Part shown: in pieces, positions 1 through 64,000 of the stretch
Position numbering within the stretch: position 1 is the stretch's first letter
How the letters are laid out: each line of letters opens with the position of its first letter
Assembly (NCBI GenBank): GCA_003635315.1
Contig: PYJD01000031.1
Location: 1-64,000 of the forward strand
From: Candidatus Poribacteria bacterium
GTDB lineage: Bacteria; Poribacteria; WGA-4E; WGA-3G
Length of the DNA: 64,000 nt
Reading direction: 5' to 3'
Notes under the pieces: generated by a model
The model's database searches: none
Told to the model about the DNA's origin: nothing
Seen by the model: only the letters and a program-made list of their open reading frames with translations
Position numbers and translations under genes: made by a program

Positions 1-431
1 GAAGAAGGAACTCTTTTGAAATCGCAAAGCGGGATAGGAAAACTATCTACTATGAATCTCTCATCGTCGGGTAAAAAGTGTATCAAAACTTGTCGGAGTT
101 TTTCGCTTGCGTGGCAAAGGTTCCGTCGTCTCCTATTGAAGCGAGAGCGTTCAGGTAAAAATGGGAACAGATCGCTGAGTTCAGATGTGATAAGTTTATA
201 TCCCGCACATTCACTATCCTTTCCTATGAGTTCTAATAGCCAAGAGATAGTGAGTATATCACTATCAGGACAAAGGCTTTTTGGTCCTGGTCGTCGTGCT
301 TCAGCATCCGGAAAGTAGGTATCATAAAGGGTTGCCATAATCTGTCTACAAACTTTGGCAACGGTTTTTAGTGTACGATTTTCATTTTTCAGTTGCATGA
401 CATATTTCTCTATTGTATCCTGTAAGTCCAT
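1..431 (-). CDS. IS982-family transposase, N-terminal part (runs off left edge)
   Basis: Reading the minus strand from an ATG at 431 gives 143 codons with no stop before the window ends. The product starts MDLQDTIEKYVMQLKNEN and contains FPFLPERSRFNRRRRNL followed by RFIVDSFPIPLC. The arginine-rich RxRFNRRRR stretch followed by a VDSxPIPxC motif is the usual start of IS982-type DDE transposases, and the Asp in VDSFPIP should be the first acidic catalytic residue. The second and third acidic residues would lie outside the window, so I cannot tell whether the copy is intact. It would catalyse cut-and-paste movement of its own element. The plus-strand frame opposite it (16-318) is antisense shadow. 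Confidence 0.82.
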   Translation of the reverse strand, partial: MDLQDTIEKYVMQLKNENRTLKTVAKVCRQIMATLYDTYFPDAEARRPGPKSLCPDSDILTISWLLELIGKDSECAGYKLITSELSDLFPFLPERSRFNRRRRNLCHASEKLRQVLIHFLPDDERFIVDSFPIPLCDFKRVPS

Positions 432-481
432 CCTTATGCTCCTTATTGTAAACATTGTTATTCTATAAGGAAAGCATAAGG
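432..481. repeat. Inverted repeat just upstream of the IS982 transposase start
   Basis: CCTTATGCTCCTTAT (432-446) pairs with ATAAGGAAAGCATAAGG (465-481), complementary except for two extra bases in the right arm. It lies directly before the transposase ATG. It could be part of the element's terminal inverted repeat or a hairpin limiting transposase translation. The far end of the element is not visible, so neither reading can be decided. Confidence 0.5.
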
Positions 482-661
482 GTGGATAAAAGTAAAGAAA
501 AATATCTGTATGTGTGAATTATAATATTACTTTAAAACAACTAACACAAGTCGTAAGATAACAATATAAACAACAACGGAATAGATAAAATGTAGTGGAA
601 ATTTAGAAAACTAAATAAACATGCCCACTTGAGTTAAATAGTGTAATTTCCAAAAAATATA

Positions 662-670
662 TGCTATAAT
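662..670 (+). promoter_or_regulatory. Extended -10 promoter candidate for the HEAT/TPR gene
   Basis: TGCTATAAT is an extended -10 (TGn plus TATAAT) ending 22 bases before the ATG at 693. The -35 region is poor, which is tolerated with an extended -10. The match is by eye only. Confidence 0.4.
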
Positions 671-692
671 CAACTAATAAAGTATAGGAATC

Positions 693-1361
693 ATGAGGGT
701 ATCTATGGTAGTACGTAATGGGTTTTCAGAATTAGCCGCACAGATGTTTAATGAATCTGATGATGTAAGTTTAAAGAATCTAATAAGTTCTAAGTATTCT
801 GAAAATGACTTATTAACTTATCTCTTAGATGATGACCCATTAGTTGCTCGCGCTGCAGCAACAGCCTTAGGACTAATTGGGAGTATGGAATCAGTTCCTG
901 CTTTAGTGAAGAATCTTAAAAATAGAGATGTTCGCGCCAGTTTTAACACCGAAATGGCATTATGGAGTATCTGGTCACGATCTGGACAGACGACTGTTGA
1001 TAGATTGCTAAATATCGGGAAAAGATCTTTAAAGAATGAGAAGTTCAATGAAGCAGTTGAGTTATTTTCCAAAGTAATTGAAATGGAACCAAGTTTTGCT
1101 GAAGGGTATAATCAACGAGCAATAGCATATTTTATGTTGGAGGATTGGGACAATTCTCTAACGGATTGCCTCCAAACAATAGGGTTAAACCCACATCATT
1201 TTGGTGCCTATGCAGGGATGGGTCATGTTTATCTAAGATTAGGAAAAATTGATGAAGCAGTAGATGCATATAGAATAGCCTTAGCAATCAATCCTAATCT
1301 TATCTCCATTGCAGAAACCTTAATACGATTAGGTCGTGTATCCGAAGAAGAAGAAGAATAG
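693..1361 (+). CDS. HEAT-repeat plus TPR-repeat protein
   Basis: A 222-residue protein without signal peptide or membrane segment. Residues about 36-98 look like HEAT/PBS-type helices (DDDPLVARAAATALGLIGS, then VPALVKNL). Residues about 103-205 contain three TPR units, with YNQRAIAYFMLEDWDNSL and YAGMGHVYLRLGKIDEAV and ...INPN between units. Such proteins are protein-interaction scaffolds, and no partner can be named. The tail is a run of glutamates. An ATG at 705, preceded by GAGGGT, is an alternative start four codons later. It is followed after 18 bases by a membrane protein in the same direction, so the two may be cotranscribed. Confidence 0.8.
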   Translation: MRVSMVVRNGFSELAAQMFNESDDVSLKNLISSKYSENDLLTYLLDDDPLVARAAATALGLIGSMESVPALVKNLKNRDVRASFNTEMALWSIWSRSGQTTVDRLLNIGKRSLKNEKFNEAVELFSKVIEMEPSFAEGYNQRAIAYFMLEDWDNSLTDCLQTIGLNPHHFGAYAGMGHVYLRLGKIDEAVDAYRIALAINPNLISIAETLIRLGRVSEEEEE

Positions 1362-1379
1362 TGTTGATAGGCTATAGTC

Positions 1380-2162
1380 ATGTACTATGATAATGAAAAG
1401 AAACCAGCTATTGTAATGGCAATTTTGCTATGTATATGTATAGCGAGTTTTTTACAATGGATTATCTTTCAGTTATTAATTATTGGTAAACTTGGATCAA
1501 AAAGTGAATGTTATGCGATTGCTCAGACTTTCGTTGTACTGATTATTGCCCCCTACCTTGGTGCAATAACTATCCGAACACAATATACCTCCTTTCTTAC
1601 TTCAAAATTGTTCTTAATTGCACCTATAAGTGTCAGAGATCTACTGTTTAGAGGATTGTTTGTTAGTCAGATACCTCTCTTAATTTGGGTCTTGCTGTCA
1701 ACAACATTCTCTTATTTCTATACAGAAAGTACTCTCATCAAATTAATACTCATGATGATAGTATTGTGTGTCTATTGTTTTACGTCATGTGCATTGGGAA
1801 TGTTTGGTGCAAGTATCTTTCGCGATAGTATATTTGGATCAGAATGGACTTATTTGATTTTTAGTGTGTTCATAGGAAGTCCCATCCTATTGATGTCATT
1901 AGATAGATATCTTCAGAGTATTCAGCATTTTATACAACCAATACTGCACTTGAATCCAATTATAGCCATTTGTCATATTTATGATGGAATGGATATTTTC
2001 AGAACACCCCTACTTTATGAATTAACACCGATCACATCTTACGATTTTTCTTATCCACATTGGTATATAATCTGTCTTTGGTTTATGGTAATAGGTTGTA
2101 TCTGCTTCCTATGGACATGGCAAATATGTAAGAAAAACAGATTGTATCAATTCAACCAATAG
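1380..2162 (+). CDS. Multi-spanning membrane protein, ABC-2 permease-like
   Basis: This 260-residue protein is mostly hydrophobic, with about six membrane segments (roughly residues 13-35, 46-64, 88-110, 122-145, 158-178 and 230-250) and a basic C-terminus. The pattern, including a late LNPIIAICHIYDG loop before a last helix, resembles permeases of ABC-2 type exporters. No ATPase gene is next to it, so transport is inference. It starts 18 bases after the HEAT/TPR gene and ends 22 bases before the phosphohexomutase gene, which suggests one transcript. Confidence 0.6.
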   Translation: MYYDNEKKPAIVMAILLCICIASFLQWIIFQLLIIGKLGSKSECYAIAQTFVVLIIAPYLGAITIRTQYTSFLTSKLFLIAPISVRDLLFRGLFVSQIPLLIWVLLSTTFSYFYTESTLIKLILMMIVLCVYCFTSCALGMFGASIFRDSIFGSEWTYLIFSVFIGSPILLMSLDRYLQSIQHFIQPILHLNPIIAICHIYDGMDIFRTPLLYELTPITSYDFSYPHWYIICLWFMVIGCICFLWTWQICKKNRLYQFNQ

Positions 2163-2184
2163 CTATATAGAGAATGGAATATAC

Positions 2185-3573
2185 ATGTCTAAAGAACCCA
2201 TCATCAGCGTCTCAGGCGTTCGTGGAAAAGTAGCAGAATCCCTTGACCCACAAGTAATTACACGATTTAGTTTGGCTTTTGGCACATTTGTTGAAGGTAA
2301 GACCGTTGTAATTGGTCGTGATTCTCGAACTTCAAGTCCATTGCTACGACATGCAGTATTAACTGGACTGTTAGCTACAGGATGTCATGTAATTGATGTT
2401 GGTTTATGTTCAACACCAACAATATTATTAATGTCGAAAATACTTGATGCTCAAGGAAGTATTACCATCACGGCAAGTCATAATCCTGTGGAATGGAACG
2501 GTATAGAATTTGCCTCAGAATCTGGAAGATTGTTAAATCAAGCTGAACGAGATAGATTACTCCATATATATCAGACAGAGTCATTTAACTTATCTGCTTG
2601 GGACGAACTTGGGACATATGAAGAAAAGAATGATGGCATGTTCATTCATCTAAAGTGGATCCTTGAATTGGATTGGATCAATGTAGATTCAATTCGAAGA
2701 CGGAAATTTAAAGTGGCATTGGATTGTGGTAACGGGGCTGGGAGTGTAATTAGTCCTTTACTCCTACATGAACTCGGTTGTGATGTGGTAGAGTTAAACT
2801 GTGTTCCAGATGGTAATTTCAACCGTCCTGCGGAACCTACTCCTGAAGCTATATCTGAACTATGTATGTCTGTTCGTGAATCAGAAGCAGATATTGGGTT
2901 TGCCCATGACGGTGATGCAGATAGAGTCGTTATTGTAACAAATGAAGGCATTCCATTGAGTGGTGAATGGACCTATGCCTTTGTTTCCGACTTTATATTG
3001 AGTAAGACAACTGGTGATATTGTTGCTACAGTATCTACCAGTAGAATGTTGGATGACATAGCAGAAAAGCATGGGGTTGCTATACATCGAACGAAAGTTG
3101 GTGTAGGTTGGGTGGTAGAAAAAATGCTTGAAGTCGATGCTGTCCTTGGTGGAGAAGGCACTGGTGGGGTTATTTATCCATCAATCAACTATACAACTGA
3201 CGGAATTACATCAATTGCAGCAATTCTTCAATATCTTGCAGATTCACAGCAAAGTATCTCAGAACTTGTTGATAATATACCGAAATACGAGATGTGTAGA
3301 AAAAAGTTTGAAATCCCATCACAAGAGGTGGCGACACAACTGGTTAATATGGCAATGAAACAGTATCAAGACGAAACTAAATCATCACAAAGCTTGGATT
3401 TGACAGATGGTATTAAGTTAGTATGGGATGATCGGTGGGTTAATATTCGTAAGTCAGGTACAGAACCAGTTATTCGTGTATTCAGCGAAGCACCAACAAA
3501 TGAAGAAGCAGAGACCTTATGTGACGAAATACTTGAGTGTTTGGACATGTTATTGAAACAGATAAACCTTTAA
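2185..3573 (+). CDS. glmM: Phosphohexomutase, phosphoglucosamine mutase-like
   Basis: A 462-residue alpha-D-phosphohexomutase that moves phosphate between C6 and C1 of a hexose phosphate. As GlmM it would make glucosamine-1-phosphate for UDP-GlcNAc and peptidoglycan. The four family signatures are present: TASHNP with catalytic Ser98, the metal loop DGDADR (242-247), the sugar loop GEGTGG (323-328) and the phosphate loop RKSGTEPVIR (from 422). The sugar loop lacks the usual bacterial GEQSGH form and looks more like archaeal-type or phosphomannomutase-type enzymes. Substrate is therefore less certain than fold. yvcK, another cell-envelope gene, follows, as glmM and yvcK fit together functionally. 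Confidence 0.82.
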   Translation: MSKEPIISVSGVRGKVAESLDPQVITRFSLAFGTFVEGKTVVIGRDSRTSSPLLRHAVLTGLLATGCHVIDVGLCSTPTILLMSKILDAQGSITITASHNPVEWNGIEFASESGRLLNQAERDRLLHIYQTESFNLSAWDELGTYEEKNDGMFIHLKWILELDWINVDSIRRRKFKVALDCGNGAGSVISPLLLHELGCDVVELNCVPDGNFNRPAEPTPEAISELCMSVRESEADIGFAHDGDADRVVIVTNEGIPLSGEWTYAFVSDFILSKTTGDIVATVSTSRMLDDIAEKHGVAIHRTKVGVGWVVEKMLEVDAVLGGEGTGGVIYPSINYTTDGITSIAAILQYLADSQQSISELVDNIPKYEMCRKKFEIPSQEVATQLVNMAMKQYQDETKSSQSLDLTDGIKLVWDDRWVNIRKSGTEPVIRVFSEAPTNEEAETLCDEILECLDMLLKQINL

Positions 3574-3699
3574 CTCCGTTATTGGTCACAATAGATAAAA
3601 GTACCACTAATATTAAGATACATCATTTAAAAAGACAACGTAACAGATACCACATAACAAGAAAAACAGATTACAAAATTGGTATAGTTTGGAGTCATT

Positions 3700-4944
3700 A
3701 TGTCATTAAAAATTACCTGTATAGGTGGCGGAAGTGGACTCTCCGCGTTACTCAGCGGTATAAAATATTTTGCTGATCTGGAGACGGATAGTGGTAAGAT
3801 AATTGATCTGGATAGTCTATCTGCGATTGTTACAGTATCTGACGATGGAGGTAGTTCGGGTCGTCTTGTTGAGGAATTTGATGTCCTTCCACCTGGAGAT
3901 ATTCGTAGGTTATTGTGTACGTTATCTGATGCGGATGAACTTGCCGGACTCTTTGAATACCGATTTTCCAGTAATGGTGATCTTGGTGGACATACCATTG
4001 GCAACTTGCTGTTAACTGCGTTAACAGAGAAATTTAAGGGTAATTTTCCAAAGGCAATCCAAGCCGCTTCACGACTCCTATCCGTTCGCGGTCAAATTTT
4101 ACCAGTCACATTGGATTATACCGTATTGTGTGCTGAACTCGCAGATGGAGAGATAGTCAAAGGCGAATCTACAATTCCTATACGCGAAAATAGAGAACCC
4201 ATTAAACGGGTATTTTTCGAACCGAGAGAAAATGGGAAAACCCATCACACAACAGACGATTTGTATGAGTGTCAAGCACACGAAACTGCAATCAATGCCC
4301 TTGTTAATGCGGACGCAATTATTATTGGTCCAGGTAGTCTTTACACAAGTATTATGCCAAATTTGGTTATAAAAGGTATTGTTGAGACAATACAACGTTC
4401 GCCGGCTTTGAAGATATATGTCTGTAATGTAATGACACAACCCGGTGAAACCGATGGATATGCAGTAACGGATCATGTTAATGCAATACTTGATCATGCC
4501 AAGATACCAATAGATTATGTATTGGTAAATAACCAACCTGCGCCCCAAGAAATTATGCAGGAGTATGTACGTAAAGAATTAGTATCTCAGCTAACAAGAA
4601 TAAAATCGTTATCGGATGAAGGATTATCAATGCTTGCAGAGGATACCGAACACTTAGTAGAGGTGTTAAATCTCGCCAAGGATATCTCCAGTTTATCTGC
4701 TGAAACTATGCAAGTTGCTGATGCATCGAAAGTTCAAGTTTCATATAATAGAGAGGTAGAAACACTTGAAGAGGAAGGGATCACAGTTGTAGAAGCAGAT
4801 TTAATTCGGGATATGGTGGTAACTGAATATGGAACTTGGTTAGGTGGTGGACAGATGAATGTTATTCGACATGATCCTGAAAAGTTAGTGAATAATCTTG
4901 TAAATATATTCAAAAATCATCCAAAACTGAGTGAGATAATATAG
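3700..4944 (+). CDS. yvcK: YvcK/CofD-like gluconeogenesis and cell-shape factor
   Basis: This 414-residue cytosolic protein belongs to the CofD/YvcK family. Known members bind UDP-sugars and are needed for peptidoglycan synthesis on gluconeogenic carbon sources. Visible signatures are GGGSGLS near residue 8, SDDGGSSGRL near 48, PPGDIRR near 66, GGHTIGNLLLTAL near 96, and GPGSLYTSIMPNL in the middle. The C-terminal part after about residue 330 is more variable. The ATG at 3700 leaves a 126-base gap after the mutase gene. The usual companions (rapZ, whiA) are not in the window. Confidence 0.88.
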   Translation: MSLKITCIGGGSGLSALLSGIKYFADLETDSGKIIDLDSLSAIVTVSDDGGSSGRLVEEFDVLPPGDIRRLLCTLSDADELAGLFEYRFSSNGDLGGHTIGNLLLTALTEKFKGNFPKAIQAASRLLSVRGQILPVTLDYTVLCAELADGEIVKGESTIPIRENREPIKRVFFEPRENGKTHHTTDDLYECQAHETAINALVNADAIIIGPGSLYTSIMPNLVIKGIVETIQRSPALKIYVCNVMTQPGETDGYAVTDHVNAILDHAKIPIDYVLVNNQPAPQEIMQEYVRKELVSQLTRIKSLSDEGLSMLAEDTEHLVEVLNLAKDISSLSAETMQVADASKVQVSYNREVETLEEEGITVVEADLIRDMVVTEYGTWLGGGQMNVIRHDPEKLVNNLVNIFKNHPKLSEII

Positions 4945-5036
4945 AAGAGTAGATTATCACTTTATGCATGAATCACGGTTTACACAGATTACACGGATAA
5001 AAGGGATTTTGGAAAATCTCTGAACCACCAAATCGA

Positions 5037-5063
5037 CGTCGAATGCGTGTAATGCATTCGACG
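5037..5063. terminator. Hairpin between convergent yvcK and WD40 genes
   Basis: CGTCGAATGC (5037-5046) and GCATTCGACG (5054-5063) form a perfect 10-bp stem with a 7-base loop. It lies between two convergent genes, where a terminator is expected, but no T-run follows on either strand. The surrounding sequence also holds a repeated ACAGATTACACGGA / CGGATTACACGGG phrase (4985-5073), so it may be a small intergenic repeat instead. Confidence 0.4.
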
Positions 5064-5123
5064 GATTACACGGGAAATGGTGTAAGACAAAGCGTATAGG
5101 TTGCAGTTTTAGGTAGGGTCAAG

Positions 5124-6998
5124 TTACCACAAAAGTATAGTACCGTCGTGACTCCCACTTGCTATAGTTTTACCATCCGGACTGAATGATACCTCCGATA
5201 CAGCAGCATTATGTCCTGTTAGTGTAAGGATGTGTTCACCGTTTTTTACATTCCACAAACGGATCTCTTTCCTACCTCCACTTGCGAGGGTTTTTCCATT
5301 CGGACTAAACGATACACTGTGGCTATAACTCGTATGACCTGTGAATGTGCGTATGTGAGTGCCAGTATTTGTATTCCACAAGCGGATGGTATGGTCCACA
5401 CTCCCACTTGCAAGGGTTTTACCATCCGGACTGAACGATACACTAAGGACATGTTTCGTATGCCCAGTTAAGGTACGGATGTGTATACCAGTATTTGCGT
5501 TCCACAAGCGTATGGTGTCGTCTCTACTTCCACTTGCAAGGGTGTTCCCATCCGGACTGAATGATACACTGGTGACATCTTTCGTATGACCTGTAAGGGT
5601 GCGGAAGTGATCACCAGTTTTTGCATTCCATAACCGGATGGTTACATCATCACTTCCACTTGCGAGGGTGTTCCCATCCGGACTAAACGATATACTCCTG
5701 ACATAATCCGTATGTCCTGTGAGGGTATGTATCTGTTCCCCGGTTTTTGTATTCCACAAGCGGATAGCGTGACTGCGGTTAAGACTCCCACTTGCAAGGG
5801 TTTTACCATCCGGACTGAACACTACACTATTTACAAAGAGCATATTTCCTGATAGGGTACGGATGTGAGTACGAGTTTTTGTGTTCCACAAGCGGATGGT
5901 GCCGTCTCCATTTCCACTTGCGATAGTGTTCCCATCTGGACTGAACGCTACACTGTCTACAAAAAACGTATGTCCTTTGAAGGTGTTTAAGTGGGTCCCA
6001 GTATTTGCGAAACATATGCGGATTGTGCCGTCCATACTCCCACTTGCGAGGGTTTTACCATCCGGACTGAATACTACTTTGTGGATATAACTCGTATGCC
6101 CTGTGACGGTTCGGATGAGTTTGCCTGTTTTTACGTTCCATATGCGGATTGTGCCGTACGTATCCCCACTTGCGAGGGTTTTACCATCCGGACTGAATGA
6201 TACGCTAAAACCCGCAATTGGATCCTCATTGAGTGTACGTAGTTGTGTTCCAGTATTTGCGTTCCACAAGCGGATAGTGCCGTCCATACTCCCACTTGCG
6301 ACTATGTTTCCATCCGGACTGAACGATACGCTCATGACATGATTCGTATGTCCTGTTAGGGTTCGGATGAGTTTACCGGTTTTTGTATTCCACAATCGAA
6401 TAGTGCGGTCTAAACTTCCACTTGCGACAATGTTCCCATCCGGACTAAACGCTACACTTACTACATCATCTGTATGTCCTGTAAGTTTATGGATGTGTTT
6501 ACCTGTTTTTACGATCCACAGACGGAGGGTGTTGTCCTTACTTCCACTTGCTATAGTTTTCCCATCGGGACTAAACACCACCTTCATGACCGAATCCTTA
6601 TGATAGTTTAGGGTTCGGATGTGTGTACCAGTTCTTGTGTCCCTCAAAAGGATGAAGCGGTCATCACTTCCAGTTGCGATAGTGTTGCCATTCGGACTAA
6701 ACGCTACACTATATACATTACCCTTATGCCATTTAAACAGATCAAGCTCTTGTCCCGTATATGCACCATAGATCCAAATGCCCATAGAACTTGCAACGGC
6801 TAAACGTGTCCCGCCTGGTGAAAACTGTATTTCATTTATCAAACCTTTCCCCAGTCGTGCTTTAGCACCATCAGGTAGGTTCCATTGCGTTGAGTCTTGT
6901 GATGAGGTGTTCGGGGAATTTGAAATTATCACAAACACAACAACAACTGAAATGGTCGCAAACATAACAATTAAAATCAAAAGTACTTTGTTTTTCAT
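5124..6998 (-). CDS. Membrane-anchored WD40 protein with 14 repeats
   Basis: A 624-residue protein. Residues 5-27 form one hydrophobic segment (signal anchor), followed by a short linker and then WD40 repeats to the last residue. I count 14 units of about 42 residues with the pattern xFSPDGKTLASGSxDxTIRLW and ending TGxHIRTLTGH. Fourteen units fit two seven-bladed propellers. It probably acts as a scaffold outside the cytoplasmic membrane, with no catalytic domain seen. Repeat units are similar at the DNA level (126-base period), which indicates expansion by unequal recombination. AAAGGAAG about 10 bases before the ATG is the ribosome site. Confidence 0.88.
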   Translation of the reverse strand: MKNKVLLILIVMFATISVVVVFVIISNSPNTSSQDSTQWNLPDGAKARLGKGLINEIQFSPGGTRLAVASSMGIWIYGAYTGQELDLFKWHKGNVYSVAFSPNGNTIATGSDDRFILLRDTRTGTHIRTLNYHKDSVMKVVFSPDGKTIASGSKDNTLRLWIVKTGKHIHKLTGHTDDVVSVAFSPDGNIVASGSLDRTIRLWNTKTGKLIRTLTGHTNHVMSVSFSPDGNIVASGSMDGTIRLWNANTGTQLRTLNEDPIAGFSVSFSPDGKTLASGDTYGTIRIWNVKTGKLIRTVTGHTSYIHKVVFSPDGKTLASGSMDGTIRICFANTGTHLNTFKGHTFFVDSVAFSPDGNTIASGNGDGTIRLWNTKTRTHIRTLSGNMLFVNSVVFSPDGKTLASGSLNRSHAIRLWNTKTGEQIHTLTGHTDYVRSISFSPDGNTLASGSDDVTIRLWNAKTGDHFRTLTGHTKDVTSVSFSPDGNTLASGSRDDTIRLWNANTGIHIRTLTGHTKHVLSVSFSPDGKTLASGSVDHTIRLWNTNTGTHIRTFTGHTSYSHSVSFSPNGKTLASGGRKEIRLWNVKNGEHILTLTGHNAAVSEVSFSPDGKTIASGSHDGTILLW

Positions 6999-7099
6999 AA
7001 TAGAATCGCTTCCTTTGATAAAGCGAAAGGTACCGCTTCAGAATCACATCTCTCCTTACTGTCTAAACCACAAAATACGGCATATGTTGTAATGGAATT

Positions 7100-7212
7100 A
7101 TACCATATCTATTAATTCTTGTTGCATGATCTAATTTAAAAATGATGCGGTATGTAGCACAAAATGCCAGTTTATGCTATATCAGAAAGACATTTTTCAT
7201 CAGAAGTGGTGT
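7100..7212. repeat. 113-bp inverted-repeat element, copy B
   Basis: Left end ATACCATATCT (7100-7110) and right end AGAAGTGGTGT (7202-7212) are imperfect inverted repeats. The interior contains TGTAGCACAAAATGCCAGTTTATGCTA, the degenerate hairpin core shared with copies at 32564 and 38286, which have the same total length. The element has no coding capacity. Confidence 0.6.
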
Positions 7213-7241
7213 ACCTATTGATCAGACTTAATTATAAAATA

Positions 7242-7270
7242 GAAAGGGTAGGTTATCAACCTACCCTTTC
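7242..7270 (-). terminator. Strong 13-bp stem hairpin, terminator-like
   Basis: GAAAGGGTAGGTT (7242-7254), loop ATC, AACCTACCCTTTC (7258-7270): a perfect 13-bp stem. Read on the minus strand it is followed by CTATTTTATAATT, a weak T-rich tail. It lies about 200 bases past the small gene at 7472-7675 and could end that transcript. Confidence 0.5.
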
Positions 7271-7362
7271 AATCTGTATTTAGTATTATAGGGATTTATT
7301 TATAATCAGACACTTCATCTGTAAGAGTAATCTCCGAATTGTGATGAACTTTGGAAACAAAC

Positions 7363-7434
7363 GGGAATCGGAGTTCCTTCGTACAGAAAATTGTATTCAA
7401 GAAGAATCGGGAATCGGAGTTCCCTCCTACAGAA
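7363..7434. repeat. Two direct copies of a GGGAATCGGAGTTCC intergenic repeat
   Basis: GGGAATCGGAGTTCCTTCGT plus ACAGAA (7363-7388) recurs as GGGAATCGGAGTTCCCTCCT plus ACAGAA (7409-7434), 46 bases apart. The core is itself nearly palindromic (GGAA...TTCC). There are only two copies, so this is not a CRISPR array. With copy B and the hairpin at 7242 it accounts for most of the 470-base gap 6999-7471. Confidence 0.6.
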
Positions 7435-7471
7435 TAGATGTGTCGAAGTAATTGTTTAAGTTGCTCTTTAA

Positions 7472-7675
7472 TTATTGATTTACGCGACTATTAATTTCAA
7501 TATGATTTGCAAAATGATCACATATATATGAAAGATTGTCAATGAATTGTTCCCAGCGGAATTCCTCGTCCTTTGCTTTTACCGCTGCAAAATACAAGGC
7601 TATTTCATAGTAATCTAAATCCTTGTCCTGCTTCAATTGTGTTACATCAGATTTTACTTCACTGTCGGCAGACAT
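7472..7675 (-). CDS. Small hypothetical protein, 67 residues
   Basis: An acidic, soluble 67-residue protein (starts MSADSEVKSDVTQLKQDKDL) with no family I recognise. TTTTAGGAGTATATT places a clear Shine-Dalgarno (AGGAG) 7 bases before the ATG, which is the main argument that it is real. It has aromatic and charged residues spread as in a small helical protein (YYEIALYFAAVKAKDEEF). No neighbouring gene on the same strand gives a functional hint. Confidence 0.55.
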   Translation of the reverse strand: MSADSEVKSDVTQLKQDKDLDYYEIALYFAAVKAKDEEFRWEQFIDNLSYICDHFANHIEINSRVNQ

Positions 7676-7760
7676 AATATACTCCTAAAATTATGGTTTT
7701 CTCTGCAATTATCTATAACGCATAGATAGAAAGAAAGTTTCATATAAATTTATACTATCG

Positions 7761-7895
7761 GTGTCAATTTAGTGATTACATGTCCCCGTAGGGAATCAAA
7801 ACAGCATGCTGTGGAGTTGAATCGAAGGTAAAACCAACATCTCCAGGATATAAAGCGTCATATATTGGATTTCGTTCCTCAACTCAACCTACAGG
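7761..7895. repeat. Dispersed intergenic repeat, family 2, copy 1
   Basis: Begins GTGTCAATTTAGTGATTACA and ends near GGATTTCGTTCCTCAACTCA and ACCTACAGG. The same opening and closing phrases occur at 20802-21024, and the closing phrase again inside 22689-22748. It has no coding capacity and fills most of the 341-base gap before glnS. Confidence 0.55.
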
Positions 7896-7964
7896 AGAAA
7901 TAGAAATCCCCAAATATGATTGGATAATCCTTAATATGACGACTATGTCTGCGTTTTGATATTT

Positions 7965-7993
7965 TTGACATTATTTCATTTTGAAAGTATAAT
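7965..7993 (+). promoter_or_regulatory. Consensus sigma-70 promoter of glnS-gltX
   Basis: TTGACA (7965-7970), a 17-base spacer and TATAAT (7988-7993) match the sigma-70 consensus exactly, with optimal spacing. Transcription should begin near 8000, leaving a leader of less than 20 bases. Confidence 0.8.
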
Positions 7994-8016
7994 ATATTCT
8001 CATGTAGGAGGTGTGC

Positions 8017-9753
8017 ATGAAGCAGTCTAATTCTAATCTGGATAGTCAAAAAAACCGAGATACCAACCAAGAAAATTCTAATAATACTTCCCAATCAAAT
8101 TTTATCCGACAAGCCATTGATGAAGATTTAACAAATAATAGATTTGATGGTAGGGTACACACACGATTCCCACCTGAACCGAGCGGATACCTACATATAG
8201 GACATGCAAAAGCCATCTGTATTAGTTTCGGCATAGCCGAAGATTATAACGGTCTTTATAATTTACGGTTTGATGATAGTAATCCGATTACAGAAGAGAG
8301 TGAATATGTAGAAGCGATAAAGAGAGATGTACATTGGCTTGGATTCGATTGGAAAGAACGTGAGTATTATGCCTCCGATTATTTTGAGACACTCTATGAA
8401 TATGCGGCTAAACTGATAGAAAAAGGTAAAGCCTTTGTCTGCGATCTTACACCTGATGAGATGAAAACATACCGCGGTACTTTAGTGACTCCCGGAAAAG
8501 ATAGTCCTTATCGAAACCGGACTACAGAGGAAAATCTTACACTTTTTCAAGGGATGCGTGATGGTGAATTTCCTGATGGCTCACGAACACTCCGAGCCAA
8601 AATTGACATGTCAAGTCCTAATTTAAATATGCGCGATCCAGTCATGTATCGTGTGCTGCGTTCTCATCATTACCGTCATGGAGACAATTGGTGTATATAT
8701 CCTACCTACGACTTCACGCACGGACAATCCGATTCCATAGAAGGTGTTACGCATTCACTCTGTGATGTTCAATTTGAGGACCATCGTCCATTATACGATT
8801 GGTTTTTAGAATCGTTAGAGATTTACCAGCCCCGGCAAATTGAATTTGCTCGTTTAAATTTAACCTATACTGTACTCGGTAAACGCAAGCTTAAGATTCT
8901 CGTTGAAGACAGTCATGTCAACGGATGGGATGATCCAAGACTCCCTACACTTGCTGGAATGCGTCGTCGTGGTTATACACCTGAAGCTATTCGTGATTTC
9001 TGTAACCGTATTGGCGTATCTAAAGCAGATAACCTGATTGAGTTAGGTCAACTTGAGTATTCAATACGAAACGATCTAAACTTACGCGCTCCACGCGTGA
9101 TGGCAGTTCTCAATCCAGTCAAAGTTATCATTGATAACTATCCTGAAAAACAGGTGGAAATGCTTGATGCAGAGAATAATCCTGAAGATGAAAGTGCTGG
9201 TACAAGAGAAATCCCTTTTTCAAGAGAGATTTATATTGAAAGAGATGATTTCATGGAAGATCCACCACGTAAATTCTATCGGTTAGCCCCTGGAAGAGAA
9301 GTACGTCTAAAACACGCCTACTATATAACTTGTCAGGATGTTATTAAAGATGATCAAACAGGAGAAATTGTAGAAATACATTGTACTTATGATCCAGATA
9401 CAAAAGGTGGTTGGTCGGATGATGGTCGTCGAGTACAAGGAACTTTACATTGGGTTTCAGTAGATCAAGCCGTGGATGCTGAAGTTCGTTTATACGATAC
9501 TCTCTTTACAGAACGTGAACCAGAGAATGCTGCTGAAGGAACTGATTGGATACAATTTCTTAATCCTAACTCATTAGAAATCTTGGAAAATTGCAAGGTT
9601 GAACCAGGTTTGTTAAATTCAGAATCAGAAAGCCGGTATCAGTTTTTGCGAACCGGTTATTTCTGTGTTGATTCAGACTCAACACCAGATAAACTGGTCT
9701 TCAATCGGACAGTTCCTCTTCGTGATAGCTGGGCAAAAATGCAAAAAGGATAG
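8017..9753 (+). CDS. glnS: Glutamine--tRNA ligase
   Basis: A class I synthetase that charges tRNA-Gln with glutamine. The product shows the HIGH-containing stretch [16 protein letters not shown] near residues 50-66, the GlnRS-type [20 protein letters not shown] core, and LGKRKL in place of the KMSKS loop (GlnRS usually has MSKRKL). The C-terminal half holds the two beta-barrel anticodon-binding domains. I choose the ATG at 8017 (578 residues) because AGGAGG (8006-8011) sits 5 bases before it. The in-frame GTG at 8011 overlaps that site. gltX begins 1 base after its stop. Confidence 0.95.
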
Positions 9754-9754
9754 T

Positions 9755-11260
9755 ATGCACAATACTGTGAATGATACGAAAGCAAATGTAAATGGTGAAG
9801 TAAGAGTTCGAATGGCACCATCCCCTACTGGATTTTTGCATATTGGGGGTGCGAGAACTGCCTTATTTAATTGGTTGTATGCCAAACACCATCATGGTAA
9901 GTTTATTCTACGTATAGACGATACCGATACTGCCCGTTCTACCGATGAGTCTATGCATGAGATATATGAAGCCATGCAATGGTTAGGATTGGATTGGGAT
10001 GAAGGTGGCGAAAAGGACGGACCCTATGGACCTTATCTACAATCTAAGCGAAAGGATATTTACGATAGATATGTGAAAGAACTTCTTGCGTCTGAGAAAG
10101 CATATCATTGCTATTGTACCCAAGAAGAATTAGAAGGTATTCGAACAGAGGCGCGTGAAGCAAAATCCGTACGTTCTTATGATGGTCGATGTAGGGAACT
10201 ATCATCAGAAGTCATAGAAAAATATATTGCTGAGGGTAGAAAACCTACCATACGGATTAAAATGCCTGATACGCCTATTCTTGTAGATGACCTAATACTT
10301 GGTTCACGTAACATAGATCCTGCTACTCTTGAGGATGAAGTGATTGTCCGATTTAATGGGATGCCGAACTACAATCTAACATCCATTATTGATGATGTTG
10401 AGATGAAGATAACACATGTCATTAGAGGTACAGAACATCTCAACAATACCCCCAAACAGATTGCAATTGCGAATGCTCTCGAACTCTCACTCCCAAAATT
10501 TGCCCACATACCTTTAGTCCTTGATGATACGGGTAGGAAACTAAGCAAAAGGCATCACGGTGATTTAGTAGCTGTTAACCGTTATCGAGAACAAGGCTAT
10601 CTCCCCCAAGCCATGTTAAACTTTGTAGCAAGACTCGGTTGGTCTTATGACGATAAACAGGAAATTTTTTCTCTTGAAGAATTAATTGATAAATTCGATC
10701 TTGCACGTGTAGGGAAAAGTGGCAGTGTGTTTGATATTAAAAAATTAGAATGGCTTAATTCACACTATATCAACGAACTTGATGTATCAACTCGTACAGA
10801 TGCTGTTATCCCATACTGGCAAGCAGAAGGATTAATTGACACTATAGAAAATCGAGCAAAACTTGAAAAGATCGTAGAAGCAGTCGGTGAACGTCTTAAC
10901 ACACTCAAGGATATTGTGCCGCAAACAAGCTATTTCTTCACTCAGGATTTTGAATATGATCCAAAGGCAACGAAGAAATGGTGGGGGAACTCAGATGAAA
11001 AGAAACAGAAAACATGTGAGATTCTAACTAATTTATCACAGATCTTAGCAGATACTCCTGATTTTGATTTAGAAACAATTGAATCTTCAGTCTGGAAATA
11101 CACAGATGAAAATGATATCAAACGTGTTGCAGCCATGCAATCGATGCGAATTGCATTGACTGGACTATCCTTTGGTCCAAGTTTGTTTGATATTGTTGTA
11201 TTGCTCGGGAGAGAGGAAGTATTGGAAAGACTTCATAGAGCAGTAGTATCATTAACCTAA
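9755..11260 (+). CDS. gltX: Glutamate--tRNA ligase
   Basis: A class I synthetase that charges tRNA-Glu. Visible are APSPTGFLHIGGARTALFNW (HIGH variant), the zinc-knuckle-like region CYCTQEELEGI with a later C, and the KMSKS variant KLSKRHHGDLVAV, followed by the helical anticodon-binding domain (501 residues in total). The start at 9755 follows the glnS stop TAG (9751-9753) and AAAAAGGATAGT. An in-frame codon at 9665 would overlap glnS by about 90 bases and is unlikely. It shares the glnS promoter. Confidence 0.95.
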   Translation: MHNTVNDTKANVNGEVRVRMAPSPTGFLHIGGARTALFNWLYAKHHHGKFILRIDDTDTARSTDESMHEIYEAMQWLGLDWDEGGEKDGPYGPYLQSKRKDIYDRYVKELLASEKAYHCYCTQEELEGIRTEAREAKSVRSYDGRCRELSSEVIEKYIAEGRKPTIRIKMPDTPILVDDLILGSRNIDPATLEDEVIVRFNGMPNYNLTSIIDDVEMKITHVIRGTEHLNNTPKQIAIANALELSLPKFAHIPLVLDDTGRKLSKRHHGDLVAVNRYREQGYLPQAMLNFVARLGWSYDDKQEIFSLEELIDKFDLARVGKSGSVFDIKKLEWLNSHYINELDVSTRTDAVIPYWQAEGLIDTIENRAKLEKIVEAVGERLNTLKDIVPQTSYFFTQDFEYDPKATKKWWGNSDEKKQKTCEILTNLSQILADTPDFDLETIESSVWKYTDENDIKRVAAMQSMRIALTGLSFGPSLFDIVVLLGREEVLERLHRAVVSLT

Positions 11261-11294
11261 GACACCTTCCCAGAAGACATTTAATAATTACATA

Positions 11295-12710
11295 TTATAT
11301 ATGTAGTGAATGTGATAATAGGGACCAGTCTGGTTCATCTTCAGGATCACCGAGAGGACCGTGTGCATTTCGAATGATGCGACGTTGTGCGTCATACCAA
11401 TCCGTGTAATTGGTCGCAGGTTGTAGTTTGTCATTTCGAGCATTCATCAAATCTAATAACGTTTCCTCCATTTCATTAACCAACGGTTCGGCTTCTATAC
11501 TGCCAATTAGATTATCCATTTGAAGCGGATCTGTTTCCACATTATATAACATACGTTTCCCATCCAACCATCGTGCATAACTGTGTGATTTTGTACGAAC
11601 TCCACGCCATTCATCACCATCAACAAGATAATCATAAGTCGCACCGAAGTTCATGGTAAGCACAGCCTTCTGTTCAAAGGCATTTGGTTCACCACGCCAA
11701 GAAGAAGACAGATTGTAACCTTCCACAGTTCTTGGGGTTTGAATTCCGCATAAACTACAAAGCGAAGGGAACAGATCGACAGGTGATGTAAGCGTATCAC
11801 AGATTCTATTCCCTTCAAATACACCCGGTAGTCTCATAATGAGTGGAACTTTGATGGATTCCTCGTAAGGTTTTTTCTTTGCCCAGAAGTTGATTCCTTG
11901 TGCACCGCCCTGTGTTCCGTGATCTGATCCAAAGATTAGCAATGTATTATCAACACGTCCCGTCTTCTCAAGATATGACACTAAATCACCGAGCATATCA
12001 TCAACCGTCAAAGTCATTGCCAGATAGTGTCTATATATTTTTAAGGATTGTTCTTTTAGGGAATCGGGTACGTTATCTGGAAGATGTAGGTCGGATGGAA
12101 GTCTATCATAGTATTCTTGAGGTGCATATTCATAAGGAGTGGAGTGTGCTTGATGGGGGGAGATAAATAGGCAAAAAGGTTTATCGTCATTCTGCTGTTC
12201 CATAAATTGGAATGCATATTTATTCAATGCATCAGTTTCATAACCTTCCCATTTTTCATTACGCCAATCATTTAGGTTTACAGTTCCATTGAAATAATCG
12301 GTATGAAAATTGTAACCTCTCCAATGTTGAAATCCAAGTCTATCACGTCCTTCAGGTACATAATCACGACCACCAATTTCAGGAAATGAACCTGTGTGAA
12401 GATGCCATTTTCCAATCCATGCAGTATTATATCCATTTCTACTGAAGACATCACCAATACCAATTTCATCATGTCTTGTTTTTACAAAATTAATGAGATG
12501 ACCTGTTGTCTGCGGATGTCTTCCAGTCAACAGCATGGATCTGTATGGTGTACATACTGGTGTAGTAGCTATTGCGTTAGAAAAAACTGTACCTTCTTAT
12601 GCAAGTCGATCTATATGTGGTGTTTGAATCTGATCCTCGCCATATATAGGTAGTGAAGAAGCTCTTATTTGATCAGCAAGAAGATATACAATGTTGGGTT
12701 TGGACGTCAT
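11295..12710 (-). pseudogene. Sulfatase gene interrupted by one in-frame TAA
   Basis: From the ATG at 12710 the frame encodes a family S1 sulfatase: MTSKPNIVYLLADQIR, then TPHIDRLA, a TAA stop (12597-12599, codon 38), then EGTVFSNAIATTPVCTPYRS. The frame stays open to 11295 for a total of 471 codons. CTPYR is the C-x-P-x-R motif whose Cys is matured to formylglycine, and KWHLHTG and SDHG-type metal motifs follow. The intact sulfatase at 53726 has Glu at the stop position (DRLAENG). The rest of the frame is undamaged, so this is either a recent nonsense mutation or a sequencing error. A restart at Met59 (12536) would omit the catalytic Cys. Confidence 0.8.
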
Positions 12711-12780
12711 AGATGAAATACTTTAAGCTTGTAAGGTTTAGTTCATGGGGATATATTAATGCTCGTGTTATACTTACATG

Positions 12781-13923
12781 TTAGAAATTAAGTCCTAAGC
12801 TAATTCTATGTGCTTGTTGTAAATGACCGAAATCAGCATAAGCGTAATCAAGAGATAGCGTGGTTTCAGAGAATTTTAGGTTTATACCTAAGCCAAGGGT
12901 GATTCCTTCTTGATCATCAACTCTATCTGGACCCAATCGGAGTTTGTAACCTGCACGAATTGCTGCCATCCTTTTATACCAGTATTCCATACCAAAGTTC
13001 AGTCGTTCACTATTGTCATTTGGGTGGTTACCATCAAGTGCGATAGTAAGAAGATTGTCATCAGAATCTATAAGATCATAAGCAACACCAAGTCTAAAAT
13101 TAGCAGGTAGTGGATATTCAATAGTTTTTAATTCTGCTTTTCGTGCTGGATTGGATGTATCTGGAAAGGGAAGATACTCAGCATTTCGTTCATCCCCAGC
13201 TTCTTCTACACCCGTCTCAAGATCTGGTCCACTGAAGCTCATTTCTGGACCGAAGTTTGAAAAGGACATTCCAATCCTTAGACTACGCCAACCCGTATGA
13301 TACAATGTGCCCACATCTAATGCGACTCCGGTAGCTTTTTCTCTATGAATTTGCTGGTGGATGTATTTCGTATTAATACCAAAAGAAAGTTTTGCACCAG
13401 AATCTTTTTCATAGAGTTGTCTGGAGTATGCTAACGAAACGGCGGAATCCCAAGCAGAATACATGAGACCTGTACCATCTGGTTTTGCAAGTGTAGTAAT
13501 TTCTATGTCAGGAACATTTAGAAATGTAACACTTGCTCCAAGTGTACCTACATTCTCAATTGGTGTAGCAAAAGCAAGATAATTATATTGAATATCCGCA
13601 ATCCATAAGGTATGGGTATCAGAAAAACTGGTCTTCTCAAGTTGGCTTAACCCAGCAGGATTCCAATAGATTGTAGTAACATCATTTGCAATTGCACCAA
13701 ACGTCCCTCCGAGACTGTCAACGCGTGCTCCTGGTCCAATCTTCAGGAACTGTGCTCCCGCGGTACCAACATTTGTTGTAGCATGACTTGGAAGATTGGA
13801 AAATAGAAATAGTGTAAAGATAGTTAATAGTAAAGATGTAAGAGTGGATCTCTTAATGGTGACAATCTTACTTTCATTGGTTTTTAAATCTTCTATATGT
13901 TTACCGAAAATAGAATTATGCAT
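12781..13923 (-). CDS. PorV/PorQ (UPF0164)-type outer-membrane protein
   Basis: A 380-residue predicted beta-barrel protein with an N-terminal hydrophobic stretch (LTSLLLTIFTLFLFSNLPSHA). The mature start AGAQFLKIGPGARVDSLGG and NDVTTIYWNPAGLSQLEK are the family signature (FLKIGxGARxxAMGG, WNPAGLA). The end LDYAYADFGHLQQAHRISLGLNF is a C-terminal barrel strand. In Bacteroidota, PorV is the shuttle of the type IX secretion system, and relatives occur in Poribacteria-like genomes. AGGAG sits 6 bases before the ATG. It lies 39 bases downstream of the large secreted protein, an arrangement typical of a cargo/OM-protein pair. Confidence 0.8.
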   Translation of the reverse strand: MHNSIFGKHIEDLKTNESKIVTIKRSTLTSLLLTIFTLFLFSNLPSHATTNVGTAGAQFLKIGPGARVDSLGGTFGAIANDVTTIYWNPAGLSQLEKTSFSDTHTLWIADIQYNYLAFATPIENVGTLGASVTFLNVPDIEITTLAKPDGTGLMYSAWDSAVSLAYSRQLYEKDSGAKLSFGINTKYIHQQIHREKATGVALDVGTLYHTGWRSLRIGMSFSNFGPEMSFSGPDLETGVEEAGDERNAEYLPFPDTSNPARKAELKTIEYPLPANFRLGVAYDLIDSDDNLLTIALDGNHPNDNSERLNFGMEYWYKRMAAIRAGYKLRLGPDRVDDQEGITLGLGINLKFSETTLSLDYAYADFGHLQQAHRISLGLNF

Positions 13924-13962
13924 GTATGACTCCTAATAAAATAATGGGTATCAATAGAAACA

Positions 13963-16938
13963 TTATCGTATAATTGCAAAACGGCCAATCTTATTTCCAA
14001 TAACTTCATTGCTTTCATCTATCGCTTCAACATGGAATATATATACCCCACTTGCCAGTGCTTGATTGTAGCGGTTTAACAGGTCGAATTCTGCTGTGCC
14101 ACCCTTATCACCTTGTGCTAAACGTTCATCTGGGTTGAAGAGAGTTGTACTTTCGTGTTTGATTTCACGTACCAATTCACCTGCTAATGTATATACTCTG
14201 ATTGTACATCGTGGTGGGAGATGTGTGAAAAATACTTTATCCGTTCCTTCTGCAGTAACAGTTCTGTTAGTGACGAAATATGGATTTGGTACAACACGAA
14301 TATCATCAAGGTCGTCTTTGATATTTTCTGAATCAAGAGATTCCCCTTGTGTTGAAATTAGAAGTTCGTCACCATCTTGGGGTGCACTTATACCTCCCAT
14401 ATCAACAGTGAAGACATCTCCGGATGATATTTCACCATTGGGATCAAAGATATAGACATACGCACCACGGATAAAGATTCTAAAATATCCTGGCGTATCA
14501 GCTGGTATGTATTCATTACTCCAGCCAGAAGCAGTTAAAATGGCATAGCCATCCGCACGTTGGTCATTAAATTCGATTTCTTCATCCATATCCTCATCAA
14601 CAACATTAACATGTGTATCGTCAGTGAATGTAATAGTATAGATATGTGGACGGTAATATGTAGCCCAGAAAATGTTTGGCCAAGTATTTTCACCTGCCCC
14701 TGGAGATTCAATGTTAACTGACCAATCGGAAACTGAACCTGCAGTAAGTTTAACGTCATTAATTGGGTTTTCATCAGGAGAGTCATAGGTAATATCGACA
14801 CCTTTCATTTTTAATATGATTCCATCAAACATTGGGGATAGTGCTTCAAAAGCAGCATAATTGTTAGCATCATACCAGTCGAAGGTTTGTTTCTCAACGA
14901 CAGTCTGGTTGGTAACAGTATCAACTATCTCATAAGAGGGTGGCTGATACCCCGGACCTGTAATGTATGCCCCCGGACCAGTTTGTTTGGCACCATACCA
15001 AACAATCTTATATTGATGACCAGTAACCTTTTTCGGTGCTAAAACCATTGGTTCGATTGAGACTGTAACAGCATCCGGCATTTCTATGTTAACCGTCGGC
15101 TCTCTATACCCCGCAGGATGTGAACGTGGAACTACATGTACCATCGTTTCAATCTGGCTACTTTCCATTGCAGGTAACCCTTTCTTAGGATTCCCAGTAT
15201 CATAGGAGGTGACTGCATAAGTATATTGAACTCCATTGATTAGACCTTCATCAGTATAGAAATTCTTTATGCCTATGTCTTCGCCTAACGCGATTGACGG
15301 AGTAGACACAACACGAAAAATATCCCCTGCAACCGGTGGACCTGAGGGACCATCAGTAATCTTGACATAGAGTCCACCGAAATAGATCAGTTCACCTGAC
15401 CGATACATACTATCAGGAAAGGGTTCACCAGAATCAGGATCTTTTATGACTACATATCCATTTCCATCTGCAGGAAAATCTGCATTGAATTCCATGACTT
15501 CCCATAATGTAGTATTTATGATTTCAAAACTTGTGCTGGAATTAAATTTGATAGCATATGTAGCATTTTTAAAGAAATCAGCGAAATGTGGTTCATCTCC
15601 CATACTTTCAATGGTTGCATCTGATTGTTTGCCTACATGAGCAACAGTGAAGAAATTACCTGTATCACTTGGTTTGTCGAATTCCATCAACATTTTCCAA
15701 TCTTCTACAGGTTTACCACTTGTCTGGTCGTAAGCAGTATCGCGTCTATATACTCTATATCCCTCGAAAATCTTCTCGGGATCTGTGGGGTCAATATATT
15801 CTTCAATCCTCTTATTTACTCCATCAGTTACCCAACGATCAATACTTTCCCATATCAGGGATACTTGTCCATCTGCAGGATATGCAGTGACAAGAGGGGA
15901 GGGAGGTGGAGCTGGCGCAATATAGTCATCATCATACAGTTTCTGTGCCCAATCTGATGAAGCCTGCAAACCAGCTAAACCTTCTCCAATTGCCACTGCG
16001 ATAATTACGTTAAATGTATCTCCAGGGGCAAAAGATTCGACGGGACCGTATGATTGTATAAAACGTTGATCATCATAGTTGGCAGGAAGAGGTTCAACAC
16101 CCGGTACACTGATTAATGCATACATTTCTGCATCTGTTGAGGGATCGGTATCAATTGTAATTCTCTTATGTGCAGTGAAAGGTATTTTTGCAGAATCATC
16201 TTCAGCATCTTCACCCATATATGCATCGAGTACGCGTAAACCGATATATCCAGGAGCTGAGGCATTTGAGAATCCATAGGATAGATACCGATTTGGATGG
16301 TCATCTGGATTTAGACTATCTGGCGTCTGATCAAGAGCTACAAAGTCATCAGCGGAGTAACTGGCTGTCCCTGTTTCATTACTTGAAATATCAACATCAT
16401 ACCTAAAAGCCATAAATAGGTCTTCAAGAGTGTCTTCTCCTATATTTTTCACATTATATTCAAGGATAAAGAAGTCGTATAACGGAGCATAACTCCATTG
16501 AAAACCATTAACTTCAATCTCTAAACCGAGAATTAACCCTTTATTGGCTTCAGGATTGGTATCAGAACATTTAAACCAAATAGATTGATTGGTGGGTGTT
16601 CCTTTAGAAGTTACCCCAGGTTTTTCGGAGACTACCTCAGGTGCATCATCAGTGGGCCATATTTCGCTTTGTCTACCATCAGATTCAGCAACACCTACTT
16701 CTCCATTCTTTTTAGCCCCAATCCAAATATCTCCCTCAAAAATGTATGAATCGTTCGTACCCGCGGGCCACCATCCAGAAGGATTAGCAGTAGGATTACT
16801 CGGATACCCGACAACAGTTGTGTTAAATACGGCAGATGACAGATTCCCTACATCTAAAGCTTTCCAATCAACTGCTGCATTTAGTGTTATTGTAATGAGA
16901 ACTAAGAATATTAATAAAAAATAACGTAATAGTTTCAT
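13963..16938 (-). CDS. Large secreted protein with FlgD/T9SS-like C-terminal domain
   Basis: A 991-residue exported protein. MKLLRYFLLIFLVLITITLNA is a signal peptide. The body holds fibronectin-like segments (VTAYPADGQVSLIWE, YRVYRRDTAYDQ). The last about 85 residues (VVPNPYFV, IRVYTLAGELVREI, LASGVYIFHVEA, GRFAIIR) are the FlgD-Ig or type A sorting-like fold seen on surface and secreted proteins. I use the ATG at 16938 because GGAGGTGATC, an almost full anti-16S match, precedes it by 6 bases. A TTG start 18 bases earlier would lie inside that site. No catalytic domain is recognisable. It is probably exported or displayed with the PorV-like neighbour. Confidence 0.78.
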   Translation of the reverse strand: MKLLRYFLLIFLVLITITLNAAVDWKALDVGNLSSAVFNTTVVGYPSNPTANPSGWWPAGTNDSYIFEGDIWIGAKKNGEVGVAESDGRQSEIWPTDDAPEVVSEKPGVTSKGTPTNQSIWFKCSDTNPEANKGLILGLEIEVNGFQWSYAPLYDFFILEYNVKNIGEDTLEDLFMAFRYDVDISSNETGTASYSADDFVALDQTPDSLNPDDHPNRYLSYGFSNASAPGYIGLRVLDAYMGEDAEDDSAKIPFTAHKRITIDTDPSTDAEMYALISVPGVEPLPANYDDQRFIQSYGPVESFAPGDTFNVIIAVAIGEGLAGLQASSDWAQKLYDDDYIAPAPPPSPLVTAYPADGQVSLIWESIDRWVTDGVNKRIEEYIDPTDPEKIFEGYRVYRRDTAYDQTSGKPVEDWKMLMEFDKPSDTGNFFTVAHVGKQSDATIESMGDEPHFADFFKNATYAIKFNSSTSFEIINTTLWEVMEFNADFPADGNGYVVIKDPDSGEPFPDSMYRSGELIYFGGLYVKITDGPSGPPVAGDIFRVVSTPSIALGEDIGIKNFYTDEGLINGVQYTYAVTSYDTGNPKKGLPAMESSQIETMVHVVPRSHPAGYREPTVNIEMPDAVTVSIEPMVLAPKKVTGHQYKIVWYGAKQTGPGAYITGPGYQPPSYEIVDTVTNQTVVEKQTFDWYDANNYAAFEALSPMFDGIILKMKGVDITYDSPDENPINDVKLTAGSVSDWSVNIESPGAGENTWPNIFWATYYRPHIYTITFTDDTHVNVVDEDMDEEIEFNDQRADGYAILTASGWSNEYIPADTPGYFRIFIRGAYVYIFDPNGEISSGDVFTVDMGGISAPQDGDELLISTQGESLDSENIKDDLDDIRVVPNPYFVTNRTVTAEGTDKVFFTHLPPRCTIRVYTLAGELVREIKHESTTLFNPDERLAQGDKGGTAEFDLLNRYNQALASGVYIFHVEAIDESNEVIGNKIGRFAIIR

Positions 16939-17081
16939 AAGACCGATCACCTCCAAATTGGTGAAGACGACAATATATAAGTAAATAAAATTCAGGATAA
17001 TAATATATTCAACTATAATTTAAAAAATACTTAGTACATACATCGGGATTTATAACAAAGAGAACCAAAATAATAAAAGGC

Positions 17082-18950
17082 TTATTCAACAATTTCATAA
17101 ATTCTGTATCGTTGTTTTTTCCCATTTCCAATATCAATTTCTTCATCAATAATTATAGGATAGTTATATTCAGTCTGTTTAACAGAATATAAGTATGGAA
17201 TCGCTCCAGCACTCCGTGCTTCTTTTGCTTGTGAAATGTAATTACGTGGTGTACTCCTATGAACGTTGTTTATCTGATATGTAGATCTATCAGCATAGTA
17301 CATTAAATCGAAGTGCGCACCAGTCCGTTCATCATCAGTGAAAAAACATGCATTATCAGGAAGTTCTCGTTGTATTCTTTCTCCACTTTTAACATATAAT
17401 GGAATTTGCACATTCTTACTTGTTACTTTGTATGCTGTATTTACATAATTTCCTGCGTAGAAAACAGTAAGTATGAGTGCGATAGTACGTAGTCCTGTTA
17501 AAGTCCATCTATGCCATTTCCGTCTATGAAGAATCTCATAAATTAGTAAAACTGCAGCAAAGATAATTGCAAATCCTATGAGTTGTTCCACTATCCAGAT
17601 ATGTCTGGCAACAAAAGGGGCAAACCCTTTGATTGCTTCAATTGGTAGAATATTTCGAAAGGAATATCTCCCTTTATACTTGGTTGCTATATAGGTAATT
17701 ATAACCAAAGATAGCATTGATGAACCCCATATACTGGTGTATAACCAATCTCTTTTTTCCCAAGCTTTACTCATTACAAAAGCTAAACAGATCAGTAATG
17801 GTGGAACAGCAATCATAGTGGCAGATGGTGTCTTAGTTTCTGCCAATGTATGTGGTACGATAACACCAATTGCCCATGCTAACAGAAATAATTCAGGTAA
17901 ACGCCACTTTCTGATTAGAACCACAATTAGACACAGAACAAATGCGAAGATTACAGCATAGAAGAATGGATAGAACAAAGGCATATATTCAAAAAGTGGT
18001 CTATCCCATGCTGCCGCCCAATTCTCTACATTGGTATTTAAGTGATCAATAACTCGTTTATGTTCCCATATATATTCTTTTGTATGAAAAATCAGACAAT
18101 AGGTAACCCAAGGGGCAACTGTTAAAATTCCACTTACAAAAAGTACACCTAAATCCTTTAGCCGGATAAATGTAGTTGGAATATAGGATGTCTTATGATT
18201 TGATTCTTGTATTTCAGATTTTTCTTCTGCTGGAGCATGTTTCCAGTAGTACCATTTTCGTTTGGAAAACTCTACAACCCAGATAACCATTGCAATTCCA
18301 AGAGTTATCAATGCAAGATAACTTTTGGAGAGATAGGCAATCCCCATTGCGATGCCAGATAATATATAATTTCTATTTTTTCCTGTTCGAATTGCTCGAA
18401 GTAAAAACCAGCACGACACTTGAACCCATAACAGCAGAGCAATATCAATGTGATCAGAAAATCGATAACCGTGAACAGATTCAAATAGAAATGGATTGAA
18501 TGCTTGAAAGAATGCAGCAATTAATCCTGCACGTTTATCTATTAGATCAGAAGCAATTCTATATGTTAACCATGCAGTTAATACAAGACTTATAGCGGAA
18601 GGAAATCTTAGTGCAAAAGCGTTAATCCCAAAAATGAAATGAGATATACATATTTCCCACATGGCAACAGGTGGTTTATGCAGCCATATATGGTTTTCTC
18701 CCCATCCCTTATAGTCATATTTCAGCCAGGGTTGATCATATAGAGTAAACTTTAATGGATGTTTTGTTAGGTTTCTTGCAACAATAGCATGAAAGGCTTC
18801 ATCCCAAAAATGAATCTTGCTATGTCCAAGGTTTCGAAACACCATTGACCCGGCACTTATCAGAATACATACTAATATGACCTTTATCAGTGTAGCTTCA
18901 TACTTTTTTAATAATTTGATTGTATTGTTATATAGGTTAATTATTATCAT
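17082..18950 (-). CDS. GT39/ArnT-type membrane glycosyltransferase
   Basis: A 622-residue protein with about 12 membrane segments. The first periplasmic loop has IHFWDEAFHAIVARNL (Asp50-Glu51), the acidic motif of polyprenyl-phosphate sugar transferases such as PMT and ArnT, followed by WLHKPPVAMWEICISHFIFG, also a family hallmark. It should move a sugar from a lipid carrier to a lipid or protein outside the cytoplasmic membrane, with acceptor unknown. No ribosome site is obvious at the ATG at 18950, which is the only in-frame start before the first helix. Confidence 0.82.
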   Translation of the reverse strand: MIIINLYNNTIKLLKKYEATLIKVILVCILISAGSMVFRNLGHSKIHFWDEAFHAIVARNLTKHPLKFTLYDQPWLKYDYKGWGENHIWLHKPPVAMWEICISHFIFGINAFALRFPSAISLVLTAWLTYRIASDLIDKRAGLIAAFFQAFNPFLFESVHGYRFSDHIDIALLLWVQVSCWFLLRAIRTGKNRNYILSGIAMGIAYLSKSYLALITLGIAMVIWVVEFSKRKWYYWKHAPAEEKSEIQESNHKTSYIPTTFIRLKDLGVLFVSGILTVAPWVTYCLIFHTKEYIWEHKRVIDHLNTNVENWAAAWDRPLFEYMPLFYPFFYAVIFAFVLCLIVVLIRKWRLPELFLLAWAIGVIVPHTLAETKTPSATMIAVPPLLICLAFVMSKAWEKRDWLYTSIWGSSMLSLVIITYIATKYKGRYSFRNILPIEAIKGFAPFVARHIWIVEQLIGFAIIFAAVLLIYEILHRRKWHRWTLTGLRTIALILTVFYAGNYVNTAYKVTSKNVQIPLYVKSGERIQRELPDNACFFTDDERTGAHFDLMYYADRSTYQINNVHRSTPRNYISQAKEARSAGAIPYLYSVKQTEYNYPIIIDEEIDIGNGKKQRYRIYEIVE

Positions 18951-19034
18951 ATATATATCATATACGAATTACAATGATTGAGTTTATTGATTTACACACT
19001 TATAGAAATAACTTCATATTGTAGTGTAAGCTTC

Positions 19035-19079
19035 AAGTTTGCATCATAAGACACACAAACTGCCAGTTTGTGCTACAAG
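19035..19079. repeat. Hairpin core of the 113-bp element family (partial copy E)
   Basis: CACAAACTG (19054-19062) and CAGTTTGTG (19064-19072) form a perfect stem, followed by CTACAAGG. This is the TGTAGCACAAACT...AGTTT core of the elements at 7100, 32564 and 38286. Terminal ATACCATTTCT repeats are not seen, so it is a fragment. Its TGTAGCAC supplies the stop codon of the gene at 19073. Confidence 0.5.
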
Positions 19080-19711
19080 GTAGCAACTTTGGTTACATTA
19101 AACATTAAGAATACCAATCCAACACCGCAACCAATCATAAGAATATCCATCATCAAAAAGATTATATAAGGAGTAAGGTTTGATGGAGTAGATGATATAC
19201 GGAAGTAAGTATTCATTTCTGATACAATCTGTGTGAGTAGTGTTTTATGTTCGCGTTGTTTGATCTTAATCATTCCAGATCCCATCAACGAATGCACAGA
19301 TACTTGTAGATCCGCATCAACAGATGTTAGTCGAATTGATGAAAAAGATTCTTCATAAGACAACTGTAGTTTATCAAGAGTTGTGATTAATGCTTCTCGA
19401 AACGTGATGTCTGAAATTCCATATGCTGTAAATCCTTTTAGTACAAAACACATCAACACAAGAACAACAGTAAAAAACGCGGAGGCAAACAACTTGAGTA
19501 GGAATAAGTATGGACCAGGAAGAAATAAGAACAATAGAATAATAGGTATAAAAGGAACAAATTCTAAATATAACCACAACTTATTTGAGACTAAGAAAGG
19601 TCGTCTTGTAATGATTCCTTTAAGGGCAATTACTAAGGAATAAGTTGACATTATACCGTATATAATTGGAAAAACAATTATGAAAATTGAAAGGAATAGA
19701 TCAATATTCAT
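19073..19711 (-). CDS. Unknown membrane protein, 212 residues
   Basis: The protein has hydrophobic helices near residues 5-28, 50-70, 72-95 and 180-203. A soluble central part (about 100-175) contains ISDITFREALITTLDKLQLS and a short beta-rich stretch (VDADLQVSVHS). I do not recognise a family. It ends KVATL and its TAG stop falls inside the repeat core at 19054-19079, so the original C-terminus may have been altered by the element. It stands between a glycosyltransferase and an oxidoreductase on the same strand, with a 121-base gap on the downstream side. Confidence 0.65.
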   Translation of the reverse strand: MNIDLFLSIFIIVFPIIYGIMSTYSLVIALKGIITRRPFLVSNKLWLYLEFVPFIPIILLFLFLPGPYLFLLKLFASAFFTVVLVLMCFVLKGFTAYGISDITFREALITTLDKLQLSYEESFSSIRLTSVDADLQVSVHSLMGSGMIKIKQREHKTLLTQIVSEMNTYFRISSTPSNLTPYIIFLMMDILMIGCGVGLVFLMFNVTKVATL

Positions 19712-19744
19712 AGTTCCCTTTTAGCCTTGTATAGATTATTATTT

Positions 19745-20746
19745 TTATACCCAACCATCTTCTATCATCAATGTTAATGGGGATTCCATCTCTTCCATCG
19801 GTAGTTGTACACGACGTCTGGTTCGAGAGGATTCATAAATAGCCATTAGTAGTTCAAGAGTAGCATATCCTTGATAACCACTTGATCTGTGTTCTCTATC
19901 TTCTTCAATAGCATCGATCATGTCGTGAATTGGGGTAACTTCAGAAGGGAGTTCCGGTGACATCCAAACACCACCAGTTTCCTGAGTTCGATAGCGAAAT
20001 CCTGGACCGCCGGGAGCGGCAAGTTCAATTTCACCTTCGGTGCCGTAGCAATAGATATGGTGATATCCCGGTGCAGTATCATTTCCAGATTCAATGATGC
20101 CACGTACATTGTCTTCAAATTTGAAGTAGCCGACAGCAAAATCTTCCGAATGCAAATCATATTTCGTTGGAGTTCCTATTCTTTCAATTTGCCCTATGAC
20201 CCAACTGATAGGACGATCTCCGTAGACATACAACATAAGATCAACAGTATGTGTAGCGTTGTCCTTTAGGTCACCTCCACCACAAATACCGTGAATTCGA
20301 AAAATGTCACCGATTGCACCATCAGCAATCATTTGACGTGCGTGCTGATAGGGAGCACTAAATCGAACTTGATGATCAATTGCCAGTTTCACACCGTGTT
20401 CTTGGCAGGTTTCAAGCATTTCTCTACCTTGTCCAAGGTTTTCAGCCATCGGTTTCTCAGATAGAATACCCTTAATACCGTGCTTCGCTGCTTCTATCAC
20501 TAAAGGGGCATGGTGTTTTGGACGTGTGCAAATTGAAACAAGATCAATATCCTCTGTTTCCAACATTTTTACAAAATCGGTATATTGTCTATCTACCTTA
20601 TATCTTTCGCCATAAGCCTTTAAACGGTCTTCATCAATATCGGAGATTGCAGCTATAGTTGTTCTTGGTTCATTTACATACCACCCGGCATGCATATGTG
20701 ATATTCCGCCACATCCAATAATTGCAACGTTATAGGTTTGATCCAT
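19745..20746 (-). CDS. Gfo/Idh/MocA-family NAD(P)-dependent oxidoreductase
   Basis: A 333-residue enzyme. The N-terminal Rossmann fold has VAIIGCGGISHMHAGWY (nucleotide-binding GxGxxxxxH). The family motif SEKPMAEN (EKP) is at about residue 98, and the DH pair in KLAIDHQVRFSAP and GGGDLKDNATHTVDLMLY lies in the substrate domain. It probably oxidises a sugar or inositol derivative, with substrate unknown. I prefer the ATG at 20746 to a TTG at 20752 because AAGGA is 7 bases before that ATG. It stands alone upstream of a 2.2-kb gene-free stretch. Confidence 0.88.
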   Translation of the reverse strand: MDQTYNVAIIGCGGISHMHAGWYVNEPRTTIAAISDIDEDRLKAYGERYKVDRQYTDFVKMLETEDIDLVSICTRPKHHAPLVIEAAKHGIKGILSEKPMAENLGQGREMLETCQEHGVKLAIDHQVRFSAPYQHARQMIADGAIGDIFRIHGICGGGDLKDNATHTVDLMLYVYGDRPISWVIGQIERIGTPTKYDLHSEDFAVGYFKFEDNVRGIIESGNDTAPGYHHIYCYGTEGEIELAAPGGPGFRYRTQETGGVWMSPELPSEVTPIHDMIDAIEEDREHRSSGYQGYATLELLMAIYESSRTRRRVQLPMEEMESPLTLMIEDGWV

Positions 20747-20801
20747 TGTCAATTCCTTATACTTTATTTGTACTTAGAGGGTTTAGTGTATTATCCCCAT
20801 C

Positions 20802-21024
20802 GTGTCAATTTAGTGAGTACATGTCCTCGAAGTTTGCATTGAATCGATGGTGAAACACAACATTTTCAGTATGTAAATGCGACTCATGTCCAAATCAACA
20901 CCGAATCCGCGGAATCAAGGAATCAACGGTATGAATGTCTTAATGACGTTCCCTGGGAATTCGTCCAAATCAACGCCGAATCCGCGTATGGAATTCGTCG
21001 GGTTTCGTTCCTCAACCCAACTTA
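20802..21024. repeat. Dispersed intergenic repeat, family 2, copy 2
   Basis: Opens GTGTCAATTTAGTGAGTACA like 7761 and closes GGGTTTCGTTCCTCAACCCA. Inside it a 24-base phrase starting GTCCAAATCAAC and ending CGAATCCGCG occurs twice (20888-20911 and 20963-20986), 75 bases apart, so the copy is enlarged by an internal tandem duplication. It is noncoding. Confidence 0.55.
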
Positions 21025-21668
21025 AATCATACATAAGCCAATGTAAATAATAACAAACGAAGTAATTTTATACCTGTTATGCATTTGAGAGATGTATTAT
21101 TAATTACTATAACGTTAAAATATTTTGGAAATCAATCTTCTATCAGAAGTTTCAATTCATAAGTTTAGAATTTGTCGAAAAACGGGAAAATGTTACACTT
21201 TTTCCTACATTCTGTAGGATTAATTTTCGGTAAAATTATGGCTTTTAGACCAGTACTGGACTGGGTTTAGTGCCAATAATTTAGAAGAAAGCACAATTAT
21301 GCACTTTCTCATTTTGTGTTATTTCTGTTTTTGAGCTGAATTTTCACATATGTTAATATTGTGTTGGCAATTATTAGATTATAGCTGATAGTTGTCAGTT
21401 GTTTGATGTCAGTTAATTGAATTACTGCACAAGGATTTACTGTATATCTCACTGTCTTTTTTTGAGATACATCTATATATTTTCTGATCCAGAATGTGCT
21501 GGATTTAATTGAGAAAGTTACGATACCGTTACTTTTTTCATGAATATCTTTCATTTCTGTACCCTTGTGTGTCTATGTTCATAACTGATTTTTGTATAAA
21601 TTTCAGATTTATACACATCTTCAAAATGCTCTGTTTTTAGTTCTGCAATTCGTGTCGGATTCATGGTG

Positions 21669-21787
21669 ATACCGTTTCTAATAATCATTATCTCATTACC
21701 GGTTGTTAGGAACCAAACGATGAAAGCACAAACTATCAGTTTTTGTGATACTGCCTAACCTAAAGGTTATGCATAAGAAAGAGGTAT
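21669..21787. repeat. 113-bp-family element, degenerate copy D
   Basis: Ends ATACCGTTTCT (21669-21679) and AGAAAGAGGTAT (21776-21787) are inverted repeats with one extra base. The interior has AAAGCACAAACTATCAGTTT, matching the hairpin core of the better copies. Length is 119 bases. Confidence 0.5.
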
Positions 21788-21820
21788 TTTCTTTTAGTAA
21801 TAGTATTATCCTTGATTTTT

Positions 21821-21952
21821 AGTTTTTCAAGTTTTTCAAGTCGGTTTTTAAGATCTCCGAATTTGAAGTGTCTTGCAGTCAGTCTGGCACTGTGTTCATA
21901 GCGGATTACTAAAAACAGGTGATTTTTTAGAAATTTGAAAAACTTGAAAACT
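21821..21952. repeat. Long inverted repeat with TTTTTCAAG arms
   Basis: AGTTTTTCAAGTTTTTCAAG (21821-21840) is nearly complementary to TTGAAAAACTTGAAAACT (21935-21952). The arms enclose about 94 noncoding bases. The left arm is itself a tandem of a 10-mer. It may be another small transposon-like repeat or a structured transcript. Confidence 0.5.
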
Positions 21953-22193
21953 GTGTTCTTGGGTCAATCTGCTATAAACCCAGTAGAATAATGGGATTAT
22001 ATAGAATTCTCCGATATTTACCAGTAGGGTATTAATTTCATAATTTATCATAACATTATAAACCATCATTTTTAAATACATTCTATTACATGAAGATATA
22101 TTTTAACATAGTTATAAATAATTTGCAACCATATTTTATCGTATGTGACTTTAGATGTTCATGTATAGATTTTTCTTCATTATTTTTATTTAT

Positions 22194-22459
22194 TATAGTT
22201 TGGACAATTTTCGTCTTTTATTCTATAGCTGTTTTATACACCTTTCGCACCGCTGGTGCTGCCGATTTAGTCAATAGTAATCTTTTTCGGCAAGTTTCTG
22301 GTTGTGGCTTAACTCATTGATTAATAAGTTCCTGTCAAACAACAGTTTGGTGAATGGTATCAAACATAAAAACCCATGCACCAACAGTGAGGGATGTGTC
22401 TAAACATAAAGAATAGACTTACAATTCTTTATTTAATTCTTAAAACTGTCCAAACTATA
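22194..22459. repeat. 266-bp segment with 18-bp terminal inverted repeats
   Basis: TATAGTTTGGACAATTTT (22194-22211) and AAAACTGTCCAAACTATA (22442-22459) are inverted repeats matching at 17 of 18 positions. The interior does not encode a credible protein. The size and arrangement fit a non-autonomous transposon-like element. Confidence 0.5.
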
Positions 22460-22635
22460 GTGTATTTAACATATATACATTTCGTCCCTACAGTACTCAA
22501 GAGGTCTATGCGACGTTTTTCTATAAACATATCGTCCCTACAGGACTGAAGAAAGTTCATATAAAAACAGTTGGTGGAATCCTACCTACTAATGAGAATT
22601 ATTATCTAACAATTTGTGATTTAGCACAAGTTGTA

Positions 22636-22782
22636 ATACCATTTCTAATTGATAATATAACATTATTCAGTAGTTCAAGTAGAAGCACGAAGCCCGATTG
22701 GATCGACCCAATCAACACGTGTCGGGTTTCGTACCTCTACCCGACCTACAAAAAATGTAAGAAGTATAAATAGAATTGGTAT
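22636..22782. repeat. 147-bp element with 113-bp-family ends
   Basis: Ends ATACCATTTCT (22636-22646) and AGAATTGGTAT (22772-22782) match the termini of the 113-bp family. The interior is different: it contains GTGTCGGGTTTCGTACCTCT and ACCCGACCTAC, the closing phrase of family-2 repeats. It therefore looks like a composite of both repeat families. Confidence 0.5.
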
Positions 22783-22942
22783 AATATTACTACACTCAAT
22801 CAACTTAATTCTTGAAATAGCTTATTGTTTCATGAAGAATACTTAAAGCAAACCTTAGGGTTTGATTACAGATTCATTGGTAGAAAAAACCTGCAACATC
22901 TATATCAAGGTTGGTAGTAATTATTTTAACAGATTAACTTAC

Positions 22943-25900
22943 CTAAAAATCCAGACTCACCCCTACCATAATCAAGCGCGGGGAACTCCACGAAATTGGA
23001 CTGGAATGTTTCTGTGCATTAAGAGGAATTCCGTACCGATCATAGGTAACTGCATCCAGCAAATTATCAAGGTTTTTCGTGTTAAAAACATTTCGTATAT
23101 CAGCAAAGAAGGTATATGTAAATCCACCGATAGTGCTCCGTTTACTAACCAAAGCATCCACGTTGTATGTCGCGGGATACCGTTTTGAGTTAATTGCAGG
23201 TTTGATGGGTGCTCTTGGATTAGGGGTGTATGGTAAACCGCTGGCGTATCTCCCTACCAGATTTACTGCAGATGTGAATGGAAGTTGAATATCTAAGGCT
23301 GCAGATACAATATGTCGTTGATCCCAATTTAAAGGATGACTTTCAGTTACTTCAGGTTGCTGTCGATAATATGTAAGGTATCCTAAATTTCTGCTGGATC
23401 CTTTCCCTTTAGCAACTGAATAGGTGTAACTAATCATACCCGAAACAGGACTATTTCCAGTACGCCATTTTCGAATTAATAGTTCAAAACCTTGTACTCT
23501 ACCGTATATGTCGTTAATGAAGTAACTATAATCATTCGTAATATCAACATGTACACTACTGACAAGGTTATCAACATCTTTTGTAAAACCCGTGATATCA
23601 ACAGTGAGATCCTCAGTAAATTGTTGGATTACACCGACTTCATAAGCAATAGTCTTTTCTGGATCCATATCAGGATTACCTCTTCTTCTGATAGCTCCTC
23701 GCATGTCAAAACTTAGATTCTCATAAAGATCATCCCCTCTTGGAATCTGGTAGTAGTGCCCATAAGTAAAATGCAATTTTGCTCGATTTGTAATTGGGAA
23801 TGAAATACCGAGTCTTGGAGCAACCATATGCTTTGTAGTTGGCTCAACAGGATTTTTTATAATGGGTAAACCTACATTATATGTACTCTTATCAAGTTTG
23901 ATAGTACCATCATCATTGAGTTCAAGAGGATCCAGTGGATCTTCAGGAGAAATACCGTCTGGATTATATAGATCATACCGTAATCCGGCATTGACAATCA
24001 TCCCGGCATATTCCATTTTATCTTGTGCATATAGACCAAAGGATGTAGGCGTAACATCATAATACTCCATATAGAGATTTGAACTTCCATAGTTTGTTGC
24101 ACCGAGATTGTATAGATGGTTTATTGTGAATTCGACCCCTGTTTGTACCTGATGGTTTTCTGTCACTTGACTTGCAAACACACCTTTAACGAGTGATGTC
24201 GTAGAAGTGCGATCTGTCCAAAAATTGTTGTCGCCAGCAATAGAGAAAGTTGAATCGTTATATGCTTGTTGAGCAGGATTTCTAATCCGTGCTTCAGATT
24301 GATTCTGTTCAAAAGATTTCTCTGGGTCGTATGCATTCTCCTCAAAAGACTTATTCAAAGGATCCCAAATTTTTCCTGGCTGATGACTACTGAAGTTTCG
24401 ATGGAATTGTCCAAAAGTAACAGTATAGAATGTACCAGAGGATAGGTTATGTGATAGTTGAACTGATAGACTTCTACCATCTCTATTGTCAACTTCAACA
24501 GCTTGATGCCAATATCGAAGACCCCCACCATAGTTATTGAATTCTCGTTTATCAAAGAGTCCACTACCAGTAATTTTGATTTCAGGCGTCACCTCAAATT
24601 TCAGTTTTCCTTGAAGTGTATATCCTGATCCATCATTATTTGGTAGATAGCTTGTATCGCTACGTAATTGACTTGCGAATGAGAAGGTAAGCCGATTATC
24701 CCAAATTGGTCCGCTCAGTGCAAATTCACCGATATGGCTTGGTGATAAATTATACTTTTTTGTATCATTATACAGGTTACTATATTCTTCTAAGTCAACA
24801 ATATAACCATCGAGTAAGGTTACCTGTTTCTTCTCATAATCTATGACAGTTCCATCTGAGTCCTTAAAGGGTTGAGGCATCATAACGACCTCACCAGTAT
24901 CAGCATCAACCTTGGGTTCACCTGTTTCAGGATCAATTACTGGCTGAAGTGGATTCTCAGTTCTATCGATATATACCCCAGGATATATCTCAGTGAATTC
25001 AACCTTATCTTCACCAGTACGGTTTGCCAATTCTTCTACCGTAACATCTTCACCACGATATGGCGTTTGATAATCAAATGGTTTTCCAATAAAAATACCT
25101 CTAAAGGGTTCAAGTGCTACTGGGCGGAAATCGTTATCAGGATCCAGCCACGGACCAAATAATGGATCACCATGGTGTTCGTTCCATTGTCCTACTCGAT
25201 ACCTAAACCTACCAGAGAACTCTCGTGAACCGACCTTAGTAATCAGATTAATTATACCTGATTGTGCATCACCATGTTCAGCGTTGAAACCCCCAGTGAT
25301 AACTTCCATCTGTTCAAGAGCATTTGTACTAATTTGTATTCCTAAACCTCTACCTATGGGATCATTGACAGGTATCCCATCAATAAGATATTTTACTTCC
25401 ATTGATCTACCCCCTCGAACATGCAATGAACCTGATGAGTTTAACACAGCCACCCCCGGTTGAGTTTGTAATATTCCATTTACGGTATCACGAGGCATAG
25501 AGGCAATTTCATCAGCTTCCACAATTCGAGTAGTTTGTGTTACATCTTTCTTTATAAGAGGTTTGGCGGCGGTTACTATGACACCTTCCAACTCAGCAAC
25601 TTCAGTAGGATTTAATTCGAAGTTTATTGTAGTAGTTAGACCAGCAAAAACTCTGTTAGCTTTCACAGTCTTGGTTCGGTATCCAGTAATTTCAACTTTG
25701 ACATCATACCCACCAGGTGGGATATTTGTGATAACATAGTAACCAGATTCATTGGTCGTTGCTGTGGTATTTGTACCAACAATAGTTACATTAGCGTTAG
25801 CAATTGGTTCATTAGAAGATTCGTTAGTTATTATGCCAGATATTTTACCAATTGTTGCAGCATTGATATAATGTGTATTGAATACAAAAACAGAAAAAAT

Positions 25901-25948
25901 AAAAATGATAGATAATAGCAGGATTTTGAAAATGTTATCAACTTTCAA
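22943..25948 (-). CDS. TonB-dependent receptor with CarboxypepD_reg-like N-terminus
   Basis: An outer-membrane active-transport protein of about 1001 residues. A signal peptide is followed by a carboxypeptidase-regulatory-like beta sandwich (ISGIITNESSNEPIANANVT, GYYVITNIPPGGYDVKVEI). Then come a plug domain (IVEADEIASMPRDTVNGILQ, LHVRGGRSMEVKYLIDGIPV, FNAEHGDAQSGIINLITK) and a 22-strand-type barrel ending VGVSLDF. The ligand is unknown. I prefer a TTG start at about 25948, since AAAGGAG lies 7 bases before it, to the ATG nine codons upstream, which leaves the ribosome site inside the gene. A C-terminal phenylalanine fits BAM-dependent barrels. Confidence 0.88.
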   Translation of the reverse strand: MKVDNIFKILLLSIIFIFSVFVFNTHYINAATIGKISGIITNESSNEPIANANVTIVGTNTTATTNESGYYVITNIPPGGYDVKVEITGYRTKTVKANRVFAGLTTTINFELNPTEVAELEGVIVTAAKPLIKKDVTQTTRIVEADEIASMPRDTVNGILQTQPGVAVLNSSGSLHVRGGRSMEVKYLIDGIPVNDPIGRGLGIQISTNALEQMEVITGGFNAEHGDAQSGIINLITKVGSREFSGRFRYRVGQWNEHHGDPLFGPWLDPDNDFRPVALEPFRGIFIGKPFDYQTPYRGEDVTVEELANRTGEDKVEFTEIYPGVYIDRTENPLQPVIDPETGEPKVDADTGEVVMMPQPFKDSDGTVIDYEKKQVTLLDGYIVDLEEYSNLYNDTKKYNLSPSHIGEFALSGPIWDNRLTFSFASQLRSDTSYLPNNDGSGYTLQGKLKFEVTPEIKITGSGLFDKREFNNYGGGLRYWHQAVEVDNRDGRSLSVQLSHNLSSGTFYTVTFGQFHRNFSSHQPGKIWDPLNKSFEENAYDPEKSFEQNQSEARIRNPAQQAYNDSTFSIAGDNNFWTDRTSTTSLVKGVFASQVTENHQVQTGVEFTINHLYNLGATNYGSSNLYMEYYDVTPTSFGLYAQDKMEYAGMIVNAGLRYDLYNPDGISPEDPLDPLELNDDGTIKLDKSTYNVGLPIIKNPVEPTTKHMVAPRLGISFPITNRAKLHFTYGHYYQIPRGDDLYENLSFDMRGAIRRRGNPDMDPEKTIAYEVGVIQQFTEDLTVDITGFTKDVDNLVSSVHVDITNDYSYFINDIYGRVQGFELLIRKWRTGNSPVSGMISYTYSVAKGKGSSRNLGYLTYYRQQPEVTESHPLNWDQRHIVSAALDIQLPFTSAVNLVGRYASGLPYTPNPRAPIKPAINSKRYPATYNVDALVSKRSTIGGFTYTFFADIRNVFNTKNLDNLLDAVTYDRYGIPLNAQKHSSPISWSSPRLIMVGVSLDF

Positions 25949-26007
25949 TATTTTACTCCTTTCTCTGTATAACATGCATATTGTGCATATAGGAAGGTAG
26001 GTAAACC

Positions 26008-26802
26008 TTATGTTTCTAACACACTTTCAATGAATTTTAGACTTTTAATATTACGTTCAGTATGGTATTGAATAAAACTACTCAGTAATAATTTCAATTC
26101 ACGATGATTTCGAGTAGATGCCCGAATTCTTTGTACCTTAGGTAGGTCAGCAGATCTTAATGTCTTTAAAAGTTCACAACTTCCCGGAGCGATTGAGAAT
26201 GCATTAGTATCTCTATGATGACATTCTATACATAGAACACCTCCGTGTCCAACACTAAAAACTATAACAGGTGATCCAGAATGATTGGATTTCAGTTTTT
26301 GAGGTAAGAAAGCATTAACCTGTGCACTACAATTTGCACAATGAGTAAGTTGTGGGGAGAACCCAGCAAGCTCTAAAAACTTTATCTCAAAGACTCTTGC
26401 GAGCAATGGCACATCATCAATTTCAGATAAGAATTGATATGTATATATTAATAGGTTAAAGATTTCAGGATTTGCATCACCTTCAATTGTAATCGCATCA
26501 ACTAATTCAGCAAAATAACAACCGTATGTGATCCGTGTAAAATCGGAACGAATTCCATCAAAACCTTCAATTAAATCAAACCCAGTGAGATTTTGTAGGT
26601 CCCTATTTTCTCTATAATTAAAGAGTAGCATTCCGTGGTTAAGTAGTTCTAAACTCCCACTTAGTTTGCTCTTAGGGCTTTTTACGCCATAAGCAACGAC
26701 TTTAACTTTACCGAGTTCAGGTGTGTAGAAAGTGATGATTCTATGGGAATCCCGTAATGGATATGTGCGAATAACTATCGCTGGTGTTTTAAGAGCAGGC
26801 AT
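26008..26802 (-). CDS. recO: DNA repair protein RecO
   Basis: A 264-residue recombination mediator of the RecFOR pathway that helps load RecA onto SSB-coated DNA. The N-terminal OB fold is seen in AIVIRTYPLRDSHRIITFYT and GKVKVVAYGVKSPKSKLSG. The helical domain carries a four-Cys zinc site, CANCSAQ followed by CIECHHR. Length is typical. Directly upstream is tRNA-Pro, and downstream after a 59-base gap is the TonB receptor. Confidence 0.9.
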   Translation of the reverse strand: MPALKTPAIVIRTYPLRDSHRIITFYTPELGKVKVVAYGVKSPKSKLSGSLELLNHGMLLFNYRENRDLQNLTGFDLIEGFDGIRSDFTRITYGCYFAELVDAITIEGDANPEIFNLLIYTYQFLSEIDDVPLLARVFEIKFLELAGFSPQLTHCANCSAQVNAFLPQKLKSNHSGSPVIVFSVGHGGVLCIECHHRDTNAFSIAPGSCELLKTLRSADLPKVQRIRASTRNHRELKLLLSSFIQYHTERNIKSLKFIESVLET

Positions 26803-26854
26803 GATTATGATGTGTTGCGCGCTTTATGAACACACTATTCTTAGGAAGGATATA

Positions 26855-26929
<75 letters not shown>

Positions 26930-26966
26930 TAATTGAATACATTATATATCTGTTAATACAGAAATG

Positions 26967-28250
26967 TCAAGTTTTATCCTGAGCATTATCAGTGACAGAT
27001 GTAGTTTTGGGCATCTGAATTTGTATTCTTTGAATTCTACGTTCATCTGCCTCTAATATTGTAAAGTTAATGCCCCGATAAGTAAATACTTCATCCTGTT
27101 CGGGCACTCTACCAAGGTGGTCAACAACAAACCCCCCAATTGTATCAATATTTTCAGCTTCTAATTCTGTTTCAAGCTTTTCATTCAATTCCATGAGGTT
27201 TAATCTTGCGTCAACAGAGTAAACATCAGAACTAATTTGGATATATTCATCTTGTTCATCTACTTCATCTTCATCTTGTATTTCTCCGACAATCTCTTCA
27301 ATAATATTCTCAAGAGTAATAATTCCAGCGGTACCCCCATATTCGTCAACGACAATTGCAATGTGTTGTTTGTGTTCTCGTAATTCCCTAAATAACTCAG
27401 ATATATTCTTACTTTCTGGTGTAAAAAATGGTGGTCTATCTAAAATGAGATGATTAAGAATTACGGGTTTATCTTCTGCCCAACAATCCAACATATCTTT
27501 TACATGCAAAATCCCCACGATCTGGTCAATAGTTTCTTCATAAATGGGTATACGTGTATGTCGACATGCAATAGTAGTCTGTAAAACTTCCTCTTCAGGG
27601 GTTGTAAGATCAAGACAAACCATATCCGTCCGGGCAACCATGATTTCACGAGCGACTTTGTCAGGTAAGTCCAATATTCTTGAAATCATCTCACGGTCAT
27701 CGGGTTGTAATATATCTTGACTATCAGCTACATTATCAAGGGTTTCTAATACTTCAGGTGATACAAGGCTATCTTGTGCTGAGGCGTGCTTTCCTCCAAT
27801 AATACGTACAAGGATATTCACAATATAGTTTATTGGTTTTAGGATCAGAAATCCACACCAATATACAATCCGTAAAGCCCGTAATGCTTGAATAGTAGCC
27901 CCGCTTGGACTCCCTTGAACGTAGTTTTTAGGAAATAACTCTGTAAAAACTACCAATAGGAAAGCAGCGATACCAATTTCTATTAATGGGTGTAAAGGAA
28001 ACTGTATAATCAGTAAGACACTCGCGACGATCAATAAGGTCTTTGCTGTGATAATAGTTAATGAATATCGACGGGGGTAGCGCAGTAGTGATGTTAACAC
28101 CTCGTATCTTTTGCCACCTTCCTCAGCAAATTCCAATATATCCGTACGTGTCAATCGTGTAAGCAATGCTTCAGCAGCAGAAAATAGAGCATTTAAAATC
28201 AACAGTATTCCCAAGAGAACTAATCTTATAGCTATGTGTAGGTCATCCAA
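26967..28250 (-). CDS. CNNM/CorC/HlyC-family membrane protein (DUF21-CBS-CorC_HlyC)
   Basis: A 427-residue protein. The N-terminal DUF21 domain has four hydrophobic segments (to about residue 190, with LFSAAEALLTRLTRTDI and FTELFPKNYVQGSPSG). It is followed by a CBS pair (about 205-335, VARTDMVCLDL and HIAIVVDEYGGTAGIITLEN) and a C-terminal CorC_HlyC domain (YSVDARLNLMELNEKL, TIGGFVVDHLGRVP). Relatives are linked to magnesium or other divalent-metal efflux. Position next to ybeY and phoH is the common bacterial arrangement of this gene. Confidence 0.88.
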   Translation of the reverse strand: MDDLHIAIRLVLLGILLILNALFSAAEALLTRLTRTDILEFAEEGGKRYEVLTSLLRYPRRYSLTIITAKTLLIVASVLLIIQFPLHPLIEIGIAAFLLVVFTELFPKNYVQGSPSGATIQALRALRIVYWCGFLILKPINYIVNILVRIIGGKHASAQDSLVSPEVLETLDNVADSQDILQPDDREMISRILDLPDKVAREIMVARTDMVCLDLTTPEEEVLQTTIACRHTRIPIYEETIDQIVGILHVKDMLDCWAEDKPVILNHLILDRPPFFTPESKNISELFRELREHKQHIAIVVDEYGGTAGIITLENIIEEIVGEIQDEDEVDEQDEYIQISSDVYSVDARLNLMELNEKLETELEAENIDTIGGFVVDHLGRVPEQDEVFTYRGINFTILEADERRIQRIQIQMPKTTSVTDNAQDKT

Positions 28251-28358
28251 ACGTGAATTTACACCTCCAATATCATTTAATTGTGCATGAACAAATACAA
28301 TTAGAATAATCAGTGTTAACTTCGTTTAACATACAGATAGTTTAAAAATAGGTGATGT

Positions 28359-28796
28359 TTAGTCGTGACAAATACTCTTTAATAGATAATCCTGTTTTTC
28401 AAACATAACATTTGCTTCTTTATTAGTTTTATGATCAAATCCGATCAGATGAAGTATTCCGTGAATTGTAAGAACGACTACTTCTCTATCAATTGAATGG
28501 TGTGCTGCCTTTGCTTGCCGTTCTGCTGTTTCGAGAGAAATAACAACATCCCCAAGTACATTTGGATTTAGATTCTTACTATCTTGATCATCGTGCATGG
28601 CAAAGGCTAACACATCGGTTGGTGAGTCTATTCCACGATATTCACGATTTAATTCTTTAATGCGACTGTCATCAGTTAGTAGAACACTTACTTCACAATT
28701 ATCAAGATTATGTGCTTTTAGTGTAATTCTGATTGCCTTATAGACCAATTCAACATCAAAGGAGAGATTGTTACAATCATTGGTAACGTCGATCAA
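28359..28796 (-). CDS. ybeY: Endoribonuclease YbeY (rRNA maturation factor)
   Basis: A 145-residue metalloprotein. HGILHLIGFDH (His112, His116, His122) is the zinc-binding motif H-x3-H-x5-H of the family, preceded by the conserved YRGIDSPTDVLAFAM and LGDVVISLETA. YbeY acts in 16S rRNA 3'-end processing and ribosome quality control. It starts 5 bases after the phoH stop, so phoH-ybeY are one operon, as in most bacteria. Confidence 0.93.
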   Translation of the reverse strand: MIDVTNDCNNLSFDVELVYKAIRITLKAHNLDNCEVSVLLTDDSRIKELNREYRGIDSPTDVLAFAMHDDQDSKNLNPNVLGDVVISLETAERQAKAAHHSIDREVVVLTIHGILHLIGFDHKTNKEANVMFEKQDYLLKSICHD

Positions 28797-28801
28797 AGTC
28801 G

Positions 28802-29851
28802 CTACCCTTCAGAATCCTTTGTTTCTGTCATTATCTCATTCACTTCAGGAGTAGGAGTTGTTCGTTCATAGGCTTCAATGATTCGCTGCACTAATTCATG
28901 TCGTACTACATCTACCTTAGAAAAGTATATGAAATGGATACCCTTGATTCCATCGAGTACATTTTGAGCATCTGCGAGTCCAGAGGTTTTGTGTGTAGGT
29001 AGGTCAGTTTGGGTTATATCCCCAGTAACGACAGCTTTTGAGTCGAAACCGAGTCGGGTAAGAAACATCTTCATTTGTTCAATCGTGGCATTTTGTGCTT
29101 CATCAAGAACGACGAATGAATTGTTTAGAGTTCTGCCACGCATAAATGCAATAGGTGCGACTTCAATAATATTTCGTTCGATGTAATTATCAAGTGAATC
29201 AGGAGGCATCATATCATACAATGCATCATATAAAGGTCTTAGATATGGATCAACTTTTGCTGCAATATCACCAGGTAAGAAACCAAGTCTTTCTCCAGCC
29301 TCAACGGCGGGTCTTGTAAGAATAATCCGACTGACTTGTCCATTTTTCAGAGCGGAAACAGCCATTGCCATAGCAAGGTACGTTTTTCCAGTTCCAGCTG
29401 GACCTATTCCGAAAACGAGATCATTGTTTTTGATTGCCTCAACATACCGTTTCTGTCCAGAAGTTTTTGGACGAATTACCCCTCGTTTTGAAAAAACGGG
29501 GATAGATTCTGCCGGACTTTGATCTAAGGTGTCAGTATCATCAGACTCAGATGCTCGGATAAGGTAATTTATGTCAGTTGTAAGGATTCGTTCACCTTTC
29601 CGAATTCTGTAAAGTAATGATTCTAATACCGATATGACTCTATTTATTTGTTGTTGGTTATCACCGAGAACAGCAATGGAATCACTTTTTAAAACAACGC
29701 GAACATCAAAATCGTCCTCAATGATTTTTAAGAATTCATCACTATTGCCAAATAGGGCTTGTACTTCAGCATTGTTCTGAATTGGAACACCCTTTATTTC
29801 TTGTTTTTCCAAATGGGGTTTTATCCTCCCATGATTAGTGTGTAAATTCAC
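28802..29851 (-). CDS. phoH: PhoH-family ATPase
   Basis: A 349-residue cytosolic P-loop ATPase. An N-terminal KH-like segment (residues about 45-85) precedes the ATPase core with Walker A GPAGTGKT (150-157), ILTRPAVEAGERLGFLPGD, and Walker B-type SFVVLDEAQNATIEQMKMFL. The family is tied to RNA metabolism. Start ATG at 29851. It is the first gene of the phoH-ybeY pair. Confidence 0.92.
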   Translation of the reverse strand: MNLHTNHGRIKPHLEKQEIKGVPIQNNAEVQALFGNSDEFLKIIEDDFDVRVVLKSDSIAVLGDNQQQINRVISVLESLLYRIRKGERILTTDINYLIRASESDDTDTLDQSPAESIPVFSKRGVIRPKTSGQKRYVEAIKNNDLVFGIGPAGTGKTYLAMAMAVSALKNGQVSRIILTRPAVEAGERLGFLPGDIAAKVDPYLRPLYDALYDMMPPDSLDNYIERNIIEVAPIAFMRGRTLNNSFVVLDEAQNATIEQMKMFLTRLGFDSKAVVTGDITQTDLPTHKTSGLADAQNVLDGIKGIHFIYFSKVDVVRHELVQRIIEAYERTTPTPEVNEIMTETKDSEG

Positions 29852-29986
29852 ACTATTCAGAATAAGAGTTAAGTAAAGTAAGGATCGTCGTTTAATTATG
29901 TAGTATTAGATTAAAGCAAACAGATAGTTCAGCTTGAAAAGACAATGATATTATACAAAAGAATGTAATATAAAACAAGAACTATA

Positions 29987-30613
29987 TTATAGCCGTTCGT
30001 AGAATTTAACCTCACGAATTTTACCACCCTTCAAAGGGGTAATCGTTTCATCTCTATATCTAATGTCATTACTATTTGAACGGGTTTTATTTTTTGTATC
30101 TTCAATTCCATCAGCTGTAATGCGTAGATATAGCATCTTCTGTCTAATATCATATCTTATAACTTGGTGGTTTTTAACATCCGTATTTCTGTGTTGTTGT
30201 ACCTGAATAAAAGAATTCTCCCATTTGGCTGATTTCTCTTCTACAGTAAAATCCAAGGCAAGTTTTGGAATATCTGATGCAGTATGTACTTCAATATATG
30301 CAATATAAGTGGGTTTATCCAGCTTAATAAAGGTATGCGTTTTTAGAGTTCCGTCAATTTCCACTTGATAATTCTTAGGATTAGATACTGCTTGAAGTGA
30401 TCTATTAGCAAAATATTTCTTACGGATCTTGCCTCTTGGTGTGAAAGTTCCAATTGTCGATAAATCACCATCTACCATATTCGGATTAGAACATGTTAGG
30501 CGCGATGGATGTATCTCCATGACAGGGGCATTTTGAAGAATCGCACACCCCTGTAGATAAATAAGCATGATAATTATACCGATAGTGATTATGTATAATT
30601 TTCTATCGAGCAT
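29987..30613 (-). CDS. Lipoprotein with discoidin-like domain, paralogue 2
   Basis: A 208-residue lipoprotein. The lipobox LQGC (Cys near residue 23) follows a hydrophobic stretch. The body begins NPNMVDGDLSTIGTFT, continues with a YIAYIEVHTASDIPKLALDF strand pair, and ends GGKIREVKFYERL. The same order of motifs is in the gene just upstream (VDGNLNTVSTF, YITYVEVYPASRIPNLAL, GASIKEVKFYAR), so the two are paralogues. VDGdxxT plus a closing VKEVKFY strand resembles F5/8-type discoidin folds, often carbohydrate-binding. Function is unknown. It overlaps the upstream gene by 11 bases. Confidence 0.72.
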   Translation of the reverse strand: MLDRKLYIITIGIIIMLIYLQGCAILQNAPVMEIHPSRLTCSNPNMVDGDLSTIGTFTPRGKIRKKYFANRSLQAVSNPKNYQVEIDGTLKTHTFIKLDKPTYIAYIEVHTASDIPKLALDFTVEEKSAKWENSFIQVQQHRNTDVKNHQVIRYDIRQKMLYLRITADGIEDTKNKTRSNSNDIRYRDETITPLKGGKIREVKFYERL

Positions 30614-31196
30614 AAAATTTTACCTCTTTTATCGAAGCACCCTTAAGTGGTATATGAATGCTTTTATCTCTATCACGTTCACGTGTAGAATTAAATTTAT
30701 CTTCAATACCATCAGCAGTCAATCGTAGGTATAATATCTCACGGTTAATCTGGAATTTTACAGGTTTTGTACCCTCTATATTGATATGATATTTATCTCG
30801 TACCACATCAAAATTTGTATCAAATTTTGGAGGATCTTCAGATGTTGTAATGAGGGCTAAATTTGGTATTCGAGAGGCAGGATATACTTCAACATAGGTA
30901 ATATAGGTAGGTTCATCAAGTTTGATTTCTGCTACCGTTCGTCGTCCAATAACATTAGTAGTATATCTTCTTTCGCTTTGAATAAATGGACCCGGTGGAA
31001 TTAGTACATTCTGATATTTTTTTTCAACATGTCCTGTAGTAATGAAAGTGCTAACAGTGTTTAAATTTCCATCCACCATTTTGGGATTTGTGCTACTACT
31101 TAGTTTTGTCGCAGGTACTTCAATGGTTGACTGATTTAGGACTGCACATCCCAATACTATAATAAAGAGTATTGAAAACAGCATTAGATATTTCAT
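30603..31196 (-). CDS. Lipoprotein with discoidin-like domain, paralogue 1
   Basis: A 197-residue lipoprotein with lipobox VLGC (Cys near residue 17) after MKYLMLFSILFII. It shares with its downstream paralogue the motifs VDGNLNTVSTFITTG, AEIKLDEPTYITYVEVYPAS, REILYLRLTADGIED and a closing strand EVKFYAR. REILYLRLTADGIED and its neighbour's QKMLYLRITADGIED are almost the same. A clear AGGAGAA lies 7 bases before the ATG. The pair forms a two-gene unit made by tandem duplication, without other same-strand genes within 60 bases. Confidence 0.72.
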   Translation of the reverse strand: MKYLMLFSILFIIVLGCAVLNQSTIEVPATKLSSSTNPKMVDGNLNTVSTFITTGHVEKKYQNVLIPPGPFIQSERRYTTNVIGRRTVAEIKLDEPTYITYVEVYPASRIPNLALITTSEDPPKFDTNFDVVRDKYHINIEGTKPVKFQINREILYLRLTADGIEDKFNSTRERDRDKSIHIPLKGASIKEVKFYAR

Positions 31197-31256
31197 CGGA
31201 TTCTCCTAATGAGGTTATAGTAGTTTATGAGATTGTCTATCCTCATATTTTAAACA

Positions 31257-32312
31257 CTAAACGTCGAGGGATGTAGGGATAGGGACATCATATTTTTCAG
31301 CAGAATCAACAAGTTTCTTCCAGGTTGGTTCTTCAATAGGAATACCTTCTATTTCTCTCTTTTCACGACTTCGTTGTTCAAAGTCCCCTGGTACATAGAT
31401 TTCCTCAGTTCCAGGTAAAGTTGCAGATGATTTTACCCATTCCACAAGATATTCAATTTCTTGTTCATAGTCTGTTAAGTCAATGAAATCCTTGATATTT
31501 ATTGCAAACATTACGATACCACTTGCACCCCGAGTTGGTGATTGACGACTACAACCGGCCCAAGATAAACCACCCGCAATTGCATCAATCATTACTCCAA
31601 GTCCAAACCCCTTGTGTCCAAACTGAAAACCTCCAAGTGGCATTACAGCGGTATCCTCAGGACGATCACGAAATACGTTTGGATCAGTGATAGCATTACC
31701 ATCAGAATCAATCATCCATCCTTCTGGAATAGGTTCCTCCCGAGCAGACTGTACAAGGAGCTTTCCACCAGCTACCACACTAAGTGTCATATCAAGAAGG
31801 AGAGGTTCACCATCTGCACGTGGTACTGAAATAGCAATAGGATTCGGAGGTAATCTACGCGAAGTCCCTCCATGTGGATGCATAAACCGTCCACCCCCAT
31901 TTAATAGAACAATACCGATCATGCCTGCCTTTGCAGCTATTGGTGGATATTCACCCATCCGACCAGCATGACCACATCTATGGAGTCCAACTGCTCCGAT
32001 TGTGCATGACTGAGCTTTTTCGACTGCCATCTCCATAGCTTTTCGAGCGGCGACCATACCTAATGCCCCGTTTACATTTATTACAGTTGCTGCGCCACTT
32101 TCTCTGACAATCTCCATTTTATCAGCAGACGGACCGCCAGCCATACCACCGATATAATTTGGAGCATTGATTACCCCGTGTGAGTCGTGACCGACTAAAT
32201 TTGAATCTACAACATGATCACTGACAATTTTTGCATCTTCTTCGGTACCACCAGCGGCTCGATAGATATCGTATACGAATTTTCTCAGAACTGTGTGAGA
32301 AACAACCGGCAT
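31257..32312 (-). CDS. Malate/L-lactate dehydrogenase (Ldh)-family oxidoreductase
   Basis: A 351-residue NAD(P)-dependent 2-hydroxyacid dehydrogenase of the family with MDH/LDH/ureidoglycolate and sulfolactate dehydrogenases. Typical are NLVGHDSHGVINAPNYI at the N-terminus, GALGMVAARKAMEMAVEKA, GLHRCGHAGRMGEYPPIAA, NPIAISVPRADGEPLLLDM and GHKGFGLGVMIDAIAG. The exact substrate cannot be inferred. It is flanked by lipoproteins and by a 555-base gene-free gap. Confidence 0.88.
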   Translation of the reverse strand: MPVVSHTVLRKFVYDIYRAAGGTEEDAKIVSDHVVDSNLVGHDSHGVINAPNYIGGMAGGPSADKMEIVRESGAATVINVNGALGMVAARKAMEMAVEKAQSCTIGAVGLHRCGHAGRMGEYPPIAAKAGMIGIVLLNGGGRFMHPHGGTSRRLPPNPIAISVPRADGEPLLLDMTLSVVAGGKLLVQSAREEPIPEGWMIDSDGNAITDPNVFRDRPEDTAVMPLGGFQFGHKGFGLGVMIDAIAGGLSWAGCSRQSPTRGASGIVMFAINIKDFIDLTDYEQEIEYLVEWVKSSATLPGTEEIYVPGDFEQRSREKREIEGIPIEEPTWKKLVDSAEKYDVPIPTSLDV

Positions 32313-32867
32313 ATAAAACTCCTAAACCAAAATCTATGATGTTCTTATTATATAGGTTTGAAAACTGTTATTTTATGATGTATTGAATCGAATTTCATAT
32401 AGAAATGTCAGATAAATGAAATCAATCAATAGGCACTTAGAAATCTACTTATCGGGTTAATTTATCACATTCTGAAGGAATTATCAAGGTTTGGAATAGT
32501 AACCAGTGTAAGCATACAACTAATCTATAAGGAATAACTTTGAAATCGTAAGAATATTATCTTATACCATTTCTATTAATTTATGTTCCATTACCTATTA
32601 TTAGAAATGAAGCGGAATGTAGCACAAACTGGAAAGTTTATGCTACAACAGAGACATTATATATCAGAAATGGTATTAGACATAACGTGAGTTTGAAAAT
32701 AGGTATACGAACTTCCTAACCCTAAAAAATCACCACATTGACCCGGAAGTATAGGCTTGGGATATGAGCAAAATTGACACCTTTGTTGGGTTTTTCACCG
32801 TACTGAAGCATAAGAATCAGATTAATCAAACTCACGTTACTGCGTTTTAATTACTTGCTATCTGTGA
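32313..32867. other. 555-base gene-free gap holding element copy A
   Basis: Between the Ldh and PhyH genes no open frame of interest exists. The gap contains the best-preserved 113-bp element (32564-32676). The rest is AT-rich sequence in which I see no other structure. Confidence 0.55.
32564..32676. repeat. 113-bp inverted-repeat element, copy A (best preserved)
   Basis: Exact terminal inverted repeats ATACCATTTCT (32564-32574) and AGAAATGGTAT (32666-32676). The centre has TGTAGCACAAACT-GGAA-AGTTTATGCTACA, a 13-bp hairpin with one mismatch. Same length and layout as copies at 7100 and 38286. It has no open frame, so it resembles a MITE. Confidence 0.7.
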
Positions 32868-33671
32868 TTAACGAAAACCGTGTTCTGTACGATGCCAATT
32901 TCTACCATGATCTGGATCACGGAATGGGATAGTCCTACCTAACAATTGTTTGAGGACATCACTTTCATTCATTAGTTCTTCATCAGTTAATTGTCGTGGC
33001 ATATCCTCTTGCGGATAGATGACAGATCGGTTATACATTCCAAGTAATCCTACCCGTGGAGAATCAGTATTATTTGGACGTGATTGATGCCAGATAGCTC
33101 CATTTGTAAACATAATGGAACCTTTTGGTGCTGTAGCCACAACACATTCCATACCTTCTGCTTCCCCAAACTCGGGACGTCTTAGGGTTTTATGTGATTC
33201 AGATATACATGCAGTAGCGCCATTCTCAACAGTAAAATCATCTAACATCCAGACAGTTTGTCCTGTTAGTGAACCAGCTGGAAAAGGAGATTGCATTGCC
33301 CAATATGGGTAATCAATATGCCATCCTCCTGCCGGTGCACCTGGTCCGACGACATTCGCTGTAAAAGTAGAAGCAATTACATCTTCTCCCAGCATGCGTT
33401 TCCATACTGCAATGACAGTTGGATGTTGTATAAAATATCTGAAGATAGGAGATTTACCAACAATTGCCCATACACGTCGAATCTTTCCATCTCCATAACT
33501 ATGATCCTGTCCGTTTTCTATATCTTCATCGATTAATTTCCATATCACCTCTCGTGCTTCATCTGCTTCTTCAGGAGAGATGACATTTTCGATTATATGG
33601 TATCCCAATTCCCGGAGATCGTGTTCAACATGATCAAGTCTTTCTGAGTCTAATGCTGATTTGATTTGCAT
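32868..33671 (-). CDS. Phytanoyl-CoA dioxygenase (PhyH)-family protein
   Basis: A 267-residue Fe(II)/2-oxoglutarate dioxygenase. The 2-His-1-carboxylate facial triad is visible as His118-x-Asp120 in GGWHIDYPYW and His195 in NGAIWHQSRPN, with Arg206 as the likely 2-oxoglutarate anchor. The conserved start GYHIIENVISPEEADEAREV fits the family. The substrate (a hydroxylated small molecule) is unknown. The epimerase gene ends 16 bases upstream on the same strand, so both may form a small-molecule modification unit. Confidence 0.85.
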   Translation of the reverse strand: MQIKSALDSERLDHVEHDLRELGYHIIENVISPEEADEAREVIWKLIDEDIENGQDHSYGDGKIRRVWAIVGKSPIFRYFIQHPTVIAVWKRMLGEDVIASTFTANVVGPGAPAGGWHIDYPYWAMQSPFPAGSLTGQTVWMLDDFTVENGATACISESHKTLRRPEFGEAEGMECVVATAPKGSIMFTNGAIWHQSRPNNTDSPRVGLLGMYNRSVIYPQEDMPRQLTDEELMNESDVLKQLLGRTIPFRDPDHGRNWHRTEHGFR

Positions 33672-33687
33672 GTCATTCCACCTTTAT

Positions 33688-34680
33688 CTACTTTATTCGT
33701 GGTAAGTTTCGAATTGTATCTATGATTCGATCTTCAACATCATCTGCATCACTATCTGGAATACGATTATGTTTATCCATCCATTCAATATTCTCTGCTA
33801 CGCTTTGTATGACAGGAATCTTTGGATTAAATTCAGGTATTACTGAAGCTAATTTTTGATGACTAAAAATCTGTGTATGTCCAAAATTACCCCTCAATCC
33901 ACTGAACCGCTCAGGAGAGATGGCAATAAGGGTTTCTTGAGAAACATGTACAATTTCAATGTCAACATCGAGAGCATTTGCTGCCGCTGTATGCCATTCA
34001 TCCCATGTTCTTGCTTGAGGATGAACGATATTGTATATCTGACCGAAACATTCCGATTTTCCAAGAATATCCGCAAATGCATCCCCAGCGTCTCGTGAAG
34101 CTAAAAATTGGAAATAGTTTAATCCATCCCCTGCAGATAGAATAGGTTTCCCTTTACGTATTCGATCTATCCAACTTCCATCTCCACCGACTTGTCGTAG
34201 AAGATTCATTCCAGGTCCGTGTGTATAGGATGGTTTGAAAATTGTAACCGGAAAACCATCTGTTCTATGTGCCTTTAATAACAAATTATCTGCATCTATT
34301 TTACCTAACCCATATCCTGATACTCCTTGTAGCGGTCCTGTTTCAGGTATGTTAATACCACTGAAAGGTGGTCCGTATGTCATGACAGTGGAACAATGAA
34401 TGAAGTGTCCGATTTTTCCTTTACAAGCTCTGAGTGCGGATGCAGCATCTTCAGCATTGAAACTAATCATGTCTATGACTGCATCCCAGTTCTCAGCGGC
34501 AACTTTGTTCTCGAAATCCTCACGGTTTTGTCTGTCTCCATGAATAATTCGAACATCTTTTGGTGGTGTGTCGACATGTTGTCCGCGATTAAATAATACG
34601 ACATCGTAATTCCGTTCGAGTAGGGCAGCAACGATGCCACGGCTGATATTCCCTGTTCCGCCGATGACTAATACTTTCAT
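33688..34680 (-). CDS. NAD-dependent epimerase/dehydratase (extended SDR)
   Basis: A 330-residue protein. The N-terminal VLVIGGTGNISRGIVAALL (GGTGxIS) binds NAD(P), and VVLFNRGQH follows. FIHCSTVMTYG with a downstream GYGLGKIDADN-type segment gives the S...YxxxK catalytic set. It probably modifies a nucleotide sugar or related compound. The ATG overlaps the stop of the upstream TaqI_C-like gene by 4 bases (34677-34680, ATGA), so translation may be coupled. A degraded copy of its first 248 bases lies at 35609-35856. Confidence 0.85.
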   Translation of the reverse strand: MKVLVIGGTGNISRGIVAALLERNYDVVLFNRGQHVDTPPKDVRIIHGDRQNREDFENKVAAENWDAVIDMISFNAEDAASALRACKGKIGHFIHCSTVMTYGPPFSGINIPETGPLQGVSGYGLGKIDADNLLLKAHRTDGFPVTIFKPSYTHGPGMNLLRQVGGDGSWIDRIRKGKPILSAGDGLNYFQFLASRDAGDAFADILGKSECFGQIYNIVHPQARTWDEWHTAAANALDVDIEIVHVSQETLIAISPERFSGLRGNFGHTQIFSHQKLASVIPEFNPKIPVIQSVAENIEWMDKHNRIPDSDADDVEDRIIDTIRNLPRIK

Positions 34681-34742
34681 TTGGATGTTTCCTCTTCGAT
34701 CAAATTTATTTCAGCTGGTGTAAGGTCGTATAGTTTGTATAT
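34433..34742. repeat. Direct repeat, left copy (epimerase start plus TaqI_C gene end)
   Basis: This stretch and 35609-35918 are aligned without gaps at a constant offset of 1176 bases. I count about 14 differences in the first 248 bases. Similarity then continues into the last ~60 bases of the TaqI_C-like genes and stops. The two copies flank the 302-residue gene. Confidence 0.85.
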
Positions 34743-35585
34743 AATTTCATTGATGCTATTCTCCAAAATCTGAACATTCGGATTTTCAGGATCTATTAGG
34801 ATTTTGTTAGTAATATCAATTAGTTCTGAATGCTCTGTTAATTCTTTATCAGACTGACAAATGATAGGAATACTCCCAATATTCTCTTTTGTAAAAATTA
34901 AATTTGGGTTATTTTCATATTTTCTAAACTTTTGCTTCGCATACCAACCCATAAGTGAACTATTCAAAATCGCTAATAGAGATAAGTCTTCAGTTGGAAT
35001 ATGATAATATGTGCCAAGAATATATCCATTAGATGTGTCATAAGTAGCTCTAATTGCATTTCCATTTAAAGGATATATTATTTTAGGTTGGTATATATGC
35101 GGATAATTCTCTGGTTTCGGTTCCCACATAGCAACTTCCCAATAGAATTTCCCTTTACTTCCTTTAATTCGACTCTTTAATTTATCTTTGAATTGGAATA
35201 GATGTTGTCTAATGGCAGGATATGTTGTTGCGAACAATTCTTCAGCAATAGATTCATCATCCTGATTAGACCAGTGCCATTGTTTATGTTTAGAGGAAGT
35301 AATCCAAAGAATATAAGCAGATTCTATTTTCCATCTCTTTTTCCGTGGTGAATATACATAAGGAATAAATAAGTTTTTGCTATCCGGATCTTGTTGTATT
35401 AGATCTTGATATTTTTCATTGTCTATAACAAAGGCTTTTACACGACCTGGATTCACACCAGTGTAAATTTTTACCTGATTATTTAATGGTTCACCTATGT
35501 TGCTTAATTTTGCAAGCAGTTCCTCCGATTGAGGTGAAACATCTGTCGTATTAATTGAATTGTTCGTATTCATATTTGGTACCAT
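34677..35585 (-). CDS. Stand-alone TaqI_C-type specificity protein
   Basis: A 302-residue protein made of one module like the C-terminal DNA-recognition domain of TaqI/Eco57I-type enzymes. Motifs are LLAKLSNIGEPLNNQVKIYT, AFVIDNEKY, RRWK-like KKRWKIESAYILWI, ESIAEELFATTYPAI, GKFYWEVAMWE, QPKIIYPLNG, LLAILNSSLMGWYAKQKF and the close YKLYDLTPAEI. No methylase (NPPY) or nuclease motif is present. The same module occurs twice in the next gene upstream (35853-38216). Ribosome signal is weak, and ATGs at 35585 and 35573 are both possible. The stop overlaps the epimerase ATG. It may act as a targeting subunit, which is inference. Confidence 0.68.
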   Translation of the reverse strand: MVPNMNTNNSINTTDVSPQSEELLAKLSNIGEPLNNQVKIYTGVNPGRVKAFVIDNEKYQDLIQQDPDSKNLFIPYVYSPRKKRWKIESAYILWITSSKHKQWHWSNQDDESIAEELFATTYPAIRQHLFQFKDKLKSRIKGSKGKFYWEVAMWEPKPENYPHIYQPKIIYPLNGNAIRATYDTSNGYILGTYYHIPTEDLSLLAILNSSLMGWYAKQKFRKYENNPNLIFTKENIGSIPIICQSDKELTEHSELIDITNKILIDPENPNVQILENSINEIIYKLYDLTPAEINLIEEETSK

Positions 35586-35608
35586 CTTATATTTACCCTT
35601 TTAACTAC

Positions 35609-35856
35609 AGTGCGGATGCAGCATCTTCAGCATTGAAACTAATCATGTCTATGACTGCATCCCAGTTTTCAGCGGCAACTTTGTTCTCAAAATCCTCACG
35701 GTTTTGTCTGTCTCCATGTATTATTCGAACATCTTGTGGTGGTGAGTCGACATGTTGTCCACGATTAAATAATACGACATCGTAATTCCGTTCGAGTAGT
35801 GCAGCAACGATGCCACGGCTGATATTTCCTGATTATCCAATGACTAATACTTTCAT
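35609..35856 (-). pseudogene. Duplicated 5' fragment of the epimerase gene
   Basis: Reading from the ATG at 35856 gives MKVLVIG, a TAA at codon 8, then SGNISRGIVAALLERNYDVV and VIDMISFNAEDAASAL, then a stop. This is the N-terminal quarter of the epimerase at 33688-34680, about 94% identical in DNA. It is truncated where homology to the original ends, so it cannot make the enzyme. It keeps the ATGA overlap with the end of the TaqI_C-like gene upstream (35853-35856), exactly as the intact gene does. Confidence 0.88.
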
Positions 35857-38216
35857 TTGGATGTTTCCTCTTCGATCAGATCTATTTCAGCCGGTGTAAG
35901 GTCATATAGTTTGTATACTAACTGGTCAATCTCCTCTTCAAGTTCGGGTATAAGAGCATTATTTGGATCTTCAATAATTAATTGGACAATTTCGAATATG
36001 TCATTTCTCTCCTCAGTTCTGTCAGGAATAGGATAGTTCTTCATATTAGATTTCTTGAAAGTTAACCAATTCTTGTTTTTATATTTATAATTCGCCTGAT
36101 ATTGAAATCCAGCATACCATTGAAATACATTACTGTTTAATATTCCTAACAGTACGAGATCTGTTGTTGGAATGATACAAGTCCAATAGAATAATATGGG
36201 AGATTCAGTTGTATCATAACCCGCGCCTATTGAAAGACCAGCTGCAGGATACACAATTTTTGGTTGGTACAATCTTGGATATTCTTCCTTGGTAATTTCC
36301 TTAATTGAGAGTTCCCAATAAAAGCGTCCAATACCACTTTTATCTATTAACTCATTCTTGTATTGGAAAATATGTTGACTAATTGATGGATACATTTCAG
36401 AAAAAATTTTCTCTGCACTTTCTTCGTTATTTGCATCTGACCATGGCCAGAGTTTGAATTCACTGTTAGAAATATTGATTAAATATCTCCATTCAGGCTT
36501 CCATTTACAATTATTAGGCATATTGACTACTGGAATGATCAGTTCGTCGTTCTTTGAATCTGCATTAATGAATTGATGACGCTTTTCTTCATCTATTACA
36601 AAGGCTTTATTTAGTGGGGGTGTGATGCCAGGTCCACCATACATCTCAGCATGATTTATCAAAGGAGTTCCATTTTTTTGTATTTTTGCCAGAAGTTTGT
36701 CAATATGTGCGTGTTTTCTTGTGGAATCATTTTCTAAACCAATCGAATTTGTTTGAGGAACATCATCAGTATTAGGAGTCTTTGAAATTCCTTTCATTTC
36801 CTTGGTCTCTTGACTCTCAGAATCATCGTGACGTGGAGAATCAAATCCATCTGATAACTTATTTCTTTTTACTGTTTCTTCGTGTTTGTTTAATTTACTC
36901 AGAGAATTCTTAACATAATCAATTTCTTCATCAGTAAGTTGGTACATTTTATACACCAACATATCTATTTTATCTTCTAAGACAGATATATCATTATTGT
37001 CATTTGTATTGAGTAACTCATGAACCAAATCTGTGATCAGTTCCTTAATTGATTGATTAGTTGAAATTGGAACTATTCTTAATTTCGACTTATTTAAACA
37101 TCCACCCCCTTTAGTTTTAAATTTAGTATGTGCGTACCAATTGAATAGAGAACTGTTAAGAATGCCGAGTATGGATAAATCCGATGTTTGAATACAATAT
37201 ACATACGGGTTAATTACAATGGCATCCGATTTATCATAGAATGCCATAATCGGAGGTTTATCGTAAATAGTAATTTTTGGACCTTGAAATTTTTCATCAT
37301 ATTCTTGAAAAGGTAATTCCCAGTAGAATTCACCTCTACTCATTTCATTCCTATTCTTAATCTCATCAGTATACCTGCTTAGATGCTTACTTATCGTTGG
37401 GTATGTCTCTTGGAATATATTCTCTGCGATTGATTCACTAATTGCATTAGACCATTGCCAATTCTTGCTTTTACTACTTGGTATCCATATAATATTTTTA
37501 TAAGATGGTTTCCATCGTCGTTCCTGGTGCTTTCCAATACCTAACTTGATTATATCTTCACAATCTTGATGTTCGGTTATCAACCTATTACGTATCTCAT
37601 CGTTAATGATAAAAGCCGGATTATAACCTGTTGTTATCCCATTGTTTATATCACATAGTTCACCTAATGGCGTTCCTATCATCTCCAATTTTACTAATAA
37701 GTCCTCTGATGTAATTTGTAATTCCTCTTGCTGATGGATAAAAATATCAGGAATTACATGATTAGTATTTGTACTAATTGTTACCTTTTCTTGAGTCCAA
37801 GCAAGAATGTATAATTCTGTATCAGAACTATCACTGTTTTTCGCATCCTTTATATAAGCAATAGCAAATGGTTGATAGTTTTCAGTTAGACAAATAAAAC
37901 GAAAATCCTCATGATTCTTACCCTGAAGTCGAAGAGTATTAGAGATAGCATGAAGAATACTTGAATAACCTAAATCATTTAAAAAACGTATGATGAGAAT
38001 CCCTGATGGTTGTCCTGGAGTCAACGATAGTTCCTTACAATCTAATACCTGTTTAGAATTTGATTCATTAAGACCAAGAGCGTAATTTGAGTATTTCGAT
38101 GAGATGTCTTCCAGTGCTACACCATTAGGTATAGGTATATTTAACTTTTCTTTCAAGAACTCAATTAGAGATGATTCATTTTTGATTTCATGCAAATCTT
38201 TAAGTGAAATATTCAT
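35853..38216 (-). CDS. Tandem two-module TaqI_C-type specificity protein
   Basis: A 787-residue protein. Residues 1-170 form an N-terminal domain I do not recognise (GILIIRFLNDLGYSSILHAI, FRFICLTENYQPFAIAYIKD). Residues about 172-442 and 506-787 are two copies of the recognition module, joined by a polar linker. Shared motifs are a GTPL turn, AFxI, RWKP, ESIAENIFQETYPTISKHL / ESAEKIFSEMYPSISQHIFQ, GRFYWEL, ILNSSLFNWYA / ILNSNVFQWYA and YKMYQLTDEEI / YKLYDLTPAEI. No NPPY or PD-DExK motif is seen. In type IIG restriction enzymes this module reads the DNA target, so a methylase-free double module is unusual. It may work with the methylase at 39252-40259. Confidence 0.68.
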   Translation of the reverse strand: MNISLKDLHEIKNESSLIEFLKEKLNIPIPNGVALEDISSKYSNYALGLNESNSKQVLDCKELSLTPGQPSGILIIRFLNDLGYSSILHAISNTLRLQGKNHEDFRFICLTENYQPFAIAYIKDAKNSDSSDTELYILAWTQEKVTISTNTNHVIPDIFIHQQEELQITSEDLLVKLEMIGTPLGELCDINNGITTGYNPAFIINDEIRNRLITEHQDCEDIIKLGIGKHQERRWKPSYKNIIWIPSSKSKNWQWSNAISESIAENIFQETYPTISKHLSRYTDEIKNRNEMSRGEFYWELPFQEYDEKFQGPKITIYDKPPIMAFYDKSDAIVINPYVYCIQTSDLSILGILNSSLFNWYAHTKFKTKGGGCLNKSKLRIVPISTNQSIKELITDLVHELLNTNDNNDISVLEDKIDMLVYKMYQLTDEEIDYVKNSLSKLNKHEETVKRNKLSDGFDSPRHDDSESQETKEMKGISKTPNTDDVPQTNSIGLENDSTRKHAHIDKLLAKIQKNGTPLINHAEMYGGPGITPPLNKAFVIDEEKRHQFINADSKNDELIIPVVNMPNNCKWKPEWRYLINISNSEFKLWPWSDANNEESAEKIFSEMYPSISQHIFQYKNELIDKSGIGRFYWELSIKEITKEEYPRLYQPKIVYPAAGLSIGAGYDTTESPILFYWTCIIPTTDLVLLGILNSNVFQWYAGFQYQANYKYKNKNWLTFKKSNMKNYPIPDRTEERNDIFEIVQLIIEDPNNALIPELEEEIDQLVYKLYDLTPAEIDLIEEETSK

Positions 38217-38577
38217 AATATTGTTTAACTACCTTGATTCATGATATATATATAGGACTAAATCCATACCAACATACTACAAGATTTTCGATTTCTATAT
38301 ATTTTTGGTCCATTACCTATTGTAAGAAGTGAAGGGGAATGTAGCCCAAACTGGAAGTTTATTTTATAAAAGAGAGAAATATACATAAGAATTGGTATTA
38401 TTTACGATATCATTCAAGAGATTATCTACAAAAAGTTAGTATACCAATACACCTATAATCACTTAATACTATTGTAGGAAATAAAGAATAGCTTACTTTG
38501 AGAAACTTTACACTTGTAGATATGTAATCTTGTTTATTTTTATTTATTATTTTAAATACTTTGAAGTAAATTTTTAG
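38217..38577. other. 361-base gene-free gap inside the RM-like island
   Basis: Between the endonuclease candidate and the two-module protein there is no gene. The gap holds element copy C (38286-38398) and otherwise AT-rich sequence. A separate promoter for the downstream genes could lie here, but none stands out. Confidence 0.5.
38286..38398. repeat. 113-bp inverted-repeat element, copy C
   Basis: Right end AGAATTGGTAT (38388-38398), left end eroded to TTTCGATTTCT (38286-38296). The interior CCATTACCTATTGTAAGAAG and GAATGTAGCCCAAACTGGAA match copy A closely in order and spacing, and total length is the same. Confidence 0.6.
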
Positions 38578-39255
38578 CTAATTTTGGTAATTACTAATAA
38601 GTGTTCTGATATTACGAGGAACATCACCAATTGGACTAGCAAAACTATAGGGTTTTTGGTTTCTAACCTGTGCAAGAAGTTTAGATAAGTTTTGCTCTGT
38701 ATAATATGGACCATCACATATTACGAAAAGAGCAATATCATTTTCTATACATTTTTGAAAAGCCATAAGAAGCCTTATCAACTCATCACGTTGATGATCT
38801 TGAGCACCCCCAGCTTCTCGAGTGACTTTATGTGCTGCCAAACACCTAATTGATGTATCTCCTGCAATCCACATAAAGTCAATTGATTTACTCCCAGATG
38901 GCTTATTCCCATTAATTATTTCACCACTTTCATTTATGTATACAGCATTTTTGCCACTCCTTGGTAAGACTTTAAATGAACGTACTAAGTCAGGGAACAT
39001 TCTCAGATACTTTTCTGCCTCTTTCTCTTCAAATCCTGTTTTTTTAGCATCTTTTGCAAAACAACAAGCAAACATAAAATCCTCATGGATTTTCTGAGAA
39101 ACTATTTCTTCATCAAAATCAAAATTACTGCAGAAAGTACGTATCCTACGCATGAGTCCTGCATCTTGACCTACCAATAAATCTCTTACTTCAGCCCCAT
39201 GTCTTATCCATAATTCTTTTTCAATCTTATCGTAGTCAGGTGGAGGAATTATCAT
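38578..39255 (-). CDS. Candidate type II restriction endonuclease
   Basis: A 225-residue protein of unknown family. The segment SIDFMW (Asp126), a strand RCLAAHK (Lys143) and REAGGAQDHQRDEL resemble a diverged PD-(D/E)xK core followed by the GGxQDxQ helix seen in several type II nucleases. The (D/E) of the motif is replaced here (A-H-K), so this is only suggestive. Its ATG overlaps the methylase stop by 4 bases (39252-39255), the classic coupling of restriction and modification genes. That context is the strongest argument for the call. Both are on the minus strand with the methylase first. Confidence 0.5.
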   Translation of the reverse strand: MIIPPPDYDKIEKELWIRHGAEVRDLLVGQDAGLMRRIRTFCSNFDFDEEIVSQKIHEDFMFACCFAKDAKKTGFEEKEAEKYLRMFPDLVRSFKVLPRSGKNAVYINESGEIINGNKPSGSKSIDFMWIAGDTSIRCLAAHKVTREAGGAQDHQRDELIRLLMAFQKCIENDIALFVICDGPYYTEQNLSKLLAQVRNQKPYSFASPIGDVPRNIRTLISNYQN

Positions 39256-40259
39256 ATATAATCCAATTTCATTTCTATTTGAGAATTGTCAACATCAATT
39301 ATTGATCTTGCCATTGCCCAATCTAAACGGCGTCGGTAACAGCCATCTTTACGTAAACCTTTAAATGCTGTTAAGAAAACATCAAAAGTCTCCTCACGAA
39401 TTATTGATAAACGTTCATTAAGAATATCAAACTCCACATTTCCTGGAACTCTAATTTTGGTGATTGAACGGCATTGGTTTCGGATCTGATAATCCCCCAA
39501 TTCAGAAGGATGACAAAACCGAATTGAAGCTGATACAGTATTATCAATTGCATATAGTCCAAGATTTCCTTCAGGTTCATTAAATCTAATTTCTCTATTT
39601 TGTGATACAGGAGGTAAATGTCTCCGTAGTTCAGAATATCTACCAAGGAGTTGATTATTACGCCATAAATTAACATCTGAACTTATTTCTGGACCGAATA
39701 ACGCTAATCCTACTGGATGTTCTGTATCCTCAAACATGTAGCTTGGATTCATACTTGTCGTAGATTGTGTGATTCCATCCTGTGTATTAGGAACCAAAGA
39801 AATAAAATCACTTAATCTATCTTGAAATAACCCGCATCGAATAAATGCTTCTGGAATAATTGCTGTCACCCATTCGCAATACGACAAGCACTTCTCCAAT
39901 GCATATTTATAAAGATCATCATAATCTGTAGCATTTGGAAATGGCAAACCACGTCGTGTTGCTGAGTTTCGTGCTAACCAAGGAGGATTTGTTATACACA
40001 CATTAAAACCTTTAGGAAAATCGGCAAGTGTATCTCGTTGTAAAACACCTTCTGCCCCAGGTTTGATATCGTAAAATACCCATTCCCCAGATTCTAAATT
40101 AGCCAACTTTATTAATTGGGGTATATCTTTCGCCCCTGCAAAGGGTTCCAATATTTTATTTTCTTTAAGGTTTGCCCTGTCAGTCCACAATTTGAATGGT
40201 GTTAATTGAAAAGGGTTCCCGCGTGTATAATACTGACCATTTGCACGTTTAATGTCCAT
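39252..40259 (-). CDS. N6-adenine DNA methyltransferase
   Basis: A 335-residue methylase that would transfer a methyl group from SAM to adenine in DNA. GQYYTRGNPF (8-17) is motif X, EPFAG (38-42) is motif I (SAM site), VFYDIKPG is motif II, and TNPPWLARN (Asn91-Pro-Pro-Trp) is catalytic motif IV. No obvious target-recognition domain of the TaqI_C type is attached, although the C-terminal 130 residues could recognise DNA. Overlap with the nuclease candidate and nearness to the TaqI_C proteins suggest a modification role in this island. Confidence 0.82.
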   Translation of the reverse strand: MDIKRANGQYYTRGNPFQLTPFKLWTDRANLKENKILEPFAGAKDIPQLIKLANLESGEWVFYDIKPGAEGVLQRDTLADFPKGFNVCITNPPWLARNSATRRGLPFPNATDYDDLYKYALEKCLSYCEWVTAIIPEAFIRCGLFQDRLSDFISLVPNTQDGITQSTTSMNPSYMFEDTEHPVGLALFGPEISSDVNLWRNNQLLGRYSELRRHLPPVSQNREIRFNEPEGNLGLYAIDNTVSASIRFCHPSELGDYQIRNQCRSITKIRVPGNVEFDILNERLSIIREETFDVFLTAFKGLRKDGCYRRRLDWAMARSIIDVDNSQIEMKLDYI

Positions 40260-40719
40260 TATCTTTCCATATGTTTATTTTAGAGTCAATTTTACTGATA
40301 TATATATTATCTTCTCAAGCGTTGGAATATGCAGTAATAATAGAAGAACTAAATAAGAAAATTTATTCTACAGGATTATACTTAGAAAAAATATACCTAT
40401 AGATATCTTAGAATAATATTAACGCTATGAACTAAGAATAATATACAGACAACAATAATTTACACAGATTAGTGAGAATTAGCAAGAAAATTAGATATAA
40501 GACATCTTTGAATACGGTATGTATATTGAAATAATTTGACATATGGAATAATCATAAGGTAGTATTTCATGGATACAGAATGTTGAAAATAAGTCTCAAT
40601 GTCATGAAATTCACTTAATAAACATATTTCATAGAATTCTGTCTATAGTTTGAAATGATTCAGTATATTGTTGATGTATTGATGAACTTGATTTTCATTC
40701 AAATAAAAAGGAGTTAATT
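40260..40719 (+). promoter_or_regulatory. 460-base divergent intergenic region with weak promoter candidate
   Basis: It separates the leftward RM-like island from the rightward ABC genes, so it should hold promoters in both directions. TTGACA (40536-40541) with TAGTAT (40560-40565), 18-base spacing, is the best plus-strand match and lies about 155 bases before the ABC gene. I see nothing else of note. Confidence 0.3.
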
Positions 40720-41721
40720 ATGGTAAAAATGCATATGTATATTGTCATACATATTTTGGTTATGTTTTTAATCTTAGGATCAACTCAAGCAGAGACGATC
40801 ACTCTTTATTCTGGACGTGGTAAAAGTCTTGTTGAACCTATAATATTACAGTTCGAAAAAGAGACTGGGATAGAGGTAGAAGTTAGTTTCGCCAATACAA
40901 CCCAATTAGCCTCTAAACTTATGACTGAAGGCGAAAAGAGTCCAGCAGATGTATTTTGGGCACAAGATGCTGGAGCACTTGGTGCGGTGAGTAAGGAAGG
41001 ACTCTTTGCTAAACTTCCAAAGAAGATGCTCTCTAAAGTACCTGAAACATTTCGACATAAAGACCGTTTATGGGTAGCCACAAGTGGAAGAGCACGTGTA
41101 TTGGCATATTCCTCTGAACGGGTAAATAAAGATAAACTTCCAGATAGTATTTTTGATTTGACCAAATCGAAGTGGAAGGGTAAAGTTGGATGGGCTCCGC
41201 TAAACGCTTCCTTTCAAGCCTTTGTAACGGCAATGCGAGAACAGGTTGGGGATGACCGTACCGAAGACTGGCTTCGTGATATGAAAAAGAATGGAACTAT
41301 TGCATATCCTAAGAATACACCTATAATAGAAGCACTTGCAGCAGGTGAGATAGATCTTGGATTACCAAACCATTATTACCTATTTCGCTTTAAGAAAAGC
41401 AATTCAGAATATCCTGTATCCCAGACATTCTTTAAAACAAAAGATCCTGGGAATCTTGTAAATGTTGCTGGAATAGGACTATTAAAGAATAGTAAAAACG
41501 AGAAAACTGCCCTTAAGTTGATTGAGTATCTACTTTCCTCTAAAGCCCAACAATACTTCGTTAGTGAAGTATTTGAATACCCAGTCATTGATGGCGTGAT
41601 ACCTAACACCAATTTGATTCCTTTGGATGAATTGCTAAAAATAGTACCGAAATTTGATTTAAATGAAATGGATGATATTGATGGAACAGTGAAACTTCTT
41701 CGTCGTGTCGGTATAATGTAG
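40720..41721 (+). CDS. Fe(III)-type ABC transporter substrate-binding protein
   Basis: A 333-residue exported binding protein. After the signal peptide (to about TQAETI) the mature start ITLYSGRGKSLVEPIILQFE and VSFANTTQLASKLMTEGEKS are the FbpA/FutA-type pattern, and ADVFWAQDAGALGAV follows. Adjacent tyrosines in LPNHYYLFRFKKS fit the paired-Tyr iron ligand. It likely delivers Fe3+ to the permease encoded 12 bases later. AAAAAGGAG, 6 bases before the ATG, is a good ribosome site. Confidence 0.85.
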   Translation: MVKMHMYIVIHILVMFLILGSTQAETITLYSGRGKSLVEPIILQFEKETGIEVEVSFANTTQLASKLMTEGEKSPADVFWAQDAGALGAVSKEGLFAKLPKKMLSKVPETFRHKDRLWVATSGRARVLAYSSERVNKDKLPDSIFDLTKSKWKGKVGWAPLNASFQAFVTAMREQVGDDRTEDWLRDMKKNGTIAYPKNTPIIEALAAGEIDLGLPNHYYLFRFKKSNSEYPVSQTFFKTKDPGNLVNVAGIGLLKNSKNEKTALKLIEYLLSSKAQQYFVSEVFEYPVIDGVIPNTNLIPLDELLKIVPKFDLNEMDDIDGTVKLLRRVGIM

Positions 41722-41733
41722 TAGAAGCTGTGA

Positions 41734-43302
41734 TTGAGGTGGATCATCAATAGGCGGCACAGCATATTACTCATTGGACAAAGATGGTATATCTTCTTTC
41801 CTGCAGTCCTCATCTGTATATGTGGACTAATTCCATTAGGATATCTGATAGCTAAAGCATTTCAATTGGAGAGTAGTACACTTGTAGAGAATTTACTTCG
41901 ATGGCGCAATGTAAGACTCTTTTTTAACACTATCTTCCTAACAATAGGTGTTCTGATTACAGATATCTTATTGGCGACACCAGCGGCATGGTTAACGAGT
42001 CGTTCAGATATCAAATACCCTCGTATTTTTAGTGTTCTTTGTACTTTACCATTAGCCATTCCTGGTTATGTGATTGCATATTCACTCTTAGCACTTGGTG
42101 GTTACAACGGTATATTCGCATCTTTATTTGGTTGGAGCATACCGCGTCTGAATGGTTATTGGGGCGCATTGATTGCTCTCTCTTTCTATACAACCCCTTA
42201 CCTGTTCCTAAATTTACGTACAGCACTCTTAGGATTAGATCCCAGTGTAGAAGAATCTGCACGGAGCCTTGGTTATAGTCAAAGGAGAGTATTCATACAT
42301 GTAATACTTCCACAATTACGTCCTGCATTTTATGCGGGAGGCTTACTCATCTGTCTACATGTTCTTGGAGACTTTGGTGTAGTATCATTAATGCGTTATG
42401 AGACCTTTAGTTATGCGTTATATATTGAATATAGATTATTGTTTGAACACAATTATGCTGCGTGGCTTGCCTTGATACTACTGACAATAACAGGATGCCT
42501 TCTGTATCTTGAATCACGTATGTTAAATAGGGTAGACCTTCATAAAGCAGGCCATGGCACATCACGTGCTCCATCTATCATACCTTTACATAGATTGAAG
42601 TATGTGGGTTATAGCTATTTGTGTGTATTATTTATTGCTACCGTTTGTATTCCGACATTAACAGTAATTTTATGGTTATTCAGAGGATTTGAAGCATCGA
42701 CATTAGCAGGAATTTTTGAGGCATTTCTTGGTTCTGTAAGTATTTCTATTCCAGTTGCAATCGGTTGTGCTTTAATGGCATTACCATTTGCCTATATCAA
42801 TGTCCGTTATACAACATGCATCTCCAATGCGATTGCGCGTATCCCTTATATAGTTTATGCCATTCCCCCATTGGCATTTGCTTTGTCAATAATCTTCTTT
42901 GTAAAAAGGACAGATGTTACGGTTTTAGTGCTAATCAGTGCTTGTATGTTACATTTTCTTGCTGAAGCCATAGGACCGGTGCGAAGTCCACTCTATCAGG
43001 CATCCCCGCATTTAGAGGAAGTGGCTCGATCTCTTGGATGTTCACCGATAATGGCATTTCTCAGAACTCTGTTACCACTTCTATTTCGTGGCATGTTAAT
43101 CGCTGTAGCACTTGTATTCCTTGCGACAATGAAGGAACTCCCTCTCACTTTACTTCTCCGTCCACCAGAATACGAAACCTTAGCAGTAAATGTGTGGGAT
43201 TTCACAGAAGAAGCGATGTTTGCTCAAGCCGCACCTTTTGCATTTGTTATACTAATTTTTTCTGGTATATTTGTTGGATTACTCATCCGTAAGGAAGAGT
43301 GA
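41734..43302 (+). CDS. FbpB-type iron ABC transporter permease
   Basis: A 522-residue permease with about 12 membrane segments, arranged as two halves. Each half has the cytoplasmic EAA loop: EESARSLGYSQRRVFIHVIL near residue 170 and EEVARSLGCSPIMAFLRTLL near 430. This two-half form is typical of Fe3+ (FbpB/SfuB) permeases. The start TTG at 41734 is the only one upstream of the first helix and has a weak ribosome site. No ATPase gene follows, so the partner ATPase must be encoded elsewhere. Confidence 0.85.
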   Translation: MRWIINRRHSILLIGQRWYIFFPAVLICICGLIPLGYLIAKAFQLESSTLVENLLRWRNVRLFFNTIFLTIGVLITDILLATPAAWLTSRSDIKYPRIFSVLCTLPLAIPGYVIAYSLLALGGYNGIFASLFGWSIPRLNGYWGALIALSFYTTPYLFLNLRTALLGLDPSVEESARSLGYSQRRVFIHVILPQLRPAFYAGGLLICLHVLGDFGVVSLMRYETFSYALYIEYRLLFEHNYAAWLALILLTITGCLLYLESRMLNRVDLHKAGHGTSRAPSIIPLHRLKYVGYSYLCVLFIATVCIPTLTVILWLFRGFEASTLAGIFEAFLGSVSISIPVAIGCALMALPFAYINVRYTTCISNAIARIPYIVYAIPPLAFALSIIFFVKRTDVTVLVLISACMLHFLAEAIGPVRSPLYQASPHLEEVARSLGCSPIMAFLRTLLPLLFRGMLIAVALVFLATMKELPLTLLLRPPEYETLAVNVWDFTEEAMFAQAAPFAFVILIFSGIFVGLLIRKEE

Positions 43303-43594
43303 TGAAATATTTTCGCAACTATTTGTTGGATATGTTGTCATATTTTGGTATAATCACATGTCATAATTTATTGATAAGAAATGAAATTTTTAAATATTTA
43401 AAATGAAGTATTCAATTAGACGCACGTGAGATCGTAATAAACAAAATTGAAATCAGTGTGTTTAAGGAACCACACCACCCTATAGTTGACAGTTAAAATT
43501 TTGTAAGAAATTTGTTGCATTACTCATACATTGAGTTCACTTTAGGCTACTAACAACGATCATTGAATCAACTACCTGCAAAGGTATACACATT

Positions 43595-44245
43595 TTGTCA
43601 GACTTTTTTACACTTCCGTCAGTAATCACACTTGGTACCTATACACTAAAATTATTACTTGCGTATGTATTAGCCGGTTTTATAGTTATAATCTATCAGT
43701 GGACCCATTTGAAAGGTCCAGATAAATCATTCACAGATACATTAATCATGCTATGTATGTTGATATCTGTAGTAATGATTATCATAGATGATAGTATAGC
43801 TCGTGCCTTTGCTTTAGTAGGTGCATTATCAATTATTCGTTTTAGGACTGCAATTCAAGATCCTCGAGATATTGGATTTGTCTTCTATGCATTAGCGGCT
43901 GGGATGGCTGTTGGTGCAGATAATCCAGCTGTTGCGATTCTTGCGACTTTTGTAATTGGAGTAATCCTTTTATGTATGTTTTATTGGAATAAACATTTTT
44001 CCAATGAGAACGAATTCACTCTTGAATTTTGTATACCACCTAATTCGAATTTAGATACAACTTATCGATTAATATTCGATAAATATATTATGAATGATCG
44101 TTTAATAGATAAGAGGATAAAAAGATCGCAAATAGTAGAGCTGATTTTCCGTGTGAAAATGATAGATCCATCAGAATGGATTAGATTCTTTAATGAGCTT
44201 TCTAATGTTGAAGAAATCACAGACGTAAAGATTGACAAAGTTTGA
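43595..44245 (+). CDS. DUF4956-family membrane protein
   Basis: A 216-residue protein with four hydrophobic segments (about residues 13-37, 48-64, 68-90, 105-130) followed by a soluble C-terminal domain of about 80 residues. FALVGALSIIRFRTAIQDPRDIGFVFYALAAGMAVGA is the family-defining stretch (given here as the signature IRFRTAIQDPRDI). Such genes usually sit with CotH-family and VTC-type polyphosphate polymerase genes. The first is present here, overlapping by the end of this frame. TTG is the start (43595), with AAAGG 10 bases before it. Confidence 0.78.
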   Translation: MSDFFTLPSVITLGTYTLKLLLAYVLAGFIVIIYQWTHLKGPDKSFTDTLIMLCMLISVVMIIIDDSIARAFALVGALSIIRFRTAIQDPRDIGFVFYALAAGMAVGADNPAVAILATFVIGVILLCMFYWNKHFSNENEFTLEFCIPPNSNLDTTYRLIFDKYIMNDRLIDKRIKRSQIVELIFRVKMIDPSEWIRFFNELSNVEEITDVKIDKV

Positions 44246-44312
44246 AAAAGAACGAACATCACAATCTGAAAAGTGTCATAATCTGATAAAGAAATTAGGA
44301 GAGACGAGAAAC

Positions 44313-46799
44313 ATGCAACAGATAAGAGCATTAGTTACTCTTTTTATGGTATTCTGTTTTATAACCTATGTAAATGCCCAAGATAGCAGTACAACTGTCC
44401 AACTTACAGACGACGAGAAACGATTTGATTTTGATAAAAATGGCACCCTCAATCCAGAAGAAAACGCATTGATGCTACAAGTAATAAATATAGAGACGTT
44501 TTCAGGCTCGAAACTAAGTGATGAAGAGATTAAAAGAATGGGTGGTGCCCTTATTGCAGAAGCTGGTAATAATCCACCTATAGGATTTGGAGGAGGACCA
44601 CCAAGTGGAAGAAGAGGAAGAGGTGGACCCCGACCTGCTGTTAAGATAGTATCGCAGTTTGATACAAATAAAGATGGAAAACTTACAGGAGAAGAACGAA
44701 AAGCTGCCCTTGAGTCTCGAGGAGATGCATATCAACCTGGTCAGGTTGCAGGAACTCCAAAAGGTGATATAGAAAGTGACATTAAAGAAAGTACAGCATC
44801 AACCCCTTCAAACTCACCTTCATTTTATAATGCACAAACCCTTCGTACGTTATATTTAAGATTTCATGATGAAGATTGGTATTCTCAACTGAATGCATTT
44901 TATCGAACAGATGTAGAAGTTCCTGCTGAATTGGTTGTAGATGGAAAAGTTTATTCTGAAGTAGGTGTAAGAGCACGAGGTACATCATCCTACTTTACAG
45001 TTAGATCAGCCAAGAAATCCTTTAATATTGCAATTGACTATGGAGATGATGGTCAACGATTATTTGGATATAAAACACTGAATTTGCTTAATGGGCATGT
45101 AGATAGTTCTTTTATTCGAGAAGTACTTTACAACCGAATTGCCGGTGACTATATTCCTTCAATGAAAACCAATTTAGTAAAATTAGTGATAAACGGTGAG
45201 AATTGGGGAGTTTATATCAATCTTCAACAATATAACAAAGACTTCCTGGAGGAATGGTTTGATACCAGAGATGGTATCCGATGGAAAATAGGACCGGGTG
45301 GAGGTGCTTTGACATATAATGGTGATGATATTGCCAGATATCAGAATACATATCAACTAAAAACGGGGAACGTTGAGAATCCTTGGGAAAAGTTGATAGA
45401 ACTCTGTAAAATGTTAGACGAAAATACCCCTGATAGTAAATTAGAAACGGATCTTTCATCGATTTTCAACATTGATCGTGCCCTATGGCAACTTGCTGTC
45501 TCAAATGTTTTCATGGATGATGATAGTTATATTCATAAAGGTGGAGATTTCAGTTTATATAAGGATACTAATGACAGATTTCACCTAATATCGCATGATA
45601 ATAATGAGACGTTTCGATTTGGACGTGAGCCTCGTGGTGGAGGTGGTGGTGGACCTGGAGGAGGTGGTCCTCGTGGATGGTCATGGGGAGAATTAGCAGA
45701 TGGTATGGCAACTCCACTGACTCATGCAGAGAATCCATTGCGTCCAGTAATCAGTCGATTGGTTGGTGTACCTGAATGGAAAGCAAGATATATAGCTCAT
45801 GTTAAGACTGTAATGAATGAGTGGCTTGATTGGAAAAAGATAGAACCCATTATATTAGAATATCATGACCTTATAGACACAGAAGTTCAACAGGATGACA
45901 AGAAATTATATAGTTATGATGATTTTGTGAATAGCGTTGAAGGTGAACAAGGTGGACGTACGCCAAGTTATAAGCAATTCATTACCAGAAGACGAGAATA
46001 TCTACTGAATCATCCTGAATTAACCAAACCTACGCCAAAGATAGTCTCTGTTTCATCCCCAGAGAATCCACTTGCTGGGGAAACAGTAGAAATTACGACT
46101 CAATTAGATAAAATGGTTGCACCAGATAAAGTTCTTTTGTATTATAGTATTGATAAGCATGGTGTATTCTCTAAAACGTTAATGTCCAAGAGAGATGATA
46201 ACTATACAGGAACAATCCCTGTTTATCCAGCTGGTACAACAGTTTACTATTATGTAGAGGCAAACACAGTAAAAACACATGGAACCACAGCATTTTATCC
46301 AGTCAAAACTGAATTCAATCCTTTACACTATAGAGTTATAGCGCCTCAGGCAATTGGTGTAGCAGTTGTGATTAATGAATTGATGGCAGCCAATACGAAC
46401 AGTATTGTTGACCCACAAGGGGACTATGAGGATTGGATAGAGTTACACAATACTTCCAATGAAACCGTTTCACTGGCGGGGATGTATCTGTCCGATAAAA
46501 TGGATAATCTGACAAAATGGGAATTTCCAGATCTTTCCACAATTCCACCTAAGGGATATATAATTGTGTGGTTAGATGAAGATGGGAAAGCGGATGAAGG
46601 TCTCCATGCGAATTTTAAATTATCGCGTAATGGTGAAACAGTCTTATTGGTAGATACTGATGAACGTGGAAACAAAGTTATCGATTCTATTACATTTACA
46701 GAATTAGAGAGAGATAGTGCCTTTGGACGAAGTCCTAATGCGACAGGGACATTTCAGGAATTAGAGATGACACCTGGTAAAAAAAATCAGGTAAAATAA
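44313..46799 (+). CDS. Secreted CotH-family protein with EF-hands and lamin-tail domain
   Basis: I use the ATG at 44313, giving 828 residues, because it opens a signal peptide (MQQIRALVTLFMVFCFITYV, ANAQ-type cut). An ATG-less extension to 44232 is unlikely. Two EF-hand loops (DFDKNGTLNPEE, DTNKDGKLTGEE) follow, separated by a Gly/Arg-rich stretch. The CotH kinase-like domain (about 170-560) has VGVRARGTSSYF, SAKKSFNI, FGYKTLNLLNG and SHDNNETFRFG. An unusual Gly-rich loop is inserted before a later part. The C-terminus is a lamin-tail (LTD) domain: VVINELMAAN, DYEDWIELHNTS, LSDKMDN. AGGAG lies 11 bases before the ATG. It likely acts outside the cytoplasm, with substrate unknown. Confidence 0.82.
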   Translation: MQQIRALVTLFMVFCFITYVNAQDSSTTVQLTDDEKRFDFDKNGTLNPEENALMLQVINIETFSGSKLSDEEIKRMGGALIAEAGNNPPIGFGGGPPSGRRGRGGPRPAVKIVSQFDTNKDGKLTGEERKAALESRGDAYQPGQVAGTPKGDIESDIKESTASTPSNSPSFYNAQTLRTLYLRFHDEDWYSQLNAFYRTDVEVPAELVVDGKVYSEVGVRARGTSSYFTVRSAKKSFNIAIDYGDDGQRLFGYKTLNLLNGHVDSSFIREVLYNRIAGDYIPSMKTNLVKLVINGENWGVYINLQQYNKDFLEEWFDTRDGIRWKIGPGGGALTYNGDDIARYQNTYQLKTGNVENPWEKLIELCKMLDENTPDSKLETDLSSIFNIDRALWQLAVSNVFMDDDSYIHKGGDFSLYKDTNDRFHLISHDNNETFRFGREPRGGGGGGPGGGGPRGWSWGELADGMATPLTHAENPLRPVISRLVGVPEWKARYIAHVKTVMNEWLDWKKIEPIILEYHDLIDTEVQQDDKKLYSYDDFVNSVEGEQGGRTPSYKQFITRRREYLLNHPELTKPTPKIVSVSSPENPLAGETVEITTQLDKMVAPDKVLLYYSIDKHGVFSKTLMSKRDDNYTGTIPVYPAGTTVYYYVEANTVKTHGTTAFYPVKTEFNPLHYRVIAPQAIGVAVVINELMAANTNSIVDPQGDYEDWIELHNTSNETVSLAGMYLSDKMDNLTKWEFPDLSTIPPKGYIIVWLDEDGKADEGLHANFKLSRNGETVLLVDTDERGNKVIDSITFTELERDSAFGRSPNATGTFQELEMTPGKKNQVK

Positions 46800-46921
46800 G
46801 TCCTAATTATAATTTTCTCCAAAAGAAACGAACAAATCGAATTGTGCAATGTCATAGTATATAAAGTAATAAAAACCAAATTAAATGACAAAGTGCTACA
46901 CGAGAATTCTGGAGGAGAAGT

Positions 46922-47542
46922 ATGTCCGTTACAACACTTACTGCTGATATGGAAACTTATTCGGATATAACCCAAGTGGAAGAATTCGATAGCCAACAGG
47001 AACGTGAAATTATTTTACGATGCCAAGATAGGGATACCGTAGCAATGGGAACATTAGTAGTCCAATATCAACATTGGGTATACAACATTGCTTACGGTCT
47101 ACTTGGTCATCATGAAGATGCTGAGGATGTAGCTCAGGATGTATTTCTTTCTGTTTGGCAAAATATTAACAAGTTTCAATTTCGATCACAGTTTTCTACT
47201 TGGTTATACAAAATAGTAAAAAATAAGTGTCTTAACCTCATAGATCAGCGTAAACGACGTAAAACCGAACCTATGGAAATTGATGACACACAACCTTGGG
47301 TACCACTTGATAAAGTAACCCCTGAGCAAGAAGTACTTCAGAGTGAACAGAGTCAGATATTACATAAAGCACTTGACAGATTAAAAGAAAGTTATCGAAC
47401 CATCCTAATCCTTAGAGAGTTACGAGAACTTTCCTATGAAGAAATCTCTGAAATCCTTAATTGTACACTTGGTCGAGTTAAATCACGTTTACATGAAGCC
47501 CGGAAAGCCTTAAGAGTTGAACTTGAACGAATTGATTGGTAA
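46922..47542 (+). CDS. ECF RNA polymerase sigma factor
   Basis: A 206-residue sigma-70 factor of the ECF type. Region 2 (about residues 45-115) has EDAEDVAQDVFLSVWQNINK and FSTWLYKIVKNKCLNLID. Region 4 (about 145-200) has ILRELRELSYEEISEILNCT and GRVKSRLHEARKALR, a helix-turn-helix that reads the -35 element. GGAGGAGAAGT sits 3-10 bases before the ATG. Two genes follow in the same direction that look like its anti-sigma factor and an RseB-like sensor, so the set is likely self-regulated. Confidence 0.93.
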   Translation: MSVTTLTADMETYSDITQVEEFDSQQEREIILRCQDRDTVAMGTLVVQYQHWVYNIAYGLLGHHEDAEDVAQDVFLSVWQNINKFQFRSQFSTWLYKIVKNKCLNLIDQRKRRKTEPMEIDDTQPWVPLDKVTPEQEVLQSEQSQILHKALDRLKESYRTILILRELRELSYEEISEILNCTLGRVKSRLHEARKALRVELERIDW

Positions 47543-47580
47543 TATAGTTTTTAACTTATTTTTAAATCATCTATAGAACT

Positions 47581-48093
47581 ATGAAACATGAAAAAATCCA
47601 GAATCAATTATCTGCCTATCTTGATAATGAATTAGTGCCAGAAGTCCGTAGTATGGTTGAAAAACATCTGATAGACTGTCAGGAATGTAAAAAGATGTTG
47701 GAAGATTTTCAACATAACCAGCAACAAATTTCTGACCTTATACATCCGGTACCGTCTATGAAAAATGCGGTCTTAGCAATGATTCATGAGACAGAATCGA
47801 ATACACGGAAAGGTTTACTTTCGATTATAAAGAAATTGGCATTTCGCCCTTTTACTGTAGGTGCAACTGCATTTTCCACAATCTGTCTTTTGATTGCACT
47901 ATTCTATGTAAATCCATCACCTAATCCCCAATATGACGAACTCCTTGACTACTATTTTGGATTTCAAACAGAAGAGATATCCAACAATCCATTGAAATCG
48001 AATGTAGTTGTTCCTCTTAATAATCAAACAATGGAAACAGAGGAAACAATAGAGGAATCTGATTCGTTATTCAATCTCTACATGAGTGAGTAA
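47581..48093 (+). CDS. Zinc-type anti-sigma factor
   Basis: A 170-residue membrane protein. The N-terminal zinc anti-sigma domain has LSAYLDNELVPEVRSMVEKH then His29-x3-Cys33-x2-Cys36 (HLIDCQEC), which binds and holds ECF factors. One helix near residues 91-110 (TAFSTICLLIALFYV) spans the membrane, and the polar rest is outside. It starts 39 bases after the sigma gene, the usual order for a sigma/anti-sigma pair. Confidence 0.9.
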   Translation: MKHEKIQNQLSAYLDNELVPEVRSMVEKHLIDCQECKKMLEDFQHNQQQISDLIHPVPSMKNAVLAMIHETESNTRKGLLSIIKKLAFRPFTVGATAFSTICLLIALFYVNPSPNPQYDELLDYYFGFQTEEISNNPLKSNVVVPLNNQTMETEETIEESDSLFNLYMSE

Positions 48094-48127
48094 TATTGGG
48101 ATAACGCAATAAATCTTTGATTGATCG

Positions 48128-49171
48128 ATGACAAGACAATATAAGACTGTAGTTTTCATCTTTTCATTAATAATTTTTCTTTGTTCATACAGAACTGTAT
48201 CTGCAGATATCGAAATCCTAAAGGAGATCGTAGAAGCAGAACATGAACTTAGTTATGTAGGTGTAAGGCTTAGGACAAATGGATCACGGACGATGGAAGA
48301 ATTAGTGATACATAAAAGCGAAGAGGATACTTACCGTAAGACCATATCAATTCTTGGGGAAGAAAAGTCAATAGAAGAAGATAATCGGCGTGAGAGAAGA
48401 GACGGAGACAGAAGACGAGGTCGTGAAAGAGGTGATAGAGAAGCGAGATGGGAGCGTCAACGTAGTCAATTCTCTATATCTGAAATCAAATTAATTGCTG
48501 AGAACTATGAGTTGGAACATAAACGATGGGGAGAAAAAATAGCGGGATATAAGACAGATATATTAATTATAAAACCCAAATTTGAAGGTCGGCCAACAAA
48601 ATACATATACTTTGCCCATGACAACTACCTTATCTTAAAAGTACAGGATTTAGATGCTGCCGGTGTATTACGCGGCATGTTTGTTTATACACGTATTAGT
48701 TTTGATCCTGAAGCTGTTTCAAAGAAATGGGATGAATTTTCCGAAGAAATTAGGGTAAGACCGAGAACTTATGGTGTCATTTCTATTGATGATGCAAATA
48801 AAATGCTTAAGAAGAAAAGACTTATTCAACCCACATATTTACCATCAGGATTTCAACTACAGCATGTATATAAGCACAGTTATAGGGGAAGGCATCCAGT
48901 TCGGTTAAAATATACTGACGGGTTGTTGGACTATAGTATATTTGTAACTCTTAAACAGGAGAATTCTGACGAAGATGACCATAGGGGTTGGACTGAAATT
49001 TTAATGGGAGAGACAAAGGTATTTAAACATCCAAGGAGTTCAACTAACGCATACAGTTGGACCAATAGTGGGATTAGATACTTCTTAGCTGGTCCAATCC
49101 CTTCTACAGAAATGGAAAATATAGTTGAATCTATAATCAATCAATTTACACAAAATAATTTACAGGATTAA
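48128..49171 (+). CDS. RseB/MucB-like periplasmic regulatory protein
   Basis: A 347-residue exported protein. A signal peptide (FIFSLIIFLCSYRTVSA) precedes a domain with ELSYVGVRLRTN, GYKTDILIIKPKFEGRPTKY and GVLRGMFVYTRISFDP, matching RseB/MucB-type beta folds. A C-terminal part (STNAYSWTNSGIRYFLAGPI) resembles DUF4367-type domains. RseB holds back the protease that degrades the anti-sigma factor in E. coli, and the position directly after the anti-sigma gene fits this. A run rich in Arg and Asp (near residues 80-105) is unusual for such a protein. Confidence 0.75.
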   Translation: MTRQYKTVVFIFSLIIFLCSYRTVSADIEILKEIVEAEHELSYVGVRLRTNGSRTMEELVIHKSEEDTYRKTISILGEEKSIEEDNRRERRDGDRRRGRERGDREARWERQRSQFSISEIKLIAENYELEHKRWGEKIAGYKTDILIIKPKFEGRPTKYIYFAHDNYLILKVQDLDAAGVLRGMFVYTRISFDPEAVSKKWDEFSEEIRVRPRTYGVISIDDANKMLKKKRLIQPTYLPSGFQLQHVYKHSYRGRHPVRLKYTDGLLDYSIFVTLKQENSDEDDHRGWTEILMGETKVFKHPRSSTNAYSWTNSGIRYFLAGPIPSTEMENIVESIINQFTQNNLQD

Positions 49172-49209
49172 ACTGTCTTTTCTTGTTGACAGTTACGTGT
49201 ATAAAATAG

Positions 49210-49242
49210 TCGTCTCCAATTTCCAAATGGGAGACGATTTTC
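49210..49242 (+). terminator. Rho-independent terminator candidate after the sigma operon
   Basis: TCGTCTCC (49210-49217) and GGAGACGA (49230-49237) form an 8-bp GC-containing stem with a 12-base loop, followed by TTTTC. It lies 39 bases after the stop of the RseB-like gene. Confidence 0.6.
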
Positions 49243-49274
49243 ATTTATTCTCTCAGGGTTTATAAAGGAAGATT

Positions 49275-49853
49275 ATGACAACGGATGAAAAGTCATTAAA
49301 GAATGAAATTAATCATTTAGAGAGCGATCTATTTGAAAAACAGAAGAAATTAATTGAGTTAAAAAGTCAACTTAAACCTCAATTGATTCAGGATTATATG
49401 CTAAAGAGTATTGGTGATAAAGAAGTTAGATTATCTGAAATGTTTGAGAATAAGACAGACCTGATAGTTGTTCACAATATGGGAATAAGTTGTTCATATT
49501 GTACAATGTGGGCAGATGGATTCAATGGTTTGTTACCCCATTTGGAAAATCGTGCTGGTTTTGTGGTTGTATCTCCTGACAACCCTGAAATACAAAATGA
49601 ATTTGCCTTAAAAAGAGGATGGCAATTTAAGATATATTCAAGTGGTGGATCAACCTTTACTGAGGATTTAGGTTTTAAGAGTGAGGAAAGTTGGTTACCA
49701 GGAGTATCAACCTTTCATAGAGAAGCTGATGGCAGTATTATCAATATACAAAATGCGTATTTTGGTCCCGGCGACCTATTTTGCTCAACATGGCATCTAT
49801 TTGATCTACTTGCTAATGGAACTGATGGATGGGAACCCATGTTGAAATATTAA
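49275..49853 (+). CDS. DUF899-like thioredoxin-fold protein
   Basis: A 192-residue soluble protein. After a coiled N-terminus (ESDLFEKQKKLIELKSQL) it shows the thioredoxin-like core LIVVHNMGISCSYCTMWADG with a CxxC-type pair (Cys-Ser-Tyr-Cys), VVVSPDNPEI, and STFHREADGSIINI near the C-terminus. DUF899 proteins have this layout and the activity is not established. The start is clear by AAGGAAG 5 bases before the ATG. It is 27 bases before a dienelactone hydrolase-like gene on the same strand. Confidence 0.75.
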   Translation: MTTDEKSLKNEINHLESDLFEKQKKLIELKSQLKPQLIQDYMLKSIGDKEVRLSEMFENKTDLIVVHNMGISCSYCTMWADGFNGLLPHLENRAGFVVVSPDNPEIQNEFALKRGWQFKIYSSGGSTFTEDLGFKSEESWLPGVSTFHREADGSIINIQNAYFGPGDLFCSTWHLFDLLANGTDGWEPMLKY

Positions 49854-49880
49854 TCTATATCAAGGAACTAAGGAGAAATA

Positions 49881-50690
49881 ATGAAATATAGTAAGATTCT
49901 ATTTGTAACAGTTTTATTGACTACATACTTGGTATTTGGAAATCTGTATGCGGACAGTATCAAGGATGAGTTGGAGAAGTCACCTCGACACGCTGAATGG
50001 GTAAAAATTAAATCTGCAGATAATCACGAAGTGAATTCCTTTATTGTGTATCCTGAAGTAAAAGAACCTGCAACAGCGATTATTGTCATTCACGAAATCT
50101 TTGGCTTAACAGACTGGATTAGACTCGTTGCTGATAGACTTGCAGCAGAAGGATTTGTAGCAATATGTCCAGATCTACTTTCGGGTATGGGTACAGATGG
50201 GGGTGGAACAGAGAGTTTTGATTCTGGTGATGAGGTGCGACGTGCTATTCGCGGATTATCCGCAGAACGTGTAAAAACTGACTTGGATGCAGTGTTTAAA
50301 TATCTACAGGATCTTCCGTCGACAAATGATAAGATAGGTGTATCCGGATTCTGTTGGGGTGGTAGTAAATCTTTCCAATATGCAGTTGCATCTGATGAGA
50401 TTGCAGCAGCATTTGTATTTTACGGATCTGCACCATCCGTAGAAAATGTAGCAAAGATTTCTGTTCCTGTTTATGGTTTCTATGGTGAGAATGATAATCG
50501 GATTAATGCTACAATAGATTCCACAAAGAATGCAGCAGATGCATCAAATGTAAAGTATGAACCCGTTATCTACAAAGATGTTGGACATGCCTTCTTAAGA
50601 CGTGGTATGGATGAGAATGCCAATGAAGCACAAAAAAAAGCGACAAAAGATGCATGGACACGATGGGTTAAGATTCTAAAGGAATTATAA
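49881..50690 (+). CDS. Exported dienelactone hydrolase-like protein
   Basis: A 269-residue alpha/beta hydrolase with a signal peptide (SKILFVTVLLTTYLVFGNLYA). The nucleophile elbow GVSGFCWGGSKS uses Cys, as in dienelactone hydrolases, instead of Ser. The later YGENDNRI and DVGHAFLRRGMD contain the Asp and His of the triad. AIIVIHEIFGLTDWIRLVADR fits the oxyanion-hole region. Substrate is an ester or lactone, not further defined. AAGGAGAA lies 5 bases before the ATG. Confidence 0.85.
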   Translation: MKYSKILFVTVLLTTYLVFGNLYADSIKDELEKSPRHAEWVKIKSADNHEVNSFIVYPEVKEPATAIIVIHEIFGLTDWIRLVADRLAAEGFVAICPDLLSGMGTDGGGTESFDSGDEVRRAIRGLSAERVKTDLDAVFKYLQDLPSTNDKIGVSGFCWGGSKSFQYAVASDEIAAAFVFYGSAPSVENVAKISVPVYGFYGENDNRINATIDSTKNAADASNVKYEPVIYKDVGHAFLRRGMDENANEAQKKATKDAWTRWVKILKEL

Positions 50691-50733
50691 TCGTAGAGGA
50701 AAGACACCGCTCAATATAAAGTCAGGAACACAG

Positions 50734-51498
50734 ATGTCAAACAGACTTGATGGAAAAACCGCCATAATTACTGGTGCAGCCCGAGGAATCGGAGCCAAAA
50801 GTGCAGAATTATTCTCCAGAGAAGGAGCTAATGTTGCCATTTGGGATGTGAATAGTGAACGGGGTGAAACGGTTGTCAACGACATAAATGGATTCGGGGG
50901 TAATGCTATTTTTTGTGAGTGTGATGTGACAGACTCTGCACAGATAGAGAATGCCACTCGTCAGGTTGAATCCAAATTTGGTCACCCAAATGTGTTGTTT
51001 AATAATGCTGGAATTGCTGTAGTAGGTGAATTAGAGGAAATAACAGAAGCAGATTGGGATAGACAATACAATGTGAATGTAAAGAGTATTTATCTTGTAT
51101 CAAGAACAATTATTCCATTGATGAGAAATGCTGGTGGTGGGTCAATAATTAATATGGCGAGTGAATCGGCGTTTGTCGGCTTCCCAATGCATCCTGCCTA
51201 TACATCCTCTAAAGCTGCTGTTGTACACTTATCCCGTAGTATGGCTGTTCGCTATGCGGAAGATAATATACGGGTAAACAGTCTCTGTCCAGGGACAATA
51301 AATACGGAACTTTATAAGGAATTTTTAGAACAACAGGATGATCCAGAAGGGATTAACAAAGAAATAAGAGATTTGCATCCTTTAGGGATTGGTGAACCGG
51401 AAGATATTGCTTGGGCTGCAGTGTATTTAGCCTCAGATGAATCAAGATATATGACCGGTGCTCCGATGCTGGTTGAAGGTGGAATTCTTTCATTGTAA
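50734..51498 (+). CDS. Short-chain dehydrogenase/reductase, glucose dehydrogenase/FabG-type
   Basis: A 254-residue classical SDR. TGAARGIGAK (13-22) is the NAD(P) site, NNAGIAVVGELEEI the structural loop, and IINMASESAFVGFPMH plus YTSSKAAVVHLSRSMA provides Ser, Tyr and Lys. PGTINTELYKEF and LASDESRYMTGAPMLVEGGI complete the family pattern. The substrate cannot be told from sequence. A strong terminator follows 20 bases after the stop. Confidence 0.87.
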   Translation: MSNRLDGKTAIITGAARGIGAKSAELFSREGANVAIWDVNSERGETVVNDINGFGGNAIFCECDVTDSAQIENATRQVESKFGHPNVLFNNAGIAVVGELEEITEADWDRQYNVNVKSIYLVSRTIIPLMRNAGGGSIINMASESAFVGFPMHPAYTSSKAAVVHLSRSMAVRYAEDNIRVNSLCPGTINTELYKEFLEQQDDPEGINKEIRDLHPLGIGEPEDIAWAAVYLASDESRYMTGAPMLVEGGILSL

Positions 51499-51517
51499 TT
51501 CCAACGTTATTACTGCG

Positions 51518-51553
51518 AAAAAAGCGGTCTTGTCTCTACAAGACCGCTTTTTT
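51518..51553. terminator. Bidirectional rho-independent terminator
   Basis: AAAAAAGCGGTCTTG (51518-51532), loop TCTCTA, CAAGACCGCTTTTTT (51539-51553): a perfect 15-bp stem that gives a T-run on both strands. It lies between the convergent SDR gene and ThuA-like gene and can end both transcripts. Confidence 0.95.
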
Positions 51554-51629
51554 ATATTAAGAAAATTGTTGTATTTATAGTTGAGTCTTGGAATTTGGAT
51601 CAGTGCTACATTAAATTGTCAAATCATTC

Positions 51630-52565
51630 CTATAAGGCATGGTCAGCAGGTGTGAGACCTTTCTGATATGTTCCAAAACCGAAGAATGTTGGAGAATAAT
51701 CTCCCACATAATCTACCACACTTTCATCTGGAATTGCATCTTCGATTCCTATACACCAATAACATCCATTGACAAGAAGTCTACGAAGACCTTCACTTTC
51801 TAAATCTACGGATGCTCCCATTGTTGTATTAAATACTCGACAGGTATTCCCTGTATCCCCAGTATAGGTTTTTATCCATGCCATAGGCATTGTAATGGTG
51901 TCTGCTTTCGGTGCATCTGTTGGTTCCATACCTACTAACACTTGTCCGTGAACTAATACTTGTGAATCACCGGTCAATTCTTTTATACCGTATACATCTG
52001 ACGGACCCCATACATCCGTAACCCCTTTGAGGATGGGATGATCTTTATTAAACTCATCAATTACACCCCGTGCACTTTCTTTTCCATGGTGTCCGTGATG
52101 GTTAATCCAAGTTTCACCAAGAACTTGTCTACCGTATCCACCATCAAAGTCTTGACTGTTGAAACTATACTTTGCATAAGGACTATCTTGATTTCGTGTA
52201 TAGTTAAATGCGTGCGTGGCGGTACGTAGACCCATGACCGGTTTTCCTGCATTCGTATAGTCAATGATATACTTCATCTGTTCATCGGGTAGCTCACGGA
52301 AACGGGTGAACAAAATCATCATATCCGCGGATTCCAAATGATGTAGCCCAGGAATATTCGTCTGGTCTTCAGGATCAATTTCACCTGTATCTGGGTTAAT
52401 TGCGAACAATACAGTGCATTTGAAACCGTGGTGTGTTGCTAATACTTTTCCCAACATTGGCAGTGCTTCTTCGGAACGGTATTCTTCATCACCACTTACC
52501 AGTACAATGTGCTTACCATTACCTGGTCCATCGTTTCCTTTATAAACAACCCATTCATTACTCAT
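51630..52565 (-). CDS. ThuA-like (trehalose utilisation-type) protein
   Basis: A 311-residue cytosolic protein with a class I amidotransferase-like fold. KHIVLVSGDEEYRSEEALPM opens it, followed by ADMMILFTRFRELPDEQMKY, YTNAGKPVMGLRTATHAFNY, GHHGKESARGVI and VNGCYWCIGIE. ThuA relatives occur in sugar pathways of planctomycete- and Poribacteria-like bacteria, and the reaction is not certain. It lacks a signal peptide. Its end faces the terminator at 51518-51553. Confidence 0.78.
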   Translation of the reverse strand: MSNEWVVYKGNDGPGNGKHIVLVSGDEEYRSEEALPMLGKVLATHHGFKCTVLFAINPDTGEIDPEDQTNIPGLHHLESADMMILFTRFRELPDEQMKYIIDYTNAGKPVMGLRTATHAFNYTRNQDSPYAKYSFNSQDFDGGYGRQVLGETWINHHGHHGKESARGVIDEFNKDHPILKGVTDVWGPSDVYGIKELTGDSQVLVHGQVLVGMEPTDAPKADTITMPMAWIKTYTGDTGNTCRVFNTTMGASVDLESEGLRRLLVNGCYWCIGIEDAIPDESVVDYVGDYSPTFFGFGTYQKGLTPADHAL

Positions 52566-52813
52566 TTTGATATAATCTCCACATACTTTAGATTTTTTAT
52601 CAGTATATCATAATACTCTAAATGGGTCACGTTGAATTGGCATTGATTGACATACTCAACCTAACATGGTAAGATTTAGTAGATACTATATGTTATTACA
52701 ATCAATGTTTAAGAACACTTCATATAATAGATCAAGTTCAGATAGGATGATGTATTAGAATTACATTGTCAACCAAAGGATAGTATATTAAGTATCTACA
52801 AAAGGGATTAGTC

Positions 52814-53533
52814 ATGGAACAGCGATTGGAAAAATGGAATAATTGGATTGATCAGATCTGTGATGATGTTGTAAAACTCATGAGATATAGGTATATTTTT
52901 AAAGAAATAATGGATATTGGAAATAAGAATCCATATCTAAGAAATCATAAGCAAAACCCATTTGTTGAATATATACAGAATACATACGTTGCCTTTATAG
53001 CGAATATACTACGGAGACAACTGAAGAGAGAACAGCATAATTCCTTCACTCAACTACTATACGAAATATCAGAAACCCCCAAACTCCTATCTCTTGAGTT
53101 ATTCTTAGAGAATCTAAATCAATCTGAACATAAGAATGCTGAAGACATATTTTTAACTGAATTTGCTGGATCGCAGACGACTTTTGTTGATCCTAAACGA
53201 GTCAACCAAGATTTAAGAGAATTAACGGAACGTGGAGATAGTTTTGTCAGTATAGCTGATAAGTGTATTATTCATAATGATATACAACATCCAAATGTGG
53301 AACCAGCTTTTCAAGAAGTACATAATTGCATAGATTTACTGGAACATCTATTTAGGAAGTATTGGTTGTTATTTAAAGGTGAAACCTTAGAAAATGATTG
53401 GTGGATTATAGAAGATAACTGGAAGGATATATTCCTACAACCTTGGATACTACCAAACAATGAATCAAATATGGATAGTACTGATTGGTGGAATGTTGAA
53501 GGCGACAAGGAGTGGGATGAATGGACACCGTGA
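52814..53533 (+). CDS. AbiU2/HEPN-like protein, possible toxin or defence component
   Basis: A 239-residue all-helical protein. The first half (FKEIMDIGNKNP, FVEYIQNTYVAFIANILRRQ) and the central ADKCIIHNDIQHP resemble AbiU2-type HEPN proteins, whose RdKxxaH motif is the RNase active site. Here the arginine is replaced by Ala, so activity is uncertain. The C-terminus is rich in Trp and Asp (DSTDWWNVEGDKEWDEW). AAAAGGGATTAGTC precedes the ATG. A MazF/PemK-like start overlaps its last 13 bases, which suggests a toxin-antitoxin type pair. Confidence 0.45.
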   Translation: MEQRLEKWNNWIDQICDDVVKLMRYRYIFKEIMDIGNKNPYLRNHKQNPFVEYIQNTYVAFIANILRRQLKREQHNSFTQLLYEISETPKLLSLELFLENLNQSEHKNAEDIFLTEFAGSQTTFVDPKRVNQDLRELTERGDSFVSIADKCIIHNDIQHPNVEPAFQEVHNCIDLLEHLFRKYWLLFKGETLENDWWIIEDNWKDIFLQPWILPNNESNMDSTDWWNVEGDKEWDEWTP

Positions 53534-53616
53534 AGCCAGGAGATGTGGTGATAGCGGATTTTCCTGGTTACGCTTCCTCAATCCGATCAATTTGCTGTAG
53601 AAGAATGTGTGCGTAA
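53521..53616 (+). pseudogene. MazF/PemK-like toxin remnant (31 codons)
   Basis: The ATG at 53521 overlaps the end of the HEPN-like gene and encodes MDTVKPGDVVIADFPGYASS, then IRSICCRRMCA and a stop. PGDVVIADFPG is the opening of MazF/PemK-type endoribonucleases (GDVVLADFPG...). The expected KRRPAVVVS that follows in complete toxins is missing, and another frame reads TLPQSDQFAVEECVRNAIVV further on. It looks like a truncated and frame-disrupted gene. Confidence 0.45.
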
Positions 53617-53725
53617 TGCGATTGTAGTATAACACTTTGGTTTAAAGAGAATTAAGCTTGATTCAAAATATCAGTTTCAAACAATTAATCTATAATTTTT
53701 CAAAATTCAATAGTCGATAGAGTCA

Positions 53726-55132
53726 ATGCCAAGAAACCAATTCCCAAACATTCTTCTCATCATGTCTGATGAACATGCCCCGATGTATAGCGGTCCCTAT
53801 GGACATCCACTTGTGCAAACACCGAATATGGATAGACTCGCTGAAAATGGGATCACATTTGAGAATGCATACTGCAATTCACCACTCTGTATGCCCTCAA
53901 GAATGTCTTTTATGACAGGTAGGTATATCCATAAGATTGGGGCATGGGATAATGCTGCACCATTACGTCCAGATGCAGTAACATGGGCACACCACTTACG
54001 TTCTGCGGGTTATGACGTTGTACTGTCAGGTAAACAGCACTTTGGCGGAATGGATCAATTGCATGGGTATCGTACACAACTTGCACGGGATCTCCATGCT
54101 GAACGGCAACACGGATTAACTGATTGGGAGAAAGGCACACCACCTGCAGCACGTCCTTGGCAGGGATTAGCAGGAGCAGGACCGGGAACAACAAAAGAAA
54201 TCGAAATAGACGACCTTGCGGAAGTGCAGGCTATAACATATCTGCGTGAAACGCATAGGAAGGATCAGCCTTGGGTATTAAACGTGTCTTTTATTGCACC
54301 CCATTTTCCTCTTGTTGTACCACAGCGTTTTTGGGATCTTTACCCAATTGATGAAATTGACATGCCGAATATACCTGATGGACATTTGGAGAACCAACAT
54401 CCTGTATACCAACGGATGCGAGGCATGTTTGGATGTATAGATTTTCCTGAAGAATTAGTGCGGTGTGCACGGATAGGTTACTATGGATTGATTACATATC
54501 TGGATGAAAAAATTGGAAATCTTCTTGAGACGCTTGAAGAGACCGGTCAGTTGGAAAATACGATAGTAATTTATACCAGTGATCACGGTGAGATGAACGG
54601 AGAACACGGTATGTGGCGAAAGTCTAACTTTTATGAAGCCTCTGTTCGTATACCACTACAGATTATGTTTCCAGATCGTCTTCAGGCTGGAAGAAGAATA
54701 GCTGAAGTCGTGTCTCTTGTTGATTTGACTGCTACGTTGGTTGACTTTTCAGGAGATCAGGAATTCAGTCAGTTGGACGGAGAAAGTTTATTACCCTTGA
54801 TTCATGATCCTAATCTGAATTGGAAAGATTCTGCATTTTCTGAATATCTTGCCCACGGTGTACAACGACCCATGGCAATGTATCGGGAAGGTAAGTATAA
54901 ATACAATTATAGTCTTGGAGATCCTCCAGAATTATATGATATATCTAAAGATCCTGATGAATTCGATAATCTTGCAGATAAAAATGAATATCAGGAGATC
55001 TGTAATTCCCTTGCGTTAAAATTGTTAGAACAGTGGGACCCAATTGAAATAGAGAAACAGGTTTGTGAGAGTCAGAAAGCACGGTTGTTGATTGACAGAA
55101 CCACAAAAGGTCAATGGCGGAAACATACCTGA
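53726..55132 (+). CDS. Intact sulfatase (family S1, Cys-type)
   Basis: A 468-residue sulfatase without an obvious signal peptide. ILLIMSDEHAPMYSGPYGHP has the metal-binding Asp, and LCMPSRMSFMTGR gives the C-x-P-S-R motif (Cys55) for formylglycine. YTSDHGEMNGEHGMW is the second metal loop and VVLSGKQHFGG a third catalytic loop. It would hydrolyse sulfate esters, probably from sulfated polysaccharide or phenol. It has the normal DRLAENG where the gene at 11295-12710 has a stop. No maturation enzyme is nearby. Confidence 0.93.
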   Translation: MPRNQFPNILLIMSDEHAPMYSGPYGHPLVQTPNMDRLAENGITFENAYCNSPLCMPSRMSFMTGRYIHKIGAWDNAAPLRPDAVTWAHHLRSAGYDVVLSGKQHFGGMDQLHGYRTQLARDLHAERQHGLTDWEKGTPPAARPWQGLAGAGPGTTKEIEIDDLAEVQAITYLRETHRKDQPWVLNVSFIAPHFPLVVPQRFWDLYPIDEIDMPNIPDGHLENQHPVYQRMRGMFGCIDFPEELVRCARIGYYGLITYLDEKIGNLLETLEETGQLENTIVIYTSDHGEMNGEHGMWRKSNFYEASVRIPLQIMFPDRLQAGRRIAEVVSLVDLTATLVDFSGDQEFSQLDGESLLPLIHDPNLNWKDSAFSEYLAHGVQRPMAMYREGKYKYNYSLGDPPELYDISKDPDEFDNLADKNEYQEICNSLALKLLEQWDPIEIEKQVCESQKARLLIDRTTKGQWRKHT

Positions 55133-55186
55133 TTTGGCTGTTAAGGGATATTTTTTCGCTATAAGAATGTAAGCTAAGTATAATGT

Positions 55187-56077
55187 GTGGCACAAGACGG
55201 AATTAACGTGAATATAACAAAAATCAATACAGAACTTGAAACTCGTACCAAAATACTGATCCTGATGTGTTTTGGTATTCTGGTTATTATCCTTGATAGT
55301 CCTACCGCCTTAACCTTCTGTTTTTTATCAAGTCTTATTCTTCTTTTATTATCTAAACCTACACTAAAGCAGTATAGATTATTATTGATATTTTTGTTTC
55401 TTACTACGTGGGGATTGATTTATAGTCAGGGTATGTTCTATAACATTTATCCTCGGACCGTTCTATTTACAATTGTTCCTGCAGAGATACCGATAATTGG
55501 AAAGTGGACAGGGGGTATCCGAATATATCGTGAGGGATTATATCACGGAATCCTCCAATCATTAAGATTTAACACGACACTCGTTCTTGGTTGTTATATT
55601 GTTTGGTCGACACAACCCCGCGATCTGTTGCTTGCGTTTGGTAAGTTACATGTGCCTGGGGCACTTGCCTTTATGGTAACAACTGCTCTACATTTTATTC
55701 CTGTGATTGCAAATGAGGCATCAACTGTCATACGATCACAAAGATTACGTGGGTTTCGTTACTTCCAACTAAATATTTTCAAGGTATTTCGTGGAGCGGT
55801 AAACAGTTTTAGACCTATCATAGCTGGAAACATTAGGCATGCATCTAACCTTGGGGATTCGGTGGAAAGTCGTGGTTTTTCACCTGAAACGGCATCTCAA
55901 AGGACTTCGCTAAGAGATTCTCGGATGAATAGATTGGATTATCTAATACTTGGTGTAATTGTCATAAGTATGTTATCTGTAATTAGTTTGAAGATATTAT
56001 ACTTTTGTTATGCAAATAACCTGTATTATGGATCTTGGCTAAGAGGTGTATACACATTTACGAGAGAGGCATTATAG
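55187..56077 (+). CDS. EcfT-type energy-coupling factor transporter membrane protein
   Basis: A 296-residue membrane protein with about five helices and two cytoplasmic Arg-Gly motifs in the coupling region, SQRLRGFRYFQLN and VESRGFSPETA, which contact the EcfA ATPases. TALHFIPVIANEASTVIRSQ is also typical. With an S-component it would import a vitamin or metal, and none is visible here. Start is uncertain: the GTG at 55187 or a GTG at 55208 (preceded by CGGAATTAAC) are both possible. Confidence 0.78.
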   Translation: MAQDGINVNITKINTELETRTKILILMCFGILVIILDSPTALTFCFLSSLILLLLSKPTLKQYRLLLIFLFLTTWGLIYSQGMFYNIYPRTVLFTIVPAEIPIIGKWTGGIRIYREGLYHGILQSLRFNTTLVLGCYIVWSTQPRDLLLAFGKLHVPGALAFMVTTALHFIPVIANEASTVIRSQRLRGFRYFQLNIFKVFRGAVNSFRPIIAGNIRHASNLGDSVESRGFSPETASQRTSLRDSRMNRLDYLILGVIVISMLSVISLKILYFCYANNLYYGSWLRGVYTFTREAL

Positions 56078-56150
56078 TTTAAGACATGAGGTAGAATTAA
56101 GTTTTTCTATCAGTTCTCTCCTCATCGAAAAACAATGATTGAGTCTATAC

Positions 56151-56669
56151 CTAACGACCAACTTCCCAAGCTAAGTGTTGAAGCTCTGGACCTATGAGTT
56201 TTTCCCATGCTAAGCGAACCGCAGCATTTGAACCGGGTGTAGAAACGACAACTTTCCCTCGATAGACACCGGCGGTTGCACGCGATAACATTGCAGCTGC
56301 CCCTACCTGATCGTAACTAAACATTCGAAATAGTTCTCCAAAACCGGGTAGAGTTTTTTCTAATTTTCGATTGAGTACATCAAAGGTAGTATCCCGAGGT
56401 GCGATTCCTGTACCACCATTAAATATAATCACTTGTGCATCAGATTCTGCCATTTTATCTAAGACATCTGAAACTTGGTCAGGTTCATCTTTGATAATTT
56501 GATATGCAGTGACACCATTTCCTTCCGCTTCAAGTTGCTCACGTAGGAAAACAGCGTTCGTATCCGTCTCTGGGGTACGTGAATCACTGACTGTTACAAT
56601 GGCAACTGATACTGGACCTTCTTCAGCTGCAATTTCTCTGTGTTGTTGGGTGCTTGTAGATGTTGACAT
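56151..56669 (-). CDS. moaB: MoaB/MogA-type molybdopterin cofactor protein
   Basis: A 172-residue protein. [36 protein letters not shown] and [17 protein letters not shown] are the three signatures. MogA/MoaB adenylylate molybdopterin before metal insertion. It carries an extra N-terminal Ser/Thr-rich stretch ([12 protein letters not shown]). No other Moco genes are in the window. It is 24 bases before the VWA gene on the opposite-reading side of the same strand. Confidence 0.9.
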
Positions 56670-56683
56670 TAAATTCCTCTATG

Positions 56684-58894
56684 TTATTGATTTGGATATG
56701 ATTTGGGGGTATATTTAGGCATAGTAAAGAATTGTCCCCCGGTTTCTTTTGCAAGTATGGATTGAAAATCATCTTCTTTTGGGTGTCCTACCACATACGC
56801 TGTTATACCTAAAGACTTACATGTATCAAGTGCTTGTTCAATGGAGTGTTTACCTGTAGTTGGTTCATCTGTCAGAACAAGTATAAAACGTCGTGCATAC
56901 GGACTGAACTTCATTTTCGGTAATCCTTCAACAATAGCATCTGTTAGATGTTCATCCCCGCCAAACGGGTCTTGCATCAGGGATTCAATTATCACTTCGT
57001 TGATCGGCATCTGTGCTACAACAGCACCGTTGATAACCTTAATTGCATCTTTTGCTTCAGCAAACCGTATAAGTCCAACTCTATATTGGATAGGTAAAAT
57101 AGATAGCCTTCCAATGAGAGTACTTATACCGAGCATTAGTGCTTGCGATTTTCCTCCCATACTCCTACTGTAATCTAACATAATTACTATGTCCACGATT
57201 GGCTCAGAAGCTTTATTGGATGCGGTTCCGGGTTGTCCACCAGTATATACATTTAGTCGATTTTTCTCATGTTTCAAGGTATATATCTGGTTATTTGTAT
57301 CATCTTTAATTGTCCATCTTTTCCCTTGTTGTTGCGTTGTTGCAGATGAATTTGTAGCTAAACCCCAATTATCTGGTGTTATCCCTGCATAGACATGCAA
57401 TTTATTGTCGAACCTACGTATCGTAAATACCTGACCAATATCGTAATCGGTGATTACCCACATATCGTTCTTTCTTTTTTCAATTATGTCCGCATGATAG
57501 GAACGAAATGTATGGTTTTTTATATCTACCCCATTTTTTCTAAATGCGTCAGAAATTTGTTTTAAGGGTATATCATCCCCTTCAATTTCTATATCAAATT
57601 TTAAATCAAGACTAAAGAGTAATTTTCCACCGTTTCTCCGTATGTCTGTAGCAATATCACGAAAGGTTTTTAGCAATTCTGCATTTCCAACACGATTGGT
57701 TGGAAGAGATCCAGGATTACTTGTTCCACCAGGAATTTCCTGCCAAAGTCCACCGGTATCCTGAGACAGCCTTTCCTGAAAGGGTTCAGGAAAACCGAGA
57801 ATATTAACACGAATATCTTGCAATTTACATTGGTCTATTACTTTTTCCTTTATAGTTTCCGATGGTTCGTTTGTTTGCATACTCGTTGCTGGTTCGTCAG
57901 TTACCAGAATAAGGAATTTATCAGCATCCAGATGAAAATCAATAAATGTCAAAGTATCCATTAGAGCATCAAGTGCATTCTCATCTCCACTTAGTTTTGT
58001 TTTTTCCATTCTACGTTTTATGAGAGCAACATCTGGAATAAGTGCGCGAGTATTAAATTCTTGACCTTCTCTTCGTACACTAAATTCGGTCATCCCAATA
58101 TGATACTCAAGGTTTATTAGATCGAATTCATCTGTCATACTGTATAGATTCTTTGCAACTTGTTGGATGTTATCTTGCATACTCGCACTTGTATCAAGAA
58201 CAAAGACTATATTCACTTTATCAACGGTCCGTGTACCGATGATGTGGTCAGCAATTTGTTTTAACGCTTCTGCAAAAGGATTCGTGGAATCCACAATTGC
58301 TGTTCCACCACCCTTTCCACTATCACCATCTCCTTGACCAATACCATCCCCTATTCCACCAATCTCTGCAGTACCGGCAGAGTTAAACCTATGGAAACCA
58401 CTATCGCCATCACCTTTAACCCGTTGCCTTAGGCTTTTTTCACCTGCACCTGATGTAATTTCAAATGGACTTGCTACAGCTTTTGGTAAGGCAGTAGCAC
58501 TATTCAGTTGTTCAGCGTGTGTAGTTACATCTGGTAGATTTGTGAATGTATCAGTAACAGTTTCGGTCGCATCATTCAAAAGGATTTCCTCAGAAGGACG
58601 GACTGTTTCATCTATCGGATTTGATGCACCAGATAATGAGATGTTTCTTGGACTATATTCAGTTAGTTCTTTTGTCTGTTTCGGTGTATTGAGTTTTTTC
58701 GGTTGACGTTTAAGTTTGCGATGTTGCCTTTCAAGTACTTTGATGTCGATTAATTCAACGCCAACAACATCGTCTATTTGATTAATTGTATGTTTATAAT
58801 AGTATATTGTAATGGAGATAGCAAAGCACATGTGAACAATACCAGCGATGAGGAGAGCATTTAATGAACGTTGTTTATTTTTATAACGAGTCAT
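56684..58894 (-). CDS. Membrane-anchored protein with two VWA domains
   Basis: A 736-residue protein. Near the N-terminus one helix (LLIAGIVHMCFAISITIYYY) and VELIDIKVLERQ resemble TonB-like anchor regions, followed by a long Ser/Thr/Gly-rich linker. VWA domain 1 (from about residue 226) has VDKVNIVFVLDTSASMQDN, and VWA domain 2 (from about 573) has VDIVIMLDYSRSMGGKSQA. Both show the DxSxS metal site and TDEPxT (ILVTDEPATS, LVLTDEPTTG). Between them lie two copies of a short beta repeat, WVITDYDIGQVFTIRRFDNK and WTIKDDTNNQIYTLKHEKNR. I choose the third start, the ATG at 58894, because AGGTG is 6 bases upstream. Function is probably surface binding. Confidence 0.78.
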   Translation of the reverse strand: MTRYKNKQRSLNALLIAGIVHMCFAISITIYYYKHTINQIDDVVGVELIDIKVLERQHRKLKRQPKKLNTPKQTKELTEYSPRNISLSGASNPIDETVRPSEEILLNDATETVTDTFTNLPDVTTHAEQLNSATALPKAVASPFEITSGAGEKSLRQRVKGDGDSGFHRFNSAGTAEIGGIGDGIGQGDGDSGKGGGTAIVDSTNPFAEALKQIADHIIGTRTVDKVNIVFVLDTSASMQDNIQQVAKNLYSMTDEFDLINLEYHIGMTEFSVRREGQEFNTRALIPDVALIKRRMEKTKLSGDENALDALMDTLTFIDFHLDADKFLILVTDEPATSMQTNEPSETIKEKVIDQCKLQDIRVNILGFPEPFQERLSQDTGGLWQEIPGGTSNPGSLPTNRVGNAELLKTFRDIATDIRRNGGKLLFSLDLKFDIEIEGDDIPLKQISDAFRKNGVDIKNHTFRSYHADIIEKRKNDMWVITDYDIGQVFTIRRFDNKLHVYAGITPDNWGLATNSSATTQQQGKRWTIKDDTNNQIYTLKHEKNRLNVYTGGQPGTASNKASEPIVDIVIMLDYSRSMGGKSQALMLGISTLIGRLSILPIQYRVGLIRFAEAKDAIKVINGAVVAQMPINEVIIESLMQDPFGGDEHLTDAIVEGLPKMKFSPYARRFILVLTDEPTTGKHSIEQALDTCKSLGITAYVVGHPKEDDFQSILAKETGGQFFTMPKYTPKSYPNQ

Positions 58895-59175
58895 AGTCAT
58901 CACCTATAAAATATTGTAGTTTTCTGTTTTATATCGTTCACTGGATTATGAAATCAGTATAACAGAATATCTCCTTAGAATCAAGATAGATACTGTATTG
59001 AACATAGAGGATCAATTGTCCAAATAATCCAAACAAATTATCAGAATTTACCCCTTAAAATGGATTAGGAACTGTCAAATGTTAAGATTTGTGTATTTAA
59101 ATGTAACCTAAAATTATTTATCTACGTTCAATTTCCTAAAAGAACACAATAACTACAAGACATGAGGAAAATGAA

Positions 59176-59451
59176 GTGGAAAAACAAACACCTGAATTCT
59201 ATACAAATATGAATCCTCTACTCGGATTATCATCAAGAACTTTGCGTTTATATAGCGCGCTTGATGTATTTCGTGGGAAGTCTGATTCAATCGATAAACC
59301 GGAATGGTTTCGCACCCCTAATAGAGACGAGATCCTTGGCAAAGTAGGTTTTTCTAAGGCAGATATTGATTCTGGTATAACAGAATTAATTGATGCGGAT
59401 CTACTACAAGTACAAGATAAGAATCGTGATCAATGGTACTGCCTAAAATAG
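59176..59451 (+). CDS. Small winged-helix-like protein, 91 residues
   Basis: A small soluble protein that I do not recognise. SRTLRLYSALDVFRGKSD followed by NRDEILGKVGFSKADIDSG and a short beta hairpin (DADLLQVQDKNRDQWYCLK) resembles a winged helix-turn-helix. It begins with GTG at 59176 (TGAGGAAAATGAA before it) and its stop overlaps nothing but lies directly before maf. With maf and the cupin gene it forms a three-gene run. Confidence 0.55.
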   Translation: MEKQTPEFYTNMNPLLGLSSRTLRLYSALDVFRGKSDSIDKPEWFRTPNRDEILGKVGFSKADIDSGITELIDADLLQVQDKNRDQWYCLK

Positions 59452-59457
59452 GTGCGT

Positions 59458-60036
59458 ATGCCAAATATTAAATCTCCTCGGTTGATTTTAGCTTCATCTT
59501 CTCCACGACGTGCCGACCTTTTATCTCAAATCGGACTAACATTTGAGATTTATCCCAGTGATATTGAAGAACCATCTTTTAACGGTTCTCTTTCACCAAA
59601 ATCCGTCACAGAACAACTTGCATTTATGAAAGCAAAATCTGTGGCAGAAAGATATACTGAAGGGGTAATTATAGGGGCTGATACCTTAGTAGCACTGGAT
59701 GATGAATTATTAGGTAAACCAGAAAATCCTAAACATGCACGTAGTATTCTCAAGAAACTTAGTGGGAAGAAACACAAAGTCGTGACGGGTGTTTGTTTAA
59801 TTAATGTGGAACATAATAAGAAAATAACTTGGAATGAGGTAACAAAGGTATACTTTAGGGAACTTAACCCACTGGAAATTGAGGAATATGTGAATTGCGG
59901 TGAACCCATGGATAAAGCAGGCGCATATGGAATTCAAGGTCGGGGTGCTGCTTTTGTTAATCGAATTGAGGGTTGTTATTTTAATGTCGTGGGGTTACCT
60001 TTAGCAAGTTTAATAGAACAACTAAGTGATTTTTAG
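59458..60036 (+). CDS. maf: Maf-type nucleoside triphosphate pyrophosphatase
   Basis: A protein of 192 residues. RLILASSSPRRADLLSQIGL is the N-terminal signature, followed by IIGADTLVALDDELLGKPEN, KLSGKKHKVVTGVC and GAYGIQGRGAAFVNRIEGCY. Maf enzymes hydrolyse dTTP/UTP or modified nucleotides and are tied to septum control. The ATG at 59458 is favoured over the GTG at 59452 by AGGTG 4 bases before it. Confidence 0.93.
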   Translation: MPNIKSPRLILASSSPRRADLLSQIGLTFEIYPSDIEEPSFNGSLSPKSVTEQLAFMKAKSVAERYTEGVIIGADTLVALDDELLGKPENPKHARSILKKLSGKKHKVVTGVCLINVEHNKKITWNEVTKVYFRELNPLEIEEYVNCGEPMDKAGAYGIQGRGAAFVNRIEGCYFNVVGLPLASLIEQLSDF

Positions 60037-60039
60037 CGG

Positions 60040-60666
60040 ATGCATATAAGTAACAATGATCCTCCACTTGATGGATACCACCAAATTCTAAGTAGAGGTG
60101 AGTACGGGATCAAATTACTGGAATTTGGTTTACTCAATCTTTCACCGGATTCTACCTTTTCAGGTAATACAGATGACTGCCAAGTTGTCTTGGTGACCTT
60201 GGGTGGACAGTGTAAATTATTAGTTGGTCATAATGGAAACAAAGCGATCGGTTTATTGGGAAATAGACCGGATGTATTTTCTGGTAAAGCTTCAGTCGCG
60301 TTTATTCCTCACCATACTACTTATGAGATAATTACAACTGATGAGAGCATAGAAATTGCGGTTTTTAGAAAAACGTCCCATTTAGATACGACCGCAGTAA
60401 TTTCTAATCTCTATCTCAATGAAGATACATCTCAATATGACATAAATATAGATGAATCTAAGATTTTGTATGAGAGTGTTGGTGAAAGTATCTGTTTTTA
60501 TCGATTTCAGAACAAAAAAGATAGTGCAACAATAAGACTGATAGATCCCGACAATCAATCGGCGCGAATAGATCTGAGCAATAACGATATACTTTGCTTA
60601 CCAGACATGACTCGCACCAATTTACTCTCTTATCAAGGTGTCTGTTACCAACTCAGTGTTTCTTAG
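60040..60666 (+). CDS. KduI/IolB-like cupin protein
   Basis: A 208-residue soluble protein with a cupin-like middle: LLGNRPDVFSGKASVAFIP and HHTTYEIITTDESIEIAVFR match the RxxVFxGxPxAxYxPxxT pattern of IolB/KduI isomerases. IolB is about 270 residues with two cupin halves, and this protein is shorter, with a beta-rich second half of low similarity. Function may be a sugar-acid isomerase or a relative with another role. It starts 3 bases after maf and its stop (60664-60666) touches the yajC stop with no gap. Confidence 0.6.
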   Translation: MHISNNDPPLDGYHQILSRGEYGIKLLEFGLLNLSPDSTFSGNTDDCQVVLVTLGGQCKLLVGHNGNKAIGLLGNRPDVFSGKASVAFIPHHTTYEIITTDESIEIAVFRKTSHLDTTAVISNLYLNEDTSQYDINIDESKILYESVGESICFYRFQNKKDSATIRLIDPDNQSARIDLSNNDILCLPDMTRTNLLSYQGVCYQLSVS

Positions 60667-60975
60667 TTATTCTCCTTCGATTAATTCCCCTCCTTTCTTA
60701 ACAAATGCTATTGCACTGTGGGATATATTTACCTTAATCTCCTGATTATTCATCTCTCCAACCGATAGAACTACAACCTTCTTATCATTACTGATGCCTA
60801 AAATCTTACCGTGCAGACCCCCATTTGTTACAATTTCGTCCCCCTTCGTCAGATTTTGGAGCATATTCTGATGTTTCTTCCGTCTCTTATTTTCGGGTCG
60901 TATCATAAGGAAATATACGATGGCTACCATTGGCACCAGCATAAATAACATACTAAATAGAGGATTACCTTCCAT
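60667..60975 (-). CDS. yajC: Preprotein translocase subunit YajC
   Basis: A 102-residue protein. One N-terminal helix (MLFMLVPMVAIVYFLMI) is followed by RPENKRRKKHQNMLQNLTKG and GDEIVTNGGLHGKILGI, the YajC pattern. It associates with SecDF at the cytoplasmic membrane. It ends directly opposite the cupin gene stop. It begins 21 bases after queA, the common queA-yajC order. Confidence 0.93.
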   Translation of the reverse strand: MEGNPLFSMLFMLVPMVAIVYFLMIRPENKRRKKHQNMLQNLTKGDEIVTNGGLHGKILGISNDKKVVVLSVGEMNNQEIKVNISHSAIAFVKKGGELIEGE

Positions 60976-60996
60976 TAATTAATTCTCCTTTCATGT

Positions 60997-62022
60997 TTAT
61001 ATAATAAGCATTGCATCACCATAACTATAAAATCGATACTGGTGTCTTAATGCTTCCTCATAAGCCTTTTGAATAAGAGTCGTATCCGCAAAAGCACTCA
61101 CGAGCATAAGTAATGTTGATTTTGGTAGATGAAAGTTGGTTAATAGTGCATCTACCACCTTAAATTTATAACCGGGATATATGAATAACTCGCTATATCC
61201 ATCATACTGGTTTACTGTACCTGATTCAGATGCGGATTCTAACGCACGTACGACAGTTGTACCAATTGCTATGATCTTTTTTCCATTATCCCGTGCTGTT
61301 TGAATTCGTTCCGCTTCTATTCTTGATAAGTTTATATACTCTGCATGCATCTTATGGGTTTCTACATTTTCAACTTTGACGGGTTGGAATGTACCAATCC
61401 CGACATGTAGAGTTAATTTTGCACTATCAATCCCCTTGGAATTTAATTCATCTAAAAGGTCGTTGGTAAAATGCAGACCTGCAGTTGGTGCAGCAATTGC
61501 TCCTTCTGATGATGCATAAACAGATTGGTAACGAACCTTATCTTCATCATTGGCTTGACGTCGTATGTATGGTGGTAAGGGAATCAACCCTACCTCTGAG
61601 AGGATAGTAAAAAACTCACCTTCGTAAGTAAAGTTAACCAGACATTGTCCATTATCCAATAAATCCAATACTGTACCTAATAATCCCTCACCAAAGACTA
61701 ACTCTGTTCCAATTTTCAAACTCCGGCGGGGTTTAGCAAGCACTTCCCATGTGTTTTTTTCGACTTCTTGAATCAGTAATAATTCAATTTTTCCACCTGT
61801 AATGCTCTTATTCCCAATTAACCTGGCGGAGATGACTTTGGTATCATTCAGAACTAATAGTGAATTACGGGGTAAAAAATCTCCTATATTTTTAAATGTT
61901 GTATGTATAAATTCACAGGTTTCCCTATCAACCACCAGGAGTCGAGATTCATCACGACGATCCAAAGGGTTTTGTGCAATCCTATCTGGCGGAAGATCAT
62001 AGTTAAAATCTGACAGTTTCAT
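60997..62022 (-). CDS. queA: S-adenosylmethionine:tRNA ribosyltransferase-isomerase QueA
   Basis: A 341-residue enzyme that makes epoxyqueuosine in tRNA from SAM. SDFNYDLPPDRIAQNPLDRR opens it, with SLLVLNDTKVISARL, AAPTAGLHFT, LTLHVGIGTFQPV and NFHLPKSTLLMLVSAFAD following. Length is normal. It lies 38 bases after ruvB and just before yajC in a typical operon. Confidence 0.95.
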   Translation of the reverse strand: MKLSDFNYDLPPDRIAQNPLDRRDESRLLVVDRETCEFIHTTFKNIGDFLPRNSLLVLNDTKVISARLIGNKSITGGKIELLLIQEVEKNTWEVLAKPRRSLKIGTELVFGEGLLGTVLDLLDNGQCLVNFTYEGEFFTILSEVGLIPLPPYIRRQANDEDKVRYQSVYASSEGAIAAPTAGLHFTNDLLDELNSKGIDSAKLTLHVGIGTFQPVKVENVETHKMHAEYINLSRIEAERIQTARDNGKKIIAIGTTVVRALESASESGTVNQYDGYSELFIYPGYKFKVVDALLTNFHLPKSTLLMLVSAFADTTLIQKAYEEALRHQYRFYSYGDAMLII

Positions 62023-62060
62023 TTAAAGGTAAATAGGAATGAAAACATAAGGATGGATAC

Positions 62061-63074
62061 TTAGGATAGGTGACCATCAAATAGAGAAGGTTGAGTATGG
62101 GTTGTGTAACCAAAATATTTATATGCAGCCTCAGTTGCAACACGTCCACTTGGGGTAAGCATAATAAATCCTTCTTTTATATAATGGGGTTCATATACTT
62201 CTTCGATAGTTCTTTCATCTTCACTGAGTGCAACAGCTAAAGCCTTTTTCCCTGCTCTCCCTTTAAACTTTTCAATAAGTGCTTGAAAATATGCGTAGTC
62301 CTGAGCATCTAACCCGCGCTCATCAATCCCAAAAAACTCCAATGCTTCTTCAACAACCTCGAGTGTTAGGACACCTTCACTTTTCACCTCTGCATAATCT
62401 CGCACGTTAGCAAGGAGTTTATTTGCTGTCCGCATGGTTCCGCGTGAACGAAGTGCCAAGGCATATTCTGCATCTTCGTGGATTTCGATATTCAGTTTTC
62501 CACTGTTGATCCGTATAGCTTGTTGTAAATCTTCAGGTTCATAATAATCGAGATGAATATGTATTCCAAACCTTGCACGAAAGGGTCCAGCCAATAATCC
62601 TTCCCGTGTTGTTGCTCCAACAAGCGTAAACTGGGAGATTTCAACCTGAACAACATCAGAACCTGGACCTTGACCAATAGATAAATCAAGAACAAAATCC
62701 TCAAGAACGGGATAGAGGGATTCTTGAACATTTACCTTCATTCTATGTATTTCGTCAATGAATAAAATGTCTCCTTTCTCAAGGTTAGTCAATGTTGTTG
62801 CTAAATCGAGACGTTCCATTACAGTTCCAATAGCTTGTTTGAAGTTAGTTCCGAATTCATTTGAGATGATTTTTGCAAGCGTTGTTTTGCCAAGTCCTGG
62901 AGGACCAACGAGTAAAACGTGCTCAATCACATCACTTCGTGTTTTTGCAGCTTCAATGTGAATCCGTAACTGTTCCTTAGCTTGATCCTGTCCGATAAAT
63001 TCACTCAATGTTTCAGGACGTAGACTATATCCCAATTCATCTTCAGTAGTATCGTGAATATCGTATTTTTCCAT
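62061..63074 (-). CDS. ruvB: Holliday junction branch migration ATPase RuvB
   Basis: A 337-residue AAA+ motor. LRPETLSEFIGQDQAKEQLR opens it, Walker A GPPGLGKTT, Walker B FIDEIHRM, and the C-terminal winged helix GLDAQDYAYFQALIEKFKGR are clear. It drives Holliday-junction migration with RuvA. It is preceded by ruvA with a 71-base gap. Confidence 0.96.
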   Translation of the reverse strand: MEKYDIHDTTEDELGYSLRPETLSEFIGQDQAKEQLRIHIEAAKTRSDVIEHVLLVGPPGLGKTTLAKIISNEFGTNFKQAIGTVMERLDLATTLTNLEKGDILFIDEIHRMKVNVQESLYPVLEDFVLDLSIGQGPGSDVVQVEISQFTLVGATTREGLLAGPFRARFGIHIHLDYYEPEDLQQAIRINSGKLNIEIHEDAEYALALRSRGTMRTANKLLANVRDYAEVKSEGVLTLEVVEEALEFFGIDERGLDAQDYAYFQALIEKFKGRAGKKALAVALSEDERTIEEVYEPHYIKEGFIMLTPSGRVATEAAYKYFGYTTHTQPSLFDGHLS

Positions 63075-63145
63075 TTGATTCCTGGTCGTATATACTCAGT
63101 GTTGTGTATGGGAATAATGTATTGAAATGAAATTATGTTCCATAT

Positions 63146-63742
63146 TTAATTTCGGATATATCGGAGGGCTTCTTTCATTAAGGCATCTCGTTCAGTAGAT
63201 TCCCCAAGTGATTTTTGTGCTTTCTCAACGGCTTGTTCTGCCTCAATGGATGATGCACCAAGATTGATGAGGACATCTATGACCGCTTGATGGTCGGAAC
63301 CAGCCGTGAGTACTTCGACCTTCTCTTCTAATTTTATTTTCGCTATTTTCTTTTTTAATTTCAGAATTAATAACTGGGCAACTTCTGTACTAACCCGTGG
63401 AACACGCATCAACACAGGTATATTATCCCGCATAACTGCTTGCTGGAATTGGGTTGGTGATAGTCTCGTCACAATATTCTGTGCTAATGCAGGTCCAACG
63501 CCTTTCACTGTCAATGCCAATTTAAAGATTCTTAACTCATCTCTTGAAGTAAATCCGTAGAGTTTTATGTCGTTATCTCTACTCTGACTGTAATGCGTGT
63601 AAAACGATATCGGTTCACCCACAGTTGGTAATTCATCGACCGTTCGCGGAGCAACTTCAACCAAATAACCTATACCGTTAACATCAACTACGACATCTTT
63701 TTCACCTATATCGAGGAGCGTACCATTGACATAAGCTATCAT
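63146..63742 (-). CDS. ruvA: Holliday junction DNA helicase subunit RuvA
   Basis: A 198-residue DNA-binding protein. [20 protein letters not shown] (OB-fold), [20 protein letters not shown] (HhH), and the C-terminal domain III ([20 protein letters not shown]) are all present. It overlaps the ruvC stop by 4 bases (63739-63742). Confidence 0.95.
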
Positions 63743-64000
63743 ACTGAAGTGTTATCCTTTTTATCTACAGTGAGTTTTGCTGAAATTGATTCTTTCAAGT
63801 GCAGGAGTTTATGAGAACGAGCATGGCATATTGCTAATGCTAATGCATCTGCAGCGTGGTCAGGTTTAGGCAATTCTTTCAACTTCAATAAGGCTTGTAC
63901 CATTCTCTGTACTTGTATTTTTTCTGCCTTACCATACCCCACTACGGATTGTTTAACTTGTAAGGGAGTATATGTAGTTACAGGTGAATTTGTATTTGCA
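63739..64000 (-). CDS. ruvC: Crossover junction endodeoxyribonuclease RuvC, C-terminal part
   Basis: The frame continues through the right edge of the window, so only the last 86 codons are seen. [30 protein letters not shown] and [16 protein letters not shown] match the RuvC C-terminus, whose final Asp is a catalytic residue (the DAADAL stretch). The ATG at 63942 is internal. RuvC resolves Holliday junctions. It ends by overlapping ruvA, so ruvC-ruvA-ruvB-queA-yajC is one leftward operon. Confidence 0.93.

Follow-up and report, generated by a model that had tools for sequence, protein, structure and literature searches.

Methylase-free proteins with TaqI_C-type recognition modules at a recurrent locus of Poribacteria: possible specificity proteins acting in trans

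TaqI_C-type domains are known from methylases and Type IIG enzymes. In the 64,000 nucleotides of contig PYJD01000031.1 from a Candidatus Poribacteria bacterium analysed here (the window), two neighbouring genes encode such domains in chains with no methylase. This raises the question of what these proteins recognise DNA for, and with which partner.

Recognition modules and their neighbouring genes

The four open reading frames of the initial annotation and their order (methylase-like gene, ATGA-coupled nuclease candidate, proteins of 787 and 302 residues) match in their coordinates (Table 1). EPIM, epimerase-like by its sequence, follows downstream.

Table 1 Features of the locus in the window
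Feature	Position	Strand	Description and basis
MT335	39252-40259	-	Predicted gamma-order adenine methylase (ORF list, Pfam, motifs)
RE225	38578-39255	-	225-aa nuclease candidate; ATGA coupling, 4-bp overlap with MT335
P787	35853-38216	-	N domain and two TaqI_C-type recognition modules, methylase-free (ORF list, Pfam, motif scan)
P787 N domain, residues 1-165	37722-38216	-	Alpha/beta in AlphaFold2 model
P787 module T1, residues 166-450	36867-37721	-	Sequence, AlphaFold2 model, Foldseek
P787 T1-T2 linker, residues 451-497	36726-36866	-	Sequence
P787 module T2, residues 498-787	35856-36725	-	Pfam, sequence
Recombination scar	35609-35856	-	Broken epimerase 5'-end copy (direct repeat)
P302	34677-35585	-	Module T3 without N domain (Pfam); stop overlaps epimerase start (ATGA)
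EPIM	33688-34680	-	Epimerase-like gene; conserved downstream border of the slot

TaqI_C (PF12950) was found above the curated Pfam cut-off in two stretches of P787 (2e-10) and in one of P302 (3.1e-10). The only other recognition-domain family to appear was MmeI_TRD, below its cut-off. No HsdS-like recognition family was detected in either protein; the S-like proteins of this locus do not resemble Type I HsdS. With a profile of the N domain and target-recognition domain (TRD) from 14 sequences, the recognition domain of M.BseCI was retrieved from the PDB (2.3e-11). The AlphaFold2 model of the N domain and first module of P787 had a mean pLDDT of 85.4, and CamA, M.BseCI, MmeI, PglX/BrxX and M.TaqI are among its Foldseek matches listed. 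As judged from profile and modelled structure, the modules belong to the same group as the M.BseCI, CamA and MmeI recognition domains. The two modules claimed for the larger protein and the third in the smaller one are borne out by Pfam; the M.BseCI profile match and the Foldseek matches of the modelled part agree.

A methylase domain was found in P787 and P302 neither by Pfam nor as an NPPY/F/W motif, and family profile searches gave no nuclease match in these chains, in agreement with the initial annotation. For the IIG models of PADLOC, the best stretches listed cover the TRD region at the C-terminus of the model. With neither a methylase nor a nuclease domain predicted in the TRD chain, both proteins appear to lie outside the definition of Type IIG enzymes.

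The N-terminal domain of about 170 residues had been called unique. This could not be maintained: the domain (~165 residues) also heads proteins of ~1050 residues with N domain, methylase and TRD in other Poribacteria and is carried by a separate small ORF. A profile search of the PDB gave no meaningful match for it, and the top Foldseek matches named above, methylases and restriction-modification (RM) proteins, are attributed to the TRD part. A nuclease function of the N domain is unsupported, the invariant PD-(D/E)XK triad, D...(D/E)xK, being absent from the alignment of 16 rows; the domain may hide a degenerate nuclease fold.

The initial annotation does not mention a direct repeat of 300 bp (94% identical; 34433-34732 and 35609-35908, copies 1176 bp apart), one copy of which consists of the scar and the last part of the T2 gene. 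It shows that what separates P787 from P302 is a broken copy of the 5' end of EPIM.

Recurrence, selection and reassortment of the recognition genes

Among 84 genomes of the phylum, 22 matches of this type (N domain with TRD, in the following N-TRD) were found in 16 genomes at the same locus. All 22 adjoin MT335/LIP or EPIM. The slot is bounded by MT335, RE225 where present and the lipoprotein-like gene LIP on one side and by EPIM on the other. Methylase-free chains account for 20 of the 22; one (G077) is cut by the contig end and one (G019) is fused behind a methylase-TRD. The case that would have counted against the initial annotation, homologues carrying an in-frame methylase throughout, does not hold at this locus. 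Uncut N-TRD frames of 449-826 residues occur in three genera. MT335 lies upstream of N-TRD in the window and in L034, L035, L037-L042, L044, L107 and L115, and the architecture with two TRDs is also present in L041. At most loci a single N-TRD gene was found, at several with its own start 10-25 bp past LIP. The same slot is occupied in 12 of 40 loci by an unrelated AAA_35-type gene.

Pieces of such genes were also observed. C-terminal TRD relics adjoin EPIM in L103, L104 and L138, and short methylase-free TRD ORFs or fragments are found elsewhere (L189, L193, L195). The end of the TRD gene gives a GAGGAG-like stretch ahead of EPIM, which may keep TRD relics in place.

A scan of viral sequences with the N+TRD profile yielded two loci, in each of which the ORF also encodes a methylase, and P787 had no match in phage records at E 0.001. 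Matches were obtained in 15 plasmid records, none covering 80% of the query; the two loci examined among these, on Nostoc plasmids, encode methylase-TRD proteins, since NPPY lies in the TRD chain. Among the papers listed by literature searches, none dealt with methylase-free TaqI_C proteins or with this Poribacteria locus.

The dN/dS values of eight N-TRD pairs (0.14-0.39) indicate purifying selection, although a low value coincides with a dS well short of saturation in just one pair (0.14 at dS 0.45), and the next least saturated pair (dS 0.58) has the highest value, 0.39. N-TRD genes are intact, under purifying selection and recurrent at one locus in three genera.

Their modules differ or are reshuffled, both inside one array and from one close relative to another, whereas the genes around them remain conserved. 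Between L038 and L039 the identity is 97% for EPIM, 88% for MT335, 78% for the N domain and 48% for the TRD. An ordered N-TRD array with six TRDs is located in a 5.0-Mb contig of G019; one of the six belongs to a methylase chain, a complete methylase-TRD that continues in frame into an N-TRD. Members a1 and a2 of this array are alike in the N domain (80-100% in six blocks of 40) and unlike in the TRD (38-59%). For a2 and a4 the TRD is largely alike (three blocks at 95-100%, another three at 61-79%) and the N domain unlike (38-60% after the first block). Over all ORF pairs, N-domain identity exceeds the best TRD identity in only 59 of 120. In the window the epimerase scar accompanies the third TRD, and a scar is also present in L107.

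Possible partners and competing explanations

Tentatively, and as a reading short of probable, we propose that N-TRD are trans-acting, module-swapping specificity proteins with MT335 as first candidate partner, and that MT335 and RE225 form a system apart. The slot would encode methylase-free specificity proteins composed of the N domain and one or two TaqI_C/BseCI-type TRDs. Each would bind a particular DNA sequence, work in trans and lend its specificity to a catalytic partner absent from its own chain; exchange of a module would give a new target. MT335 comes first as the sole predicted DNA-modifying enzyme recurring beside N-TRD. The two-module P787 could put two methylases on a bipartite site, like HsdS and the S subunits of BcgI type.

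MT335 carries GQYYT, EPFAGA and NPPW (residues 91-94, not NPPY), which we take to be a motif X-like, a motif I-like and motif IV in gamma order. The Eco57I methylase model of Pfam was matched below cut-off (1.3e-4; 22.6 vs 25.3 bits) and PHROG 18657 'DNA methyltransferase' at 1.8e-39. Homologues are present in 57 of the 84 phylum genomes and in 56 of the 58 of the family. The C-terminal part is conserved too (0.84-0.91 across residues 176-322), which would suit an enzyme that recognises its target unaided and speaks against the proposed partnership. The AlphaFold2 model (mean pLDDT 32.6) was left out of the structural reading. MT335 homologues are found in the phage collection in which P787 gives no match; in cyanophage P-SSM4 the homologue overlaps a gene annotated as restriction endonuclease II.

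For RE225, with the conserved pattern SxDF...AHKxTRE..GxQD(H/N)Q, nothing came near the cut-off in Pfam, no match was obtained in NCBIfam, PADLOC, PHROGs or the plasmid and phage collections, and no meaningful one in the PDB. It shares a weak K...GGxQD(N/H) likeness with the restriction endonuclease II of P-SSM4 (BLASTP E 0.027, hhalign probability 3.7%) and a weaker one with S-H38. Full-length copies occur in nine of 84 genomes, besides one fragment. All nine lie beside MT335 and six are at loci without N-TRD; most N-TRD loci are without RE225. RE225 is a putative nuclease, and with their adjacent, ATGA-overlapping genes MT335 and RE225 look like a separate, ordinary Type II pair. The nuclease would have been lost repeatedly, with MT335 left as a near-core solitary methylase.

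The co-occurrence of MT335 and N-TRD in the 58 family genomes (p=1) is uninformative, because MT335 is present in 56 of them and N-TRD in 16. As neither LIP nor EPIM is a restriction gene, adjacency could simply mark a fixed chromosomal neighbourhood. N-TRD together with RE225 was found in 4 genomes vs 2.5 expected (p 0.24), and no partner significantly co-distributed with N-TRD was found in the family genomes. Of the split recognition system suggested initially, the methylase-free TRD proteins are real, recurrent and selected rather than one broken gene, and their modules differ or reassort in the manner of specificity modules; the neighbouring methylase or nuclease may be what they target. 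Nothing favours the decoy role proposed as an alternative specifically.

More doubtful is the wider claim of a new class of trans-acting specificity subunits, built on TaqI_C instead of HsdS, by which MT335 would be retargeted, with a two-part site for P787 and several motifs for arrays. If true, a cell with an array like that of G019 could methylate at several motifs or quickly gain new ones, and for an uncultured sponge symbiont the exchange of a module of ~280 residues would be a means to alter the targets of its methylation or defence. Specificity that can be detached would then have a natural example in the TaqI_C-type class; the prediction is testable with long-read methylation data from sponges.

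It is rather unlikely, though a serious alternative, that N-TRD are sequence-specific DNA-binding proteins without any enzyme partner, acting for example in site shielding or gene regulation, with swaps changing the sites. The lack of a catalytic motif in P787 and P302 and of the invariant triad in the N domain is consistent with this, as are purifying selection, the absence of RE225 from most N-TRD loci and the lack of a co-distributed partner; all 50 structural matches listed by Foldseek, however, are methylase or RM enzymes.

We consider it improbable that N-TRD serve a Type IIG/PglX-like enzyme encoded elsewhere in the genome, as its partner or alternative specificity; the N-headed methylase of helicase-like operons would be one such enzyme. 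N and TRD domains are common to both protein types, and the fused chain of the G019 array links them, but genomes with both number 3 vs 5.2 expected (58 genomes; truncated G027 gene left out), and the window genome (90.2% complete) has neither an N-headed methylase nor such a helicase at E 1e-50. As a general partner, this operon is unsupported by that overlap. Another methylase, of ~1007-1043 residues at G000:C9, may be a partner of N-TRD.

A little less probable still are N-TRD genes as remnants of Type IIG enzymes minus the methylase part, their frames and adjacency left over in an insertion slot. The relics at EPIM, which the GAGGAG-like stretch may preserve, and the short TRD fragments fit this; the dN/dS values, the uncut frames in three genera and the ordered array argue against it. 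A silent cassette store recombining, shufflon-like, into one expressed recognition gene is very unlikely: the mosaic G019 array and the scars in the window and L107 suggest it, but most loci have a single gene, several with its own start, and no inverted repeats of at least 20 bp were found in 33600-41000 of the window.

Comparison with known systems

The proposed specificity proteins have TRD fold and family in common with Type IIG/IIL enzymes (Eco57I, MmeI) and PglX/BrxX, but their chain is without methylase or nuclease domain. The TaqI_C recognition domain is shared with the gamma methylases M.BseCI, CamA and M.TaqI, by the profile and structural matches given above; there it is fused to the methylase, in N-TRD to the N domain. 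A methylase-free piece of a IIG enzyme is described for Haloferax volcanii (PMC4389544): deletion of HVO_A0006 altered adenine methylation. HVO_A0006 is the N-terminal nuclease piece, whereas N-TRD is the TRD piece. In Helicobacter pylori TRDs move by recombination within RM genes of Type I, III and IIG (PMC7379913), unlike the methylase-free N-TRD.

The 'Type 1 1/2' methylases and the Type IIB enzyme BcgI are close as well. PMC3874165 reports separate S subunits with the gamma methylases M.AhdI, M.BsaBI, M.PshAI, M.BstXI and BcgI, M.BstXI pairing with an S of two TRDs; like N-TRD, these are separate recognition subunits with one or two TRDs. The S subunits reported there are Type I-like, and BcgI requires its own, whereas N-TRD is TaqI_C-type with another N domain. 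MT335 occurs without N-TRD in many family genomes, and this distribution is indirect evidence against a methylase that is inactive without its S-like partner. The layout of 'Type 1 1/2' systems, an S-like polypeptide encoded beside the methylase gene, is found here as well, with MT335 upstream of N-TRD.

Recognition modules and the methylase-free family

The initial annotation had placed four open reading frames in the window, and their positions were confirmed in the sequence: MT335 (predicted adenine methylase), RE225 (ATGA-coupled nuclease candidate), P787 (an N domain with the modules T1 and T2) and P302 (a third module without N domain). The TaqI_C modules described were found as well, two in P787 and one in P302, all above the Pfam curated cut-off, and neither protein contains NPPY/F/W, in agreement with the claimed absence of NPPY. 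With a profile built from 14 related proteins the recognition domain of M.BseCI was matched at 2.3e-11. An AlphaFold2 model of N+T1 (alignment of 32 rows, mean pLDDT 85.4, pTM 0.62) matched CamA (1.1e-11), M.BseCI, MmeI and PglX/BrxX, which supports the proposed module assignment; the best structural match gave a TM by query of about 0.45 and a large rmsd, in our reading because query and targets are multi-domain.

The N domain was matched 44 times in 33 of the 84 phylum genomes searched. Half of the matches (22, spread over 16 genomes from three genera) belong to the N-TRD type, an N domain with TaqI_C-type target-recognition domains (TRDs). All 22 adjoin MT335 or the lipoprotein-like gene LIP, or the epimerase-like gene EPIM; where a single flank is visible a contig end lies within about 0.8 kb, G001 excepted, which holds two N-TRD genes, one per contig (L036, L037). 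For 20 of the 22 it was shown that no methylase is present. The match of G077 is cut by a contig end, and in G019 one N-TRD follows a methylase-TRD as an in-frame fusion of 1681 aa. The other 22 matches lie within open frames of N-headed methylase type, 294-1123 aa long; those opened contain methylase sequence.

In a scan of genome contigs 33 of 36 loci were from Poribacteria, including close relatives of the window proteins. The methylase-free N-TRD loci (L141-L153) all lie at the MT335/EPIM locus in Poribacteria, as does L167, a TRD end truncated at the contig border; the rest are methylase-TRD proteins or contig-end fragments, and the short peptide patterns used could miss distant methylase-free relatives.

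For eight N-TRD pairs dN/dS was 0.14-0.39 (Nei-Gojobori): 0.14 at dS 0.45 for L037/L040, 0.39 at dS 0.58 for L042/L043, the six other pairs being near saturation (dS 1.0-1.2).

Slot occupancy and exchange of modules

A check of gene order in other genomes, as proposed initially, showed that MT335, optionally RE225, LIP, an optional slot gene, EPIM, PhyH-like and LDH-like genes recur in this order among relatives. The labels of EPIM and the last two are presumptive, and LIP is what we take to be lipoprotein-like. LIP is conserved (PGDGKHT..PAGFFWGIWHGWIAP), had no match in Pfam and was not found in the window.

Forty fetched loci hold MT335 and the epimerase start on a single stretch; G019, with two fetched stretches, was counted apart. 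The slot contains an N-TRD gene at nine loci, a TRD-only gene at one (L124) and a C-terminal TRD relic at three (L103, L104, L138). At 12 loci a gene has a start resembling that of the L100 AAA_35 protein, and at two of these N-TRD or a relic is present too. The remainder have short slots or other sequence. L100, the one scanned of the 12, gave a weak, sub-threshold PDDEXK_9 match C-terminally.

Between L038 and L039 identity is 97% for the epimerase, 88% for MT335, 78% for N and 48% for the TRD. In the five-copy array of G019, on a 5.0-Mb contig, copies a1 and a2 have a common N domain with different TRDs; for a2 and a4 it is much of the TRD that is common and the N domain that differs. All five agree in their first block (88-100%) and in one block near the C-terminus (85-92%). 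Only 59 of 120 ORF pairs were more alike in N than in their best-matching TRD, which counts against a simple rule.

Upstream of P302 in the window lies a broken epimerase start, a repeat of the genuine one (300 bp at 94% identity, the copies offset by 1176 bp). Thus, the third module probably came by an event duplicating the junction of TRD end and epimerase start. A comparable epimerase-LIP scar was seen in L107. At the two loci inspected, the codons of the TRD end (..EEE..) give a GAGGAG-like stretch directly before the epimerase ATG, which may explain why the junction and the relics persist.

Coordinates of features at the fetched loci
Locus	Position	Strand	Feature
L040	10648-10959		LIP (~100 aa), between MT335 and slot; also at 40 other loci
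L100	8335-9933		Slot gene, ~530-aa AAA_35-type ATPase between LIP and epimerase
L112 (G011:C51)	6411-10565	coordinates counted on the reverse strand	Second MT335+RE225 pair, then 570-aa ORF with ATPase-like start GPNGSGKS
L154	965-7942		Operon of ~1010-aa helicase-like protein, small separate N-domain protein and N-headed ~1050-aa methylase; also L185, L188
L181 (P-SSM4)	2279-3924		MT335 homologue overlapping by one base a gene annotated restriction endonuclease II

MT335, RE225 and the N-headed methylase

MT335 is a predicted methylase, with a PHROG 18657 match of 1.8e-39, a sub-threshold Eco57I match and visible methylase motifs, named as we take them to be. It is present in 57 of the 84 phylum genomes and in 56 of 58 of the family. 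RE225 is full-length in nine of the 84 and a fragment in one. All nine adjoin MT335, and three of these loci (window, L040, L042) also hold N-TRD; G011 carries a second MT335 with RE225 elsewhere in its genome. RE225-linked copies are scattered in the MT335 tree; good support was obtained for 25 of its 55 inner branches, from a bootstrap that had not yet converged. MT335 homologues were found in 17 phage records, of which 16 are from cyanophages, and in a single Magnetospirillum plasmid; P787 had no match in the phage collection. Between RE225 and the P-SSM4 restriction endonuclease II the similarity is confined to a weak K..GGxQD(N/H) stretch, with a BLASTP E of 0.027 and an hhalign probability of 3.7%. 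On these grounds we read MT335 and RE225 as a separate Type II pair whose candidate nuclease was probably lost recurrently. In P-SSM4 a second methylase, annotated dam, adjoins the overlapping MT335 homologue and endonuclease gene, an apparent phage-borne RM pair.

For the N-headed methylase as partner of N-TRD association statistics give no support. The helicase-like protein of its operon, presumably of the PLD/SNF2 kind, shows a DEAH motif in L186; with an E threshold of 1e-50 its homologues were found in 40 of the 84 genomes, many showing just ~30% identity.

Possible specificity proteins and known systems

Recognition modules that turn over in a protein maintained by selection and free of catalysis would most simply lend specificity to something else. 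It is conceivable, at somewhat less than even chances, that N-TRD are trans-acting specificity proteins. MT335 is the closest candidate for their partner, a rather doubtful one; since nearly all family genomes have MT335, association statistics can not confirm it. Searches of open-licence PubMed Central papers turned up no methylase-free S-like proteins of the TaqI_C type occupying a swapping slot. The TRD itself is a known family and separate S subunits are already known; published analogues are the gamma methylases with separate S (PMC3874165).
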